In this document: positions 1 through 64,000 of the stretch, piece by piece | Numbering within the stretch: the first letter of the stretch is position 1 | Layout of the letters: every line of letters begins with the position of its first letter | Position numbers and translations under genes: made by a program | Notes under the pieces: model-generated | What the model was told of the DNA's origin: nothing | Databases searched by the model: none | Seen by the model: the letters and a program-made list of their open reading frames with translations, nothing else | Source: Prorocentrum cordatum | Lineage: Eukaryota; Sar; Dinophyceae; Prorocentrales; Prorocentraceae | Reading direction: 5' to 3' | DNA: 64,000 nucleotides | Assembly (NCBI GenBank): GCA_963575745.1 | Contig: CAUYUJ010019378.1 | Span: 62,001 to 126,000, forward strand

Positions 1-20
1 GACCCCCGCTCCCGCCCGAG

Positions 21-185
21 ACTTTCTCGCATTTTATTCAGGAATCGCGCTCTCGCTGGAGGATTCCTTACAATTCATTCAGGAATCGTTCTCCCAGAGC
101 TCTGGAGTCGCGCTCTCGCTGGAGACTTGCTTGCAACTTCCTGAAGAATAGCATTGCGTTGGAATTTATTGCAATTTGCCCAAGC
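21..185. repeat. Degenerate 40-60 bp tandem repeat
   Basis: About three diverged units share the words TTCAGGAATCG or TTCCTGAAGAAT and CGCGCTCTCGCTGGAG. No protein-like frame crosses the block. Confidence 0.6.
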
Positions 186-204
186 GCCGCGCTCCCGACA
201 CCCA

Positions 205-475
205 GGCACCCAGGAGTCGCGCCCGTTGTGGCCCCATGTGCATGCTCTTTGTGGCCCCGCTGTCGCCATTTGTGTCGCCCTCATTGTCCTACGTGGCCCA
301 GCTGCTACCCTCAGTGGCCTCATAGTTGCCTTCTGTGGCCCCGCATTATCTGCACTTCGTGGCCCCCGCTCGTTCACACTTCGTGGCCCCATAAGCATTC
401 CCTTCGTGTCCCCGCTGTCGCCCTTCGTGGCCAACTTCGTGCCCTTCGTGGCCCTGCTGTCGTTCTCCCTCGCTC
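205..475. repeat. GTGGCCCC-anchored minisatellite, 18-24 bp units
   Basis: The word GTGGCCCC (or GTGTCCCC, GTGGCCAA) recurs about every 18-24 bases, followed by a variable pyrimidine-rich stretch ending CTTC or TTT. The open frames here read through the repeat in several phases, so they are treated as repeat translations. Confidence 0.65.
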
Positions 476-479
476 TCGC

Positions 480-512
480 TTTCGCTCGTCGTCGCCGTCG
501 TCTTCGACGTCG

Positions 513-544
<32 letters not shown>

Positions 545-555
545 GTCGTGGTCGG
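480..555. repeat. (CGT)n microsatellite
   Basis: Nearly pure CGT/TCG trinucleotide tract. It produces the poly-Arg and poly-Ser runs of the overlapping open frames. Confidence 0.85.
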
Positions 556-794
556 TCCCCTGTCCGTCCCTCTTGGGGTCGGGTCGACGGTCCGCGGCCG
601 CCCCGCCGATCAGCGCTGCCGCTGGCCAGGCCGACGGTCCGCGGCCGCCCCGCCGCTTGCCGGGGCCCGGCCTGCAGGGAAGAAAGGTATACCCCCCAAA
701 AGGGGTTCGATCGAAGACGAAGAGGGCGGGTATCGAGGGTTTGGGAAATATGCGTTATGGGACACTCGAGCATATAAGGGCGAACGGTCTTAAA

Positions 795-935
795 CGTATT
801 GTTGTTGTTGTTGTTGTTGTTGTGTTGTTGTTGTGTTGTGTGTTGGGTGTTGGTGTTGGTGTGGTGTTGGTGTGGTGTTGTTGTTGTTGTTGGTTGTTGT
901 TGTTGTTGTTGTTGAACATTATTAATTCTAAAGAA
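795..935. repeat. (GTT)n / GTTGGTGTT microsatellite
   Basis: Almost uninterrupted GTT units with a GTGTTG variant in the middle. Low complexity and not coding. Confidence 0.85.
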
Positions 936-939
936 TAAT

Positions 940-1660
940 TATTGTTGGGACCCCTGGTGCACGGCCCCCCTGCGCCGCCTAGGCCGCAGCTACATTTTCA
1001 TCATTTTCGTGAGGAAGCCTCAGGTAATACGATGTCATCAAGATCCGGTTGTTTTGTTGTAATCCGTTTTCCCTTGCAAAAAACACTATAAAATGACATT
1101 TCTTGTTCTAATATAATCAAATTTCAAGAATCCCTTGCAAAAAATAAGGTAAAGTGGACATTCGCGCGCGCAAGACGAAATCCTTCCAAAAGCTTAGTGT
1201 TCGGAGCGATTTTAACATAAAAACATCAAAAAACCAATGGTTTTTCAACAAAAAAATGTCAAAATCTCATCCCGCGCGCTCTTGCGGATTCGTAGGAAAC
1301 CCAACACTTTTTAAACATTTCTGTCAAACGGGCTTTTGCGAGCAACTTTTTCGAACTTCTGCGACAACGGTTGCGCACCTGCCAGGGCCATCATCCCTGT
1401 CAAATAATACCATGCGGGACACATTCGTTTTTTCTTCGCGCGCGCACGCCGTCGTCGTCGGCCGCGGGGCCCTGAATAGTAGCCACGGTCGTCCGCATGC
1501 CACGAAGTGAAGTGTCCGAACGTCATAGGGCGGGAAGCTGGGTGTGGGTGGTGGCGAAGAGTCGTTTGGAAATTTGGTAGAGCTTGAACCGGCCCCCCCA
1601 CAAAGTGGGGGTATTGCCCGCCTCCTATGAAAACCCTGGCACTGGTGAGAACGGAGTGTC
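940..1660. other. AT-rich island in GC-rich sequence, no gene seen
   Basis: Roughly 1,060-1,345 is much richer in A and T than its surroundings and holds two direct copies of CCCTTGCAAAAAA (near 1,072 and 1,132). Downstream sequence becomes GC-rich again. The 118-residue open frame here has no recognisable domain and its composition follows the local base bias. The island may be a remnant of an AT-rich insertion, but no terminal repeats were found. Confidence 0.4.
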
Positions 1661-1674
1661 CCCACGTGCTAGTA

Positions 1675-1675
<1 letters not shown>

Positions 1676-1722
<47 letters not shown>

Positions 1723-1760
1723 ATTGTTCTTGCTATTGTTATTGTTCTTGTTGTCGTTCA
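1676..1760. repeat. (GTT)n microsatellite
   Basis: Tandem GTT, decaying to GTTATTGTTCTTG at its right end. Confidence 0.85.
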
Positions 1761-1789
1761 CGGCGCAAGTTGTTTTCGGTCCCCCCTCC

Positions 1790-2550
1790 TACCCCCTCGC
1801 ACCCAGAGCTTAGGAGGAGGATGCGGAGCACGAAGAGAAGGAGGGGGAGGAGGAACACGAGGAGGACGAGGCAGGAACAGGAGAAAGATCACTGCGAAAA
1901 CGAGGGGGGCCAGGTGGTGCCGAGCTTCATCTCCCTCCGACGGGCCCCCCTCGCGCAGGAGGTCACGAGCGGCGAACAGCCGTATCCGCGCCCTCGCGGC
2001 CCAGATCCCGGGAGGCGATCCCGCGGATACGCTGTCGCACGGATACTTTCCGCGCGGGGTACCGCGAAAAGACGCCCCGTATCGGCGGGGTCGCGAGGCC
2101 GCGGATACGGATATGGTTTTCGCCCACGAGGAGGGCCTCTCCACTGGCCACCAACCTTTCCACAATCCGTGGGGCCTGGGCCTATACTACGAATGCGCCT
2201 CGGCGGGGCCGTCCACGGCCGGAGAAAGCGCTCTCTTCAGAGCCCGAATCCGCGCATTCTGCATCCGACGGAGGAGGAGGAGAAAAGGAGGAGGGACAGG
2301 GAGGAGAAGGAGGCAGAGCAACACCGAGCCTTGGCATCGCTCGGACGTGTGCGTTCTTTCTCGGCGAGGGCCCTCGAGCAGCATCCCCGGGTCATCTCGC
2401 GAGACAATACACGCACGAGGCCGCAGCATGCACAGGGGATGGACGTCCGAGCGATGGCAAGGGGCACGCGCCATTGTGGCTGCGGCTGCCTCGGCCAGGG
2501 AGGCCCGCCCTGAAGCGTCGAAGGGACGAGAGGAGGAGGCCCAGCGGAGA
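1790..2550. other. GC-rich stretch with long open frames, coding status unresolved
   Basis: Open frames of up to ~390 codons run through on the plus strand, and others of 120-177 codons on the minus strand. None shows a domain, and Arg/Gly/Ser-rich composition is expected from the base bias. GGA-rich patches interrupt the frames. I cannot support a gene here. Confidence 0.3.
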
Positions 2551-2714
2551 AGTGTCGCAGGCCTAGAGGTTGACACCAACACCAAGATCGGCGGCGTGCC
2601 TCCACCCTGGGTAGACGATCCAGATCTCGGCGCTGGTGGTAATACTCTGGCTTCCAGGGTGGTCGAAATATTGGAAAGAGCGTGTTCTACCGCTGCTGGC
2701 GGAAAACCGGGCGG

Positions 2715-2905
2715 GGTCACTACTGGTTCGAACCCCTCCCCCCCCCCACTCCGGAAAAGCGGGGGGGGGTCACTACCGGTTCGAACCCCCCCCCCCCCCC
2801 CCAGTTCATCATGAAAAGGGGGGGGGTCACTACCGGTTCGAACCCCCCCCCCCTCGAAAACCGGGGGGGGTCACTACCGGTTCGAACCCCCCCCCCCCCT
2901 CGAAA
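2715..2905 (+). repeat. Four copies of GGTCACTACCGGTTCGAACCC
   Basis: Units begin near 2,714, 2,768, 2,825 and 2,869 and are separated by poly-C then poly-G or GAAAA. The core GGTTCGAACC is a perfect palindrome and matches the RNA polymerase III B-box consensus GGTTCGANNCC. No A-box or tRNA cloverleaf accompanies it, so it is not a tRNA gene. Confidence 0.75.
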
Positions 2906-3500
2906 ACCGAGTGGGGGTGCGGACAGTGGTGGGGACGGTGTTGGTGGGGACAGTGGTGAGGGGACAGCGGGACAGTGGTGGGGACAGTGGGACAGTGGGA
3001 CAGTGGTGGGGACGGTAGTGGTGGGGACAACGGTGGGAACGGGGGGGACAGTGGACAGTGGTGGGGACGGTGGTGGTGGGGACAGTGGTGTGGGGACAGT
3101 GGGAATGAGGTGGAAACAGTGGGACAGTGGAGGGTACAATGGTGGTGGGGACAGTGGTGAAGGCGGTGGCGAGGACGGCGGTGGGACAATGGGACAGAGG
3201 TACAGTGGGGACAATGGTGGGGACAGTGGGGACAGTGGTGGGAACAGTGGGACAGCTCAGTGGGACAGCGGAGGAGTCAGTGGGACAGTGGGGACAGTGG
3301 GGATAGTCGGGCAGTGGTTGGGTCCGTGGAGACAGTGGGGAGAGTGGAACCGTGGTGGGAACAGTGGTGGGAACAGTGGGGACAGTGCGACAGTGGTGGG
3401 GGCACTGGTGGGGACAGTAGGGACGGTGGTGGAACCAGTGGGGACAGTGGTGGTGAGGACAGTGGTGCTGGGAACAACAGTGGGGGATGTGATGCGGACG
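2905..3500 (+). repeat. GGGACAGTGGTG minisatellite
   Basis: Degenerate tandem units of 9-15 bases built on GGGGACAGTGG(TG). The open frames across it give Gly/Asp/Ser/Val-rich repeats in several phases and are not genes. Confidence 0.85.
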
Positions 3501-3539
3501 GTGGTAGGGACCGGGAGTCGTTTGCTGGCGGTGCGTGGG

Positions 3540-3630
3540 GGGAGGGGGGTTCGAACCGGTAGTGACCCTCCTCCGGTTTTCGGGGGGGGGGGTTCGAACC
3601 GGTAGTGACCCCCCCCGGTTTTCCAGATCC
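3540..3630 (-). repeat. Inverted copies of the GGTTCGAACC unit
   Basis: Two units in the opposite orientation to those at 2,715-2,905 (GGTTCGAACCGGTAGTGACCC near 3,549 and 3,593). They form the inner part of the right arm of the inverted-repeat element. Confidence 0.75.
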
Positions 3631-4139
3631 GGAGGGGGGGGGGGGGGGGGTTAGGGGAGGGGGGGGGTTTTGCCGGGGGAGGGGGGGAGGGGAGGGGGGG
3701 GGGTCCAGCAGGGGGGGGGATTTTCGGAGGGGGGGGGGGCGACCCCTGGGTTCCGGAGGAAAAGGCTGGCAATTTTCCACAGTAAAGCGGCGGTGGATCA
3801 CGCTCTCTCAAATATTGCCACCAACACCGAAATCTAGGATCATCTTCCCCCCGTGGAGGCAACCCCTTGTGTTGGTGTTGGTGCTCATTTCCAGGCCTCA
3901 AATAGTGGGAATATCGGAGGTGGCGATATCCGGGAGCCTCGCCGGAGGCCTGGAGCATTGGCGCCCCTGGACACATGTATCGCTCTCCCCTGGGTTATTC
4001 GCCCCCGTCGTCGCCCCCGAGAACGGGATGAGAAGGGTGGGAGGTGGGGGGGAGTGGGGGGGGAGGTGTCGGGTCGGATCGACTCGGCAGAGGGGAGCTT
4101 CATGCTCCGCAGCGCCGTTGGGTGGAGGGGAAGGGGGAG

Positions 4140-4153
4140 GTGGAAGGATGATA

Positions 4154-4217
<64 letters not shown>

Positions 4218-6116
4218 GAAGGATGATGATGATGCTGATGATGATGGTAATGGTGATGGGGACGGCGATGGTGACGGTGATGATGACGACGAGATTGATG
4301 ATGACGATGTTGTTGCTGATGATGCTGTTGATAATGAGGTTGATGATGCTGTTGATAATGCTGATGATGAGGATGCTGATGAGGGTGATGGTGATGAAAA
4401 GATGATGACAGTGATGGTGATGCTGATGGTGATGTGATGATGGAGCTGATACTGATATTGATGATTCTGAGGTTGATGATGATGACTATGTTGCTGTCGA
4501 TGACAAGGTTGATTATCATGCTGATGATCGTGATGGTGACGATGAGGATGATGATGATGATGATGATGACGACGGTGGCGTTGATGGTGATTGGGGTGAT
4601 CATGATGATGAGGATGATGATGATGTTGATGCTGACTTGGTAGTGCTGCTGTTGTTGATTCTGATGATGACGATGACGATGCTTGTGGTTATGATGCTGC
4701 TGATGGTGATGCTGATGCTGATGCTGATGATGTTGGTAGTGATACTGATGGTGTTGTTGATGATGATGATGCTGATCATGCTGCTGCTGATGATGCTGAT
4801 TCTGCTGTTAATGGTTTCGCTGCTGCTGATGCTGCTGAAGATTCTGCTGTTAATAGTAATTGATGACGCTGATGATGCTGCTGATGATGATGGTGAAGAT
4901 GTTGATGACTATGCTGTTGCTGATGCTGATGTTGATGCTGATGATGATGTTGATACTGATGATGATGGTGCTGCTGATGATGCGTATGATGACTGTGATG
5001 GCGATGCTGATGAGGATGATGATAATGATGCGGTTGATGCTGATGCTGCTGAGGATGATGCTGACGTCGATGATGATCATGCTGACGATGACGATACTGA
5101 TGTCAATGACGGTGGCGGTGATGATGGTAACGATGATGATGGTGGTGATGATGGTGAGGTCGGTGAAGCTGATGCTAATGATGATGATGCTGATGATGTT
5201 TGATGACGACGATGATGAGGATGGGGATGAGGACGAGGATGGTGTTGATGAGGATGCTGGTGGTGATGATGATGAATACATATGCTGCTGATGATGCTGG
5301 TGATGGTAAAGAGGAGGAGGAGACGGAGGAGGAGCAGGCGGAGGAGGGTAAGGCGGATGGGAGTGTCATGCTCCGCAGCTCCATCGGGGGGAGGGGAAGG
5401 GCGGGGGGGGGGGGGGAGGGATGGTGATGAAGAAGAATAAGTCGATGCTGATGCGGCTGATGATGATGACGGTGATGGTAATGGTGATGGTTATAATGCT
5501 GACGATGTTGATGATGGTGACGGTGATGATGAGGTTGTTGATGTTGATGCCGATGGCGTTGATGATTATGAAGATGAGGATGTTGGTGACGATGATGATG
5601 ATGCTGGTGTTAGTGATGATGATGGTGATGATCATGATGATTATGATGATGATGATTAAGCTGATGATGCTGATGATGATGATGATGCTGACGGTGCTGA
5701 TGATGATGATGATGAGGAGGAGGAGGCGGTGGAGGGGAGCGTCATACTTCCCAGCGCCGTCGGGTGCAGGGAAAGGATGATGATGATGATGCTGTTGATG
5801 ATAATGATGATGATGACGATGATTATTCTTATGAAGATGACGGCGATGGTGATGCTGATGATGATGATGATGATGACGAGGTTGATGGTGTTGATTATGT
5901 TGATGATGCTGATGACGTTGATGGTGATGAAGATGATGATCAATAATATTATGATGCTGATGCTGCTGATGATGATGACGACGATGGTGGAGCTGATTTT
6001 TGCTGATGATGCTGATGATGGTGAGGAGGGGGAGTAGGAGGAAGGGGAGCGTCATGCTCCGCAGCGCCGTCGAGCGGAGGGGAAGGAGGAGGGGGAAGGA
6101 TGACGTTGGTGATGAT

Positions 6117-6147
<31 letters not shown>

Positions 6148-7111
6148 AGGAGGATGCTGATGCTGATGCTGATGCTGAAGCTTCTGCTGATGAGGATGAG
6201 GAGGAGGAGGAGGAGGAGGAGGATGATGATGATGATGATGATGATTATTCTTATGAAGATGACGGCGATGGTGATGATGATGATGATGGTGATGATGATG
6301 CTGAGGATGATGCTGACGTCGATGATGATCATGCTGACGATGACGATACTGATGTCAATGACGGTGGCGGTGATGATGGTAACGATGATGATGGTGGTGA
6401 TGATGGTGAGGTCGGTGAAGCTGGTGCTAATGATGATGATGATGCTGGTGATGTTTGATGACGACGATGATGAGGATGGGGATGAGGACGAGGATGGTGT
6501 TGATGAGTATGCTGGTGGTGGTGATGATGAATACATATGCTGCTGATGATGCTGGTGATGGTAAAGAGGAGGAGGAGACGGAGGAGGAGGAGGCGGAGGA
6601 GGGTAAGGCGGATGGGGAGTGTCATACCCCGCAGCGCCATCGGGGGGAGGGGAAGGAGGGGGGGGAAGGATGGTGATGAAGAAGAAAAAGTCGATGCTGA
6701 TGCTGCTGATGATGATGACGGTGATGGTAATGGTGATGGTTATATTGCTGACGATGTTGATGATGGTGACGGTGATGATGAGGTTGTTGATGTTGATGCA
6801 GATGGCGTTGATGATTATGAAGATGAGGATGGTGGTGACGAGGATGATGATGCTGGTGTTAGTGATGATGATGGTGATGATCATGATGATGATGATGATG
6901 ATGAAGCTGATGATGCTGATGATGATGATGATGATGATGACGGTGCTGATGATGCTGATGATGATGATGATGAGGAGGAGGAGGCGGTGGAGGGGAGCGT
7001 CATACTTCCCAGCGCTGTCGGGTGCAGGGGAAGCTTGATGATGATGATGCTGTTGATGATAATGATGATGATGACGATGATTATTCTTATGAAGATGACG
7101 GCGAACGGCGC

Positions 7112-7159
<48 letters not shown>

Positions 7160-7572
7160 CGAGGTTGATGATGATGATGATGATGCTGATGATGCTGATG
7201 ACGTTGATGGTGATGAAGATGATGATCAATATTATTATGATGCTGATGCTGCTGATGATGATGATGACGACGATGGTGGTGCTGATTTTTGCTGATGATG
7301 CTGATGATGGTGAGGAGGGGGAGTAGGAGGAAGGGGAGCGTCATGCTCCGCAGCGCCGTCGAGCGGAGGGGAAGGAGGAAGGGGCAGGATGACGTTGGTG
7401 ATGATGAGGAGGAGGAGGAGGAGGAGGAGGAGGAGGAGGATGCTGATGCTGATGCTGATGCTCAAGCTTCTGCTGATGAGGATGAGGATGAGGAGGAGGA
7501 GGAGGAGGAGGAGGATGATGATGATGATGATTCTTATTATTATTATGGGGATGACGGCGATGGTGATGATGC

Positions 7573-7622
<50 letters not shown>

Positions 7623-7740
7623 GTGATGGTGGTGGTGGTGGTGGTGATGCTGCTGCTGGTGATTGTGGTGACCAGGAGGGGTTGTTGGAGGAGGAGGAGG
7701 AGGAGGAGGAAGAGGAGGATGACCAGGAAGAACCATGAAG
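4140..7740 (+). repeat. (GAT)n satellite with ~1.26-1.29 kb higher-order repeat
   Basis: About 3.6 kb of GAT/GCT/GAG trinucleotides. All three forward phases stay open for long distances (poly-Asp, poly-Met and mixed), as do reverse phases, which marks them as repeat translations. A non-trinucleotide spacer of about 40 bases, GTCATRCTCCGCAGCGCCRT followed by a G-rich stretch, interrupts the array near 4,096, 5,363, 5,741, 6,051, 6,621, 6,999 and 7,340. Equivalent spacers lie 1,258, 1,258 and 1,289 bases apart, so at least two long higher-order units are present. Confidence 0.9.
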
Positions 7741-8640
7741 GACATCACGGAGAGGGATGCGCTCACGAGGAGGGAGGACCCCGTGTCCCCCCCCCGCTCC
7801 GAGGCGACGCGGCACTGGTCACGGGCAGCGACAGCGCCCGCAGCACGCGGTCGCTGCCCCTGGACGTCGAGGCGCCGCCCCCTGCGGCGTCCCGTGGATC
7901 GCGCGCGGGCTCGCCGGCACGGAGGGGGGCCGAGGTCGCCGGAGGCCGATCACACGGCAGGCGGGCGGGGTCCATCGGGGATCGAGGGGTGAAGATCGAG
8001 GTTGGACGAAGACCGATCACGGCGGAGGTCAGGGGAGGTCGATGGAGGTCGACCGGGGGCTGAGCGTCTCGTTCGACGCTTCATGCGGGCGCCTTTCGGC
8101 GCCCCCGTGGCTGTGGCTGGATCCGCGTCCGCTGCCGGGTCGGAGCAAACCCCTGGAGCGATCCAGGTCTGTCGAGGCTCCTGTCGTTCCTGGACGTGCG
8201 GGAGCGCAAGTGGCCCGTGCTTGGGCGGCGCCGCCCGCTTCTGCCAGGAGGCCGCGCATTTCCCAGAGGTCAAGCTGGCACGCTCACCCTCGTCCCAGAG
8301 AGGAGGGGAGGCCGATCGTACTTCGTGGTTGAGGATGCCCAGCTGCGAAACTCGACCTCAGTGCAGGGCTCAGCACCGCAGTGCTGCGCCAGAGTCCGGC
8401 CTCCTCGCGGGGCAGAGGTCTCCGCCAAGGCAAAGACCCCCTCCGCCGCGTCCCCAGGCGTGCTCGAGCCAAGGCCCCTCGGTCAAGGGAGCGCATCGCC
8501 TTCGGACGAGCATCGAGGATCGAGGCCGTTTCAGATGTCTCAGAGCCTCCTTGGGCGCCCGGGCGGCCGCGGCTGGATCGCGTGGGGACGACACGCCCCA
8601 GCAGAAGTCCTGGAAAGGCCGATTTTGCGCAGGAGGAGGC
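7740..8640. other. GC-rich unique sequence, no gene supported
   Basis: The stretch between two microsatellite blocks has open frames on both strands (up to ~190 codons) but no domain, no start context and no consistent frame preference. Confidence 0.3.
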
Positions 8641-8815
8641 GGAGGAGGAGGAGGAGCAGGAGGAGAAGGAAAAAGAGGAAGAGAAGCAAACAGGAGGAGG
8701 AGGAAGAAGAGGAGCAGGAGGAAGAAGAGGAGCAGGAGGAAGAGAAGCAGAGGATGGAGGAGGAGGAGGAGGAGAAGTAACAGGAGGAGGAGCAGGAGAA
8801 GCAAGAGGGGTGGCC
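8630..8815 (+). repeat. (GGA)n purine tract
   Basis: Tandem GGA/GAA/GCA triplets give poly-Glu, poly-Arg and poly-Gly in the three forward phases. Confidence 0.85.
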
Positions 8816-8829
8816 GTGCGTCTGGCTGG

Positions 8830-9730
8830 CGAGGTGGGCCCCCGCCCGACGCTGGAGCCGCCCTGCTTGGGCAGAGGGCAGAGGCGTTCGCCGCGCGCCT
8901 GGCACCCGTCGTCGTCGCCGTCGCCGACCTCGTCTTGGCGACTACACGTCAGAGGAGGCAAAGGTGCCGATGCCGCTACCCTTTCCTCGTTTTCGCCTTT
9001 TTCGGCTTCCTGGAAGGCCATCGTCGCCGCCGCTGGATTTGCTTCGAAATCTTGGTCAGAGCGCACCCTGGTAGAGGTCCGGGGAGCAGCCGTATCGGTG
9101 CCCTTTTGTTCCCCGTTTGCCATCGGCGCCGTTGGGGCCTGGGGGGCACGGCACTGTCTTCGTTGGGCCTCCTCGGGACGCGGCGGAGAATTCAGTCGAG
9201 GTCCCTGGCCGCCCCCCAGGGTGCCCCCCAGGGTGTCGGTTGCAAACCGCACCCTTTGCAAAACACGCCCTTCCGAGTTTCCGATCGTCGCAGTTGTCGT
9301 GCGAAGGTCTCCAACGGTATGAGTTTTCAATCCCGGCGTTTTCCCTCGATTTCGGCCTCCAGGATCCGTCATCGGGCCAGGGGCCATCATGCACGGTTCC
9401 AGGATGCAAGATGGTCCCCGGGGAGGGGGTCAGGATCTTTGGGTCGCGGATTGAAGCAATCAAGTCGTCGGATGTCTGGGTAGCTTTGACACGCCCATGC
9501 TGAAACACATCACGTACCGTGTGCAACACGTCTGGGCTGAGCACTCTGCGTGTCGGCTCAGCAGGCGCTGGCCCACGTTTCGGCGAACATACGTTTTCAA
9601 TCAACGTGCACATCTCCGTGTCAGCACGTCTCTGGAGATTTTGCAGTCGTAGTTGTAGCCTTTGATTCGCTGTCGCCGAGGTGGATCGGGTTTCGAAGGT
9701 CGAGGATTCAGGATGCTTTTGGATCTGCAT
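8830..9730 (-). other. Possible minus-strand coding relic
   Basis: Two overlapping minus-strand open frames (9,730 to 9,056 and 9,390 to 8,284) contain stretches of ordinary amino-acid composition, for example a Leu/Gln/Arg-rich segment near 9,640 and SDQDFE near 9,055. No domain is recognised. About 55 bases at 9,050-9,105 (TCTGGTCAGA-like, then GGAGCAGC and GTATCRGT) are repeated at about 44,992-45,045, which suggests a dispersed element more than a single-copy gene. Confidence 0.3.
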
Positions 9731-9804
9731 GGAACTCTGTGGCTTGCCCCGCCGCCACGACTGGGTACATCTCGAAGTTCTGGTCAGAATGCGCTACAGG
9801 GGGT

Positions 9805-9809
9805 CGCTG

Positions 9810-9841
<32 letters not shown>

Positions 9842-9935
9842 GTCGTCGTCGTCGTCGTCAGCACCGCCGTCGTCGCCGTCGTTGTTGTCATCGCCGTCGT
9901 CGCCGTCGTTGTTGTCGCTGCTATCGTTCTCTCCT
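9805..9935. repeat. (CGT)n microsatellite
   Basis: CGT/CGC/GTT triplets. All overlapping open frames are repeat translations. Confidence 0.85.
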
Positions 9936-10175
9936 CTCCTCTTCCTGTTCGACGCTGCGCCCACACATGCGTCCTTGCTCGTCTTTCGATCGTCAGCAGC
10001 TGGTGCACCCTATGTCTGATGACTTCTCGTGTGAACGTCGTTATGGGTATCTCAGCCTGCTAACGGCCTCCTGGACAGTACTTCTGGGTCATCATCTCAG
10101 CCTGTTATCGGCCTCCAGGGCAGTATTCCTGATTCTCCCTCCCCCCTCCCCCTCCTAGATCCTTGACGCGTCGCG

Positions 10176-10189
10176 TATCCGCACCAGCC
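10176..10189 (+). repeat. Dispersed TATCMCCRCCAGCC motif, copy 1
   Basis: TATCCGCACCAGCC is followed by AATACGAAAGTAGTCGCCAG and GAGAGTC. The same 35 bases follow the copy at 13,506, so the two sites share ancestry beyond the core motif. Confidence 0.6.
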
Positions 10190-10301
10190 AATACGAAAGT
10201 AGTCGCCAGGAGAGTCCCCCGAGTAGCCTTCCCTGGGACTCCTTCCGCTTGGCTACGGCTGCAGCCCCCTGGCGGACACGAGAAAGTTAGCTGACCTCTT
10301 C

Positions 10302-11907
10302 ATGGAGCCGACGGGCATGAAGATCCCCGAGTGTGCCAATACCACCATTCCGATCCTCCGGATCCGGGACGACCGCTTCGGCATCAAAGCCGCTCAGACG
10401 CGGACCTACTCCGCGCGGTGCGACACCTGCCCCCCGGGGTCCCCGCTCCTGGTCTGAGACCCCGGCTCTCCGCCTCTGGGGTGCTTCATTTGGAAGCCGG
10501 CGGAAGGCACAGGCGTTCCCGAGCAACATGGGCTGCCCCCCATCGATGAGCGTGCCCTGGCCTGGCGAATGGAACGCTACTTGGTGCTGCCGGCGCTGCC
10601 TGGTCCCGATCTGGAACATAGGCCCGGCCACCCTGGACCACATCCTGGATCGCGACTTCAGGTCGCTGTATCCAGAGGAACCTCTGGCCCTTCCCCCGCT
10701 CAGCAGCCAGATTGGTTTCGAGGCACCTGTGGACATCGTGGATTCTCTCCCTTGGCTTGGCGAGGACGCCAAGGCCCAGGACCAATTCACCAAGGTCGGA
10801 GCAAGCAATCCCCCTGGACCCAGCGCCACAGGCAGCTCTGGTGCAGCGCCAGAGCCAACGCCCATCACCTCCCTGGCAGGGTCCCCGCCATCTGGCGCGT
10901 GTTCTGTGGGCGACGACAGGCCAGACACTCCCATGGCGGCCGACGCAGACAGGTCTCAGGGCACGGTGGACAACGACTCGCGTATGGGCCACCGTGACCC
11001 GCCCGACTACGACAACGGCGAAGGCGCGGAAGACGGGCTCCCCCTTCACAAGATGGAGCCCGACTACGAAGAAGATAAACCCGCTCGTCCTCCCACGTGC
11101 TCAGAGTCGGCCCAGGAGGATGATGACAATCGCTCAGGCGGCGATGCCCCACAGCGAAGCCCGTCGGTGGACAGCTCTGACACCAGCTGCGAGGATACCG
11201 CGACTTCAGTCGCAGAGGATACGCCCTACGCCGACCGCAGAAGGGGTCCAGCCCGAGACCCCGCGAGGCACGAGAGGGCCAGCGACGGTGGCGGCTCGCG
11301 GTACCAGCGCTCTCCTGCGCCCACCCCGATGCCCCCTGGACGGAGGCCCTATCACTCTCGCCATACTGGCTCTTCGGAACAGGACGCACTCAACCTGTTG
11401 TCCTGCCCTGATGGAGGCGGCCCAATGTACAAAGTCAGGCTGGGCACCGTCGAACTCGAACGTCCCGACGAGACACCAGCCAGACGCATATCCAGGCTTC
11501 AGTCGGAGCTGGGAGCATTCTTTTGCGCACTGTGGACAGCGAACACGCAGCGTGCCCTGCCCCCTGGATGGAGGGCGCCCAAGTCCGACCCGAAACTACA
11601 CATGCCCTCGGATAGCATCAATTTCCTAGAGGCCTGGAAGGACTGCGGATACGACGCCTACGAGATGAGCAGGAGGCTGGGCTATGATATCGACTGGAAC
11701 AGGATACGAGCCAACTACCTGCGTCACTCCCAGACAGATGACAGGGGCAAAGGCGGCTATCGCCACACGGGCTGGCGCGACCGTGCGACAAGTTCCCGGG
11801 GCACCTGGGGCAGTTGGCAGGGCGAGTGGCGCGACGGATGGCGTGAAGATCACTGGCAGACGGGTGGCAAACGCGGCGGAGGTTACCCTGGCGATCGCGA
11901 TGATTGA
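10302..11907 (+). CDS. Uncharacterised protein, probable gene with a frameshifted 5' end
   Basis: A protein-like reading runs to the TGA at 11,905-11,907. From about 10,570 the frame beginning at a GTG at 10,333 is the convincing one. It encodes an acidic, Pro/Ser-rich middle (roughly residues 160-330), then a more ordered part with FLEAWKDCGYDAYEMSRRLG near residues 430-450, and a tail rich in Trp, Arg and Gly (GWRDRATSSRGTWGSWQGEW). Upstream, the neighbouring frame is better: the ATG at 10,302 opens MEPTGMKIPECANTTIPILR, with GC-rich third positions, up to a TGA at 10,455-10,457, and the same frame stays protein-like to about 10,600. The gene is therefore either frameshifted plus one stop, or spliced. 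No known family is recognised. The Trp/Arg/Gly tail could bind nucleic acid, but that is inference. Confidence 0.5.
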
Positions 11908-12060
11908 GATGAAAAGAGACTCCGCTGGAGAGACTGAACTCCCTCCCTGCCCTCGCCGCGCCCCAGTGCCCGCGCCGCCGCCTGCACTTTACAACGCGCT
12001 ACCGCGGCCCTCCGCCGCTCTCCCCTTCAACCTGGGGCTGCACCACCGCCCCTCCCCTGA
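11908..12060. other. 3' flank of the 10.3-11.9 kb gene
   Basis: Pyrimidine-rich sequence after the stop codon, grading into the satellite that follows. No AATAAA signal is seen; dinoflagellate genes often lack one. Confidence 0.3.
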
Positions 12061-13440
12061 ACGGCACTCTCTCTCACCCTTGGACCTTGGGGTGCCGTTC
12101 GGTAATGCCATCTGCTCCCTGCGTGACGCCGCGCACCCTGCAGACCAACTTGCCACTGGCATCGCTGCCTTTCTCCACCGGTGGCCGCCGCCCTCTCGCC
12201 GCAAGGCCCCCCCCTTTCCTCGCTTCGGTTTCACTGCCTGAATTCCAGCTGGCGCTGCCCAGGCCGCGCCGAGGGCTCCCTAATCGCGGCGCTCTGCGGC
12301 CCTCCACCCGACGCGCGCACCTCCTGCCTTTGGATCCAGGTACGCGCTTCGGCAATGCAGTCCACCGCCTCCCCGCAGTGGACTCGCGGCCTCAGTCCCT
12401 ACTGTAGATGTCTCACCGCCAGGCGTTCCTGGCCTGTCAGTGGGCCGCGGCTCGCCTGTCCACTGGCTTTCTCCCTGGATTTTCGAACCGATTGAACGGC
12501 CTTCCGCCGTCACCCTGGACCTTTTAAACAAGCAGCGCGGCCTTCTGCCGCCACCCTGGATCCAAGTGGCTCTGAGGGACGCGTCTTGGGTACATGGCGG
12601 TTTCGTCCCTCTGGTGCTAGACGACTCGGTTTGGGTAGCGCTGAGACACCTTAGATGTGCCCCCCTCGGGGTCGGCCGTGTTTCGTGCTCTTCGACGCCC
12701 TTCCACTCGTCGGATCTGGGCTGACGCATCTCAGTTGCGGAAGGTACTCTTGTCATCATGCTCCACACCCTGGATGCGCTTTCTTGCGCCGCGACTCGGC
12801 TCGCCGTCAGCTTTTTCCGCTGCACTTGTCCCCAGTCAGTCTGCGGTACCCGTCAGGCTCCCTGGATCGGTGCCCTCGGGAACTCTCAATGCTGGACGGC
12901 CTTCCGCCGTGACCCTGGATCGGTGGCGTTGAGGGACGTGCCTGGGTATTCGCGGTTTCGCCTTCGCGTTCTCTCCGACTCGTTTTGGACAGCACTGAGA
13001 CGCTGTGATGTGCACGCGCCGCGCTTCGACCGTGTAGCGTGCACTAAGGCGCCCTTCCACCCGCTGGGTCTGGGCTGAAGCATCTCGGTGTGGAAGCTTC
13101 TTGGCAACATGCTCCACACTTTGGATGCCGTTCTGGCGTCGCGGCTCGTTGCCGCCGTCGGGATCCCGCTGGACTTACGTCTCCAGTCGGTCTGTGCTAC
13201 CCGTCAGGCTTTGGATCTACGTCCTCGGGAACGTTCCTCTCGTTCGCACCTGGACTTTGGGAACGCCTCTCGCGCCATTTTGGCTGCGCTTGGTCTCCTC
13301 GGTGCCTACCTCAGGCCCGTTGGACGCACCGCTGCATGCCCGTTCAGGGGCTGTCTCTGGCTCCTGGATTGCATCGGCCCCGCCGCCCTGGACGCTGTCG
13401 CGAGCCGCCTGATCCGCGGCCCCGCGCGCGTTAGGTAATT
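12060..13440 (+). repeat. ~350-bp diverged satellite, three or four units
   Basis: Blocks near 12,578-12,800 and 12,931-13,155 align in order: GGGACG, GGTTTCG, GACTCG, GCTGAGACRC, GCCCTTCCAC, TCTGGGCTGA, GCATCTC and CATGCTCCACAC. Their spacing is about 353 bases. The words TTCCGCCGTSACCCTGGA and CTGGATCC recur throughout. Several open frames of 60-180 codons cross the units but change phase between units, so no gene is called. Confidence 0.65.
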
Positions 13441-13590
13441 TAGTCGCGGCCGCGGCCCGCCCGCGACCTCCCGCCGCTGGCGCTTCCGCCTGCGGCTGTA
13501 AAAAATATCCCCACCAGCCAATGCGAAAGTAGTCGCCAGGAGAGTCTCCCTGTTCAGGGCTGCGTAGCAGCATGCAGTGGAACAAACAGA
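13374..13590 (+). repeat. Shared repeat terminus with A-run and TATCCCCACCAGCC
   Basis: GCCGCCTGATCCGCGGCCCC, then AATTTAGTCGCGGCCGC, then CCTGCGGCTGTAAAAAATAT and CCCCACCAGCC (13,506-13,519). This ordered series is found again at 42,668-42,794. It is followed by AGTAGTCGCCAGGAGAGTC and, at 13,553-13,591, TTCAGGGCTGCGTAGCAGCA then TGCAGTGGAACAAA, a word also present at 28,890-28,925 and 43,513-43,550. The layout (variable body, A-run, fixed 3' end) is reminiscent of a retroposed short element. Confidence 0.5.
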
Positions 13591-14098
13591 GTGTAGCCGT
13601 TACCTTTGGAACGTGAAGAAGGGGGGATGAAACGCAAACGAAGGAGGCAGGAAACGGTTCAAGAGGAACCAAAGTAGGGTTGAGAGGTTTTTTTTTGGAT
13701 TTGCTCGCGGGTGATCGCCTGCCAATCACTCCTGCCCGAAGTCGACGACAACGAGCGAAGGGCCCGAAAGGGACCGAAAGGGGGAACGAGGGGCGGACCC
13801 AGGAACCCAGACACAGGACGAGCGAAGGGACCCGACCAAAGAAACAAGGGACACGAAACCTCGAGGGCCTCGAGCAGCGCACCATTCAAAACCGTCCAGG
13901 GACGGAGGCGTCAACACAGGACGATTAAACAACGTTTAAAGTTGAACACTTCAAACCTCCAACTGCTCACCTCCCCCCGCCACTGCATGCCCCCCCCGCC
14001 CAACCGCTGAGCACAGACAGGTGCGAGGGAAAGACGGGGGGAGGGCCCAAGAAAACAACATTCGAGAGAAGGGGAAAACTCTCATTCACGAATTTGTC
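13591..14098. other. Downstream flank of the minus-strand retrogene, no gene seen
   Basis: Short open frames of 67-99 codons on both strands and a GAAC/GGGAC-rich patch near 13,740-13,870. No domain is present and no poly-A tract was found where the retrogene's 3' end should be. Confidence 0.3.
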
Positions 14099-14099
14099 A

Positions 14100-15383
14100 C
14101 TACGCTGTCTTCAGCTTGTCGTGGCACACGCGCAGGATCAGTAGTCCTGGCCACATTATCAAGGAGACGAGCATGATCAAGTGACTCCATCCAATCCAGC
14201 CTCCCCAGTGAAACACCTGATGGTACTTCACAAGAAAGCTGTGCAAGCCAAGCGGCTGCGAGGCTAGCAACACATATAATGCCAGAACAGAGATCGATAG
14301 CAAGCGTAGCAGCCATCCAACCTCATCCTCCCATCATCCTCATCATCATCCCACCCCCACCCAGCCAGACAAAAGCAGACGGAGGGGGGGGGGAAGAGGA
14401 AGCTCTCAGGAGTCCCAGTAGGCACTCTGCCTACAATATCGGCACGCCATTGCCCGCTTCGTGCTGGATGAGCTCCGTAACAGAGCGCACGCACGACAGC
14501 GAGGAGCTCGATAAGGAACACCAGGAGATTCGACAGCAGGAGGAAAAACATCATCTGGAGTAGTGGCCGCGCAGAGGCACGGCTTGTAGATCACCATCTT
14601 GTGCAGGGAGCCAGCGGCGGACACGCTGAACGTGGACATCGCGTTGGCGGTGCCGTCGCCATCCGGAAAGGCATCGCCAGGCGCATCGCGATCTGGCTCC
14701 GAGGGATATCCGGCATGAAGCGAGACATCGCCGAGTCGACCAGCACGAACAGCTTCGCGCAATTCGGCAGAGAGGTCGCCGCGAACATCCACGAGTCGCT
14801 CAGCAGAGGCATGACGAACTGGAGGCAAGCCGTCGTCAAGTCGACCAGCACGAACAGCTTCACGCGATTCGTGAGGAAAGTCACCGGGGACATCCACGAC
14901 ACGCTCAGCATCATCAGGAACTGGAGGCGAGTCGTCATCACGTGGACCAGCACGAACTGCTTCACGCGGTTCGGGAAGGCCACAATGAACGTCCACGAAT
15001 CGCTCGGCGGAAACAGCACCATCAGCGCCATGTGGAACATTCAGATCGCGAGTAGCACCTGCAGGAAGTTGAAGCCGATGATGGGGAACAGTACCATCGC
15101 GAAGCTGGTTCTCCTCCTGCAGGTTCGGCGAGACGACGCCACCAGACTGGCCCAGCGTATTGGCGAGCTCCGTCAGGAGGAACTCTGATTTGACACGGCT
15201 GATGTGCTTAACGAGGGCGAAGCTGGTGTCGACGTGCTCGAGCCTCCGCCGCAACGACCGCTGGGACTTGTCTTTGAAGAGCGTGCGTGCGGCCACACCA
15301 AGGCCAGCGAAGTCGCGACCCGTGGTGTGGCAGATCATGCGCAGAGCCTGGCCATGGAGGCGAACAATGAGTTCCTCGGCCAT
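14100..15383 (-). pseudogene. DinoSL-tagged retrogene for a repeat-containing membrane protein (frameshifted)
   Basis: The minus-strand ATG at 15,383 opens MAEELIVRLHGQALRMICHT and stays protein-like for about 95 codons. After that the best frame (GC-rich third positions) shifts by one phase near 15,100. That second frame encodes a hydrophobic stretch, FAMVLFPIIGFNFLQVLLAI, is cut by a TGA at about 15,041, and continues as three tandem ~35-residue repeats sharing NRVKLFVLVD and SDSW cores (15,030 to ~14,720). The frame changes again near 14,650 and 14,570. Further membrane segments follow: FFLLLSNLLVFLIELLAVV, then LLSISVLALYVLLASQPLG and a last one before CHDKLKTA and the stop at 14,100-14,102. 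Between about 14,440 and 14,315 lies a possible intron (GTAGGC...AG with a long pyrimidine tract). No family is recognised. The number of breaks argues for a decayed copy; sequencing indels are an alternative. Confidence 0.6.
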
Positions 15384-15435
15384 GGAATCAACCGAAGATC
15401 AAAACACATCGAACCTAATACAAGGCGCGCCGCAG

Positions 15436-15457
15436 CTTGAGCCACAATGGCTACGGA
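15436..15457 (-). promoter_or_regulatory. Relict dinoflagellate spliced-leader sequence
   Basis: On the minus strand this 22-mer contains CCGTAGCCATTGTGGCTCAA. The known DinoSL is identical except for one T where this has G. The leader is followed by CTGCGG, not by the GTA splice donor of a spliced-leader RNA gene, so it is the fossil of an already trans-spliced mRNA. It sits 52 bases before the ATG at 15,383, a normal 5' UTR distance. Confidence 0.85.
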
Positions 15458-15559
15458 GGATTGAGAGGTGGGAGAAGGAGGAAGATGAGGAAGAGTGAGC
15501 GCAGACTCCGAGATCTCTAGGTGCTGGAGCTCGTCGGGAGCCTTGGAGGGGGTGTATAG

Positions 15560-16230
15560 GGTTCTGGAAGGAGGATGGAGGGGGGTTGGGTGTCTCTTGG
15601 GGCCATGTTGGATTCCTTGGGGGGCAATATTGGGGCAATCTTGGGCACCATCGATTCACAAACGGGGCGGGCATATCTGTGCCCTGCCCCCCCCCCAGCG
15701 GTGCCCTGACAGCGGCCTCTTGGAGCCCTTTTGCATCGTTCTTGGACCCTCTTGGGGCAGTCTTGGGCCCCTTAAGCCTTAGGGGCCCTTCTTAGGGCCG
15801 CCTTGGGCCATCCTCGAGCCACCTTGAGGCCTTGAGAGCCCATCGGGAGCGAACCGGCGAGACGACAAGTCACATTGAACAAACGTTAGGGTTTTGAAGG
15901 GTTTGGGCCTATTGAGGGTATCCTTGGGAGGCTCGGAGGGCTCTTGGCGCCGTCCTGGGTCGGTCTTGAGGACTATTGGAGGCATGTTGGTGTCTATCTT
16001 AAACCATCTCGGGTATCCTGAGCGATCTTGGAGGCCATATTGGGCTGTGCGGAGCCTTCTTGGAGCCATCTTGGGCCAACAACAAGAGCCTCTGACACCT
16101 CGCGGAACGCCCCCTCCAGACCCAGGGGGGGGAGGGTGAGGGGGAGAGGGAATCCCTTCCCCCAAAGGGAAAGGGGCTCAGCAGAACGAGCTCGCTCGAC
16201 CACTCACGTCCTAGGGCTGGCGGGATTTCC
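15560..16230 (+). repeat. Composite repeat: CTTGGRGCC periodic tract, G-rich core, hairpin, conserved tail
   Basis: At 15,575-16,085 CTTGGGGCC/TTCTTGGAGCC words recur about every 10-11 bases or multiples of that. Next come CCTCTGACACCTCGCGG, CCAGACCCAGGGGGGGGAGG with further G-runs, and an AATCCCTTCCCCCAAAGGG hairpin. The last part is GAGCTCGCTCGACCACTCAC then GGGCTGGCGGGATTT. The same order recurs at 34.6-35.5, 38.7-39.6 and 44.2-45.0 kb, and inverted at 37.0-37.5 kb. Confidence 0.65.
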
Positions 16231-16261
16231 CTCGTTTCCTTCTCCTCCTGCTCCCCCTCCC

Positions 16262-16440
16262 TCCCCCTGTGCGGCGCTGAGGCGAGAGCCACATTTTGGA
16301 AACGGCCCGCCCTCCCTCCGCGAATCTCTTGCAACTTTTAAGCTTCAGGATCGTACATGGTGGGGAAGTCTCAGGCGAAACGCCCGGCCCGCACTACCGA
16401 CACGTTTCGGGGTGCGACATTGGGGAGATATGTTTAAGGA
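16262..16440 (+). repeat. Orphan unit of the 84-bp repeat plus its tail
   Basis: GTGCGGCGCTGAGGCGAGAG then CCACATTTTGGAAACGGCCC matches the tandem units at 29.4-29.95 kb. The tail (AGGCTTCAGG-like, then GTCTCAGGCGAAACGCCC and GGGGTGCGAC) also matches the end of that array. Confidence 0.65.
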
Positions 16441-16525
16441 AAGTAATGGAGGAGGAAGAGGAGGAGGAAGCATAAGAGGAGGAGGAGGAGGAGGAGGAGG
16501 AGGAGGAGGAGGAGGAGGAGGAAGT
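16440..16525 (+). repeat. (GGA)n tract
   Basis: Tandem GGA triplets directly after the tail of the orphan 84-bp unit. The 29-30 kb copy also has a GGA tract in this position. Confidence 0.85.
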
Positions 16526-16556
16526 GGAGGGCGGCCATGATTGAGGGTCCCCAGAG

Positions 16557-16830
16557 GCCGACAGGAAGCGCTACAGAAAACGATCGATTAACCCTAGATC
16601 GATCCTCGATGAGACGGCGACGACGACGACAACGACGTAGGCCGTCCTCCCAACAAGGGCGCTCCCCACCTCCCCCCCTATCCTCCCTCCTCCCGCCCTG
16701 CTCCTCCCCCCAGCACAGGAAGTGCTAGACGAAAACTATCGGTCAACCCCAGATCGATCCTCGATCGGACGGCGACAACGACGACGATCGGAGCGTGCGG
16801 CCTTCCCCCCTGCCCCTCCCCCCTCCCTGC
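16557..16830 (+). repeat. ~157-bp tandem duplication
   Basis: CAGGAAGCGCTA and AGATCGATCCTCGAT near 16,560-16,615 recur as CAGGAAGTGCTA and AGATCGATCCTCGAT near 16,716-16,770. In both units a GACGGCGACRACGACGACGA tract and a Cys/Pro-codon-rich CCTCCC stretch follow. Confidence 0.65.
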
Positions 16831-17229
16831 TCCCTCTCTCTCCAGGAGCCCTGTCTTCCCTCCTTCGGTGCGGATCGGAAGCGCGCCTTGTCTCCGTCGT
16901 CGTCGGCGTCCTCGTGGTCGTGGTGCGTGCTGCCCTGCCGAGGTTTTTGTTTCCACTGACGCGGTGCTCACCACTACGGTAAAGGGAAACAATTTCTGAA
17001 CACTCCCCCTCCCCCCCAAACTCAATGTTGGCACGCGCGGGGGAGACTGCGGTCGAAGTGCACGTCATCAGACCCACCGCCAACTTTGAACATTGGGGGG
17101 AGCGTGAGGCGCTGACAGATGAACGTGGCATGAGTGTTCGCCAGCTTGTGCCGAGGCCTGTACCCCCCTCCCCCCCTCTCTTCGAGGACTCCCTCTCCCT
17201 CCCTCCTCCCGGGGATCCTGCAGAGGGTA

Positions 17230-17394
17230 CACCTTAGGCGATGCTTAAGAAAACTTAAATTTTCGGCCAGAGTCTCGATTATTCTTCATGTTTCGATGTA
17301 AATCCTAAGATTTGAATCGAAATGTTGGGTTTTTATTCAAGTTCTGAGACTATGAATTTCTTAACCCATGATTTCTTAAGCATTTCGCAAGGTG
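17230..17394. mobile_element. 165-bp MITE with TA flanks (Tc1/mariner-like)
   Basis: The AT-rich element begins CACCTTAGGCGATGCTTAAG and its right end, reverse-complemented, reads CACCTTGCGAAATGCTTAAG, with AAA after both. A TA dinucleotide sits immediately outside each end (17,228-17,229 and 17,395-17,396). Terminal inverted repeats of about 25 bases, a TA flank and no coding capacity fit a mariner-type MITE. An internal GAGTCTCGA/CTGAGACTA pair extends the hairpin. Confidence 0.7.
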
Positions 17395-17399
17395 TACGC

Positions 17400-18456
17400 T
17401 CAGGGGGGGGGGGGCGCGTCGACCCCGCCTCGGCCACGGACCGCCGACGGGGGCCCGAGAGACCACCCCGCGCAGGGCCGCGCGGGACCTCGCTCTCGGG
17501 GCCCCGTCGCCGACCTGTGGGCGATTTCTCGCCGACTCCAGGTCGCTCTGCAGGTCGCCTCCTCCTCCTCCTCCTCCTCCTCCTCCTCCTCCTCCTCCTC
17601 CTCCTCCTCCTCCTCCTCCTCCTCCTCCTCCTCCTCGGGGAAGAAACACACAGACACCATGAATCGTCGATTCCCCAGACAATATAGGAACATACGGGCA
17701 GCGGGGGGAAGACAGAAACCCAGGAAACACGCAAAAATGTAGGGAATCTTCTTACTTGTGTGTGCATTCATCTGCGTGTCCCAGGGCCCCTTCAGTCTCC
17801 CCCCCGAGCCACTCCATGTCGTCTTCGCGGGTTGTAAGTCCGCTCTCCGGCGGCCGCTCGGGGCGATCCGGGCGCCCCTGGAACGCTCTCGGCGAGGCAC
17901 AGCCGCTGGCAGGTGTCCCGAGGCTGGGAAACCGAAGAGAACCAACGAACACGTCCGAAAACCGCGGATCTCGGAGGTGCCCATTCCTGTTTCGCATCGT
18001 CCCCGTCCCCCGCGCTCTTCAACGGCGGCGGCGTCGGCGGCGACGACGACAGCCGCGTCCCCCCCCCCAAGAGATAGCGCGCTCCTCACCCATCTCTCGG
18101 CGTTCGAGGTTCAAGGGTCGGGTACTCTGGGCTCTTTTTGGCTACCCTCTTGGGGCCTCCAGAGGCCTCCCCAGGGGCCCCTCGCCTCCGCTGTGGCGGC
18201 GGCGCCGGCGACGACGACGCAGGCCGACCCGCCCCCCCCCGCTCTCCTCCGCCCCCCCTCCTCTCCTTCTTCTGGACTCCCCCCTTTGTCGTACGAAGGC
18301 CACTGACGGGGGTAGTACTACAAGACGTGTTGGTGTTTCCGCGTGAGGCTCCGACCGAGAAGGGTGCGTGGGTCATTGCTCGCTGAGCGTGAGGCGGACC
18401 ACTCCCACGCTCCGCCTCGGGAGGCCTCGAGGCCCAGGTGGCTCCACCGCTTGCAT
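17400..18456. other. GC-rich spacer with one (TCC)n tract at 17,561-17,637
   Basis: Several overlapping open frames on both strands (up to ~230 codons) cross the stretch. Each includes the TCC microsatellite and none has a domain. The GCGGCGGCG/GACGACGAC patches near 18,030 and 18,200 are low complexity. No gene is supported. Confidence 0.35.
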
Positions 18457-18684
18457 CTGGCGTTAAGTCGGGCCTGTCCCCCTACAGTGGGATTTTCGAC
18501 GAAAGAAACATAAATGATCAAAAAGTAGTCCAAACATAGTCTGGGGACTATTTTTGAGTAGTTCCCTACCTAGGCTCTGCCTAGAAGGGTTCTTACCCTG
18601 TAAGCTTAAGGGGCCGGGCAGTGGGGCTCACCCCGGGCGGTTCCCCCAGGATCCGCCCCGCGGTTCCCCCAGTGACGTTCCCTT

Positions 18685-19405
18685 AGCTTAGCGTTGCTTG
18701 TCTCATCTTAGCTTAGCTTATTTCATCTTAGCTTAGCTTAGCTTCATCTTAGATCCGGTGTATCTTAACTTAGCTTACCTTCATCTTAGCTTCGCCGAGC
18801 TTTAGCATAGCAGAGCACATCATAGCCTAGCAGAGCGTAGCACAGCATTGCGCAGCACAACATGTCATAGCAAAGCCCAGCATGTCATAGCATAGCACAG
18901 CATAGCATAGCATATCATAGCATAGCATAGCACAGCACAGCACAGCACAGCACAGCATAGCACCGCGCAGCATAGCATAGCATAGTATAGCAGAGCATAG
19001 CATAGCATAGCAGCAAAGCAAAACCAACGCAACAGCAGCGCTGGGTGTAATTCCCTACCTAAGGGGTTAGCTTAGCTTAGCTTAGCTTAGCATAGCGCAG
19101 CGCTGCATTAGCATAGCATATCATAGCAGAACATAGCCAAGCATAGCATATCATAGCATAGCATAGCGCAGCATAGCATTGCATAACATAGCATAGCATA
19201 GCATAGCGCAGCTTAGCATATCATAGCATCACATAGCTTATTATATTACAGCGCAGTATTGCATATCATAGCTTAGCATAGCATAGCATAGCAGCACATA
19301 GCATAGCATAGCATAGCATAGCATAGCATAGCGCAACATAGCATAGCATAGCATAGCATAGCTTAGCATAGCATGGTATGACATAGCATAGCATAGCACA
19401 GCAAC
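18685..19405. repeat. Pentanucleotide satellite (TAGCA/TAGCT)n
   Basis: About 700 bases of AGCAT, AGCAC and AGCTT pentamers, interrupted near 19,020-19,070. Pentamer phase makes all minus-strand frames Cys/Tyr/Met/Leu-rich, and none is a gene. Confidence 0.9.
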
Positions 19406-19606
19406 TAATGCTGGTTTCCTAGGGGCTCCAACTTCTAGGTAGGGTCGCACTGTTTTTGTTTGTTTGCCTTCTTGGGGTATTTTGGGGTATTTACCTAACA
19501 GCGAAGACTGATAGGTTTTTAGTAGTGTCAAAAGAAACCATCTTGACTCCCCAGGGGGGTCTGGGCGGGTGCCGGGGAGAAAACGCGGAAGTCGTTTTAA
19601 GGAAAC

Positions 19607-19962
19607 AGTTACACACTTCGTGGTCTTCGAGGTCCCAGAACTCCATTCCTGGGCATGATTTTGAATGCCCGGAGCCAACTGTAGGCCACTTCGTGGTCTT
19701 CGAACCCCCATAACTCCATCCCCGGACCACATTTTGGATGCCCGGAGCCAACTGTAGGCCACTTCGTGGTCTTCGAGTTCCCAGAACTCCATTCCCGGGC
19801 CACATTTTGAATGCCCGGAGCCAATTGTAGGCCACTTCGTGGTCTTCGAGTTCTCAGAACTCCATTCTTGGGCATGATTTTGAATCCCCGGAGCCAACTG
19901 TAAGCCACTTCGTGTTCTTCGAGCTCCCAGAACTTTATTCCCGGGCCACATTTTGAATGCTG
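19607..19962 (+). repeat. 73-bp tandem repeat, nearly five units
   Basis: Units start near 19,612, 19,685, 19,758, 19,831 and 19,904, exactly 73 bases apart. Each contains GCCACTTCGTGGTCTTCGAG, CCAGAACTCCATTC and GGAGCCAACTGTAG. Confidence 0.9.
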
Positions 19963-21230
19963 AGGCAGGCTGATGCTGAGGCTGAGTCAGGCTGAGGCTG
20001 AGGCAGGCTGAGGCCGAGGCTGAAGGCAGACTGAGGCTGAGGCTGAAGCAGGCTGAGGCTGAGGCTGAGGCAGGCTGAGGCTGAGGCTGAGGCAGGCTGA
20101 TGCTGAGGCAGGCTGAGGCTGAGGCTCTGAGGGCTGAGGCTGAGGCAGGCTGAGGCTGAGGCTGAGGCGAGGCTGAAGGCAGACTGAGGCTGAGGCTGAA
20201 GCAGGCTGAGGCTGAGGCTGAGGCAGGCTGAGGCTGAGGCTGAGGCAGGCTGATGCTGAGGCAGGCTGAGGCTGAGGCTGAGGCTGATGCAGGCTGAGGC
20301 TGAGGCAGGCTGAGGCTGAGGCCGAGGCTGAAGGCAGACTGAGGCTGAGGCTGAAGCAGGCTGAGGCTGAGGCTGAGGCAGGCTGAGGCTGAGGCTGAGG
20401 CAGGCTGATGCTGAGGCAGGCTGAGGCTGAGGCTGAGGCTGATGCAGGCTGAGGCTGAGGCAGGCTGAGGCTGAGGCCGAGGCTGAAGGCAGACTGAGGC
20501 TGAGGCTGAAGCAGGCTGAGGCTGAGGCTGAGGCTGAGGCTGAGGCAGGCTGAGGCTGAGGCTGAGGCAGGCTGAGGCTGAGGCTGAGGCTGAGGCTGCT
20601 GAGGCTGAGGCTGAGGCTGAAGGAGGCTGAGGCAGGCTGAGGCTGAGGCTGAGGCAGGCTGAGGCTGAGGCTGAGGCTGAGGCTGAGGCTGAGGCTGAGG
20701 CTGAGGCTGAGGCTGAGGCTGAGGCTGAGGGCTGAGGCTGAGGAGGCTGAGGCTGAGGCTGAGGCTGAGGCTGAGGCCGAGGCTGAAGGCAGACTGAGGC
20801 TGAGGCTGAAGCAGGCTGAGGCTGAGGCTGAGGCTGAGGCTGAGGCTGAGGCTGAGGCAGGAGGCTGAGGCTGAGGCTGAGGCATGAGGCTGAGGCTGAG
20901 GCTGAGGCAGGCTGCTGAGGCTGGCTGAGGCAGGCTGAGGCTGAGGCAGGCTGAGGCTGAGGCTGAGGCTGAGGCTGAGGCAGGCTGAGGCTGAGGCCGA
21001 GGCCGACGGCAGACTGAGGCTGAGGCTGAAGCAGGCTGAGGCTGAGGCAGAGGCAGGCTGAGGCTGATGCTGAGGCAGGCTGAGGCTGAGGCAGGCTGAT
21101 GCAGGCTGAGGCTTAGGCCGAGGCTGAAGGCAGACTGAGGCTGAGGCTGAAGCAGGCTGAGGCTGAGGCTGAGGCAGGCGGAGGCTGAGGCAGGCTAAGG
21201 CTGAGGCTGAGGCAGGCTGAGGCTGAGGCG
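19962..21230 (+). repeat. (GCTGAG)n satellite with ~155-bp higher-order unit
   Basis: Hexamers GCTGAG with GCAG, GATG and GAAG variants. The landmark GCCGAGGCTGAAGGCAGACT recurs near 20,013, 20,168, 20,321, 20,476, 20,776, 20,996 and 21,116; the first four steps are 153-155 bases. Minus-strand frames give Leu/Ser/Gln/Pro repeats and are not genes. Confidence 0.9.
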
Positions 21231-21449
21231 GTGACTGCGACTGCCGTTGCCACTGCGACTGTCATCGCGAATGCGACTACGGCTGCGAGAACGGCAGAAT
21301 TCTGCAACTGGATTCTCATCTGAATCTTAAGGGGAATACTTCCAGATATGCTCCTACACATCGCTGTTAGGTTGCTTTGCCGGGATATTTTTTATTTGTC
21401 GTCGAAAATCCCCCTGTAGGGGGAAACGCCCGACATAAATCTAGCGCTT

Positions 21450-22290
21450 TTCGACTTCCCCTGAAATCCGACGTCTCCAAAACAATTGGGACGCCGTGAA
21501 AGATCGAGCCTGGAGGCCTAGACCCTATCTTGCTGCGCCATCTTTCAAGCCGGATCGATCCGTGAGGGTCCTGGGGCCCGAAAGTACGCGAAAACGCCCG
21601 GCTCTCGAAAACATTGAGTCGCCAGGACCTCAGGGTAGCCTAAACCTCCTTGCCCCTTCCCCCCGGCGGCGGCGCCGCCGCCGCCGGCCGCTCGGCCCCC
21701 CCCCCTGCCGGGAAGGGCGCTCTCCTCCGCCAGCGGCGAGCCCGCGGACGGCGAGGCGAAGCAGCGCCCGTGCCGGCGCGGCGCTGCGGCGCGGCGGCGG
21801 GGCGGCGCGGAGCAGGAGGGGGGGGGGTCCCCAGGCCTCCTCGCGTTGTAAGGGAAAAAAGAACGACGGGACATGTTTCACAATTCTCGGCCTCCGGTGG
21901 CCTTTCCCGGGCCTCGGGGCCGTCAAAAAAATAAAACGCCTCAGGATGAGAAACTGGCCTCGGGGAAACGGTCCAGACCTCTGGGGGTCGACGTTGCGAA
22001 CAAAATCACGACGTCGGGGGTCTGGGTCAGGGGGTCTCCTCGGTCTCTGGGCATCTCGCACGGCACGGTCTCAGCGCGAACCGGCGCTCTCATAGCAGAG
22101 CTCTGAAGGATCCCATGGAGCCTGGCCAGCACCCAACGCTTCGGCGATCGATTTTCGGCATGGCTCGCGTCTTCGGTCATCTGCCGCAGCAGAGCGGAGC
22201 AGGAGGGGGGCAGGGGTCTGCGACCACTTGCGAAGGTGTCTCGGTGTGGTCTTTTGGCCATGGCCTACCTTGAGCGAAATAGCTACAGTG
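21450..22290. other. GC-rich spacer with GGCGGCG patches, no gene supported
   Basis: Very GC-rich at 21,655-21,845 (GCC/GCG triplets). Open frames of 77-199 codons on both strands are composition-driven. AGGACCTCAGG and CCTCGGGG words occur but no ordered domain. Confidence 0.35.
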
Positions 22291-22430
22291 GGGAGGAGGA
22301 GGAGGAGGAGGAGGAGGAGGAGGAGGAGGAGGAGGAGGAGGAGAAGCAGAGAGCAGGATGAGGAGGAAGGGGAGGAGGAGGAGGAGGAGGAGGAGGAGGA
22401 GGAGAAGGAGGAGGAGGAGGAGGTCGGGGG
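22290..22430 (+). repeat. (GGA)n tract
   Basis: Nearly pure GGA/GAA purine triplets. Confidence 0.85.
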
Positions 22431-22765
22431 GCTTGTAGGGCTTGTAGGGCTCATGAGGCTCAGATTGGTCGTAGGACTCGTGGGATCCGAATGGCGTGTA
22501 GGGATCACAGGGCGTTCCAGGGGCCATGAGGCTCATGCGACTTGTAGGGCTCGCAGCGTCAGCGAGACTCACATTGCTCGCAGGGCCCACGACGCCCATA
22601 GCGCTCGTAGGGCTCACGGGGCCCATCGAACCAGCGGGACAGAGAACTCTCAGTGACCTGGCTCAGGGGGCCGGCGGCCCCACGACGCCTATTGGGTTCA
22701 TAGGGCTCAAGGGCTCGTGGGACCCCTAGGCTCCTAGGGCTCGGGCATCCCATGAGGCGCATAGG
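22430..22765 (+). repeat. GGGCTCGTA 9-11 bp minisatellite
   Basis: Degenerate units of GGGCTCGTA, GGGCTCATGA and GGGCCCACGA, each about one helical turn long. Minus-strand open frames are repeat translations. Confidence 0.65.
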
Positions 22766-22929
22766 GCGCAGAGAGCGCATGAGCCCCAGGCGCCCCCCCA
22801 AAAAGGAGGAGGAGGAAAGGAGCAGAAAGGAACGAGCGTGGGGAGGAAGATGAGGGAGATGAGAAGAGAAGGGAGGAAAGCGGCGGCCTCTATGACAGAT
22901 TTCAGTGGGTGTTTTAGGGGGGGGTCTTG

Positions 22930-23400
22930 CGGGGGAGCCTCATGGAAGCGTTCATGGGGCGTTGGAGGGCTCAGAGGCTCACAGCCTGCCTGGGTAGTGG
23001 GTCAGAATCCTCATGGATGCTTCTTGGGATCTGTTCGGAGGGCTGTTAGTGGCCTCTGGAGGCAGTTTGAAGGCCGCATAGGACCTCTTGGGGGCCTCTT
23101 GGGAGCCTCCCGGGAGCTTCTTGGGGCGGTGAGCTCGAACTGTCGGTTCGTGTTCGCCCTTTGGGGCCCTCTTGGGACATTCTTGGGAGCGTCTTGGGCC
23201 GTATTGGAGGCTGGCCGTATTGGAGGCCTCTTGGGCCGTTTTGGAGGCATCTTGCCGTCAAAGACCGCCGAAAATTCAATACATGTTGCCTCTTGGGAGT
23301 GCTCTTGGAGGCCTCTCGGGGTGTCTTGGAGGCGTTTTGGGTCGTGTGAAGGCTAGCTGGAGAGATCTTTCGGCGACTTTGGGCCCTCGTCCCTCTTGAA
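22930..23400 (+). repeat. CTTGGGRGCC periodic tract
   Basis: CTTGGGAGCC, CTTGGGGCC and CTTGGAGGC words recur at 10-11 base steps or multiples, with a few unrelated stretches. It belongs to the dispersed 10-11 bp family. Confidence 0.6.
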
Positions 23401-24170
23401 GCATCTTCGATGGATTCGCCCAAGGAGGGCCACATCGGCCCCAAAAGGGAAAGGGGGGACCGTATTCTGACCCGTGACCCTCTCTCGGGACCCACTGGGA
23501 CGCCCCCCTCCACCACCACCAGGACCACCCCCCAGGACCCAGGACCTTCCCCCTTGGGTGGGGAAGGATCTAAGGGAAGAGGTTTCCTTTCTTCCGACTC
23601 AATGAGGACCTCGACTACGACGTGGATCGATTCACTTCGAGTTGGCGCCAAAGAGGGTCTCGGGAGAGTCTCGGGGAATGGAAGAGCAATTCGAATAAAA
23701 GGTCGTTTCTTAGGACCACCTGGGGACGACCGACTCAGAATCCCCCCTCACACACGCCGAGAAGGTCGGCGGATTTCTTCAGCACTTCTTCTTATTATTA
23801 TTCGTATGATTATTTTTCTTGGACAACGGACGCAGTTTGTCTATTCTCTGCGAGGCTGCATTTTCGGTAGTCTGCTAGTTGCACCGGTGCTGTAATCGGT
23901 ATCGGTGTCGGACTCTTTGTTCAGCCCAGGTTTCATGCGCTTCCAGTTGGTGGAAGGTTGAGCTGCTCCTGGCTGTTCCACCTCCTCCTCCAAGGATGAG
24001 GCTGGGTTTAAAGTTGCGTATCCATGGCGAGTGCCAATGCCTTCCATTTTACGACCCGCAGGTTGTGCTCGCCGCAGACCGACATGCACGGCTGACTGTC
24101 GATCGACGGCAATCACCCCATGATTGGTTTGGGCAATGGATTTGTTTAGGCTCTGGCCATGCTCGACTCC
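23400..24170. other. Unique-looking sequence, no gene supported
   Basis: A CCACC-rich stretch at 23,490-23,560 resembles the inverted G-rich core of the composite repeat. The remaining sequence has modest GC and open frames of 80-160 codons with no domain. Confidence 0.3.
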
Positions 24171-24261
24171 CAGCCCACATCATCATTACCATCATCACCA
24201 TCATCACCACCATCACCATCACCATCACCACCACCATCGGCATTATCCTCATTATCATCAT

Positions 24262-24305
<44 letters not shown>

Positions 24306-24431
24306 GCATCATCATCATCATCATCACCACCATCACCGTCGTCGTCGTCGTCGTCGGCGGCATCGTCATAATCATCATCATTATCATCAGCATCATCATC
24401 ATCATCATCATCAGCATCAGCATCAGCATCG

Positions 24432-24479
<48 letters not shown>

Positions 24480-24642
24480 CCACCACCACCACCACCACCA
24501 CCACCACCACCACCACCACCACCACCACCCCCGTCGTCGTCGTCGTCGTCGTCGTCGGCGGCATCGTCATCGCCATTGCCATCGTCATCGTCATCAGCAG
24601 CATCACCATCATCATCACCATCATCATCACCATCATCATCAC

Positions 24643-24678
<36 letters not shown>

Positions 24679-24690
24679 ACTCTTCGTCCT
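24170..24690 (-). repeat. (CAT)n/(CAC)n satellite, opposite polarity to other GAT arrays
   Basis: CATCAT and CACCAC triplets with two CGTCGTCGTCGGCGGCATCG inserts near 24,338 and 24,533. Its ATG/GAT strand is the minus strand, whereas at 4.1-7.7, 25.8-27.4 and 43.6-44.0 kb it is the plus strand. Confidence 0.9.
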
Positions 24691-24699
24691 CCTTATCAT

Positions 24700-25300
24700 T
24701 TCTCTTCTTACGCTTGCCTCCTTCTCCACATCCCATCTTCGTCCCCTTCTCCTCCTCTTCCTCCATCCATTCCTATGGCATTCCTTTAGCTTCGATGCTC
24801 GAGGATCGAGTATTTGGGGTTCGGTGCTGTTGTCCTCTTGGGGCCTCCGCCGACGACGCCGACGCCAGCGACGTAGTCGATCTCAGAATCGGCTCCCGGG
24901 CCCGTTTCAGGTCCACCTTAGCCCGGGTTTCGAGGTGCGCCGGGCCGACGGCGACGAAAACCTCCAGAGGCACCCGGAGGCCTCCAAGACGACGCGGCGC
25001 CGACGACGACGCCGACGGCGACAGCGACCACGGCGACGACCACTGCGACGGCGACGCCGACGGCGCTGCCAGCGACAACGACGGCGCCGCCGCCGCCGAC
25101 GAGCACGACGCCGCCAGCGACGGGACACGCCGCAACCGACGACGGCGGAAAGCGGCGGCAGACGGCGGCGCGGAGCGGAGGGCCGCTCGGGCGAGCTAGC
25201 GCTGAGCCTCGTCGAGTGGGCGGCGTCGCCCCGGCCGGGGCTGGCGCAGCTGGTCTCGCTGGCCGAGGCCTGCTTCGGGAGCGGCGTCGCCCTCGGCTCC
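24700..25300. other. GACGACGCC-rich GC sequence
   Basis: At 24,950-25,180 GAC/GCC/GGC triplets dominate and all phases are open. No gene is supported. Confidence 0.4.
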
Positions 25301-25500
25301 CCGGGCGGAGGGGGGGGAGGAGGAGGCAGGGAGGGAGGCGGAAGAAGCGCGTGGTGGGCCATGGGCGCCGCCACGACAGGAGGAGGAGGCGGAGGCGGAG
25401 GAGGAGGAGGAGGAGGAGGAGGAGGAGGAGGAGGAGGAGGAGGAGGAAAGAGGAGTGGGAGGAGGGGGAGGAGGAGGGAGAGGAAGAGGGGGAGGAGGTG
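25300..25500 (+). repeat. (GGA)n tract
   Basis: GGA triplets with a short CGTGGTGGGCC interruption. Confidence 0.85.
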
Positions 25501-25794
25501 TTGGAGATGGTGGAGGGATGTGCGTTTGAGCCCCCCCCACGCAGCCGTCTCCGTTGGCAGAGGGGCAGCAGGAAGGTCCTCGGCACCCTCCAGTGCCCCT
25601 CGACGGCGTGATGACAGGTGGGAGCGGCAACCCACGCAGCCCCTACGATGGGAATTGCGCGGGGAGTGAGGCCGATTGACGGTCCTTACAGGCGAGGCCT
25701 AAAGTTGGTCCTCGCCAGGGGGAGGGGCGCGAGGAAGGGGAATGGCTCGGCGTCGACGTCGTCAGGGAGGGCGGAGGAGTGGAGGAGGAGGAGA

Positions 25795-25865
25795 TGGAGG
25801 AACATGGATGATGATGATGCTGCTGATGATGGTGGTGGTGATGATGATGGTGATGCCGATGCTGG

Positions 25866-25927
<62 letters not shown>

Positions 25928-26406
25928 CTGACGACGCTGATGCTGATGATGCTGCTGATGATGATGACGACGATGAGGAGGAGGAGGAGGAGGAGGAGGA
26001 GGAGGATGCTTCTGATGATGATGCTGATGATGATAGTGGTGATGATGCTGCTGATGCTGATACCGTTGAATCTGCTGCTGATGATGACGATGATGATGAT
26101 GCTGGTGCTGACGATGATGACGATGATAATGGTGAGGATGAGGATGATGAGGAGGATGATGATGAGGATAATGTTGACGACTGTGAGGATGGGGATGAGG
26201 ATGAGGATAAGGATGATGCTGGTGCTGATGATATGATGATGAGGATGATAATGATGCTGATCACGATGATTCTGGTGGTGGTGATGATCATGATGATGAG
26301 TATGATGCTGATGGTGATGATGCTGCTGATGCTGATGATGAGGATGATGGTGGGGATGGTGGTGGTGATGGTGATGATGATGAGGAGGAGGATGAGGATG
26401 AGGATG

Positions 26407-26457
<51 letters not shown>

Positions 26458-26668
26458 GTAGTGGTGATGGTGATGATGATGCTAATGATGATGCTGAGGA
26501 GGAGGATGAGGAGGAGGAGGAGGAGGAGCAGGAGGAGGATGAGGAGGAGGTGGAGCAGGGAGGAGTACGACGGTGGCCGAGAAAGAGGGGAAATAAAGGG
26601 TGAGCGAGGAGGAGGAGGAGAAGCAGGAGGAGGAGGAGCTGGAGGAGGAGGAGGAGGAACATGGATGC

Positions 26669-26724
<56 letters not shown>

Positions 26725-27665
26725 GTGAGGGTGGGGATGGGGATGATGATGGTGGTGGTGGTGGAAGTGATGATGATGATGATGGTGATGGCGATGCTGA
26801 TGATGATGCTGATGACGATGGCGCTGATGATGCTGCGGCTGATGATGATGATGATGACGATGACGATGGTGATGATGATGATGAGGATGAGGTTGATGCT
26901 GCTGATGATGATGCTGATGATGATGATGGTGGTGATGATGTTGCTGATGCTGATACCGATGATGATGACGCTGCTGAGGATGATGGTAATGCTGATGCGG
27001 ATGGAGATGACGATGATGATGGTCAGGATGATGATGAGGATGACGAGGATGAGGATGAGGCTGCTCATGATGATGGTGATGATGATGATGATGCTGCTAA
27101 TGATGATCACGATGGTGAGGGTGGGGATGGGGATAATGATGAGGATGAGGACGATGATGCCGATGCTGATGCTGATGGTTGTGATGGTGATGATGATGGT
27201 GATGATGATGCTGATGATGATGATGCTGGTGATGATGATGCTGATGATGATGCTGCTGGTGATGATGATGCTGATGATGATGATCATGATGATGCTGCTG
27301 ATGATGATGATGATGGTGGTGATGATGATGATGGTGGGGATGGTGGTGGTGATGGTGAGGGTGATGATGATGAGGAGGAGGAGGATGAGGATGAGGATGA
27401 GGATGATGGTGGTCGTGGTGATGATGATTATGATGCTGAGGAGGAGGAGGATGAGAAGGAGGAAGAGGAGGTGGAGCAGGGAGGAGTACGAAGGTGGCTG
27501 AGACACATGGCGGAAATAAAGGGAGAGCGAGGAGGAGGAAGAGGAGGAGGAGGAGGAGCAGGAGGAGGAGGATGAGGAGGAGGAGGAGCAGGAGGAGGAG
27601 GAGCAGGAGGAGGAGGAGCAGGAGGAGGAGGAGGAGGAGGAGGAGGAGGAGGAGGAAGAGGAGGG
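25795..27665 (+). repeat. (GAT)n/(GGA)n satellite
   Basis: About 1.9 kb of GAT, GCT and GGA triplets. Two near-parallel blocks (about 25,800-26,640 and 26,660-27,540) each pass from GAT into GAG/GGA and end in GAGCAGGGAGGAGTACGA, then AAATAAAGGG and GAGCGAGGAGG, so the array contains a long higher-order repeat of about 900 bases. The 627- and 764-codon open frames are repeat translations. Confidence 0.9.
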
Positions 27666-27669
27666 GCAG

Positions 27670-28430
27670 CAGATGGCCTGAGGGGGTCTTGCGTGGCTGG
27701 GTGTCCTCCCAGGACCCAGCGGGCAGGGCCGCCCATGCCGCGGGGGCGGGGTCTGCGACGCTGCGCGCAGCGGCCTCCAGCCCCCGGGGCGGGCTGCGGC
27801 CGACGACGACGACGACGATCGACGACGACGACGACCGACGATCGACGACGACGACGATGTTCCTCGATGTCGGCCTCCGTGGCCTGTTATTTTGGGTCCT
27901 GGGGGCATCAAAGGTGGACCCGGGACGCCAACTGCCAGTAGGGAAGGTGTCGGGAGCTCTGGGGCTGCGGGTTGAAACATTGTGGTCGTCGGATGAGGTT
28001 ATTGATAAATTCCCGCCTCGCAGGAGCGGGGGTTAGTAGAGGGGGTTGTCCCGCCAGGGGCCGTCGAGAGCGGCTTGCTCACCCCACTTCTGCCCCGTTT
28101 CCGCCTGGACGGAAACGACAACGTCTCAGGGATGGGGGTCGGCCCTGATATCTGGGCATCGCCGTTTTTTTAGCACTTGGTGTGATCGCCCTGTTTCGGG
28201 TCTCGGGGCTCTCAAGGATCGATCTAGCTCGAGAAGAAGCGCCGCGGAAAGATGGTGTCCAGGGTCCAGGGTGCTGGTCCTGATTGTTAGCGATGCTGCA
28301 ATTTTGTCGTGACTTTGGATCCCAGGGGAAGAAGCGCCCCAACTCGTCAAGGCGCAACGCTTTTAGTTATTTTCGGCCACTGGCGGCCCTAGCTGCCCAG
28401 GGCTGTCAGGACCAGGATGGGGGAGAGGTG
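27670..28430. other. GC-rich spacer with (GAC)n patch at 27,800-27,860
   Basis: No domain is recognised in the 74-92 codon open frames. The GACGACGAC patch is low complexity. Confidence 0.35.
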
Positions 28431-28525
28431 GACGAGCAGGAGGAGGAGGAGGAGGAGGAGGAGGGGAGGAGGAGGAGGAGGAGGAGGAGGAGGAGAAGGA
28501 GGAGGAGGTCGAGGACGAGGACGAG
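28430..28525 (+). repeat. (GGA)n tract
   Basis: Nearly pure GGA triplets. Confidence 0.85.
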
Positions 28526-28823
28526 GACGAAGAAGAGCAGGCCAGGTGGCCAATTGAATGCGGTTTCTCACACAGTGTCTGTGAGTTTTTTTGGTGGCCT
28601 CCCGACGCAGTTGCCCCCCGGTTTCTGTGCTCGTCTCGGCAGCCACCATTACCTACGGAGGTCAGAAGCGGATCTTAAGTATGAGGTGCGTTGTTGGAGT
28701 GCGATTTGTGGGGCCGTCATCCCCTGCTTTCAACGAGCAAGCAACGATTTCGGAGGTCCGCACGTATTTCATTGCGTCCGCGCTGAACCCCCCCGCTCAG
28801 GTGCGCCTCGCAGACGCTTCGCG

Positions 28824-28930
28824 TAACCCAGCCAGCCCTTCCAGAAACGATGCCCAGGCTGCCAGGCTAGTTGCCCCGATCAGGGATGTGGAGGAGCATG
28901 CAGTGGAACAAAGGGCTGCCCAAGAGGGGG
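28824..28930 (+). repeat. Copy of the CCAGCC...CAGTGGAAC dispersed element
   Basis: CCCAGCCAGCCC, then after about 55 bases GATCAGGGATGTGGAGGAGC and ATGCAGTGGAACAAAG. The second block matches 13,553-13,591 and 43,513-43,550. A GGA tract follows within 30 bases. Confidence 0.5.
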
Positions 28931-28949
28931 AGGCTGGAGGAGGATTCGG

Positions 28950-29085
28950 AGTATGAGGATGAGGAGGGGGAGGAAGGAGGAGGATGAGGAAGAGGAGGAG
29001 GCGGAGGGGGAGGAGCAGGCGGATGAGGAAGAGGAGGAGGAGGAGGAAGAGGAGGAGGAGAAGGAGGAGGAAGATGACCAGTGTA
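28950..29085 (+). repeat. (GGA)n/(GAA)n tract
   Basis: Purine triplets. Confidence 0.85.
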
Positions 29086-29399
29086 AACCCAAGAGTCATC
29101 AACGATGTTGGAATTATCCTCCCTCCAAGCTCCCTCTTCAGAGGCTCCTACAACGTTTCATTTCCATTGAGGGAACTGCCTCGTTGGAAGACAACCGTCT
29201 GACGACCCTGAAGCATGCCAAAACATTGTTCTCGGGATTTCAACGCCACGGATCAGCCTGACTGCCGCATCTTGACGATCCAGAATCGTGCCAGAATGCA
29301 TTTCTGGGGCTTCGACAACGCACCAACATACTTGCCGCACCCGCATAATCTTGAATCCTTCCAAAATGGTGCGCTGACCATTGGAATCCGTGAAGCGTT

Positions 29400-30060
29400 T
29401 CCAAGCTCTTGCCACGAACGTGCGCGGCGCTAAGGCGAGAGCCACAGTTTGAAAAGGAACCGCCCTCAATCCGTGAAGCTCCTGCAAGTTCATACAACGA
29501 ATGTGCGCGGCGGGAAGGCGAGAGCCACATTGTGAAAACCAGCCGCCCTCAATCCGTGAAACCCACGCACATGTTTACAACGAGTGCGCGCGGCGCGAAG
29601 GCGAGAGCCACAATTTGAAAACGACCCGCCCTCAATCCGTGAAGCCCTTGCACTGTAACAAAAACGAATGTGCGCGGCGCTCAGGCGAGAGCCACATTTC
29701 GAAAACCACTCGCTCTCAATCCGTGAAACTCTTGCAAATGTTTAAAACGAATGTGCGCGGCGCTAATGCGAGAGCCACATGTTGAAAACGGCCCGCCGTC
29801 AATCCGTTGAGCTTTTGCAAATGATTACAGCGAGTGTGCGCGGCGCTAAGGCGAGAGCCACATGTTGGAAACGATCCCCCCTCAATCCGTGAAACCCTTG
29901 CAAAGCTTTCAATCAAGTCACATTTCGAACACCACCCGCCCTCCATTTCTGTAAAGCTGTTGCCACTTGTTAGGCTTCAGGGTCATACGTCTCAGGCGAA
30001 ACGCCCTGCCTGCCCTAAAAATTGACCTCGGGGGTGCGACAGGGAGAAGCTATTTGTAAG
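29400..30060 (+). repeat. 84-bp tandem array with unique tail
   Basis: Six to seven units about 83-84 bases apart start at GTGCGCGGCGC near 29,419, 29,503, 29,587, 29,670, 29,753 and 29,835. Each has AAGGCGAGAGCCACATTTTG, AAAACGRCCCGCCCTCAATC and CGTGAAGCTCTTGCAAATGT. The array ends in GTTAGGCTTCAGGGTCATAC, GTCTCAGGCGAAACGCCC and GGGGGTGCGACAGGGAG, then a GGA tract at 30,068-30,125. Confidence 0.85.
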
Positions 30061-30159
30061 GACAATGAATGGAGGAGAAGGAGGAGGAGGAGGACGAGGA
30101 GGAGGAGAAGGAGGAGGAGGAGGGCGATGAGAACGGCCAGAGGCCTCCTGGATGTCTTC

Positions 30160-30395
30160 CGGAGTCTCTTCGTGATAGTTTCTTGGGGTCCTATAGTGGC
30201 GTCTTGATGGCATCTTGGCGGTCCCAGGGTTCTCGCGGAGCGTCTTGGCTGCCTCGGGAGAGCCTCTTGGGTGTCTTTTGGCCTCTTGGGGACGTCTTGG
30301 GGACTCTTGGGGCCTCCTGGGCGCATCTTGGAGCCCTCTTGGGGCACCCTTGGGAGCCTTGGGGGCCATCTTGGGGCCACCTAGGAAGAGATCGT
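30160..30395 (+). repeat. CTTGGGGCC periodic tract
   Basis: CTTGGGGCC, CTTGGGAGC and CTTGGCGG words spaced at about 10-11 bases or multiples. Confidence 0.6.
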
Positions 30396-30945
30396 TTAAA
30401 CAAGTTTGGGGGGGGGGCTTACGTAATCACCCCCCGCAGGAGGCCAACATGTGCCCCAGTTCTGAGTATCAGCAATGACGTGTGTCTTCTCGCCGAAACC
30501 TTCTTGGACGCTCTAATGGGTCGCGGAGCGCCCCGTCCAGGTCCTGGGGAGGGGGTGGGGGGAGGGGTCAAGACGCCCTCCGGCCCGCAATCCAGGTGCG
30601 CAAGGAACCCCTGGGGCCCAAGCGTACCTGGCACGCCTGATGCGCTAGATGCGCAAAGTGCGCCATGTGTGCCGCATGCTCCAGCCGCGCGCGCCACGTT
30701 CAGGGCGCGCGCAGAGTGTGCCAGGCGCGCCCGCGCACATGACAGTACACATCGGGAACCATGTCGGCCCCCACCACCCTTGTCGAACACCAGTGCGCAA
30801 TCGCGGCGGTGCCGCGAAGTACATGTCATAGTTCCCAACCATCCTATGGTGTTGGGTCCTCGTTTTGAAGAGACAGCGCCCCGGGTCACCCCCTTCACAT
30901 GCCGCCCCCATCCCCCTCCTCCCTGCTCCCATCCCTGCTTGTGCC
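30396..30945. other. GC-rich spacer with a partial G-rich core
   Basis: GTCCAGGTCCTGGGGAGGGG followed by GTGGGGGGAGGGG at 30,536-30,570 matches the G-rich core of the composite repeat. The rest (GCGCGC-rich, 30,650-30,750) shows no gene. Confidence 0.4.
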
Positions 30946-30959
30946 CATGCCAGCTATGT

Positions 30960-31515
30960 CGGCATACCCTCACACGTTTTGCGGCATCATAGGGAGCTCC
31001 GCCGTTGCACGCGTCCGCGCCACCCACCACGGCGAACCGTTCACACAGTTCGTGGCCCCAGAGGGAACACCATTTATTGCCACAGTGACGACGTTTGCAC
31101 GCGTCATCGCCACCCGTTACTGTGCACCCCTCACACGGCTCGTGGCCACAATCGGGGGCTCCACCTAAGGCCCGAGTGGCGACGATTGCATGCGTCCGCG
31201 CCGCCCATCACGGCGCATCTTTCACACGGTTCGTGCCCCCTATTGGGAGTCCCACGTACGGCCCCAGTGGTGACGTTTGCACGCGCCCGCACCATCCATT
31301 ACGGCGCACCTCTCGCACGGTTCGTTGCCCCATATGGAGTTCCGCTTAAGGCTTTTGTGGCGACGTTTACGTGTACCCGCGCAACCCATTACGGCGCACC
31401 GCTTACATGGTTCGTGGCCTTGTTTCTATAGGGAGTTCTATTTAAGGCCCCAGTGGCGACGCTTGCACACGTCATTACGGCCTCACACGGTTCGTGGCCC
31501 CAAAAGGAGGCTTCG
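30960..31515 (+). repeat. ~90-bp tandem array upstream of the LINE
   Basis: Units start at GGCGACG near 31,178, 31,269, 31,359 and 31,455, with earlier, more diverged units. Each has GCACGCGTCCGCGCCACCCA, TTACGGCGCACC, TCACACGGTTCGTGGCCCC and GGGAGTTCCACCTAAGGCCC. The array abuts the LINE coding sequence without a stop, so the endonuclease frame runs into it. Related units occur at 35,600-35,818, 39,690-40,000 and, inverted, 40,180-40,690. Confidence 0.8.
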
Positions 31516-32200
31516 CAGTTTGAGAGTTTTCAGGTGGTGCCAGATGGGCGTCCTGCATTTCTTGATTTCTCGTCTGGGACCGTGAGGTGGAGGATATGTT
31601 CTGCTCACCTACCTCATTCAGAGCGTCCAGACCACGAATACGACGCAGCCCTTGCAGCACTGTCAGAAAATATCCCAAAAGGTCGGCCAGGAAGATTGGT
31701 AGTCATCGGTGTGGATGCAAATGCGCAGGTTGGAACGCAGACAGAACACGACCATCCAGGCTGCAATGGGAAATTTGGTTATTGCAGAAGAAATGGCCGG
31801 GGACATGTATTTCTACAATGGGCGAGGGGAGAGTCACTGACGCTCGTGAACACTTTCTTCCCGAAGCCGGACGAGAAACCTTGGACGCACAGAATGTGGA
31901 GTAATGAGGATCTCAGGCAAATCGATTACGTTGTCGTGGACAGAAGGCTCACGCATGGATTGAAGAACGCAGAGACATACGACGCTTTGCTCCAACAGAC
32001 AGACCACCGAGCAGTGTGGGCAAAATTTGGAGGGAATCAGAAACCACCGAAAAGGGCGCATCCTCCCAAGAGCGCCAGAGGTTGGACATTGCACGAGCCG
32101 GTGGAGAAGTACCAAGCATCGATCACAGCAGTTTTGGAAAACGCTCCCGAAAAAATAAACATAGTACTTCGATCACGTCGAAGATATACGAAGAAGCATC
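31512..32200 (+). pseudogene. LINE endonuclease domain, N-terminus lost
   Basis: This is an endonuclease/exonuclease/phosphatase-fold domain, which in non-LTR elements nicks target DNA to prime reverse transcription. Visible are VIGVDANAQVG (31,700s, the family's GD-N motif in a variant form), QIDYVVVDRR (about 31,918) and TDHRAVW with the catalytic Asp-His at 32,002-32,007. The usual first third, with its metal-binding Asn and Glu motifs, is absent because the 90-bp array occupies that position. It therefore cannot encode an active nuclease. The reading continues one phase over after about 32,200. Confidence 0.8.
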
Positions 32201-32229
32201 TCGTCACGGGCGTGGGGGACACCACGGGA

Positions 32230-34217
32230 ACAATAGTCAGGAGACAGACCCGCCACATGTAGTGGAGTTGCGGTCGGCACGGAAGGCTGCCGAGTCGAAA
32301 GAAGATCGGAAGATTTTGTCTCAGAAGCTAATTCGGGCAATGAGACAGACGGCGAGGGATCGCAACAACAAGAAATTATACATGCTGATCGAGGCAGGAA
32401 CGACACAACATCTTTCTAGACTTCAGGGCGCCCCAAGGATACGCAAACACATTGGGGGGTTGAAAGACACGAGAGGCAATTTACAAACAGGCAGAATTCA
32501 AATAGCAGAGGTTTTCGCACAGTTTTATGAGGCGCTATATTTGGCACCTTGTTCAGACCAGTCGACGGGACACTGCCAGAGGACAGCGCCGGCTGCGCAA
32601 GAGGACGTGGAGGACGACATCAACTCAGCCTTGAGGAAGATGAAGCGCAACAAGACAGGAGCTGACGACGGCATTGTTGCAGAATTGTTGAAAGATGCAG
32701 GGCGGAATTTGGTATGTCGTCTTGGCACGCATGCTCTGCGACTTACTCAACGGCGAATCTGCCGCACCGGATGCCTGGAGCATCTCGAAGATAGTCGTTC
32801 TGTTCAAGAAGGGAGATTTGACGTTACCGAAGAACTACCTGCCTATCGCAATCATCCCGGTGCTGAGCAAGTTGCGCAGCAGCATGATCCTCCGACGTAT
32901 CGAGAGGGTTTTCGAGAAGAAACACACTCCGGAAGAAATGGGTTTCAGAACAAATCACGGTCGTGTTGATTTAGTTCATACTCTCAGAATGGTGAGCGAG
33001 AAGAGCGTGGAGTGGGGCGAGACTGTCTGGGCAGCCTCCACTGACTTGGAGAAGCTGTCGGCAAAATCATTCACTCAGCTGTCTTTTCCGGCCTGCGTGC
33101 AGCTGGAGTGCGCGAGATCGACATCCACGCAATTGAGAACATGTACCACAACCAGTTTGGTTTCCAATTGGAAAGTGATTTGCGAAGCAGATATTTCAAG
33201 ATCCTGAGAGGCGTACGACAGGGGGATCCCTTATCACTTATTCTTTTCACCAACACTGTCCGGGTGCTAATGGCGGAACTGAAAGAAAGCTGGGGGAAGC
33301 GAGGCCTCGGGACAGCAATTGGCAGCAATGTTTCGAGGAAGGGGCGCTTGACTTATCTGGTGTTCGCGGACGACGCAGCTCTTGCAGTCAAATCAAGAAG
33401 AGCAATTGGGATCACTCTTAAAGAAATAAGCGCTGCCTTGAAGGAGGTTGGGCTCCACGTGAAAGTCGGGAAGTGCAGCGCGCAGTGTTCAGGCAGCTCC
33501 AGCGCGGGCGGCAAAGGCATCCGGATACAAGATCAAACCATACCTGTTCACAGCTGCAACGAAGGCTTCAAGGCGCTGGTGGCCATCGTGACGTTCAACG
33601 GCAACGCAGACGTAGAGTTCGAAGCAAGGCTGGCGGCAGCTTGGGGTAAATTTCATGAACTGAAATCACTATTACTCAAACATGATGCTTCTGAAGCGCG
33701 GCGTCTCCGTCTTTTCGATGCCACGGTCACAAAAACAGCATTATGGTGTTCGGGGACGTGGAACTTGACTGCGTTGCAGATGCGCCAGCTGCGCACGACG
33801 CACAGAGCCATGCCGCGGAAAATGGCTGCCCCCAGAAGACGGCCAGACGAGGATCACATCGCATGGGTGAAGAGAGGGGCGCAAGCCGCGGAGCAAAAAG
33901 CAGCGCGCGCAGGAGTGTCCTGTTGGCTGAGAGCTCATTTACGGACAAAATGGAGATGGGCTGGCCGCTTCGCAAACATGCACAGCGAAAGATGGGCAAG
34001 GAGAGCAACGGTGCGGAGGGACGCCGAATGGTGGAGCCATCAAGGTAAACATTCAAGGTCGAGGCCAGTGAGACAGCGGCCAGGAAGATTTCGCAGATGG
34101 GAAGACGAATTAGTCAATTTCGCAATTGTTAAACGGTGGGATCAATGGACCTACGCAGCCACGACCGCCGATTGGGACAAGCAAGAGGAAGAGTTCGTGA
34201 ACTTCTCATGGAGGTGA
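32230..34217 (+). pseudogene. LINE reverse transcriptase and C-terminal region (frameshifted)
   Basis: Reverse transcriptase of a non-LTR element. Landmarks in order: RNKTGADDGIVAELLKDAG (near 32,650), LFKKGDLTLPKNYLPIAIIP (32,800s), STDLEKAV with the first catalytic Asp (about 33,045), RGVRQGDPLSLILF (about 33,208) and FADD at 33,363-33,374. Frames change near 32,700 and at about 33,052, inside the DLEKAV motif itself. The C-terminal part (33,700-34,217) is Arg/Trp-rich, ends NFSWR, and lacks an RNase H domain. It shares family features with other dinoflagellate LINEs, but no exact clade can be assigned by eye. Confidence 0.85.
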
Positions 34218-34627
34218 GAGTGCACCGCGCTGATTTGTCCCGGTCCTTTTCCGAAGGGCCAGCGTGCTCAAGCACGCCTGTCGCCCATCTTTGGGTCGCC
34301 CTCTGCGGCGGTGACAGTTCGTCCGTTCGTTTAAGGCCCCAGTGGCGACGCCGCTGAATTGGTGCGAGTATGCTCGTGACGCGCCGGCATGGCGGAGATG
34401 GGAAGCTAAATTCTTCACGCTTCGCGCATCCCCACCAGCCCATCTCAAAACAGCAACTCTTGCGAAGCATGCCGACAGTCGTGTTTTTCAGGCGTGTTTC
34501 CGCCTGCCCCCGCATATCTCCCCTGTCCCTCCTTCCCCCCGCCTCCTTGCACAACCTCCTTGTGGTGGAAGCGGGAGAAGGACGAGGCGGAGGAGGAGGA
34601 CGAGAAAACGCTCCTCGTGGTTTGAGT

Positions 34628-35080
34628 CGCTTGGGGTTTCTCGTCCTGGTGTGAGTCGTTCGGGCCCTTTTTCCTGGTGTGAGTCGTTCGGGCTCTTCGT
34701 GGTGTGAGTCGTTCGGGCTCTTCGTCCTGGTGTGAGTCGTTCGGGCTTCTCGTGGTGTGAGTTGTTCGGGCCCCTCGTCCTGGTGTGAGTCGTTCGGGCC
34801 CCTCCTCCTGGTGTGACTCGTTCGGGCTCCTCGTGGTGCGAGTCGTTCGGGGCCCTCGTCGTGGTGTGAGTCGTTCGGGCTCCTCGTGGTGTGAGTCGTT
34901 CGGGCGCCTCGTCCTGGTGTGAGTCGTTCGGGCCCCTCCTTCTGGTGTGAGTCGGTCGGGCTCTTCGTGGTGTGAGTCGTTCGGGCCCCTCGTCCTGGTG
35001 TGAGTCGTTCGGGCTCCTCGTGGCGTGAGGCGTTCGGGCACCTCGTCCTGGCGCAAGTCGTTCGGGCCCCTCGTAGTAGG
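34628..35080 (+). repeat. GTGTGAGTCGTTCGGGC array, alternating 25/28-bp units
   Basis: About 17 units alternate between endings CTCTTCGTG and CCCCTCGTCCTG, so the true period is a 53-bp dimer. No stop codon occurs on the minus strand in two phases, which gives long Arg/Thr/Pro/His-rich open frames that are not genes. Confidence 0.85.
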
Positions 35081-35089
35081 AGGCCGTTT

Positions 35090-35525
35090 GGGGCGTCTTG
35101 GGGGCCTCTTGGCGGCCCCAGGGGCTTCCAGGAGCGTCTTGGGTGCCTCGGGGGAGCCTCTCGGGGCCTCTTGGGGGCCTCTTGGGGGCATCTTGGGGGC
35201 CTCTTGGAGGCCTCTTGGGGCCTCTTGGGGCTCTTTGGGAGGGGTCTGGGAGGTATCTTGGGGCCATCTTTCGGGCGATCGATCACAGATGGGGCGAGCA
35301 TTTTTGTCAGCCCCCCCGTCGGGGCCAGAATCCTCGCGAGGGGTGTCGTTTTTTAGCCCTCCCAGGAGTCGAAAAAGACCCCTCCAACCACCCGCGAAAG
35401 GACTTCTCCAGGTCCAGGGGGAGGGGGTAGGGGGAGGGGTAAACCCCTCCCCGAAGGGGAAGAAGGGGGGTTGAGAACAGAGAGAGCTCGCTAAACCACT
35501 CACGCCCAAATGGCTGGTGGGATTT
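35090..35525 (+). repeat. Composite repeat: periodic tract, G-rich core, hairpin, tail
   Basis: CTTGGGGGCCT units of 10-11 bases (35,090-35,280), then CGATCGATCACAGATGGGGC. The G-rich core CCAGGGGGAGGGGGTAGGGG is near 35,413, followed by AACCCCTCCCCGAAGGGGAA and CTCGCTAAACCACTCACGCC. Confidence 0.75.
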
Positions 35526-35599
35526 TGCAGGATGCAGTAGAGAAGCGCCGCGGTGCTTTTTCACCGCTCCCCGTAGTCTCGCCTGATGCGGTGGTCCGT

Positions 35600-35818
35600 C
35601 CGTCCGTCAGTGGCGACGCTTGCATGCGCCCGCGCCACCCAGTACGGCGCGTCCCTCACACGTATTGTGCCCCAATTGGGAGCTCCACCTAAGGCCCCAG
35701 TGGCGACGTTTGCACGCGTCAGTGCCACCCATTACGGCTCATGTTTGTCCATGGTTCGTGGCCCCATGGGGAGTGACGTTTGCATGTTGCCTTTGTGGCG
35801 ATGTTTACATGCGCCCCC
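35600..35818 (+). repeat. 90-bp repeat units
   Basis: Two to three units of the family found at 30,960-31,515, cut off at 35,818 where the first duplication copy stops matching. Confidence 0.7.
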
Positions 35819-36206
35819 CGAAGCTGAGTAGAGGCACATCCACCATTGGAGAGATGCCGAAGCCCAAGCCATGCATGCAGGAACCACCGAACCCATTGAG
35901 GCAACATCCCGTGTCCAGCCTCACTGCACCCAGAGATACTGTCGCCAGTAAAGCATCCCGCGCCCCAGAACCCAACGGTGTAGCAGCGCAAAAGCCATAG
36001 TGGTAAGTATTGCACTCGCCAGTACTGCAGGAAAGATCATACACCATCTGAGCCCAATGCCTGACACCCCACGGCACCCAGCAAGCACCAACACTAAGAG
36101 ACAATAACGGCGACCAACGAGGGCGGCACTCCAGAAAAGTAAAGTTCATTCCGTAGAACCACAATAGGCGGCACACGGAAGTCCGCGTCATCAGCAGACG
36201 GAGGAG
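35819..36206. other. Sequence 3' of the truncated minus-strand gene
   Basis: AT/GC-balanced sequence with no convincing frame. It could be the 3' UTR of the gene fragment at 36,207-37,005. Confidence 0.35.
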
Positions 36207-37005
36207 TTAACGCTTGCCCTTCGACTTCCCTTTCTTCTTAGCGTTGTCCTTGGTGGCCGTTGTCTTCAGCTGCGGCTTCTGACGGCGGACGGGGACAGGG
36301 GGGTGCGAAGAGCTGCCCGCGCGAGCTTCCTCCACCGCTGCTGCCGCGTGGGCATCGCGGAGTTCGGAACTCTACGCACGGGCTTCTCTTAAGTGTTCCT
36401 CCAACAAGTTCATACGGGCGTCCAGAAACGCGTGGCTCGCCGTTCTCTTGGCGCGCATCTCCTGCATCGTAGGTGCAGGACCAGGTGCGGGTGGCGAACG
36501 GCTACCCCCGTGGGCCTGCGCGACAACCACGTCATCTGCCCGGTCGGCGGTGGCTTCGGGGATTTCGTCAAGAGCCTGGCGACGCTCACGTCTCGTCGCG
36601 CTCTTGGTGTTGCTGAGGCGCTCATCGGGCTTGTCTGGGTGCATCGTGTGCGTGCTGGAACGGGGGCGACTCGCCAGCGGATATCCACGTACCCTTGGGA
36701 TGCTCTTGCTGCGGCTGCGACTGCGCGCCCTGCTCTGGATGCGTCTCCGGGGCATGCTGGTGGTTCGGCGCCTCCGAGGAGGGGAGCTCCTGGCACCAGC
36801 AGGTGCAGAGGTACGGGATGCGCAAGCTGCTTTCGAACGCCCAGTCCTAGAACGCCACTCCCAGAAGTTCCAAGGGTTAGGATCCGCCTTCCATAGGTCT
36901 AGTTCATGAGCAAACACGTCATCGATGTCGGGCTTCACCTCCTGGGGCCGTGGACGATCCTCGGAGCGGCTGCGAAGAGGGGGGTCACGGCGTGCACGAC
37001 GGAGT
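36207..37005 (-). pseudogene. Truncated gene fragment, Lys-rich C-terminus, unknown function
   Basis: One minus-strand frame runs from the edge of the inverted repeat (37,005) to a TAA at 36,207-36,209, interrupted once by TAG at 36,372-36,374. It reads RSEDRPRPQEVKPDIDDVFA near the start, then ELDLWKADPNPWNFWEWRS, an Arg/Ser-rich region, a charged helical part (RRERRQALDEIPEATADRAD, then MNLLEEHLREARA) and finally KKKGKSKGKR. No initiator ATG is visible because the sequence switches to repeat at 37,006. Ordinary composition and a long single frame support real coding origin. The family is not recognised; a basic, helical nucleic-acid-associated protein is a guess. Confidence 0.5.
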
Positions 37006-37829
37006 AGCGAGCTCTCTCTGTTCTCACCCCCCCTTCTTCCCCTTCGGGGCGGGGTTTACCCCTCCCCCTACCCCCTCCCCCTGGACCTGGAGAGGTCCTT
37101 TCGCGGGTGGTTGGAAGGGGTCTTTTTCGACTCCTGGGAGGGCTAAAAAACGACACCCCTCACGAGGATTCTGGCCCCGACGGGGGGACTGACAAAAATG
37201 CTCGCCCCATCTGTGATCGATCGCCCGAAAGATGGCCCTCAGATGCCTCCCAGACCCCTCCCAAAGAGCCCCAAGAGGCCCCAAGAGGCCTCCAAGGGGC
37301 CCCCCAAGAGGCCCCCAAGAGGCCCCCAGAGGCTCCCCCGAGGCACCCAAGGCGCTCCTGGAAGCCCCTGGAGCCGCCAAGAGGCCCCCCAAGACGCCCC
37401 AAACGGCCTCCAAGAGGCTCCCAAGAGGCCCGAAGAGGCTCCCCCAAGGCACCCAAGGAGCCCGAACGACTCACACCAGGACGAGGGCCCCGAACGACTC
37501 ACACCACGAAGAGCCCGAACGACTCACACCAGGAGGAGGGGCCCGAACGACTCACACCAGGACGAGGCGCCCGAACGACTCACACCACGAGGAGCCCGAA
37601 CGACTCACACCAGGACGAGGGCCCCGAACGACTCACACCACGAGGAGCCCGAACGAGTCACACCAGGAGGAGGGGCCCGAACGACTCACACCAGGACGAG
37701 GGGCCCGAACAACTCACACCACGAGAAGGGCAAGCGGACACACGCCTAAAAACCACGACTGTCGGCATGCTTCGCAAGAGTTGCTGTTTTGAGATGGGCT
37801 GGTGGGGATACGCGAAGCGTGAAGAATTT
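37006..37829 (-). repeat. Inverted, shortened copy of the 34.4-35.5 kb segment
   Basis: This is the reverse complement of 34,409-35,489 and equally of 38,499-39,580, with fewer GTGAGTCGTTCGGGC units. Landmarks in order: AGCGAGCTCTCTCTGTTCTC, the C-rich core, CGATCGCCCGAAAGATGG, the CCCCAAGAGG tract, CGAACGACTCACACC units, and GGGCTGGTGGGGATACGCGA at 37,796-37,815. Confidence 0.9.
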
Positions 37830-38251
37830 CTTGACATGCGTGGCCGCCCGCCCCTCGGCGCGAAAGAAATAAGTTACGTCGCCTGTTTGCTGCGTCACGC
37901 GCGGGGCGGACTTCATTAGCATTGTGCCCGCAGAGCATCCTGCGTACGTCTGTGATGCTGGCATCGAGGTCACAGATTGGAGACCAAAGCTGCCGCGATC
38001 ACTTCGGCGCCCGCTGTGCGTGGATCCGTCGGGACACGTACTCTACAAGCAAATGTCTTTCTCAGTTCGTCATCATCTGCTCTTGCCGCCGCTCTCGCAT
38101 CCGCCCCGTGCTGTTTTTGCCTTGCCCTGGCTCGCGTTCCTTATTGTCATCCTTCTGCGTTGCGTGCGTGCGCCCTTGCTGCCATTCGACCCGTCGGCCC
38201 CCTGCATATATGCGCTGCGGGCGGCGCCCGGCCGACAAAAAAACGATTGCC
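37830..38251. other. Junction sequence before duplication copy 2
   Basis: GC-rich sequence absent from copy 1. An open frame entering the LINE tail passes through it (including LPWLAFLIVILLRC), but no domain is recognised. The frame probably arose by fusion. Confidence 0.3.
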
Positions 38252-39907
38252 CGACCGCCGATTGGGACAAGCAAGAGGAAGAGTTCGCGAACTTCTCATG
38301 GAGGTGAGAGTGCACCGCGCTGATTTGTCCTGGTCCTTTTCCGAAGGGCCAGCGTGCTCAAGCACGCCTGTCGCCCATCTTTGGGTCGCCCTCTGCGGCG
38401 GTGACAGTTCGTCCGTTCGTTCAAGGCCCCAGTGGCGACGCCGCTGAATTGGTGCGAGTATGCTCGTGACGCGCCGGCATGGCGGAGATGGGAAGCTAAA
38501 TTCTTCACGCTTCGCGTATCCCCACCAGCCCATCTCAAAACAGCAACTCTTGCGAAGCATGCCGACAGTCGTGTTTTTCAGGCGTGTTTCCGCCTGCCCC
38601 CGCATATCTCCCCTGTTCCTCCTTCCTCCCGCCTCCTTGTACATCCTCCTTGTGGTGGGAGCGGGAGAAGGACGAGGCGGAGGAGGAGGGAGAGAAAGCG
38701 CTCCTCGTGGTTTGAGTCGTTTGGGGTTTCTCGTCCTGGTGTGAGTCGTTCGGGCCCTTCTTCCTGGTGTGAGTCGTTCGGGCTCTTCGTGGTGTGAGTC
38801 GTTCGGGCTCTTCGTCCTGGTGTGAGTCGTTCGGGCTTCTCGTGGTGTGAGTTGTTCGGGCCCCTCGTCCTGGTGTGAGTCGTTCGGGCCCCTCCTCCTG
38901 GTGTGACTCGTTCGGGCTCCTCGTGGTGTGAGTCGTTCGGGGCCCTCGTCGTGGTGTGAGTCGTTCGGGCTCCTCGTGGTGTGAGTCGTTCGGGCGCCTC
39001 GTCCTGGTGTGAGTCGTTCGGGCCCCTTCTTCTGGTGTGAGTCGGTCGGGCTCTTCGTGGTGTGATTCGTTCGGGCCCCTCGTCCTGGTGTGAGTCGTTC
39101 GGGTTCCTCGTGGCGTGAGGCGTTCGGGCACCTCGTCCTGGTGCAAGTCGTTCGGGCCCCTCGTAGTAGGAGGCCGTTTGGGGCGTCTTGGGGGCCTCTT
39201 GGCGGCCCCAGGGGCTTCCAGGAGCGTCTTGGGTGCCTCGGGGGAGCCTCTCGGGGCCTCTTGGGGGCCTCTTGGGGGCATCTTGGGGGCCTCTTGGAGG
39301 CCTCTTGGGGCCTCTTGGGGCTCTTTGGGAGGGGTCTGGGAGGTATCTTGGGGCCATCTTTCGGACGATCGATCACAGATGGGGCGAGCATTTTTGTCAG
39401 TCCCCCCGTCGGGGCCAGAATCCTCGTGAGTGGTGTCGTTTTTTAGCCCTCCCAGGAGTCGAAAAAGACCCCCCCAACCACCCGCGAAAGGACCTCTCCA
39501 GGTCCAGGGGGAGGGGGTAGGGGGAGGGGTAAACCCCTCCCCGAAGGGGAAGAAGGGGGGTTGAGAACAGAGAGGGCTCGCTAAACCACTCACGCCCAAA
39601 GGGCTGGTGGGATTTTGCAGGATGCAGTAGAGAAGCGCACGGTGCTTTTCCATCCCTCCCCGTAGTCTCGCCTGATGCGGTGGTCCGTCCGTCCGTCAGT
39701 GGCGACGCTTGCATGCGCCCGCGCCACCCAGTACGGCGCGTCCCTCACACGTATTGTGCCCCAATTGGGAGCTCCACCTAAGGCCCCAGTGGCGACGCTT
39801 GCACGCGCCAGTGCCACCCATTACGGCTCATTTTTGTCCATGGTTCGTGGCCCCATGGGGAGTGACGTTTGCATGTTGCCTTTGTGGCGATGTTTACATG
39901 CGCCCCC
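38252..39907 (+). repeat. 1.66-kb direct duplication, copy 2 (5'-truncated LINE tail)
   Basis: It matches 34,162-35,818. It begins inside the LINE's last exon-like segment, keeping only TADWDKQEEEFANFSWR and the stop at 38,305-38,307. This could be a 5'-truncated LINE insertion with a long repeat-rich 3' UTR or part of a segmental duplication. TATCCCCACCAGCC lies at 38,517-38,530, the 25/28-bp array at 38,718-39,170 and the periodic tract at 39,180-39,370. Confidence 0.9.
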
Positions 39908-40010
39908 CCCACCGATTACCGCGCAGCCTTCACGCGGTTTGTGGCTTCGTGGGCAGATCCACCAAAGGCCCAAGTGACACCCACCGGATTGTGGCCCCGC
40001 ATAAGGGCCC
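39690..40010 (+). repeat. 90-bp repeat units, continuing past the duplication end
   Basis: Units continue to about 40,000 (CCGATTACCGCGCAGCC, then GTTTGTGGCTTCGTGGG). Copy 2 therefore keeps 3' sequence that copy 1 lost. Confidence 0.7.
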
Positions 40011-40179
40011 GCCGAAGATATCCACAATTGCGAATTTCTGTGTTCACAATTGCACATGATCACATGATTTGGTTCTGCGCCAGAAGCAGGTTGTTTGAAA
40101 GGGGTGGTGGCCGTGCGCATTGCAGGTCTTTGTCAAACCAAACAGTATCCTGTCGAAGGACCCGGTCAGCGTTGTGGGT

Positions 40180-40690
40180 ACCGCTTTCGGTAGAGCCGAG
40201 CTCACTATGGGGCCACCAAGCGCGTGATGGGATGTCTTGGAATGGGTGGGGGAGACGCATGCGGCTGCGGCCACAGGTTTTCGGTCGAGCTCCTTCTGGG
40301 GCCACGAAGCGCTGCACTGGGCGGGGAGGCGCATGTGGCCGCGGCCTTCGGTAGAGCTCCCTGTGGGGCCACGCAGCGCTTTAGTGGGTGGGGGAGACGC
40401 ATGCGGCCGCGGCCATTGGAGTCTTCGGTGGAGCTCCCTGTGGGGGCCACGAAGCGATATCCCGGGTGGCGTGGGCGTATGCGCACGCGGCCACTGGGTC
40501 TTTCGGTGGAGTTCCGTGCGGGGCCACGAAGCGCTGTACTCGGTGGCGCGGACGCTTGCGCACGCGGCCATTGGGGCTTCTCCTTGTGGGGCCACGAAGC
40601 GCTGTACTAGGTGGCGTGGGCGCATGCGAACGTGGCCTCTGGGGCCTTCGGTGGGGCTTCCTATGAGGCCACGAAGCGCGTGATGGGTGT
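40180..40690 (-). repeat. Inverted, diverged 90-bp repeat units
   Basis: GGGGCCACGAAGCGC recurs near 40,301, 40,363, 40,446, 40,523, 40,591 and 40,661. On the minus strand this is GCTTCGTGGCCCC followed by GGAGCTCCACCGAAG and GGCCGCG, recognisably the same unit as at 31 kb. Confidence 0.7.
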
Positions 40691-40859
40691 GCCGATTTAT
40701 TTGACGCGCAGAGGGCAAAGGCAGGGGTGGGAGGAGGGAGGAGGGAGAGGAGGGCGGGAGGAGACGTGCGACGCGGGGCGCTGTCTTTCAAAATGAGGGC
40801 CACACCACAAGACGGTCGGGAAGCAAAGTGCTGGCGGCCCCCCCGAGCATGACCCACGA

Positions 40860-41040
40860 TTTTTCCCCAAAGCGCATTCGACATTATTTTTGGGCTGCCG
40901 GTCGCCTGCGGGAGGGGTTGTTTGTTATGGGGGAAGATTGATGAACCCCTTCCCCGAGGGGGAAAGGGGGTTGGAAGAGGAAGCCCGCTAAACCACTGAT
41001 GCCCTAAAACGCTGTGGGATTTGCGCGGTACACCGCAAGC
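40860..41040 (+). repeat. Partial composite-repeat tail
   Basis: AACCCCTTCCCCGAGGGGGA, then GCCCGCTAAACCACTGATGC and GCTGTGGGATTTG correspond to the hairpin and conserved tail at 35.45-35.53 kb. The G-rich core is nearly lost. Confidence 0.55.
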
Positions 41041-41570
41041 TTCTGTCCATTTGACCGCAAGCGTGCGGCTTGTTCGTTCGTTCGACAGGTTGGGGTTGTT
41101 AGCAGTGCTTTTTGCTGTTCTTTTGTGTGGCCCGTGAGGCCCCCTTCTGCGGACAGGAAGGTTGCCGCGCACCCCCCCCCCGACGCGCCGCCCGGCCCCA
41201 GGTGCCGGCGGGGGGCCCGCGGGCGCGGGGCAGAACCCCGCCGTGCTCGCCAGCTTGGACCAGGTGCAGGGCGGGACGTTACGTGTGTTGTGCATGAGAG
41301 TACTTTTGCACGTGAGTTGTTGGCTTCCTTGGCTGTTAGCGCACGTCACTGCTCATTCGTGGTCGCCAGCGGGCGCTAATAGCCATTTGCGAGTAGTTAC
41401 TTTGCGAGTAGTGGAGCGCGCTCGTCTCATGATGGCCTGTCTCGCGGGTGGGGGCCAGGTCCGGCCGGCAGGTGGGGGGGTTCAGCGCCAACGGGGCTCG
41501 GGCAGAGCGCTGGAGCCTGCAGGATCCTGCAGAGCCGGAGTTTGGCTGAGCGGCCCTGGAGGAAACCAGA
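41040..41570. other. GC-rich spacer, no gene supported
   Basis: An open frame near 41,200-41,290 reads PAVLASLDQVQGGTL in a Gly/Ala/Pro-rich context, which is exon-like but too short to call. Confidence 0.3.
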
Positions 41571-41700
41571 GAGGAGGAAGAGGAGGAGGAGGCGGAGGAG
41601 GGGGGGGAGGAGGAGGCGGAGGAGGGGGAGGAGGAGGAGGAGGAGGAGGAGGAGGAGGAGGAGGAGGAGGAGGAGGAGGAGGAGGGAGGAGGAGGAAGCG
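41570..41700 (+). repeat. (GGA)n tract
   Basis: Nearly pure GGA triplets. Confidence 0.85.
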
Positions 41701-41959
41701 ATGGGTTTGCTCTGAGCCGGGCTAGTCATGCACGCCTCGCGGTCTAGACTTCTAGGCCGCGATGCCATGGACACGTGGCGGCGTTGCGAGGAGCTCCCCG
41801 CGCAGGACGCGCGCGTAGGATCTCGTGTCCTCGGGATCGCGCCTCGGTGTCCAGACCGCGAGGGCATGGCCTTTGCTCGTGGCTTCACGGTTTTAGGCGT
41901 GTCCGTTTGACTTCGGCCCATCATGACACCGTGCTTGGACTGTGAACCAGAGTGGAGAG

Positions 41960-42170
41960 CCTCCCGAGTAGTCGGGAGCCTCTGGGGGGGCCTCTTTGAG
42001 CATGCTGCGGGCCTGTTGGGGGTCTTGGGAGCTCGTGCCGCCCCTCGAGCTTCCCCTGTTGGCCCCTCTCTGAGCGTATTGGAGGCCTCCGGGGTCGTTC
42101 TGTGGAGCCTCGGAGGCGGTCTTGGTGAGGTCTGGCCCCCTGGGGCCGCCTGGGGCGCTCTTGAGACCAA
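41960..42170 (+). repeat. CTTGGGRGC/CCTCTGGGG periodic tract
   Basis: A weaker member of the 10-11 bp family. GGGGGCCTC, GGGGGTCTTGG and GGAGGCC words recur at short spacing. Confidence 0.45.
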
Positions 42171-42479
42171 AACGGCAAGAAAGTGTAGATCATGCGATTT
42201 GGTGGCGCTCGGGTTGCGGGACCCAATGGGTCAGGGAGATGGCCCGGACGACCTCTGAGAGAAGCCTCAGCGGCCATTTTGGCGCACGCTGGAAGTGCTG
42301 AAGCTCCCAACCGCAGATGTCGCACTGGTACACCCCAGGGAGCGCGCGGGGAGGCCAGTGCGGCGAGGTGGCCACACCGCATGGTGAATCAGTGTGGATT
42401 TGGGGTGGCCGCGCAGTTTTGGGACTTCACCGCTACCTTTTCCTCGTCGCCACGGCAGGATTCGCCCCGAACTTCCTGC

Positions 42480-43560
42480 CGCTTCGCGCATCACCGCCAG
42501 CTTTGTTACGACCACGGCGGGAGCGTCCTCGCGCCATTTTGGCGGCGTCTTAATTCTCGGTGGTCGACAGACTCCCTGGGTTTGCCACTTGCACGTTCCC
42601 GGCGGTCCTTGCAGACTCCCTGGATTGCACGCTCGCCTGGCTTTTCAGACGCCCTGGGCGCAGCCCCCTCCCCGCCGCCTGATCCGCGGCCCCCGCGCGC
42701 GCTCGGGAATTTAGTCGCGGCCGCAGCCCGACCGTGACCGCCCGCCGTCGGCGCTTTCGCCTGCGGCTGTAAAAAAAAAAATATCACCGCCAGCTTCCCC
42801 CTGTCGCGCACTGTTTCTGGCTCCAGCCGCTCAGCCGCTCGGCTTGTGCAGGTCGGCCTCAGAGTCTGGCGCCGCCCTGGCGACTCACTTCGGTTCATCC
42901 GCACGTTCAACGCGCACGGCGGCCTGTTCACTTTTGTTCGGACTGCGGCGCCTAAGTGCGTTTGCTTTGAGAATTTAGTTCATTTTGTTCTGTGCGCGTG
43001 CAACTGCGAGTCTGTCTGCCGAGTCCGGCTGGCGGCAATTTTCTTGCAATTGGCCCCGTACCGTGACCCGGACGCCGCTTCCGCTCCCTGTCCGTTGCCT
43101 CGGAGCCGCCGACCAAAAAAAATATCACCGCCAGCCTTTAGCAGTCGGTTCGCGTGGCTTCGGCCACCCTGGTACCCTCGCGGTTCCATTGGTGCCTATG
43201 CCCCTGCACTCAATTCACTCACAGCTCGCAGACCCTGGCCTTCGACCGCCCTGGCAGCCAGCGCATCTTTGCAGCGCGTTGCATGCGTGCACCCTGGCAG
43301 TGCAGCTCCCCAGCAGTTGCCGTCAGCCTCCTTCCACTCGCCGGCCTGGCCGCCGAGGTGCCGCGTGAGGCTTCGGCCCACCGCTTTAGGTTAATTCGTC
43401 TTTGCGCGGTCCGCTCTGACTGGACACGCCGCTGGCGATCTCGTCGCGGCCGCTGATTAAAATAATCACCGCCAGCCCATGCAACAACTATATTTAGGCG
43501 AGTTGTTTTGATCAGGGACGTGTAGCAATACGCAGTGGAAGAGATCGGGGAGGGCTGTGT
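42480..43560 (+). repeat. Cluster of four TATCACCGCCAGC-terminated repeat units
   Basis: CATCACCGCCAGC at 42,489, TATCACCGCCAGC at 42,782 and 43,123, and AATCACCGCCAGC at 43,464. The last three follow runs of A. Blocks between them share CTCCCTGG, GCCACCCTGG and GCGGCCGC words with the 12-13.5 kb satellite. The block at 42,668-42,794 matches 13,396-13,519 in order. The last unit ends GATCAGGGACGTGTAGCAAT, ACGCAGTGGAA. Confidence 0.55.
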
Positions 43561-43594
43561 GTATAGATGTATATATAGCTCAGAGGGAGGAGGG

Positions 43595-43945
43595 TGAATC
43601 TGATGATGATGACGATGGCGATGGCGATGACGATAAGGATGGTGGTGATAATGATGATAACGATGGCGATGACGATGACGATGGCGATGCTGCTGATGAT
43701 GATGCTGATGGTGGCCGTGACGATGCCGTATCCATTTTGTTGGTGATGGTGATGGTGATGATGATGCTGATAATGATACTGAGACTGGTAATGATGATGC
43801 TGATGACGATGATGTTGCTGTTATTAATCTTGATGATGATAATGCTGATGATGTTGATGCTGATGGTCATGATGATGATGATCTTGCCGATGATGATGAG
43901 GAGGGGGATCAGGAGGAGGAGGGAGAGGATGATGATAAGATGGTA

Positions 43946-43987
<42 letters not shown>

Positions 43988-44225
43988 CTGATGATGATGA
44001 TGAGGATGATGATGATGATGAGGAGGAGGAGGAGGAGGAGGAGGTGGACGAGGAGGAGGAGGAGCCGAGGAAGAGAAGGACGAGTAGGAGGATGAGGACG
44101 AGGACGATAACGATGAGGACAAGGACGGGGAGGAGGAGGAGGAGGAGGAGGAGGAGGAGGAGGAGGAGGAGGAGGAGAAGAAGGAAGACGAGGAGTACGA
44201 GGACGAGGATACGGACGACGCGGAC
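43595..44225 (+). repeat. (GAT)n/(GGA)n satellite
   Basis: GAT triplets grade into GGA/GAC triplets after 44,010, the same polarity and order as the 25.8-27.6 kb array. Confidence 0.9.
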
Positions 44226-44229
44226 GAGG

Positions 44230-45000
44230 ACCCTTTGAACCATCTTGGAGTATTCGCGGATTCTCTTGGGGTCCTCTTGGGGCAATCTCTGTGCTCACGT
44301 GGGACTCGTTTGAGGGGTCTTGGGGTCGTCTTGCAGCGCTTCGGGGGGGTCTTCGGGGCCTTCTTGGAGCTCTCGTGGGGGCCTCGTGGGAGCCCTGGAG
44401 GGAGTCCTGGGGCTATCGTGGAGGGTGTCGGTGAAGCGATAGGGGTCCTAACGTCTGGCCCCCCTTATCTGGGGCCCTCGAAATCGCCCCTTGTGCCCTC
44501 TTTGGGTGCTCTTGGGGCGATCTTGGGCGCTCATGTAGCCGCCGTTGGGGCTTCGTTGGCGCATCTTGGGGCTCGCTTGGGTCATATCAGGGCATCTTCA
44601 GGTCTCTACAAAGCATCGGAAGCGAAACGGCGAGACGGCACACATCATGGATGTGCTTCCTAGGTGTTCGAATGAGTCTGGCTTCTTGGAGGGGTCCCGA
44701 GGGGGCTCCGCCGAGAGCACTTGGAATCGTCGTGTGACCCTCTTGGGGCATCTTGCAGGCATGCTGGAAGTCATATTGAGCCACCGTCGGCTATGTTGAG
44801 CCATCTTGGAGGGCCTTGTTGGAGCCATCTTGGGCGAACGAGGACCCTCTGACACCTCGCGGTACCCCCACCCCCGTCCAGATCCTGGGGGAAGGGGGTA
44901 GGGGGAGGGATGCACTTCTCCTCGAAAGGGGGGAAGGGAAGTGGAAGAGAAACACGCCCTAAAGCACGTCCGCCCAGAGGGCTGGTCTGATTCTGGTCAG
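44230..45000 (+). repeat. Composite repeat: periodic tract, G-rich core, hairpin, tail
   Basis: CTTGGGGTC/CTTGGAGCC words run through 44,235-44,840. Then CCTCTGACACCTCGCGG, the core CCTGGGGGAAGGGGGTAGGG near 44,883, a CTTCTCCTCGAAAGGGGGG hairpin and CCTAAAGCACGTCCGCCCAG. The order matches 15.56-16.23 kb. Confidence 0.65.
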
Positions 45001-45830
45001 AACACATCCCTGGAGAGGTCTGGGGAGCAGCTGTATCAGTACTTGGTTGTCCCCCCATCCGATGCCCCCACACAATGCGGTGACGGACCGCGCGGTGAGG
45101 TCGTTGGAGATTTTGGGGTCACAGCACAGTTTGTCACTGAACCGTTTTGGGACGCCCAAGGTTGTGGGGGTCTTCGGCCCTTGGTAGTATCTAGTGACCT
45201 GGGTTGCAGGTCAGAGGCCTCGTGGGTCCCTGCTGGGATCTCTTGTGTGGCATTCTTGGGGTGTCCTGGGGGCTCTCGGGAGACTCCTCGGGCTTCTTGT
45301 GGGCCTCTTGGGGGTCTGCTGGAGGTCTCAGGGGCCATCCTGGGGTGGATGGCTCGAACTGTCAATTCGCGCCTGCGCCCAGCCCGAGTGCATCTGCAGT
45401 CGAACATTAATCCCCGCGCGCGCATTCACATGGCCGCCCAGTTCCACGGGGGGGGGTATTGCTTTGTTTGTGTTTGCGAGCATAGTCTGGCAACCGCACG
45501 GGCCTCGAGTTCCTCGCGGGTAGGATCGCAGGGATGTGGGCGATGCCCAGTGCGAGGGATGGCCGATCAGCGGGAGTCGAGCAGGGTCGAACATGCAACA
45601 TGCAGGCTTTGCTAGGACATACATAAGAGGAGGTTGAGTTTCCGCTGGGGCTTGGTCGGCCACGGGACGGGACTCGACGGGGTGGGTTGGACTTGATCCC
45701 ACCATATTTTTGTCACGGACATGTTTTCATTGATTCTGGTTTGAGAATGTAATGATGTTCCAGGATGGGATCAAGTCCTCGCCCGCCACAGCCGTGATTT
45801 ATCACTAGGAGTCTAAAGGGAGATGGGGCG
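45001..45830. other. Spacer with one periodic patch at 45,230-45,355
   Basis: No gene is supported. The first 45 bases belong to a dispersed word also at 9,050. Open frames on both strands (up to 224 codons) show no domain. Confidence 0.35.
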
Positions 45831-46450
45831 TCGGGTGCCTCTTGGGGTCCGTCTTGAGGCCTCTTTGGGGGCCGTTTTGGGGCGTCTTGAAGGCTTCTTA
45901 TGGGTGCGTTGGGGCTCCACTGGGGGCCCATTTAGGCCTCCTGGGAGCTTTCTGGGGCAGAAGACTACGATTTTCGGTTCGTGCCCGTCTTGGGGCTGTC
46001 TTTGAGCCCTTGTGAGTCGGTTGGGGCGCCTCTAGGGCCGTCTTGAAGCCCTCCTGGGTCGTCTTGGAGCCCTCCTGAGGGCCTCTTGGGCCGTCTTGGG
46101 GCGTTCTTAGGGGCCTGGGGGGCCATCTTGGAGCGTCGGAAGCTGAGTGGGTCGAGAACCCTAAACACATTGAATCAACCGATAGGAAATTCATTGGTTT
46201 GGCTTCTGGGCCCCTTTGAGAAGGCCCTTGTGGCTTTCTTGGGGCGCGTCGAAGGCTGCTTGGGCCGACAGGAGGCCGTCGTAGACGTCTTGGGCCGATT
46301 GTTCGGCAATTCGAGGCCCTCTTGGGCCGTCTGGGCGGCCTCTCGGGGCCCTCTGGGCCCGTCTTGGGGCCCTCTTGGGCCCGAACAAGTCACGCGAAAA
46401 GATGCCCCGGGCACCAGAAGGCACCTGGCAAGCCCCAAGAGAGTTGGCAA
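45830..46450 (+). repeat. CTTGGGGCC periodic tract, clearest 10-11 bp spacing
   Basis: In 46,030-46,115 successive units CGTCTTGAAGC, CCTCCTGGGT, CGTCTTGGAGC, CCTCCTGAGGG, CCTCTTGGGC and CGTCTTGGGGC measure 11, 10, 11, 11, 10 and 11 bases. Confidence 0.7.
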
Positions 46451-47042
46451 TTTTGGGTCGGGGCCCCTTCAAGACTTTCAGGATTGAGGACTGAGACTCC
46501 ACGGGATCGAACATGGGACCTGAGAACATTCCAACACGCACCTCGAGGGCACGGTGGTGGATAATCATTGGCCACCATGGTCACATCATCATGGCGGCGC
46601 TAATCATCATGATATTGACCGCGTGATCGACTGCCATGGCGGTCTCTCGCAATAAAATCATCACTGGTCAAATGCCGAGAGCGTGAGCGCGTCAACCTGC
46701 CCCAGCTGCCCCGCGCAAAGCCCATCTGAACATCAAGGAACTTCACCCCCACCGCAGTTTGGCCCCGCGTATGATTCAGAAACCTCCCCCTGAAAAGCTG
46801 GCCCAGCGTTTCTTAACCAACTTGCCGGAAAGCTGGCTCAGTTTCTCAAGGGAATTGGTAGCCTTGGATCCTAGAAATGAGTCATGCACGCTCCTGGCTC
46901 CAAAAGCTGGCTCGGCGTGTCCTTAAGACACTTCTGAAAAGCTGGCCCAGCTTTCTGAATGGATAATTGTCTTAATCCTATGTCTGACTGTAGTCCTGCA
47001 CAGCGAGAGGCGCTCACTTGTGGACGCAGGCGCACTAGTGTC
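46451..47042. other. Spacer with AAAGCTGGCYCAGC repeats
   Basis: AAAGCTGGC(C/T)CAGC-like words occur near 46,793, 46,828, 46,908 and 46,937. No gene is seen. Confidence 0.4.
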
Positions 47043-47243
47043 GGGGGAGCGTAAGACCCGGGTTTGCCAGGACTCGGGTTCGCCATCGTTTTTTGACGAC
47101 CGCGCCTCGGATTTTGACGAGGAGGAGTTTCGTGGGATGTCTGCAGCGGGAGGCCTCGTCAAAATGCAGGCTCGGCCTCGTCATTTTTTTGACGACCTCG
47201 TCTGGGATTTCCGAGTCCCCTGTACCCAGGTCTTACGTCCCCC
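47043..47243. mobile_element. 201-bp hairpin MITE
   Basis: The left end is GGGGGAGCGTAAGACCCGGG, then GGACTCGGG. The right end, reverse-complemented, is GGGGGACGTAAGACCTGGGT, then GGGACTCGG. Nested inverted words GTCAAAATG and TTTTGACGA fill the middle. TAGTG occurs just outside both ends but not adjacent to them, so the target duplication is uncertain. Confidence 0.55.
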
Positions 47244-47399
47244 TGATAGTGGAGAATCGAGGGGAGGCGAGCCTTTCTCAGAAAAGGGGGCGGGGCTTCT
47301 CGGATGCCCTCGTGCCTCCTCCGAGAGGCCCCCCGTGAGCCTCCTCCGACGCCGCAGGCGGCCTCCCCAGAGGGCGCGAGGCCATCCCAGCCCAGTCCT

Positions 47400-47881
47400 C
47401 AGGGACGGAGGGCGGGACGGAGAGAGGGAGGGAGGGAGGGGAGGAGGATGAGGAGGAGGCGGAGGAGGAGGAGGAGAAGGAGAAGGAGGAGGAAAAGGAG
47501 GAGGAGGAGGAGGAGGAGGAGGAGCTGGAGGAGGAGGAGGAGGAGGAGGAGGAGGAGGAGGAGGAGGAGAGGAGGAGGAGGAGGAGGAGGATGGAGGAGG
47601 GAATGCGAGGAGGAGGAGGGAGGAGGAGGAGGAGGAGGAGGAGGAGGAGGAGGAGGAGGGAGTGAGGAGGAGGAGGAGGAGGAGGAGGAGCGAGGGCTTC
47701 TGAGAAGCCCCCGCCGCCTTCTGCACAACAGGCCCGCCCTCTCGCGGCTCCCCTTTGCCCCTCCCTCTCCCCCATCCTTCTCCCCTGGGGGCGGGGGAGG
47801 AGGAGGAGAAAGCGGAGGGGGGAGGGGGGAGGAGGAGGAGGAGGAGGAGGAGAAAGCGGAGGGGGGAGGGATGATGATGAT

Positions 47882-47912
<31 letters not shown>

Positions 47913-47965
47913 AGGAGGAGGAGGAGGAGGAGGTGGAGGAGGAGGTGGAGGAGGAGGGGTGGGTG
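47400..47965 (+). repeat. (GGA)n purine array
   Basis: GGA triplets, with a non-repetitive insert at about 47,695-47,790. The 338- and 422-codon minus-strand frames are repeat translations. Confidence 0.85.
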
Positions 47966-48338
47966 ACAAAGGGCGGGAGGTGGGGAGGAAGGGAAGAAGG
48001 GAGGAGGGGAGGAAGCAAGGACCCCCCCTAAGTGCGCCACGCCAAGTAGGAGCTGGACGGATCCCCCCTTGAAGGGCCGCGGTTCCGCAGCCGGGCTCGC
48101 CTGCAGGAGCGCTCCTTGCGCGCACGCGGGGCGGCATTGGCGGCCGCTCGTCCGCTGCCCCCGCTCCTTCGGCAACCGCTCCCCCCTCGTTCTGGGCCCG
48201 TTTCGATTCCTCCGACTCGATTCGGTCCGACTTCGATGGATTGCGATTCCGATTCGATTCGACGCGGGATGCCGATCTGGGCCCCGATGTCTGGGCTTTT
48301 TCCTGCGCGTTTCTTCGGCAACCGCTCCCCCCGCCGTG

Positions 48339-48476
48339 GAGGTGTCCAGGCACATTTTCTCGCTGGTGCACGTCAAGAGCACCTCCAAGTCCAACCGGCA
48401 GCCCTTCGCGGACACCTCGCTGGACTCGGCGCAGCTGGCGTCCCTTCAAAGGATCATGCCCAAGAGCTTCTGCCGC
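48339..48476 (+). CDS. Possible isolated exon
   Basis: The frame reads EVSRHIFSLVHVKSTSKSNR and then QPFADTSLDSAQLASLQRIM, with GC-rich third positions and ordinary composition, unlike the flanking low-complexity frames. An AG precedes the reading at 48,340-48,341. The 3' limit is unclear. No family is recognised and no second exon was found. Confidence 0.25.
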
Positions 48477-49096
48477 GCCCCAAGACTGCCCCTCTTCGCC
48501 CGACCTTGTCCGTGTTCGCGACTCTCTGGCTTGTCAAGGGAAGGGCTGCTGGAGGAAAGTGGGCAGGGGACTGGCAGGACCGCCAGGTCTAACGATCACG
48601 CCGATAAGCGTAAGTGTCAATGCAATTTCTGGGGGCCCACGCTACCTGAAGGAGTGTCGGTTGGATGTCGATCATGCCCCTCAGTGCCCTCCGCGGGCGC
48701 CAGTACCTTGCAGGCTCCCTGCGTCGCTAAGGTGGCGCAGCTGACTCCCGACGCCTCCACGATGACACGCTCGACAGGCTACAACCCGAAGGTCCTTCCT
48801 ACGGCAATCCAGCCATGCTCATCGCCCACCCGCGGAAAGCCTGGGCTCCTTGGGGGCCTCTACTGGAGGAACGCCCCCCCCCCCCCCCCCGGGATGCCCC
48901 ATCCCCTCCGACGCCGCTCACTTTCTTTTGCGTTGTCTCCCTCTTCGTGCGTGCCTGGCTGTGCTTGAACAGCTCGTGTCCAGTGCCGGTCGCCGTTCGG
49001 CCGCATCAAGCATCTCTTTCTCCCTCTTTCCCTCCCTCGCGCTCTCTCCCTCTCGCACCTATCCTCTCGTTTCGCACGCGGCACGCTCGCTCATCC

Positions 49097-49215
49097 TTCA
49101 GGCCACGGCTCGGTGCACGTGCTTGCCTGTCGCAGGTCGGCGCTCGCGTGGTGCCCCCGGTCTGCCTGGCGACCTTCCGATTCGCACAGCGGTCGAGAGG
49201 CCGAGTCGGGTGACG
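49097..49215 (+). repeat. CAGGCCACGGCTC...GTTGCAGGTCGG dispersed repeat, copy 1
   Basis: It shares CAGGCCACGG, then after about 25 bases GCAGGTCGG, then GTCTGCCTGGCG with 62,512-62,590 and 62,702-62,775. Confidence 0.55.
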
Positions 49216-49286
49216 CCTTGTGGCCGCGCTCAAAAATGCTCGCGGCGTGGGCCCCAGGAGCTCTCGAACCCTCCCCCCGTGGCTGG

Positions 49287-49745
49287 ATAGGAGGAGGAGG
49301 AGGAGGCGGAGGAGGAGGCGGAGGAGGAGGAGGAGGAGGGAATGCGAGGAGGAGGAGGAGGAGGAGGAGGAGGAGGAGGTACAGGAGGAGGAGGGGGAGG
49401 TGGACGAGAGAGCGGGCCGCCTCGGCTCCTCTCCCGTGGCCGCCGCGAGATCCGCGGGGCGCTCCTCTCTCGGGGCACTGCCCGGCCGACGGCTGCAGCA
49501 GGGGCGTGTCGCCCAGGACGGGCGGCGCCTCGGGCACCGCGGGCGGTGCGTGGACGGAGGCGGCCATGCATTCGATGGGCCCCTTCCCATGATGGGCTTG
49601 ATTTCCACCACCACCACCACCACAGGTTGCAGGGAGGAAGCAGGAGGAGGAGGAGGAGGAGGAGGAGGAGGAGGAGGAGGAGGAGGAGGACTAGGAGGAG
49701 GACTAGGAGGAGGAGCAGGAGGAGGAGGAGGAGGAGGAGGAGGGC
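49287..49745 (+). repeat. Two (GGA)n tracts (49,287-49,395 and 49,638-49,745)
   Basis: Purine triplets separated by about 240 bases of GC-rich sequence containing CACCACCACCACCACC at 49,605-49,622. Confidence 0.8.
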
Positions 49746-50104
49746 TCCCTCCCCCTCCAAGTTATGGTGGTGGTGGCGGAAACCAGGCCCAGCATCCCAC
49801 GGTCAGGCGCCGCACGAGCAGCTCACACCACTCCCGGCAGGGGCAGCTAGCCCAGGGGGGGCACTGCGGCAGGATCGCGTCGCGTCGGCGAGGCGGCGAC
49901 CCCGCCGCAGGCGTGCGGGGTTGAACACCTCCATCGGGTATAGCCAGGACCCCAGGTAAGGGGACCTGGTGAGTGGTAGGTCCCCAGAGCTTTTGAATTT
50001 GCCAGAATCACTCATAAAGGTCTGCCGTAGCTGTTTTTTTTGTCGGGTGACGGCAGTTCCAGTTAGTGGAACGGGGCCTGGGGGGGCGCCCCAAAGTACG
50101 CATC
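49746..50104. other. Insertion-site flank of the LTR element, no gene seen
   Basis: It contains a short hairpin (CCAGGTAAGGGGACCTGG, 49,950s) and no protein-like frame. Confidence 0.35.
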
Positions 50105-50109
50105 ACTAA
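50105..50109. repeat. Target-site duplication ACTAA (left)
   Basis: Five bases before the 5' LTR, repeated at 59,159-59,163. Confidence 0.6.
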
Positions 50110-50365
50110 TGTGAAAGTCAGATTAGCAAGGATGTGAGTTATAGGATGAGGTTTAGAATTATCTATGTTGTTGCTCTCACTCGCTCATGCTTGCGCTCTC
50201 TTGTTTATTATTGCCATTTGTGGCTTGAACCCGCCCAGTTGAGGCGGGAGGGTGGACGCACCTATCGAACGCAGAGTTTGATCCGGTATAAGATATCATA
50301 TCATCTGCCTGTCTTCTACTTGCATCAAGAGGTTGTGGGTGGAGAGATTTGGATCATGATTTACA
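50110..50365 (+). repeat. 5' LTR
   Basis: It begins TGTGAAAGTC and ends TTTACA. It contains GGCTTGAACCCGCCCAGT and a GGTATAAGATATC stretch near 50,285 that could serve as a TATA-like promoter element. Confidence 0.9.
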
Positions 50366-50366
50366 C

Positions 50367-50378
50367 TGGTAGCAGAGC
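50367..50378 (+). promoter_or_regulatory. Primer-binding site, initiator-Met-tRNA type
   Basis: TGGTAGCAGAGC starts two bases after the 5' LTR. It differs by one base from the TGGTATCAGAGC used by many copia elements, which pairs with the 3' end of initiator methionine tRNA. Confidence 0.75.
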
Positions 50379-50640
50379 TGAATCAGTCCACGGTACGAGG
50401 ATTACATACAGAGTGGCCTTGCAGACAGATATGCTGGCGCTCTATTACATCCTCGCGGTGCTTAACCACTGCGCTCATCAACAGATCACGGTGATCGACA
50501 AAACGTTCGAAATCATTACCTACAACAGCTTGGACGGCTATCGAGATATCAACAACATCCCGGGCGAGCAGCATAACTACAGCAACGATCGGGACAGCTA
50601 CTACATCGGTAACAAAATCAATAACAACACAGTCATCCAG

Positions 50641-52600
50641 ATGACGTCCAGGCAGCAGCAGCAGTTCAATGATGGCCCCCTCTTCGTGGACAAAGAGGGC
50701 GTGGTACACTACAACGGCGACCCATCCCACGGAGAGGAGTTCGAGGAGCGTGCGATACTCGGCTACCACGCGAGCGAGGAGAATATCAAGAAGATCTATG
50801 CGATCAAGCTCAAGAATTCTCTGAATGGACGAGCGTGGACACTCACACGAAATAAGGTTGAGATCAGTACGCAAGCAGTTTTGGACGAAGCAGGTAATGA
50901 CCCACCTGCTGCAGTCAAACTGGTGGTAACTACAGTACGACAAGCGTGCGAAAGGATCGCCGCACTACAGAAGCAGCAAGCGTTCGAGGAGTATTTCTTC
51001 CGAGGTTTTCGCAATCGAACGGGGTCTGTGCAGGACTACATATCGAGACGAGAGACGGAGTACGAGCGGCTCAAGTCACTTTCAACGAACACGACAGTCA
51101 GCGAGGACTTGCGGACATACTTTCTACTGAAACTAGCGAACATCAGCATGCAAGAACACAAGGCAATCCCTGGCCAATGCAGCAACGAATGCATCTGGGA
51201 CGACGTGACGGCGGCCATGCTGATACAGCTGGACAGCACAGGCCGAGACGATCGTGGACATGGACGATACGGAGCCTACCGGGTGGACTACGACGACGAA
51301 GAGGAAGAAGCTCTACTCGGAGATGAACGTCCACCGTGCGATGAAGACGTTTTCCCGAGTGATGAGGATTACGACGCACTTGCAGCGGACATTGACGAGT
51401 TCGAGGGAGTGATTGATGACGTAGACCCGGGCGAGATCAGCCAGGAGGAGTGCGACACCCTGGCGACGGAGGCTCAACGTCTTGGCTGGCAAGCTGGACG
51501 GCGCAACCACAAGCCCAACTACAAGCAGGCCCGGGAGCGGCTTGCTCAGAGCAAGTCGAATAGAGGCTGGAAGGCCAACATCAACAAGGAGGGCTCCATC
51601 AAGATGGACAGCAAAGAGGCTGAGGATAAGCTGAAGCAGATCAAGGCGCGCACGATGTGCAACGCGTGCCACAAGAAGGGCCACTGGAAGGGTGATCCCG
51701 AGTGCGATAAGACAAGGTCACCAGCGAGTGGATCCAGTACGATACATCGTGGAGGACGAGGAGGCGGACGTGGAGGACGAGGCTTTCACGGACGACCTGG
51801 AGGTTTTCTACGACGAGCTGGATTCGCAATGGCGACCGCGGTCAAGCTGCTGATGGCGGACAGCTCGATGGACATGACCGCCATGCAGATTGTCAGCGAC
51901 CAGCTGGCAAGCATAGACGTGGCGATGGAGGAGATCACGAGTCCGACGAAGGTAAGAATCGACACCGAGGAGCAGATCGTGAACACCTACGCGGTATCAG
52001 CAGCAGGGGACCAGCCGAACTTCCAAGGGAGGATCGACCAGGCACACGAACCATACCCAGTACCTGGAGGGCATCAAACACAGGAATCTGACGACCCCCC
52101 GAGCGCTCCAGCGAGCTCAACGAGCAGACCTACACCAGGGACGTGGCCGAGGACGGATCCCAGCAGACCAAATACAGACTACCTAGAAGATGACAACACA
52201 GAGACCGACCTACAAAATATACGAGAACGTGCAGAGCAGATCGCAGCATTGTGGATAAGCTGTGAGAACATGGAAGCGGCCTACAGGGACTATATGGGTT
52301 TCTGTTTGGACTGGGCCTTACATCGCTTCCAGCAGCTCATGCACATCACCATGGAGATGGCACCGAACGGTCTCAGGAATATGGCCTACGATCTATGCCA
52401 AGCAGCCTGGGACATGACCTCGGAGCTTCGTGACATCGTAAGGAGTACTTGCGAGCGCCTACCGATTGGAGTACGACCGACATGGTTGTGGACGCAACGT
52501 CGAGCTGGAACCAACTACGCTCCAGAGGGAATTGGGCGGCAGCAACCTTGCGAGGAGCTGGGGGAAGTTGAAGCCTACGCAGTGCGAAAAAGGACCTATT
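50641..52600 (+). pseudogene. gag: gag: capsid-like region and zinc knuckle
   Basis: The open frame runs from inside the LTR to 52,737, but the likely start is ATG at 50,641 (MTSRQQQQFNDGPLFVDKEG), just before the GVVHYNGDPSHGEEFEERA stretch that resembles the start of dinoflagellate copia capsid regions. A helical capsid region follows (to about 51,250), then an acidic linker (residues around DDEEEEALLGDE). The zinc knuckle CNACHKKGHWKGDPEC lies at 51,658-51,705, a CX2CX4HX6C arrangement, longer by two residues before the last Cys than the retroviral knuckle. A Gly/Arg-rich basic patch comes next. Gag packages element RNA into particles. Near 52,440-52,600 coding passes to the next phase, where the protease is read. 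That shift may be programmed or a mutation. Confidence 0.8.
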
Positions 52601-52602
52601 CC

Positions 52603-53074
52603 AGATGGACATGCTGTAGTGGACACTGCGTGCCTACGTGGATGTGGAGGTTCAATATCATTGGAGGGCTACACAGAGGACGGCAGAGTCATCACGCGGA
52701 TGAGAGGATCATCCATGCGCTCCCGAGGCGCGAATGATAGCGCCCCGGTCACGGCAGAAGGGGAACAAGAGGTGACGGCGGGACTTGCTGGAGCTGACGT
52801 GAACCCACGCTTCCAGAGGTTGCCGAAGTCAAAGGCGCCAATACTGCTGAGCATCTACCAGCTGGAGGAGCTCGACACAGTGATATACATCAAGGATCAG
52901 AAGGCGGACTTCAAGGCGATCAACAAGTACGGAGTGCCTCTCAACAAAACGGAGAAGGGACACCTGACGTTCTCGCTCAAGGAGTGGCCGAAGAAAGAGA
53001 CGACAAATATCGAGCCATCAGTAATGTCCGACGAGATCGACATCTGGAGTGCGGAGGTCCAGGAGATCGATTAG
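52603..53074 (+). pseudogene. Aspartic protease
   Basis: In the phase after gag, DGHAVVDTACLRGCGGSISL carries the active-site Asp at 52,622-52,624. The usual DTG or DSG is DTA here. Further on, APILLSIYQLEELDTVIYIK and YGVPLNKTEKGHLTFSL match the C-terminal part of copia-type proteases. The middle, including the flap, appears shortened. The enzyme would cleave the Gag-Pol precursor. The frame stops at TAG 53,072-53,074, but reading continues in the same phase for about 55 more codons (QRKQIETWEKEIQDKLDKCQ), so the stop is a mutation inside a linker. Confidence 0.75.
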
Positions 53075-53249
53075 GGCATCCTACGGCGGAAGCAGAGGAA
53101 GCAGATCGAGACGTGGGAGAAGGAGATTCAGGACAAGCTGGACAAGTGCCAGCAGATCATGGACACGCTGAAGGCAGACCCAGGAGGAAGCGGCCCATCA
53201 TCTGCAAACTCTACGCAGGTGGCACGGCAGCCACATCAGAAGCTCAGCA

Positions 53250-53835
53250 GCGGCGGCATCCAGTGACGAGGCCGAGGGACATCCTGATCGGGGACGACCT
53301 GCTGGGCGCGAAGTCGCAGGAGACCGTCCTGAAGCAGCTGAACGAGGATGACCCCTACGTGACCATTGTGGGTTTCCCATGCGACCCGTTCACGAACATA
53401 TCCCATATGCTCCCGAAGGACACGAAGATGCGCAAGTAGGCGATCGGCATAAAACACCTGCAGCTTGTCAAGAAGATCTGGCTCAACTGCAAGCGCCGAG
53501 GAGCTCATATGCTACTGGGGAACCCATTGACGTCAAGAGCCTGGCAGCTTATGCCATGGCTGGGCTCAGAGCTCGCAAGCGCGATGATGCACCAGTGCGC
53601 CGAGGGCAGCAACCTGGTGGACTTCATGGGCGATCCGGTCAAGGAGCCGACGAGGTTCCTGACGACGGCCATCATGCTCGGCAAGAAGCTCAACAGCATC
53701 AGGTGTCACGAGCAGCGCGTGCACACGAGCGTGATCAACAGGCCGAAGGGAACAGCCTCGAGCCTTGGGAACTGGACCAAGGAGCTGGCCAAGACGATCT
53801 TGGACGGCATCGAGGATCAATTGGACCTCGAGAAG
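53250..53835 (+). pseudogene. Cytosine-methyltransferase-like module
   Basis: Between protease and integrase, in the phase of the downstream pol frame, comes RPRDILIGDDLLGAKSQETV, then PYVTIVGFPCDPFTN (Pro-Cys at 53,377-53,382, resembling motif IV of C5-cytosine methyltransferases). After an in-frame TAG at 53,437-53,439 follows HMLLGNPLTSRAWQL, where a Glu-Asn-Pro/Val (motif VI) would be expected; the Glu position is Gly (GGG, 53,518-53,520). A target-recognition-like tail (EPTRFLTTAIMLGKKLNSIR) follows. An AdoMet-binding motif I is not visible, so the N-terminal part is probably deleted. Methyltransferase genes captured by retrotransposons are known from dinoflagellates. The assignment here rests on motif order by eye. 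Confidence 0.5.
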
Positions 53836-53959
53836 CAGCATGGTGGCTACGCCCGGTACGCCAACAACTTCGACGACATCAACTGTGACGAGTTCGAGGC
53901 CAACCCTGCGGAGACAGAGGCGTCGATGCACGCTAGTGCGGCGGCGATCTTCAGCAAGC

Positions 53960-55200
53960 ATGGCGAGAACATCGAGATGTCGGAATGGACGGCGGTGCCA
54001 CCACTCATGCGAGCAGCTATCAAAAAGATTCACGAGAGCCATTCACATGGACCCTACAAGGAGTCACTGGTACGGTATCTACAGCATGGTGGAGCTAGCC
54101 GACGAGCGGTACAAGCAGCACGTCTTTTCAGATGCACGACATGTGAAGTGCAGGCTTGGACGGCAGCGAGACCTACGGCAGCTTTGCCTAAGGTTAAGGA
54201 CTTTAACGAAGCCATCAGCATGGACTTCATGATCATACCCGACCTGGACAAGAACATGCACGTGGTGCTTGTGATCGTGGACGCGGCCTCGGACTTCACC
54301 GTGGCGGTCTACACGCGTCCAGGATCGAGACCCACGGCAGAGCTAGCAAAGAAGGCTTTCGAACTCGGATGGCTTACCTGGGCCGGGCCACCACGCGTCG
54401 TGGAGCAGGACCAGGGCTCTACTTTTATGGGCGAGTTTGAGACGCTATGCAACGACCTCGGCCTTGTGATCAACAGTGCGGCTCCAGAGGCTCACTGGCA
54501 AATGGGCAAAGTAGAGAGAAAGATACGATACCGACGAGTGTCTTCACCGGGGACGTTCGTGGTCAAGATTCGGTTGCAACAGCAGTACGTGGCATGGCCA
54601 ACGCGTGCAATCAACTTGTCAGCACGGCAGGCTTTTCACCACAACAATGGGCATTTGGAGCTGGACAGCGACTGCCTGCAAGTTTGGCGAATCCCGACAA
54701 CGACCCAGCAGTGGTTTCACGAGTGGCCGAGAATACATCATTCTGGAACCGACTACACCTCCAACAGATCTGTTCGGAACCCTTTTTTCAAGGCAGCAAA
54801 CTCATCAGCATTGAGACGGACAGTTCTGGCGAGGACTAGGCCCCAGCCCGGGCCATTTCAGCAAGGTGATTTATTGATGTTGTGGCGATCTGATAACCTA
54901 AAGCGCAACCTGCATACACGATGGCATGGACCTGCCCGGTGCTTGGGCAAGGATGAGCACGGCTACTGGCTGATCCATAACAGGATCCCGATCCTGAGTT
55001 CACCCAGTCTCCTTCGAAGGGCGACTGAGCACGAAGTGAGTACCATGCAGTTTTCCGACCTGTTTTCAGATGGCGGACCTGCACGTGGAAGAGCTGGTCA
55101 GCGTGGTTTTCTGGATCTTCGAGGTCAACAGTATAACCCAGCACGAGATGATCAACAGCCAGACCAGCAGCCCGATCAACAGCCATATCAGCAGCCATAG
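53960..55200 (+). pseudogene. Integrase (two compensating frameshifts)
   Basis: The zinc-binding HHCC set is visible: His at 54,031 and 54,040 or 54,046, Cys at 54,133 and 54,142. The catalytic core has Asp at 54,223-54,225 (ISMDFMIIPD), Asp at 54,409-54,411 (VEQDQGSTF) and Glu at 54,514-54,516 (GKVER), 35 codons after the second Asp as expected for a D,D-35-E enzyme. Directly after ER the reading moves one phase (GMANACNQLVSTAGFSPQQW) and returns near 54,785 (RPQPGPFQQGDLLMLWR, an SH3-like C-terminal part). A TAG at 55,198-55,200 in a Gln-rich linker then interrupts an otherwise continuous frame into the reverse transcriptase. Confidence 0.85.
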
Positions 55201-57740
55201 CAACATCAAGATAACCGAGACCCAGGACATCAGCAGCATCCTGGACAGGGCGATGTTCCACCACAGCCACCAGGAGGACAAGGTGATGCACCCTCGAGTG
55301 CACCGACGACGGCACCAGCAGCACCTGCTCAAGGCAACGTGGAGCTGACGAAGCCAGCGGACAGCAGGAAGCGACGATCGGAAGTGGTACACGATAACGA
55401 CGTGATGCCAATGCGTCAGAGGCTGGACGACGAGTACGAGACAGTACCAGCTGATCAAGATCAAGCGGAAGAGGACCTTCGAGCACGACTTGTTCGAGCG
55501 CACCAAGCTTGGGACACCATCTTGCGAGCGGTGGCGGCCAGCAGCCAGGGCAAGACCGACCTGAGGCAGCTGGACAATGTCAGGAATGCCCCCCTTCTAC
55601 CTGGCCCGACACCTGGGAACAAGATTGAGAGGCGGCGGCTTTTCAATTTGGACACGCGCGACCTGGTTCAAGATATCTCGAGAGTGGACTGGATAGCCAA
55701 TCCTCAGATCATCGCCGATGTGGCATCACAAGACCCCATCACGATCATCGAGGGAATCACTCTGGGAAAGGAAGAGGAAGCTGGAGATGGACCAGGAGGT
55801 GGCCAACAGCCTGCAGCAGCCCCGCAGGAGCCTACCAATACTGACGAGACCATGGAGGGACCTAAGGAGGTGAAGCGCGTAGGCAAGAAGCACACCAAGA
55901 AGGTCCTGAAGCTCAAGCAGACCAAGCGGGACGGCGCTCAGGACGGTCGAGCTCAGCTTCGAGTGCCTGCCAGGATCCAGAGGCACATGGAGGAACGCCA
56001 GAAGGCGGAGGAAACGGCAGCAGTGCCAGCAGAGGCACCGCAAGATCAGCCGGCGACATCAGGAGCAGCAGTCGACAAGGTCGACCCGGACAAGATCCTA
56101 AGCTCCAAGGTGGTCTGGACCGATAAGGACCCCGCGACCTTCGAGCCGAAGGCCAGGATCTGTGGAAGAGGCTACGAGGAGGAGTTTGACGACAAGCTAC
56201 GACGGGACTCACCCACAGTCTCAGCACAGATGACGTTACTCCTGTGCAGCATCGTATCAAGCCTCAACTTAGACCTAGTCATCGCGGGTGTGAAGGGAGC
56301 CTTTCTGCAAGGCAAAGCCATCGCACGCGAGCTCTACTTTCGCATCCCGACGAACCTCGGGAAGTGCAACATCCCGGGAGTGAAGGCAGGCGACCTGCTG
56401 AAGTTAAACAAGAGCATCTACGGGGCCAACGACGCAGCTCGTGCGTGGTATGTGGCACTACGCGAGACGCTCGTGAAGCTTGGATGGGACGGCCTGAGCT
56501 TCGAGCCCGCGACCTTCATCAAGCGCAATGCGGAGGGCACGATCATTGAGATCATGTGCCTGCACGTGGATGACTTCCTCATGGGCATCAAGCAGGACGA
56601 CCCGGAGGGCGCCAAGATCATGAAGGACCTGCTGAAGGAGATCGACTTTGGCGAGGTCAAGTACGCGAGGAAAGAGCAAGCGACGTTCTGTGGCCGTGGC
56701 TACAAGCAGGACAAGGACGGCAGCATCAACGTCACCATGGAGGCCTACGTGAAGTCGATGCAGACTGTGCGTGTCTCCAGAGTGCGCAGCAAGGCACCAG
56801 ATAGCGCCTTGACACATGCAGAGCATCGTGGACTACGAATGGTAGTTGGACAACTGCAATGGGCTGCGCGGGTGATATGCTTCGAACAGGCCTTCGAGGC
56901 ATCCCGACTGGCATCTACGCTGGGAGCTCCGACGGCGAAGGACCTACAGGACGGCAACGCGGCCATCAGGCGGATACAGAAGCGGGGCGACCTGCTGATC
57001 AGGTTCTCAGCAGGCCTGAACCTGTGGGAGACCATGGTGATCAATGTCACCGACAGTGCTTTCGACAATCTGCCGAAGCACAGATTTCAACGCGGACACT
57101 TGATCATGCTGGGCGACCAGAAGATCAACGAAGACCACAGTAACAAGTGCAAGGTACACTGCATTGGGTGGCAGTCTTCCAAGATTCAACGAGTGGTGCG
57201 ATCTACTCTATCGGCGGAGGCCTACTCATGTGCGGATTCAGTGGACATGTTGATATGGACGAGATCGACCCTGGCGGAGATCCTGTACCCGGAGATGGAC
57301 ATGACCGAGATTGCGCACGACACCTGCCCGGTGAAATGCATTTCGGTGACCGACTGCAAGAGCCTATACGACACGATCACAAAGGATAATATCTCTATGA
57401 CGGACAGGAGGCTTTCTTTGGAAGCGGTTATATTGCGGCAGTCACTCAAAGAGGTCCGCATCAAGTGGGTCAAGAGTGAGCAGATGCTAGCGGACTGTTT
57501 GACAAAAGTACTTCCAGGAGGCTGCGCGAGGAAAATAAGTACATCAAATGTGTGGACTCTTGGGCCTGATGAGAGGGCACCATCAATACGCGGCCGAAAG
57601 CTTGTTGGACCAGAAAAGGTGGCAGCCAACAAGGAGGTGGACGAGCTCAACGCGAAGATGGCCAAGTACGTCAAGCAGGAGCTGTACGACGACACTGGGA
57701 AGGACGACGAAGCTTCCGTGGCCGGTGGAGACGTACAACT
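55201..57740 (+). pseudogene. pol: Reverse transcriptase and RNase H of the copia-type element
   Basis: One frame spans a variable linker (55,201-56,080), reverse transcriptase (about 56,090-56,800) and RNase H (about 57,040-57,510). RT landmarks: VVWTDKDPATFEPKARICGR, GAFLQG in motif A, LKLNKSIYGANDAARAWY, and LHVDDFLMG with VDD at 56,566-56,574. In motif A the catalytic Asp normally before VK-AFL is Gly (GGT, 56,287-56,289). RNase H keeps VTDSAFDN (Asp 57,052), TLSAEAYS (Glu 57,217), VTDCKSLYD (Asp 57,352) and MLADCLTK (Asp 57,493). Despite a long intact frame, the motif A change should abolish DNA synthesis. Confidence 0.92.
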
Positions 57741-58456
57741 ACGTGGGCGAGTGCTTCTACGACGACAAGGACAGGGTTCAAGACGAGGACTACGTCGAGG
57801 CATTCTACACGGAAAACCTAACGGACAACTACTTGATGGAGAGGGGTGGCTCGCAGAGAACCATCCAGACACCTGACCAAGCTGTACTTCTGTTTCAACT
57901 TTGTGCACTTGCAGTGTATGGAGTTTGTCTTTCGGTGTCTCCTGCGGTGGTGACAGTAGTCTCTATCATCGCGGGTATCATCATATTTATCTACGTAATG
58001 AAGCCTCAGCAGAACGACGACGAGGACATGTTTGATCCGATGGAGGTGGATGGTTCAAGCAGCGACAACCTGTTCAAGCCGGGGTTGCCCGAGAAGCAGA
58101 TCAAAGTCAAGTCCAGGACGGCGAAGGCTACGCCGAAAACTACAACGACAACACTCGCAGTACGAGCCGACCCATCGACCTATGACGACGATATCATGGG
58201 AGATGGACCAATCATGCTGGGAGATAGTGCTCTACTGAGACAGTGGTTGGAGACCATGGGACCGTCGATAATCAGGAGTGGCAAGTGCGAGGGCGACAGC
58301 TATGAGACGATTTATACGAAGGACAGGCACTACGCAAGTTGCCTAGGACGGTGTCTCAAGCTGGACGCAGACGACAGCAGGAGTTATAGTCTCGACCCGA
58401 GCATCAAGGTTTACATTGCATACAGCATCATCAAGTCAGCAGTACGAGTGCGCTGA
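57722..58456 (+). CDS. Membrane-spanning extra frame 3' of RNase H
   Basis: Near 57,720 protein-like reading moves one phase and continues to the TGA at 58,454-58,456. It starts acidic (NYVGECFYDDKDRVQDEDYV), then has a long hydrophobic stretch at 57,880-58,002 (AVLLFQLCALAVYGVCLSVS, then VVTVVSIIAGIIIFIYVM), enough for two membrane helices. A charged C-terminal domain of about 150 residues with several Cys follows. It could be a C-terminal extension of pol after a frameshift or a separate frame resembling the env-like third frames of some LTR elements. No glycoprotein family is recognised and no signal peptide is evident. Function unknown. Confidence 0.55.
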   Translation, partial: PVETYNYVGECFYDDKDRVQDEDYVEAFYTENLTDNYLMERGGSQRTIQTPDQAVLLFQLCALAVYGVCLSVSPAVVTVVSIIAGIIIFIYVMKPQQNDDEDMFDPMEVDGSSSDNLFKPGLPEKQIKVKSRTAKATPKTTTTTLAVRADPSTYDDDIMGDGPIMLGDSALLRQWLETMGPSIIRSGKCEGDSYETIYTKDRHYASCLGRCLKLDADDSRSYSLDPSIKVYIAYSIIKSAVRVR

Positions 58457-58903
58457 GGATGATGAGTGATTTGAGTTATCATTCCAGATGATGCGTGATT
58501 TGGGTTACCATTTCAGATGATGAGTGATGTTTGGTCACCATCTGCAGATGAGGAGTGAAGGCGCCCCCTCAAGAGCTCAGGTAAATATTCTATATGTTGA
58601 TATATGTTGCTCGGTGCGCAGACCTCAGGTAAAGATTTGCTTATGTTGCTCAGCTCGTGGATTTCTTTTATCTTAGCATGTGGTGCTCGATGTAATGCTT
58701 TCTTTTATATTGGTATCTGTTGTTTGATGCACGGACGGTAGTTTGACCGTTCAAGCAGAGAGTATTGGATTTCTTTTATTTGATATCTGTTGCTTGTTGC
58801 ACGGACGATAGTTTGATCGTTCGAGCCAGTAATATTATTCAATGTTGTGGAGGCTTGCTGCAGAATTTGCCAAGGCATTCTTTAGCAACGTTTCCTTTTC
58901 CAG
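58457..58903 (+). repeat. 3' UTR made of three short tandem-repeat sets
   Basis: Set 1: GATGATGAGTGATTTGAGTT-type units at 58,458, 58,487, 58,516 and 58,547 (29-31 bases). Set 2: CTCAGGTAAA units at 58,576 and 58,624. Set 3: TTTCTTTTAT...ATCTGTTG...GCACGGACG...AGTTTGA-CGTTC units, about 70 bases, from 58,700 and 58,770. The sequence immediately before the 3' LTR is pyrimidine-rich, so no clear polypurine tract was found. Confidence 0.7.
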
Positions 58904-59159
58904 TGTGAAAGTTATATTAGCAAGGATGTGAGTTATAGGATGGTGTTTAGAATTATCTATCTTATTGCTCTCACTCGCTCATGCTTGCACTCTCTTGTTT
59001 ACTATTGCCGCTTGTGGCTTGAACCCGCCCAGCAGAGGCGGGAGGGTGGACGCACCTATCGAACGCAGAGTTTGATTCGGTATAAGACATCCTATCATCT
59101 GCCTGTCTTCTTCTTGCATCAAGAGGTTGTGGGTGGAGAGATTTGGATCATTATTTACA
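58904..59159 (+). repeat. 3' LTR
   Basis: 256 bases, same length as the 5' LTR, differing at about 17 scattered positions with no indel seen. Confidence 0.9.
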
Positions 59160-59163
59160 CTAA
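59159..59163. repeat. Target-site duplication ACTAA (right)
   Basis: Matches 50,105-50,109. The first A overlaps the last base of the LTR if the LTR is taken to end in CA. Confidence 0.55.
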
Positions 59164-59689
59164 ACCAGGTCCCATTCAACCCTGTTCTGCCAACGCCCGA
59201 CTCCAGTGGTCCAGAATCGGCTAATTGAACGACCTGGCGATCGGAAGGCCGCCGATTGTCCAAGGTTGAGCGGTCCACGCCGCATCAGAGGTTGTGTGTT
59301 TGTCCTCTGGCGCGTAACAGTCGTTACCCGTGCCAGCCCTGCCTCTCAAGTAACAGTGACGATCGCGCGCGTGTGTGTGTGGGGGGGGGCTGGATCCCTT
59401 TCACCCCCTACATGCTGGTGCTCGCGCGCATATTATGGCCATCGCACCGCACGCCCGCCCCGACATGCCCCATCCGCCCAAGCGTTACCATTACTTCCCC
59501 ACCACATAACGACCGTCACTCGAACGAATGCAAAGACTTGATTGGCACCCCGCAGTCGCGGATAAGAGTGAGGGGGCGGCGGGGGCGTCTGCAGTCTGCG
59601 AGGCTCTGAAGACGCCCGCCGCAGGCGCCTAATTTTTACAAAGTATCATACAAAGGGCCCGCCGCAGGCGCCGATTTTTCGTTAAAGCA
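59164..59689. other. Spacer, no gene seen
   Basis: Near its end GCCCGCCGCAGGCGCC occurs twice (59,609 and 59,659), each followed by an AT-rich ATTTTT stretch; this looks like a small hairpin repeat. Confidence 0.35.
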
Positions 59690-59945
59690 GTGAGGGTGGG
59701 TCGCGGGTCGGGTCGCGGGTGGGTCGCGGGCCGTGTCGCGGGTGAGTCGCGGGTGGGTCGCGAGTGGGTCGCGGGTCGCGTCGCGGGTGGGTCGCGGCTG
59801 GGTCGCGGGTGGGTCGAGGGCCGGGTCGCGGGCGGTTCGCGGGGTGGGTCGCGGGTCTGTCGCGGTTGGGTCGCGGGTGGGTCGCGGTTGGGTCGCGGGT
59901 GGGTCGCGGTTGGGTCGCGTGGAAGGTCGCGGGTGGGTCGGCTAA
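59690..59945 (+). repeat. GTCGCGGGTGG 11-bp minisatellite
   Basis: About 22 units of GTCGCGGGTGG with single-base variants. Frames give Gly/Arg/Val/Ser repeats and are not genes. Confidence 0.9.
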
Positions 59946-60540
59946 ACACCAACAACAAGCAACAATAAGAATCCGCATCGCGGATTCCCACTTCAGCCGC
60001 GCACCCAGCGACAGTGAAAGACCGTTCGGCCCCCTCACCCTGACCTCGCAGAAACCAGCGCTGAGGTCGTCACGACACGAACCTGCCGTACACCAGGCGG
60101 GGAGCATTACATGTATCCAGGGGCTCCGATTGTCAATGTCTTTGGGGAAGCTCTTGTGCGGATGCGCGTGATGCCCGCCCCTCGGCTATCTACCCTGGGT
60201 TGCCTGCCTCTTGGGGGCCCGGTTCCTAGGGCACCCGCGTGGGCGCGAAGATAATCGCGCTTCGCGCGTCGCGGTCTTGGCCACAGCGGCTGCCCTTCTC
60301 CGAGGGGCGTCGCGGGGGCTGGAGGCCTCGAAGGTGATCGCGCATCGCGGGGCGCGATGGGCGACGTTGGGCGACCCAGGTTTCGGGCCCAGGAGCGCAC
60401 GAAGAAGGCAGCCCACGGCACGAGACATCGGGCCGGCAGCCCCTTGGGGGATCTCCGGCAGCGAGGTCTCGCTGAGGACGATCAGGATTGAGCCACCCGC
60501 GCGACGTCGGGAGAAGCCAGGGCCGGCGCCGCCAGGGCAG
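59946..60540. other. GC-rich spacer, no gene supported
   Basis: Open frames on both strands reach into the GGA array that follows. No domain is recognised. Confidence 0.35.
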
Positions 60541-60544
60541 GCCT

Positions 60545-60935
60545 GCCGCAGGAGGAGGGAAGAGGAGGGGGAGGAGAAGGAGGGGAAGAGGAGGGGAGGG
60601 GGGGGGGAGGAGGAGGGGAGGGGGGGGGGAGGAGGAGGGGAGGGGGAGGTGGAGGAGGGGGGGGAGGGGAGGAGGGAAGGGAAGGGAGGAGGAGGGGGAG
60701 GAGGAGGGGGAGGGGGAGGAGGAGGAGGAGGAGGAGGAGGAGGAGGAGGAGGAGGAGGAGGAGGAGGAGGAGGAGGAGGAGGAGGAGGAGGAGGAGGAGA
60801 AGGAGCAGGAGCAGGAGGAGGAGGAGGAGGAGGAGGAGGAGGAGGAGGAAGAGGAGGGGGAGGAGGAGAAGGAGGAGGAAGAGGAGGAGGAGGAGGAGGA
60901 GGAGGAGGAGTAGGAGGAGGAGGAGGAGGGCGGGC
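60545..60935 (+). repeat. (GGA)n/(GGGA)n purine array
   Basis: GGGGA-rich at first, then nearly pure GGA. All overlapping frames are repeat translations. Confidence 0.9.
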
Positions 60936-61307
60936 AGGAACCTGCCGTAGGTGGAGGATGCTGGCCTCGGCTCCAGACCGTCTGCCTCCGTGCACGGCGC
61001 GCGCGACGGCCTGATCCCGCCACTGCCTACAGAGATGATCGCAGGAGGGCTCGAAGACACGCCGTGGACAGCACGTGCTCGTGGGCCTGCAGGTGGGGCT
61101 CAGGGGCAACTTGACGGGGGGCATGGGCTCATTATGGGGGGGATGCATCGACCCCCAATCGCCCATGTATTGCCGAGAAGGGCCTGATAACCCCCCCGCC
61201 GCCCAGGACCGTGCGGACTCGCTTTCGGGCATATCGCCGATCCATCGGCGATGCATCGCCGATTCCAGGTCGATAACCCCCCCTTCCCTTCCTGAGCTGG
61301 TCCTCCC
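60936..61307. other. GC-rich spacer, no gene seen
   Basis: GCCGATCCATCGGCGATGCA (61,232-61,251) forms a small direct/inverted cluster. Nothing else was found. Confidence 0.3.
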
Positions 61308-61439
61308 CTAGCCTTAAGTCGGGCGTGTCCCCTAGCCTTAAGTCAGGGGACGATTTTTTTATAATTTTTGTTTTTTTTGAATATGGTTTATGTTTCATCC
61401 AAAACCCCCTGTAGGGGGACACGCTCGACCTAACCCTAG
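61308..61439. mobile_element. 132-bp MITE with the same termini as the 18.5-21.4 kb element
   Basis: The left end is CTAGCCTTAAGTCGGGCGTG, then TCCCC. The right end, reverse-complemented, is CTAGGGTTAGGTCGAGCGTG, then TCCCCCTACAGGGGG. The AT-rich centre (ATTTTTTTATAATTTTTG) contrasts with the GC-rich flanks. CTTAAGTC is repeated inside the left end. Confidence 0.6.
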
Positions 61440-61760
61440 CGTTGCCCCTCAAAGGCAGGTCGGGGCTGATCCGTCCGAGGCAGTACAGCACCGCTGGAGC
61501 TGGCGCGCCAGCAGATCGTTCTCCTCATACTGGTCGTTGCTGCCCAGGACGCCGACTGGCTCCCAGCTCCCCTCCGGCTCTTTGCCCCCTCTCATGTACT
61601 CCCTCATCCCCCCTCCTTGGCCCTCCCCCCTCCTTGGCCCCCCCCTCCTCCTCCCCCCTCTCTCCTACTCGTCGTCCTCCTGCTGGTCTTACCCTCCCTT
61701 CTTCTGGTCTTCACTCTTACCGCTTCCTCCTTCTGCTTCTTCCTCACCCTCTGAGAGAGA

Positions 61761-61802
<42 letters not shown>

Positions 61803-62380
61803 CGTGCACGTTCGGGGTGCATTGGCACTGGTAGCCATCGGGCTCATACCGGTGCTCAGAAACAGAGGTGCCCGGCAGCTGTGCGCCACGCGTACGCGGG
61901 ACCCTGCTACAGGTCTCGCAGAGGTGTTGGTCCACCTGCTGCCTGGCAAGCGAGGTCGTAGATATGATGTCAATATGTTGAGCTGGGAGGTACTTCTGTA
62001 ACTCTTGAAACGTCGGGACCCACTGCCGCCATCGCTGGACTCGTCGCACGATGCGGAGGAGATCAATACTACGGTGTGTTGCTCGCTCAGCCCTCGGTCA
62101 TTCGATTGGCTTCGCTTACGCGTGCGAAAGGTCACAGAGTGGCATCACAGTGTGGCTCCTCGTGGCATCTACTACACACCGTGGCATCACCAAGGGGTAG
62201 CAGCACAGCGTGGCGTCCTACAGCGGGCTGCCACAGCGTGGCAGCACAGCACACAGCACAGCGTCACGGCGTTGCAGCAGCGCGTCCGTCGAGGCCCCGA
62301 GAGCGACAACCACGGGCGTCCGAGCGATCTGTCTGGGGCCCAGGGGCGCAGACGCCGCCGCCGCCGCTCGCCCCCTTCTC
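61440..62380. other. Spacer with (GA)n at 61,757-61,798 and CACAGCGTGGCATCAC words
   Basis: GTGGCATCAC/CAGCGTGGC words recur at 62,140-62,270 and again near 62,950-62,990. No gene is supported. Confidence 0.4.
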
Positions 62381-62490
62381 GTCGTCCTCCTCCTCCTCCT
62401 CCTCCGCCTCCTCCTCCTCCTCCTCCTCCTCCTCCTCCTCCTCCCTCCTGCTCCTCCGCCTCCTCCTCCTCCTCCTCCCTCCTGTCGCAA
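62380..62490 (-). repeat. (TCC)n tract
   Basis: Pyrimidine strand of the GGA family, opposite in polarity to most GGA tracts in the window. Confidence 0.85.
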
Positions 62491-62511
62491 CTGCATTGTC
62501 GAGTTGTTATT

Positions 62512-62790
62512 CAGGCCACGGCTCATTGCATGAGTTTGCTTGTTGCAGGTCGGCTTGTGCGGTGTCTCCGTTTGCCTGGCGCTCTTTAGATTCGCGATGT
62601 GGCTGCGTCACCTGGGGTGCGTATTTCTACCTTTCCTCTAGCCTGCGGCCGGTGCTTCGGGAGGGGGGTCATTCGTTACCTTTCACACGCTCGCTTTCTC
62701 CCAGGCCACGGTTCACCTCATGAGTTTGCCTATTGCAGGTCGGTTCGTGGGTTGCAGCCGGTTTGCCTGGCGCTCTCTTCCAGCCTCCGG
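62512..62790 (+). repeat. CAGGCCACGG...GCAGGTCGG dispersed repeat, copies 2 and 3
   Basis: Two units about 190 bases apart share CAGGCCACGGYTCA, CATGAGTTTGC, TTGCAGGTCGG and GTTTGCCTGGCGCTCT with each other, and mostly with 49,097-49,215. Confidence 0.6.
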
Positions 62791-63410
62791 GCCTGACACG
62801 CGCCCGCCGCCCTGGCAACGCGAAGGCGGCCAGGAGCGACAATCGCAGGCTTGCGTTCCCCTCGGTCTGGGTCGGAGGCTGCGGCTCGCAGGCCAGAGGA
62901 GGCCAACTTGCAGCACGCTGTAGGGGGGTCTCGTGACATGGGCAAAACATCCTGGCATCCCACAGCGTCAGCGTGGCATCACCACAGCGTGATACCACCT
63001 CCGACCCGATGCCCCCTTACAAGGGGTAGACTGCGCGCGCGGTGCGCACGGTGCTCGCGGTGTGTGCACGCAGAGTGCGTCCTGGGCTTGCAGCGCAGTC
63101 GCGGGCCGCCCTGTATCCAAAGAGCAGGACGCAGTGGCTCACAGTTTGTGTTGTCCGCCCGCGCCAAGAGAATTTCTAGCTGGTCGAGATGAATCAAACA
63201 CCCAAGCAATTCAGGTTGTGGGGAATTTCTGGGATTTCCAGTCTTCGGCGGTCGGAGAGGCAGGCGGCTTTGGAGAAGCCAATACGCGTTTCAAAGGTAC
63301 CTCCAGATGGTGCCAAACTTTGAATTCCTGGGGCATCTTGGGTCAGGGGCTCAGGCTCCGGGGGCAGGCCCAGAGTCGTCTGGGGGTGCAATAGCCATTA
63401 ATTTCTTAAC
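62791..63410. other. Spacer, no gene supported
   Basis: Open frames of 60-113 codons on both strands without domains. It ends at a CGCTTCGCATATCCCCGCCAG copy of the dispersed motif (63,411-63,430). Confidence 0.35.
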
Positions 63411-63474
63411 GCTTCGCATATCCCCGCCAGACCATCCAGAAAGGATAACCAGGGAAGCTCCCCTTCTTGGGGGA

Positions 63475-64000
63475 GTGTAGCATGATTTGGAGAGCTGAGG
63501 AGCCTCCGTGGGGCCACTTTGGAGCTTCTTTGGGGAGTCCCGGGGCCCTCTTGGAGCCCTCTTTGGGGAATATTGGGAGCCGTGCAGGGCCTCTTGGGGC
63601 CATCTTGGAGGCCAAGGGGGGGGCGCTTATGTAGGGCCCCCCATCAGGCCACAAAGCAGTTTTTTGGGGCCCTCTTGGGGCGTTCTTGGGGCGCTCTTGT
63701 GGCCGTCTGGGGGGGCCTCTTAGGCCCCTCTTGGAGCTCTATTGGGCCCCTCTTGGAGCTCTGTTGGGCCGTCCCGAGGCCTCAGAAGCCCGTCGGACGC
63801 GAAAAGGCGAGAAGGCAACAATCATTGATTCCCTTTCGGCGTTTGAAGGATTTGAGGCTCTTGGGGTGATCTTTGGCCAGCTCCGAGAGCACTCGGAGCC
63901 CTCTGGTGGCCAACTTGGGGCCTTTGGAGGTATGTCGGAACGTATCTTTCAATTTGAACAATTTCTGTCTACCTTGAGCCATTTTGAATGCCATCTTGGA
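63475..64000 (+). repeat. CTTGGGGCC periodic tract running off the window
   Basis: CTTGGAGCCC, CTTGGGGCC and CTTGGAGCTC words recur at about 10-11 base steps or multiples. Confidence 0.65.

What the first reader, a model, noticed from the sequence alone, without database searches (positions are those of the whole stretch)
15383..15457. Fossil spliced leader directly upstream of a minus-strand coding sequence
The 22-mer at 15,436-15,457 matches DinoSL with one substitution and is not followed by a splice donor, so it records an mRNA that was trans-spliced, reverse-transcribed and re-inserted. It identifies the organism group, fixes the 5' end of the gene and shows retroposition of host genes at this locus. 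The substitution lets this insertion be ranked by age against other recycled copies.
Basis: partly seen in the sequence, partly recalled or inferred. Interest (0 to 1): 0.8.

Follow-up and report, generated by a model that had tools for sequence, protein, structure and literature searches.

The report
Spliced-leader scar marks a recycled gene
A stretch of algal (dinoflagellate) DNA carries, just in front of a gene-like reading frame, a slightly worn copy of the tag that dinoflagellates add only to RNA, so the sequence was most likely once an RNA message that was copied back into the genome; this is a known, common kind of event and the copy looks partly decayed.

Summary
15436-15457 (-) matches the 22-nt dinoflagellate spliced leader with one substitution. 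It is the only site within 3 mismatches in 64 kb, 0 of 100 shuffles gave one, and about 1.5e-6 were expected. It is followed by CT, not a GT/GC/GA donor, and lies 52 nt before the ATG of a 325-codon frame. Best reading: a retroposed, once trans-spliced mRNA. The only protein relative found is one Prorocentrum cordatum prediction, P0001. The kind is well documented, also in this species: a new member of a known kind. One substitution cannot date the insertion; older leaders would lie downstream, and none is there; the parent was not found; the frame is probably not an intact gene (coding-like phase shifts near 15,103, P0001's frame has a stop here, an out-of-frame ATG overlaps the start). Side finding: a 17.7%-GC viral-collection contig (L001) carries an mRNA-shaped, leader-tagged 978-bp block. 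The window's own genome could not be searched (machine unreachable, 12 attempts).

The parts
15436..15457 (-). Relict DinoSL, all 22 nt, one substitution (TTTT to TTGT) relative to DCCGTAGCCATTTTGGCTCAAG; no splice donor follows
15458..15497 (-). Pyrimidine-rich tract directly upstream of the relict (35 of 40 C/T); with the AG inside CCGTAG it could serve as a trans-splice acceptor (inferred)
   Evidence: 2.3% of 40-mers sampled every 10 nt on both strands are as pyrimidine-rich
15384..15435 (-). 52-nt 5'-UTR-like spacer between the relict and the ATG; no older relict in it; holds an out-of-frame ATG at 15409 (24 codons, overlapping the main start)
14406..15383 (-). ATG-to-stop reading frame, 325 codons; codons 13-58 match P. 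cordatum P0001 at 45 of 46
15104..15383 (-). The part with coding-like three-base periodicity in the ATG frame (GC by codon position 0.65/0.44/0.81 and 0.69/0.35/0.81)
14690..15103 (-). The part where coding-like periodicity moves to the +1 frame, the frame used by P0001 (140 of 151 residues match, with one stop here); holds a 105-nt repeat in 2.3 copies

Best explanation
An mRNA of a Prorocentrum cordatum (or close kin) nuclear gene was trans-spliced with DinoSL, reverse-transcribed and inserted on the minus strand. Its 5' end is at 15457; its 3' end, near or below 14400, is not defined. The genomic leader is complete (22 nt), so the DNA copy itself has not been through a further trimming cycle. 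The insert lies just downstream of a pyrimidine tract. With the AG inside its own leader it could be trans-spliced again, which would give transcripts with a full DinoSL joined to CCATTGTGGCTCAAGCTGCGG (inferred, not shown). The copy has since changed: one base of the leader, and probably the reading frame, so it is more likely a decaying retrocopy than an intact retrogene. Shown: the leader, its position, the absent donor and the relative. Inferred: reverse transcription, present transcription and the decay.
For: Leader match far beyond chance. No donor. The relict lies 53-74 nt before the ATG, inside the -50 to -100 zone that PMC6050394 gives as usual 5'-UTR length. Coding-like periodicity begins at the ATG (0 of 5000 shuffles reach its spread for 15383-15198). 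The N-terminal peptide is shared with a P. cordatum protein, 45 of 46. Genomic relicts, unlike those in transcripts, keep CCGTAG (PMC6616646). 477 retrogenes were reported in transcripts of P. minimum (the synonymy with P. cordatum is recalled) (PMC12014239, passages). Two kinds of reverse transcriptase are encoded in the window (RVT_1 and RVT_2).
Against: No poly(A) run (no run of 5 or more A in the 606 nt after the stop) and no target-site duplication was found (a weak test, since the 3' end is unknown and the flanks are low-complexity). No intron-bearing parent was found. The model of the relative P0001 omits 94 nt present here rather than the reverse. Only one leader unit is present. No RNA evidence could be obtained, and the assembly could not be searched.
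Confidence: 0.85

Rival explanations
1. An SL-like pseudogene: a degenerate SL RNA gene that has lost its donor and happens to stand before an unrelated reading frame.
For: Donor-less SL-like loci are reported in Fugacium kawagutii; all reported ones have several units, but the authors dropped single-unit candidates, so having one unit here does not speak against it (PMC6616646). A published SL RNA, KbrSL-3, has a non-canonical C in its donor site (PMC3101222, figure legend). The base after the leader could be a mutated donor.
Against: Coding-like periodicity starts 52 nt downstream at an ATG, with a peptide shared with a P. cordatum protein. No other SL within 3 mismatches in 64 kb and no Rfam family at gathering score in the window. 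The downstream sequence shows no resemblance by eye to the SL gene in L020.
Confidence: 0.07
2. Sub-reading of the retrocopy (not exclusive of the best explanation's origin): an intact, expressed retrogene; the 325-codon frame is translated as it stands and P0001 is a misprediction in its second half.
For: The frame is open for 325 codons (0 of 3000 Markov sequences of this length and composition were open throughout). The leader brings its own AG acceptor and lies after a pyrimidine tract.
Against: GC by codon position in the ATG frame turns from 0.65/0.44/0.81 to 0.88/0.51/0.36 after about 15,103, while P. cordatum coding sequence is 65.9% GC (PMC10666404). The only relative follows the +1 frame there, in which this copy has a stop. 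An out-of-frame ATG overlaps the start. Copies of the 105-nt repeat show no excess of third-position change in the ATG frame.
Confidence: 0.25
3. Sub-reading of the retrocopy: it kept an intron; the extra 94 nt relative to P0001 is an intron in the parent and is retained here.
For: P0001 joins the two frames across exactly this stretch, and in this copy the stretch can be taken to end in AG followed by G, as 79.7% of P. cordatum acceptors do. Intron-bearing retrogenes are reported (PMC6050394).
Against: The stretch has coding-like periodicity in the ATG frame (2 of 5000 shuffles reach its spread) and no GT, GC or GA start at the positions that would give P0001's join (read by eye). P0001's DNA could not be read.
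Confidence: 0.2
4. Chance match, or a chimeric assembly.
For: Of the two MAG contigs found with a leader one looks chimeric (L019).
Against: Expectation 1.5e-6. The leader, spacer and frame are contiguous, and a protein search independently points to a dinoflagellate.
Confidence: 0.02

Closest known systems
DinoSL-tagged retrogenes ('recycled' mRNAs; Slamovits and Keeling 2008 not read, known through PMC3229502, PMC6050394 and PMC12014239, each read in part)
   Same: DinoSL relict in front of a gene, no donor, 5'-UTR distance, AG inside the relict able to act as acceptor
   Different: One full-length genomic leader rather than the tandem truncated ones seen in transcripts. The frame looks decayed. 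No parent or transcript in hand. The changed base lies in the TTT(G) motif that PMC6050394 calls more conserved than other motifs of relicts
SL-like genes (donor-less SL loci of Fugacium kawagutii, PMC6616646, parts 1 and 2 of 3 read)
   Same: SL sequence without a splice donor
   Different: The reported ones have several SL units (single-unit candidates were dropped by the authors) and no coding frame is mentioned in the parts I read; here one unit leads into a coding-like frame
Predicted protein P0001 of Prorocentrum cordatum
   Same: 45 of 46 N-terminal residues; 140 of 151 in the second part when this locus is read in +1

Membership tests
DinoSL-tagged retrogene or retrocopy | DinoSL or relict in genomic DNA beyond chance | tested here: met
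DinoSL-tagged retrogene or retrocopy | Located upstream of a gene (within 500 bp in PMC8045281's method) | tested here: met
   52 nt before an ATG; coding-like periodicity from the ATG on
DinoSL-tagged retrogene or retrocopy | No splice donor after the leader (not an SL RNA gene) | tested here: met
   CAAG|CT
DinoSL-tagged retrogene or retrocopy | Parent copy with introns and fewer leaders (supporting, not required) | tested here: inconclusive
DinoSL-tagged retrogene or retrocopy | Transcript with a new DinoSL joined to the relict at CCA | not testable with these tools
   no RNA data
Functional retrogene | Conserved reading frame | tested here: inconclusive
   frame open, but phase shift, stop in P0001's frame, and no selection signal for the ATG or +1 frame in repeat copies
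LINE-type processed pseudogene | Poly(A) tract and target-site duplication | tested here: not met
   (weak test)
SL RNA gene | Splice donor directly after the leader | tested here: not met
   contrast L020; one published SL RNA with an irregular donor base

The most novel reading that the evidence does not exclude
The same cycle (trans-splice, reverse-transcribe, insert) that wrote this locus also writes dinoflagellate mRNAs into giant-virus genomes. L001, a viral-collection contig, holds a 978-bp GC-shifted block that starts exactly at a full DinoSL and stops at GGG|AAAAAA, and a second leader stands 126 bp upstream behind a partly duplicated flank. DinoSL would then be a readable tag of host-to-virus gene flow.
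Probability: 0.5. Interest if true: 0.65.

Novelty: new member of a known kind. Interest (0 to 1): 0.25.

Why it matters
The locus itself adds one example to a well-described class (477 retrogenes reported in transcripts of P. minimum, over 8,500 in each of two Symbiodinium genomes). Its use is as a clean single-cycle relict with the full 22 nt kept. It also shows that a relict plus a long open frame does not prove an intact retrogene. If the side finding in L001 holds, the leader becomes a tag for following mRNA-mediated gene flow from dinoflagellates into their viruses.

Tried and rejected
Older relict between leader and ATG: none. Any other leader in the window: none within 3 mismatches; 42268-42288 (5 mismatches of 21) was not looked into. 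Poly(A) and target-site duplication: none. Pfam on the frame, on P0001 and on the plus-strand frame over it: 0 families. PDB by sequence: 0. Phage DNA: no match. Viral contigs for the protein: 4 stretches matched a pattern, none confirmed. Another copy of 14300-16100 in the window: none except its internal 105-nt repeat and two short matches of 46-47 nt. Selection between repeat copies: no excess of third-position changes in the ATG frame or the +1 frame; most changes (7 of 29 and 6 of 21) fall at the position that is third in the stop-filled -1 frame and in a plus-strand frame open over 14630-15052 (141 codons). The counts are too small to choose. The 16-base variant GCCATTGTGGCTCAAG gave 17 stretches in viral contigs; I take this as chance level (my estimate from recalled collection size) and inspected none of the 17. 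The plus-strand frame 14481-15188 was considered, because its third positions are GC-rich in the repeat; it was set aside because it has no Pfam match and the only relative lies on the minus strand. This is a judgement, not a test.

Not pursued: structure prediction of the frame (one relative, frame uncertain).

Full report
What was checked. The 22-mer at 15436-15457 on the minus strand is TCCGTAGCCATTGTGGCTCAAG. It differs from the dinoflagellate spliced leader DCCGTAGCCATTTTGGCTCAAG (given in PMC6050394, parts 1 and 2 of 3 read) at one base, inside TTTT. It is the only place within 3 mismatches on either strand of 64,000 bases, and 0 of 100 dinucleotide shuffles hold one. From base composition 1.5e-6 sites with up to one mismatch to the 21-mer are expected. 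The next best site has 5 mismatches of 21 (42268-42288).

It is not an ordinary SL RNA gene. The leader is followed by CTGCGG. P. cordatum donors are GT 24.7%, GC 51.4% and GA 23.8% (PMC10666404, passages), and the Fugacium SL genes reported in PMC6616646 all continue with GU or GC (parts 1 and 2 of 3 read). One published SL RNA, KbrSL-3, has a non-canonical C in its donor site (PMC3101222, passages), so an irregular donor is not unheard of. By contrast L020, a contig of a bacterial MAG that I read as the end of a eukaryotic rDNA unit (by eye; no Rfam scan of it), has a perfect leader followed by GTACGC.

What lies behind it. After a 52-nt spacer an ATG at 15383 opens 325 codons to a stop that ends at 14406. 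The protein search returned a single relative at E up to 0.01: P0001, an unnamed partial protein of Prorocentrum cordatum (only the 7999 candidates sharing most words were scored). A second search with P0001 found only itself (332 candidates). The first 46 residues of P0001 match the ATG frame at 45 of 46. The remaining 151 match this locus at 140 of 151, but in the +1 frame, and one of the 11 differences is a stop codon in the window. P0001's model omits 94 nt that lie between the two parts here. Pfam and PDB gave nothing.

Is it an intact gene? Probably not. GC content by codon position of the ATG frame is 0.65/0.44/0.81 for 15383-15198 and 0.69/0.35/0.81 for 15197-15104, a typical coding pattern for a GC-rich genome. 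For 15103-14690 it is 0.88/0.51/0.36, which becomes 0.51/0.36/0.88 if read in +1. The spread was reached by 0, 2 and 0 of 5000 shuffles respectively; for the two remaining segments, 14689-14558 and 14557-14406, by 249 and 115 of 5000. As a control, 10 of 318 segments of 415 nt in the window are as periodic as the third segment. Listed at a slightly lower cut-off they are 12, and all 12 lie in or overlap the long trinucleotide arrays at 4147-7628, 24178-24678 and 25807-27454. A 105-nt repeat (2.3 copies; three ungapped copies of 65 nt) lies in the +1 part. Its copies do not show an excess of third-position changes in the ATG frame or in the +1 frame. The position that changes most is third in the stop-filled -1 frame and in a plus-strand frame open over 14630-15052, but the counts are small (7 of 29, 6 of 21). 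So the repeat gives no support for selection on either minus-strand reading, and which frame of that part was ever translated is open. An ATG at 15409, between leader and start, opens a 24-codon out-of-frame reading that overlaps the start. On the other side, the ATG frame is open throughout, which 0 of 3000 Markov sequences matched. I therefore put an intact retrogene at 0.25 and a decaying retrocopy higher. These two and the intron-retaining reading share the retroposed origin, so their odds are not to be added to the 0.85.

How it most likely works. The published model is that a trans-spliced mRNA is reverse-transcribed and inserted, and that on transcription a new leader is joined at the AG inside the old one, which trims its first seven bases (PMC3229502, passages; PMC12014239, passages and outline). 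PMC6616646 offers another source for the truncated relicts in transcripts, tandem-SL genes; that does not touch a single genomic leader before a frame. Here the AG of CCGTAG is intact, and 35 of the 40 bases before the relict are pyrimidines; 2.3% of sampled 40-mers are as rich. So the copy carries or has landed beside what a trans-splice acceptor needs; this is inferred, and the need for a pyrimidine tract in dinoflagellates is recalled from other splicing systems. PMC6050394 proposes that TTT(G) in the relict is a promoter and is its more conserved motif; this copy has lost it (TTGT), which, if that proposal holds, argues against a strong promoter here.

Which reverse transcriptase made the copy is unknown. 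The window holds an LTR-type element (RVT_2; direct repeats 50110-50367 and 58904-59161, 93% alike; that RVT_2 marks Copia-type elements is recalled) and a frame with RVT_1. Their presence is not evidence that either made this copy.

Older leaders accumulate downstream of newer ones, not upstream, and none is found between the leader and the ATG (best 8 mismatches of 15; 97.6% of 5000 shuffles do as well). One substitution gives no usable age. P0001 and this locus differ at 12 of 197 aligned residues (1 of 46 and 11 of 151), but silent changes cannot be seen. The parent gene is not identified, and P0001's model shows the opposite of the expected intron pattern.

Literature standing. Relict-tagged retrogenes are well known: 61 of 238 full-leader Alexandrium ESTs (PMC3229502), 9,339 and 8,564 genes in two Symbiodinium genomes (PMC6050394), and 477 in P. 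minimum transcripts (PMC12014239; that P. minimum is P. cordatum is recalled). I searched for the kind, not for this locus, and make no claim that the locus is or is not in print.

Side finding. To see where else the leader occurs I scanned the viral collection: the 21-mer pattern hit one stretch only, L001. Outside the insert this 7157-bp contig is 17.7% GC. A block of 978 bp at 49.5% GC (L001:1789-2766, -; the far end placed by a composition scan) starts exactly at a complete leader and carries a 254-codon frame; the GC drop falls at GGG|AAAAAA. A run of six A in so AT-rich a genome is weak evidence of a poly(A) tail. A second complete leader lies at 2893-2913, and the AT-rich sequence before the two is partly duplicated. 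The neighbouring large frame matches glycosyltransferase families; that the contig is of a giant virus is my reading of its place in the viral collection, its size of frames and its composition. The protein of the block has no relative but itself, so its dinoflagellate origin rests on the leader and the composition, and an assembly artefact is not excluded. Two literature searches, 'giant virus' with 'dinoflagellate' and 'spliced leader' (13 papers, listing only except PMC10235124, of which I saw passages) and 'dinoflagellate', 'giant virus', 'horizontal gene transfer', 'DinoSL' (0 papers), showed me no such report; this is not proof of absence. PMC10235124 (passages) reports the reverse direction for an RNA virus: leaders within 500 bp of 6 of 26 endogenised RdRp frames.

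Limits. No RNA data were available. The organism assignment rests on P0001 and the leader.

Noticed in passing
L001:1789-2766 (-), and 2893-2913 (-): An AT-rich (17.7% GC) viral-collection contig carries a 978-bp, 49.5%-GC block that begins exactly at a full DinoSL and holds a 254-codon frame; the GC drop falls at GGG|AAAAAA. A second full leader lies 126 bp upstream, with part of the flank duplicated. It looks like a dinoflagellate mRNA copied into a giant-virus-like genome.
   Followed up: partly
15594-16073, 23086-23229, 30181-30369, 35096-35256, 37271-37421, 39186-39346, 44243-44362, 46062-46373, 63673-63751: TCTTGG (109 on +) and CCAAGA (23) together 132 against 41 expected from a Markov control (mean of 20); spacings of TCTTGG peak at 10-11, 21-22, 32-33, 42-44, 52-54, 62-65, a period near 10.7 bp, close to the DNA helix turn, in a group said to lack nucleosomes.
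   Followed up: partly
50110-59161 (+): Near full-length LTR retroelement: terminal direct repeats of at least 258 nt, 93% alike, and an RVT_2 domain.
   Followed up: partly
31432-34217 (+): Retroelement-like frames, RVT_1 in 33045-34217, spread over several frames.
   Followed up: no
34610-35074, 38700-39164, 37456-37721: The same 53-bp repeat array in two direct copies and one on the other strand, with similar flanking frames, apparently local duplications.
   Followed up: no
4147-7628 and 25807-27454: Very long GAT-type trinucleotide arrays, 3.5 kb and 1.6 kb.
   Followed up: no
14630-15052 (+): A plus-strand frame open for 141 codons over the 105-nt repeat, whose third positions are the ones that change most between repeat copies; it may be the reading under selection, if any.
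   Followed up: no
L020:4334-4354 (-); L019:32-52 (+): Two Dehalococcoidia MAG contigs carry a perfect DinoSL: L020 reads as a eukaryotic rDNA end followed by an SL gene with donor (contamination); L019 has the leader at its edge behind a TCA repeat, a probable chimera.
   Followed up: partly
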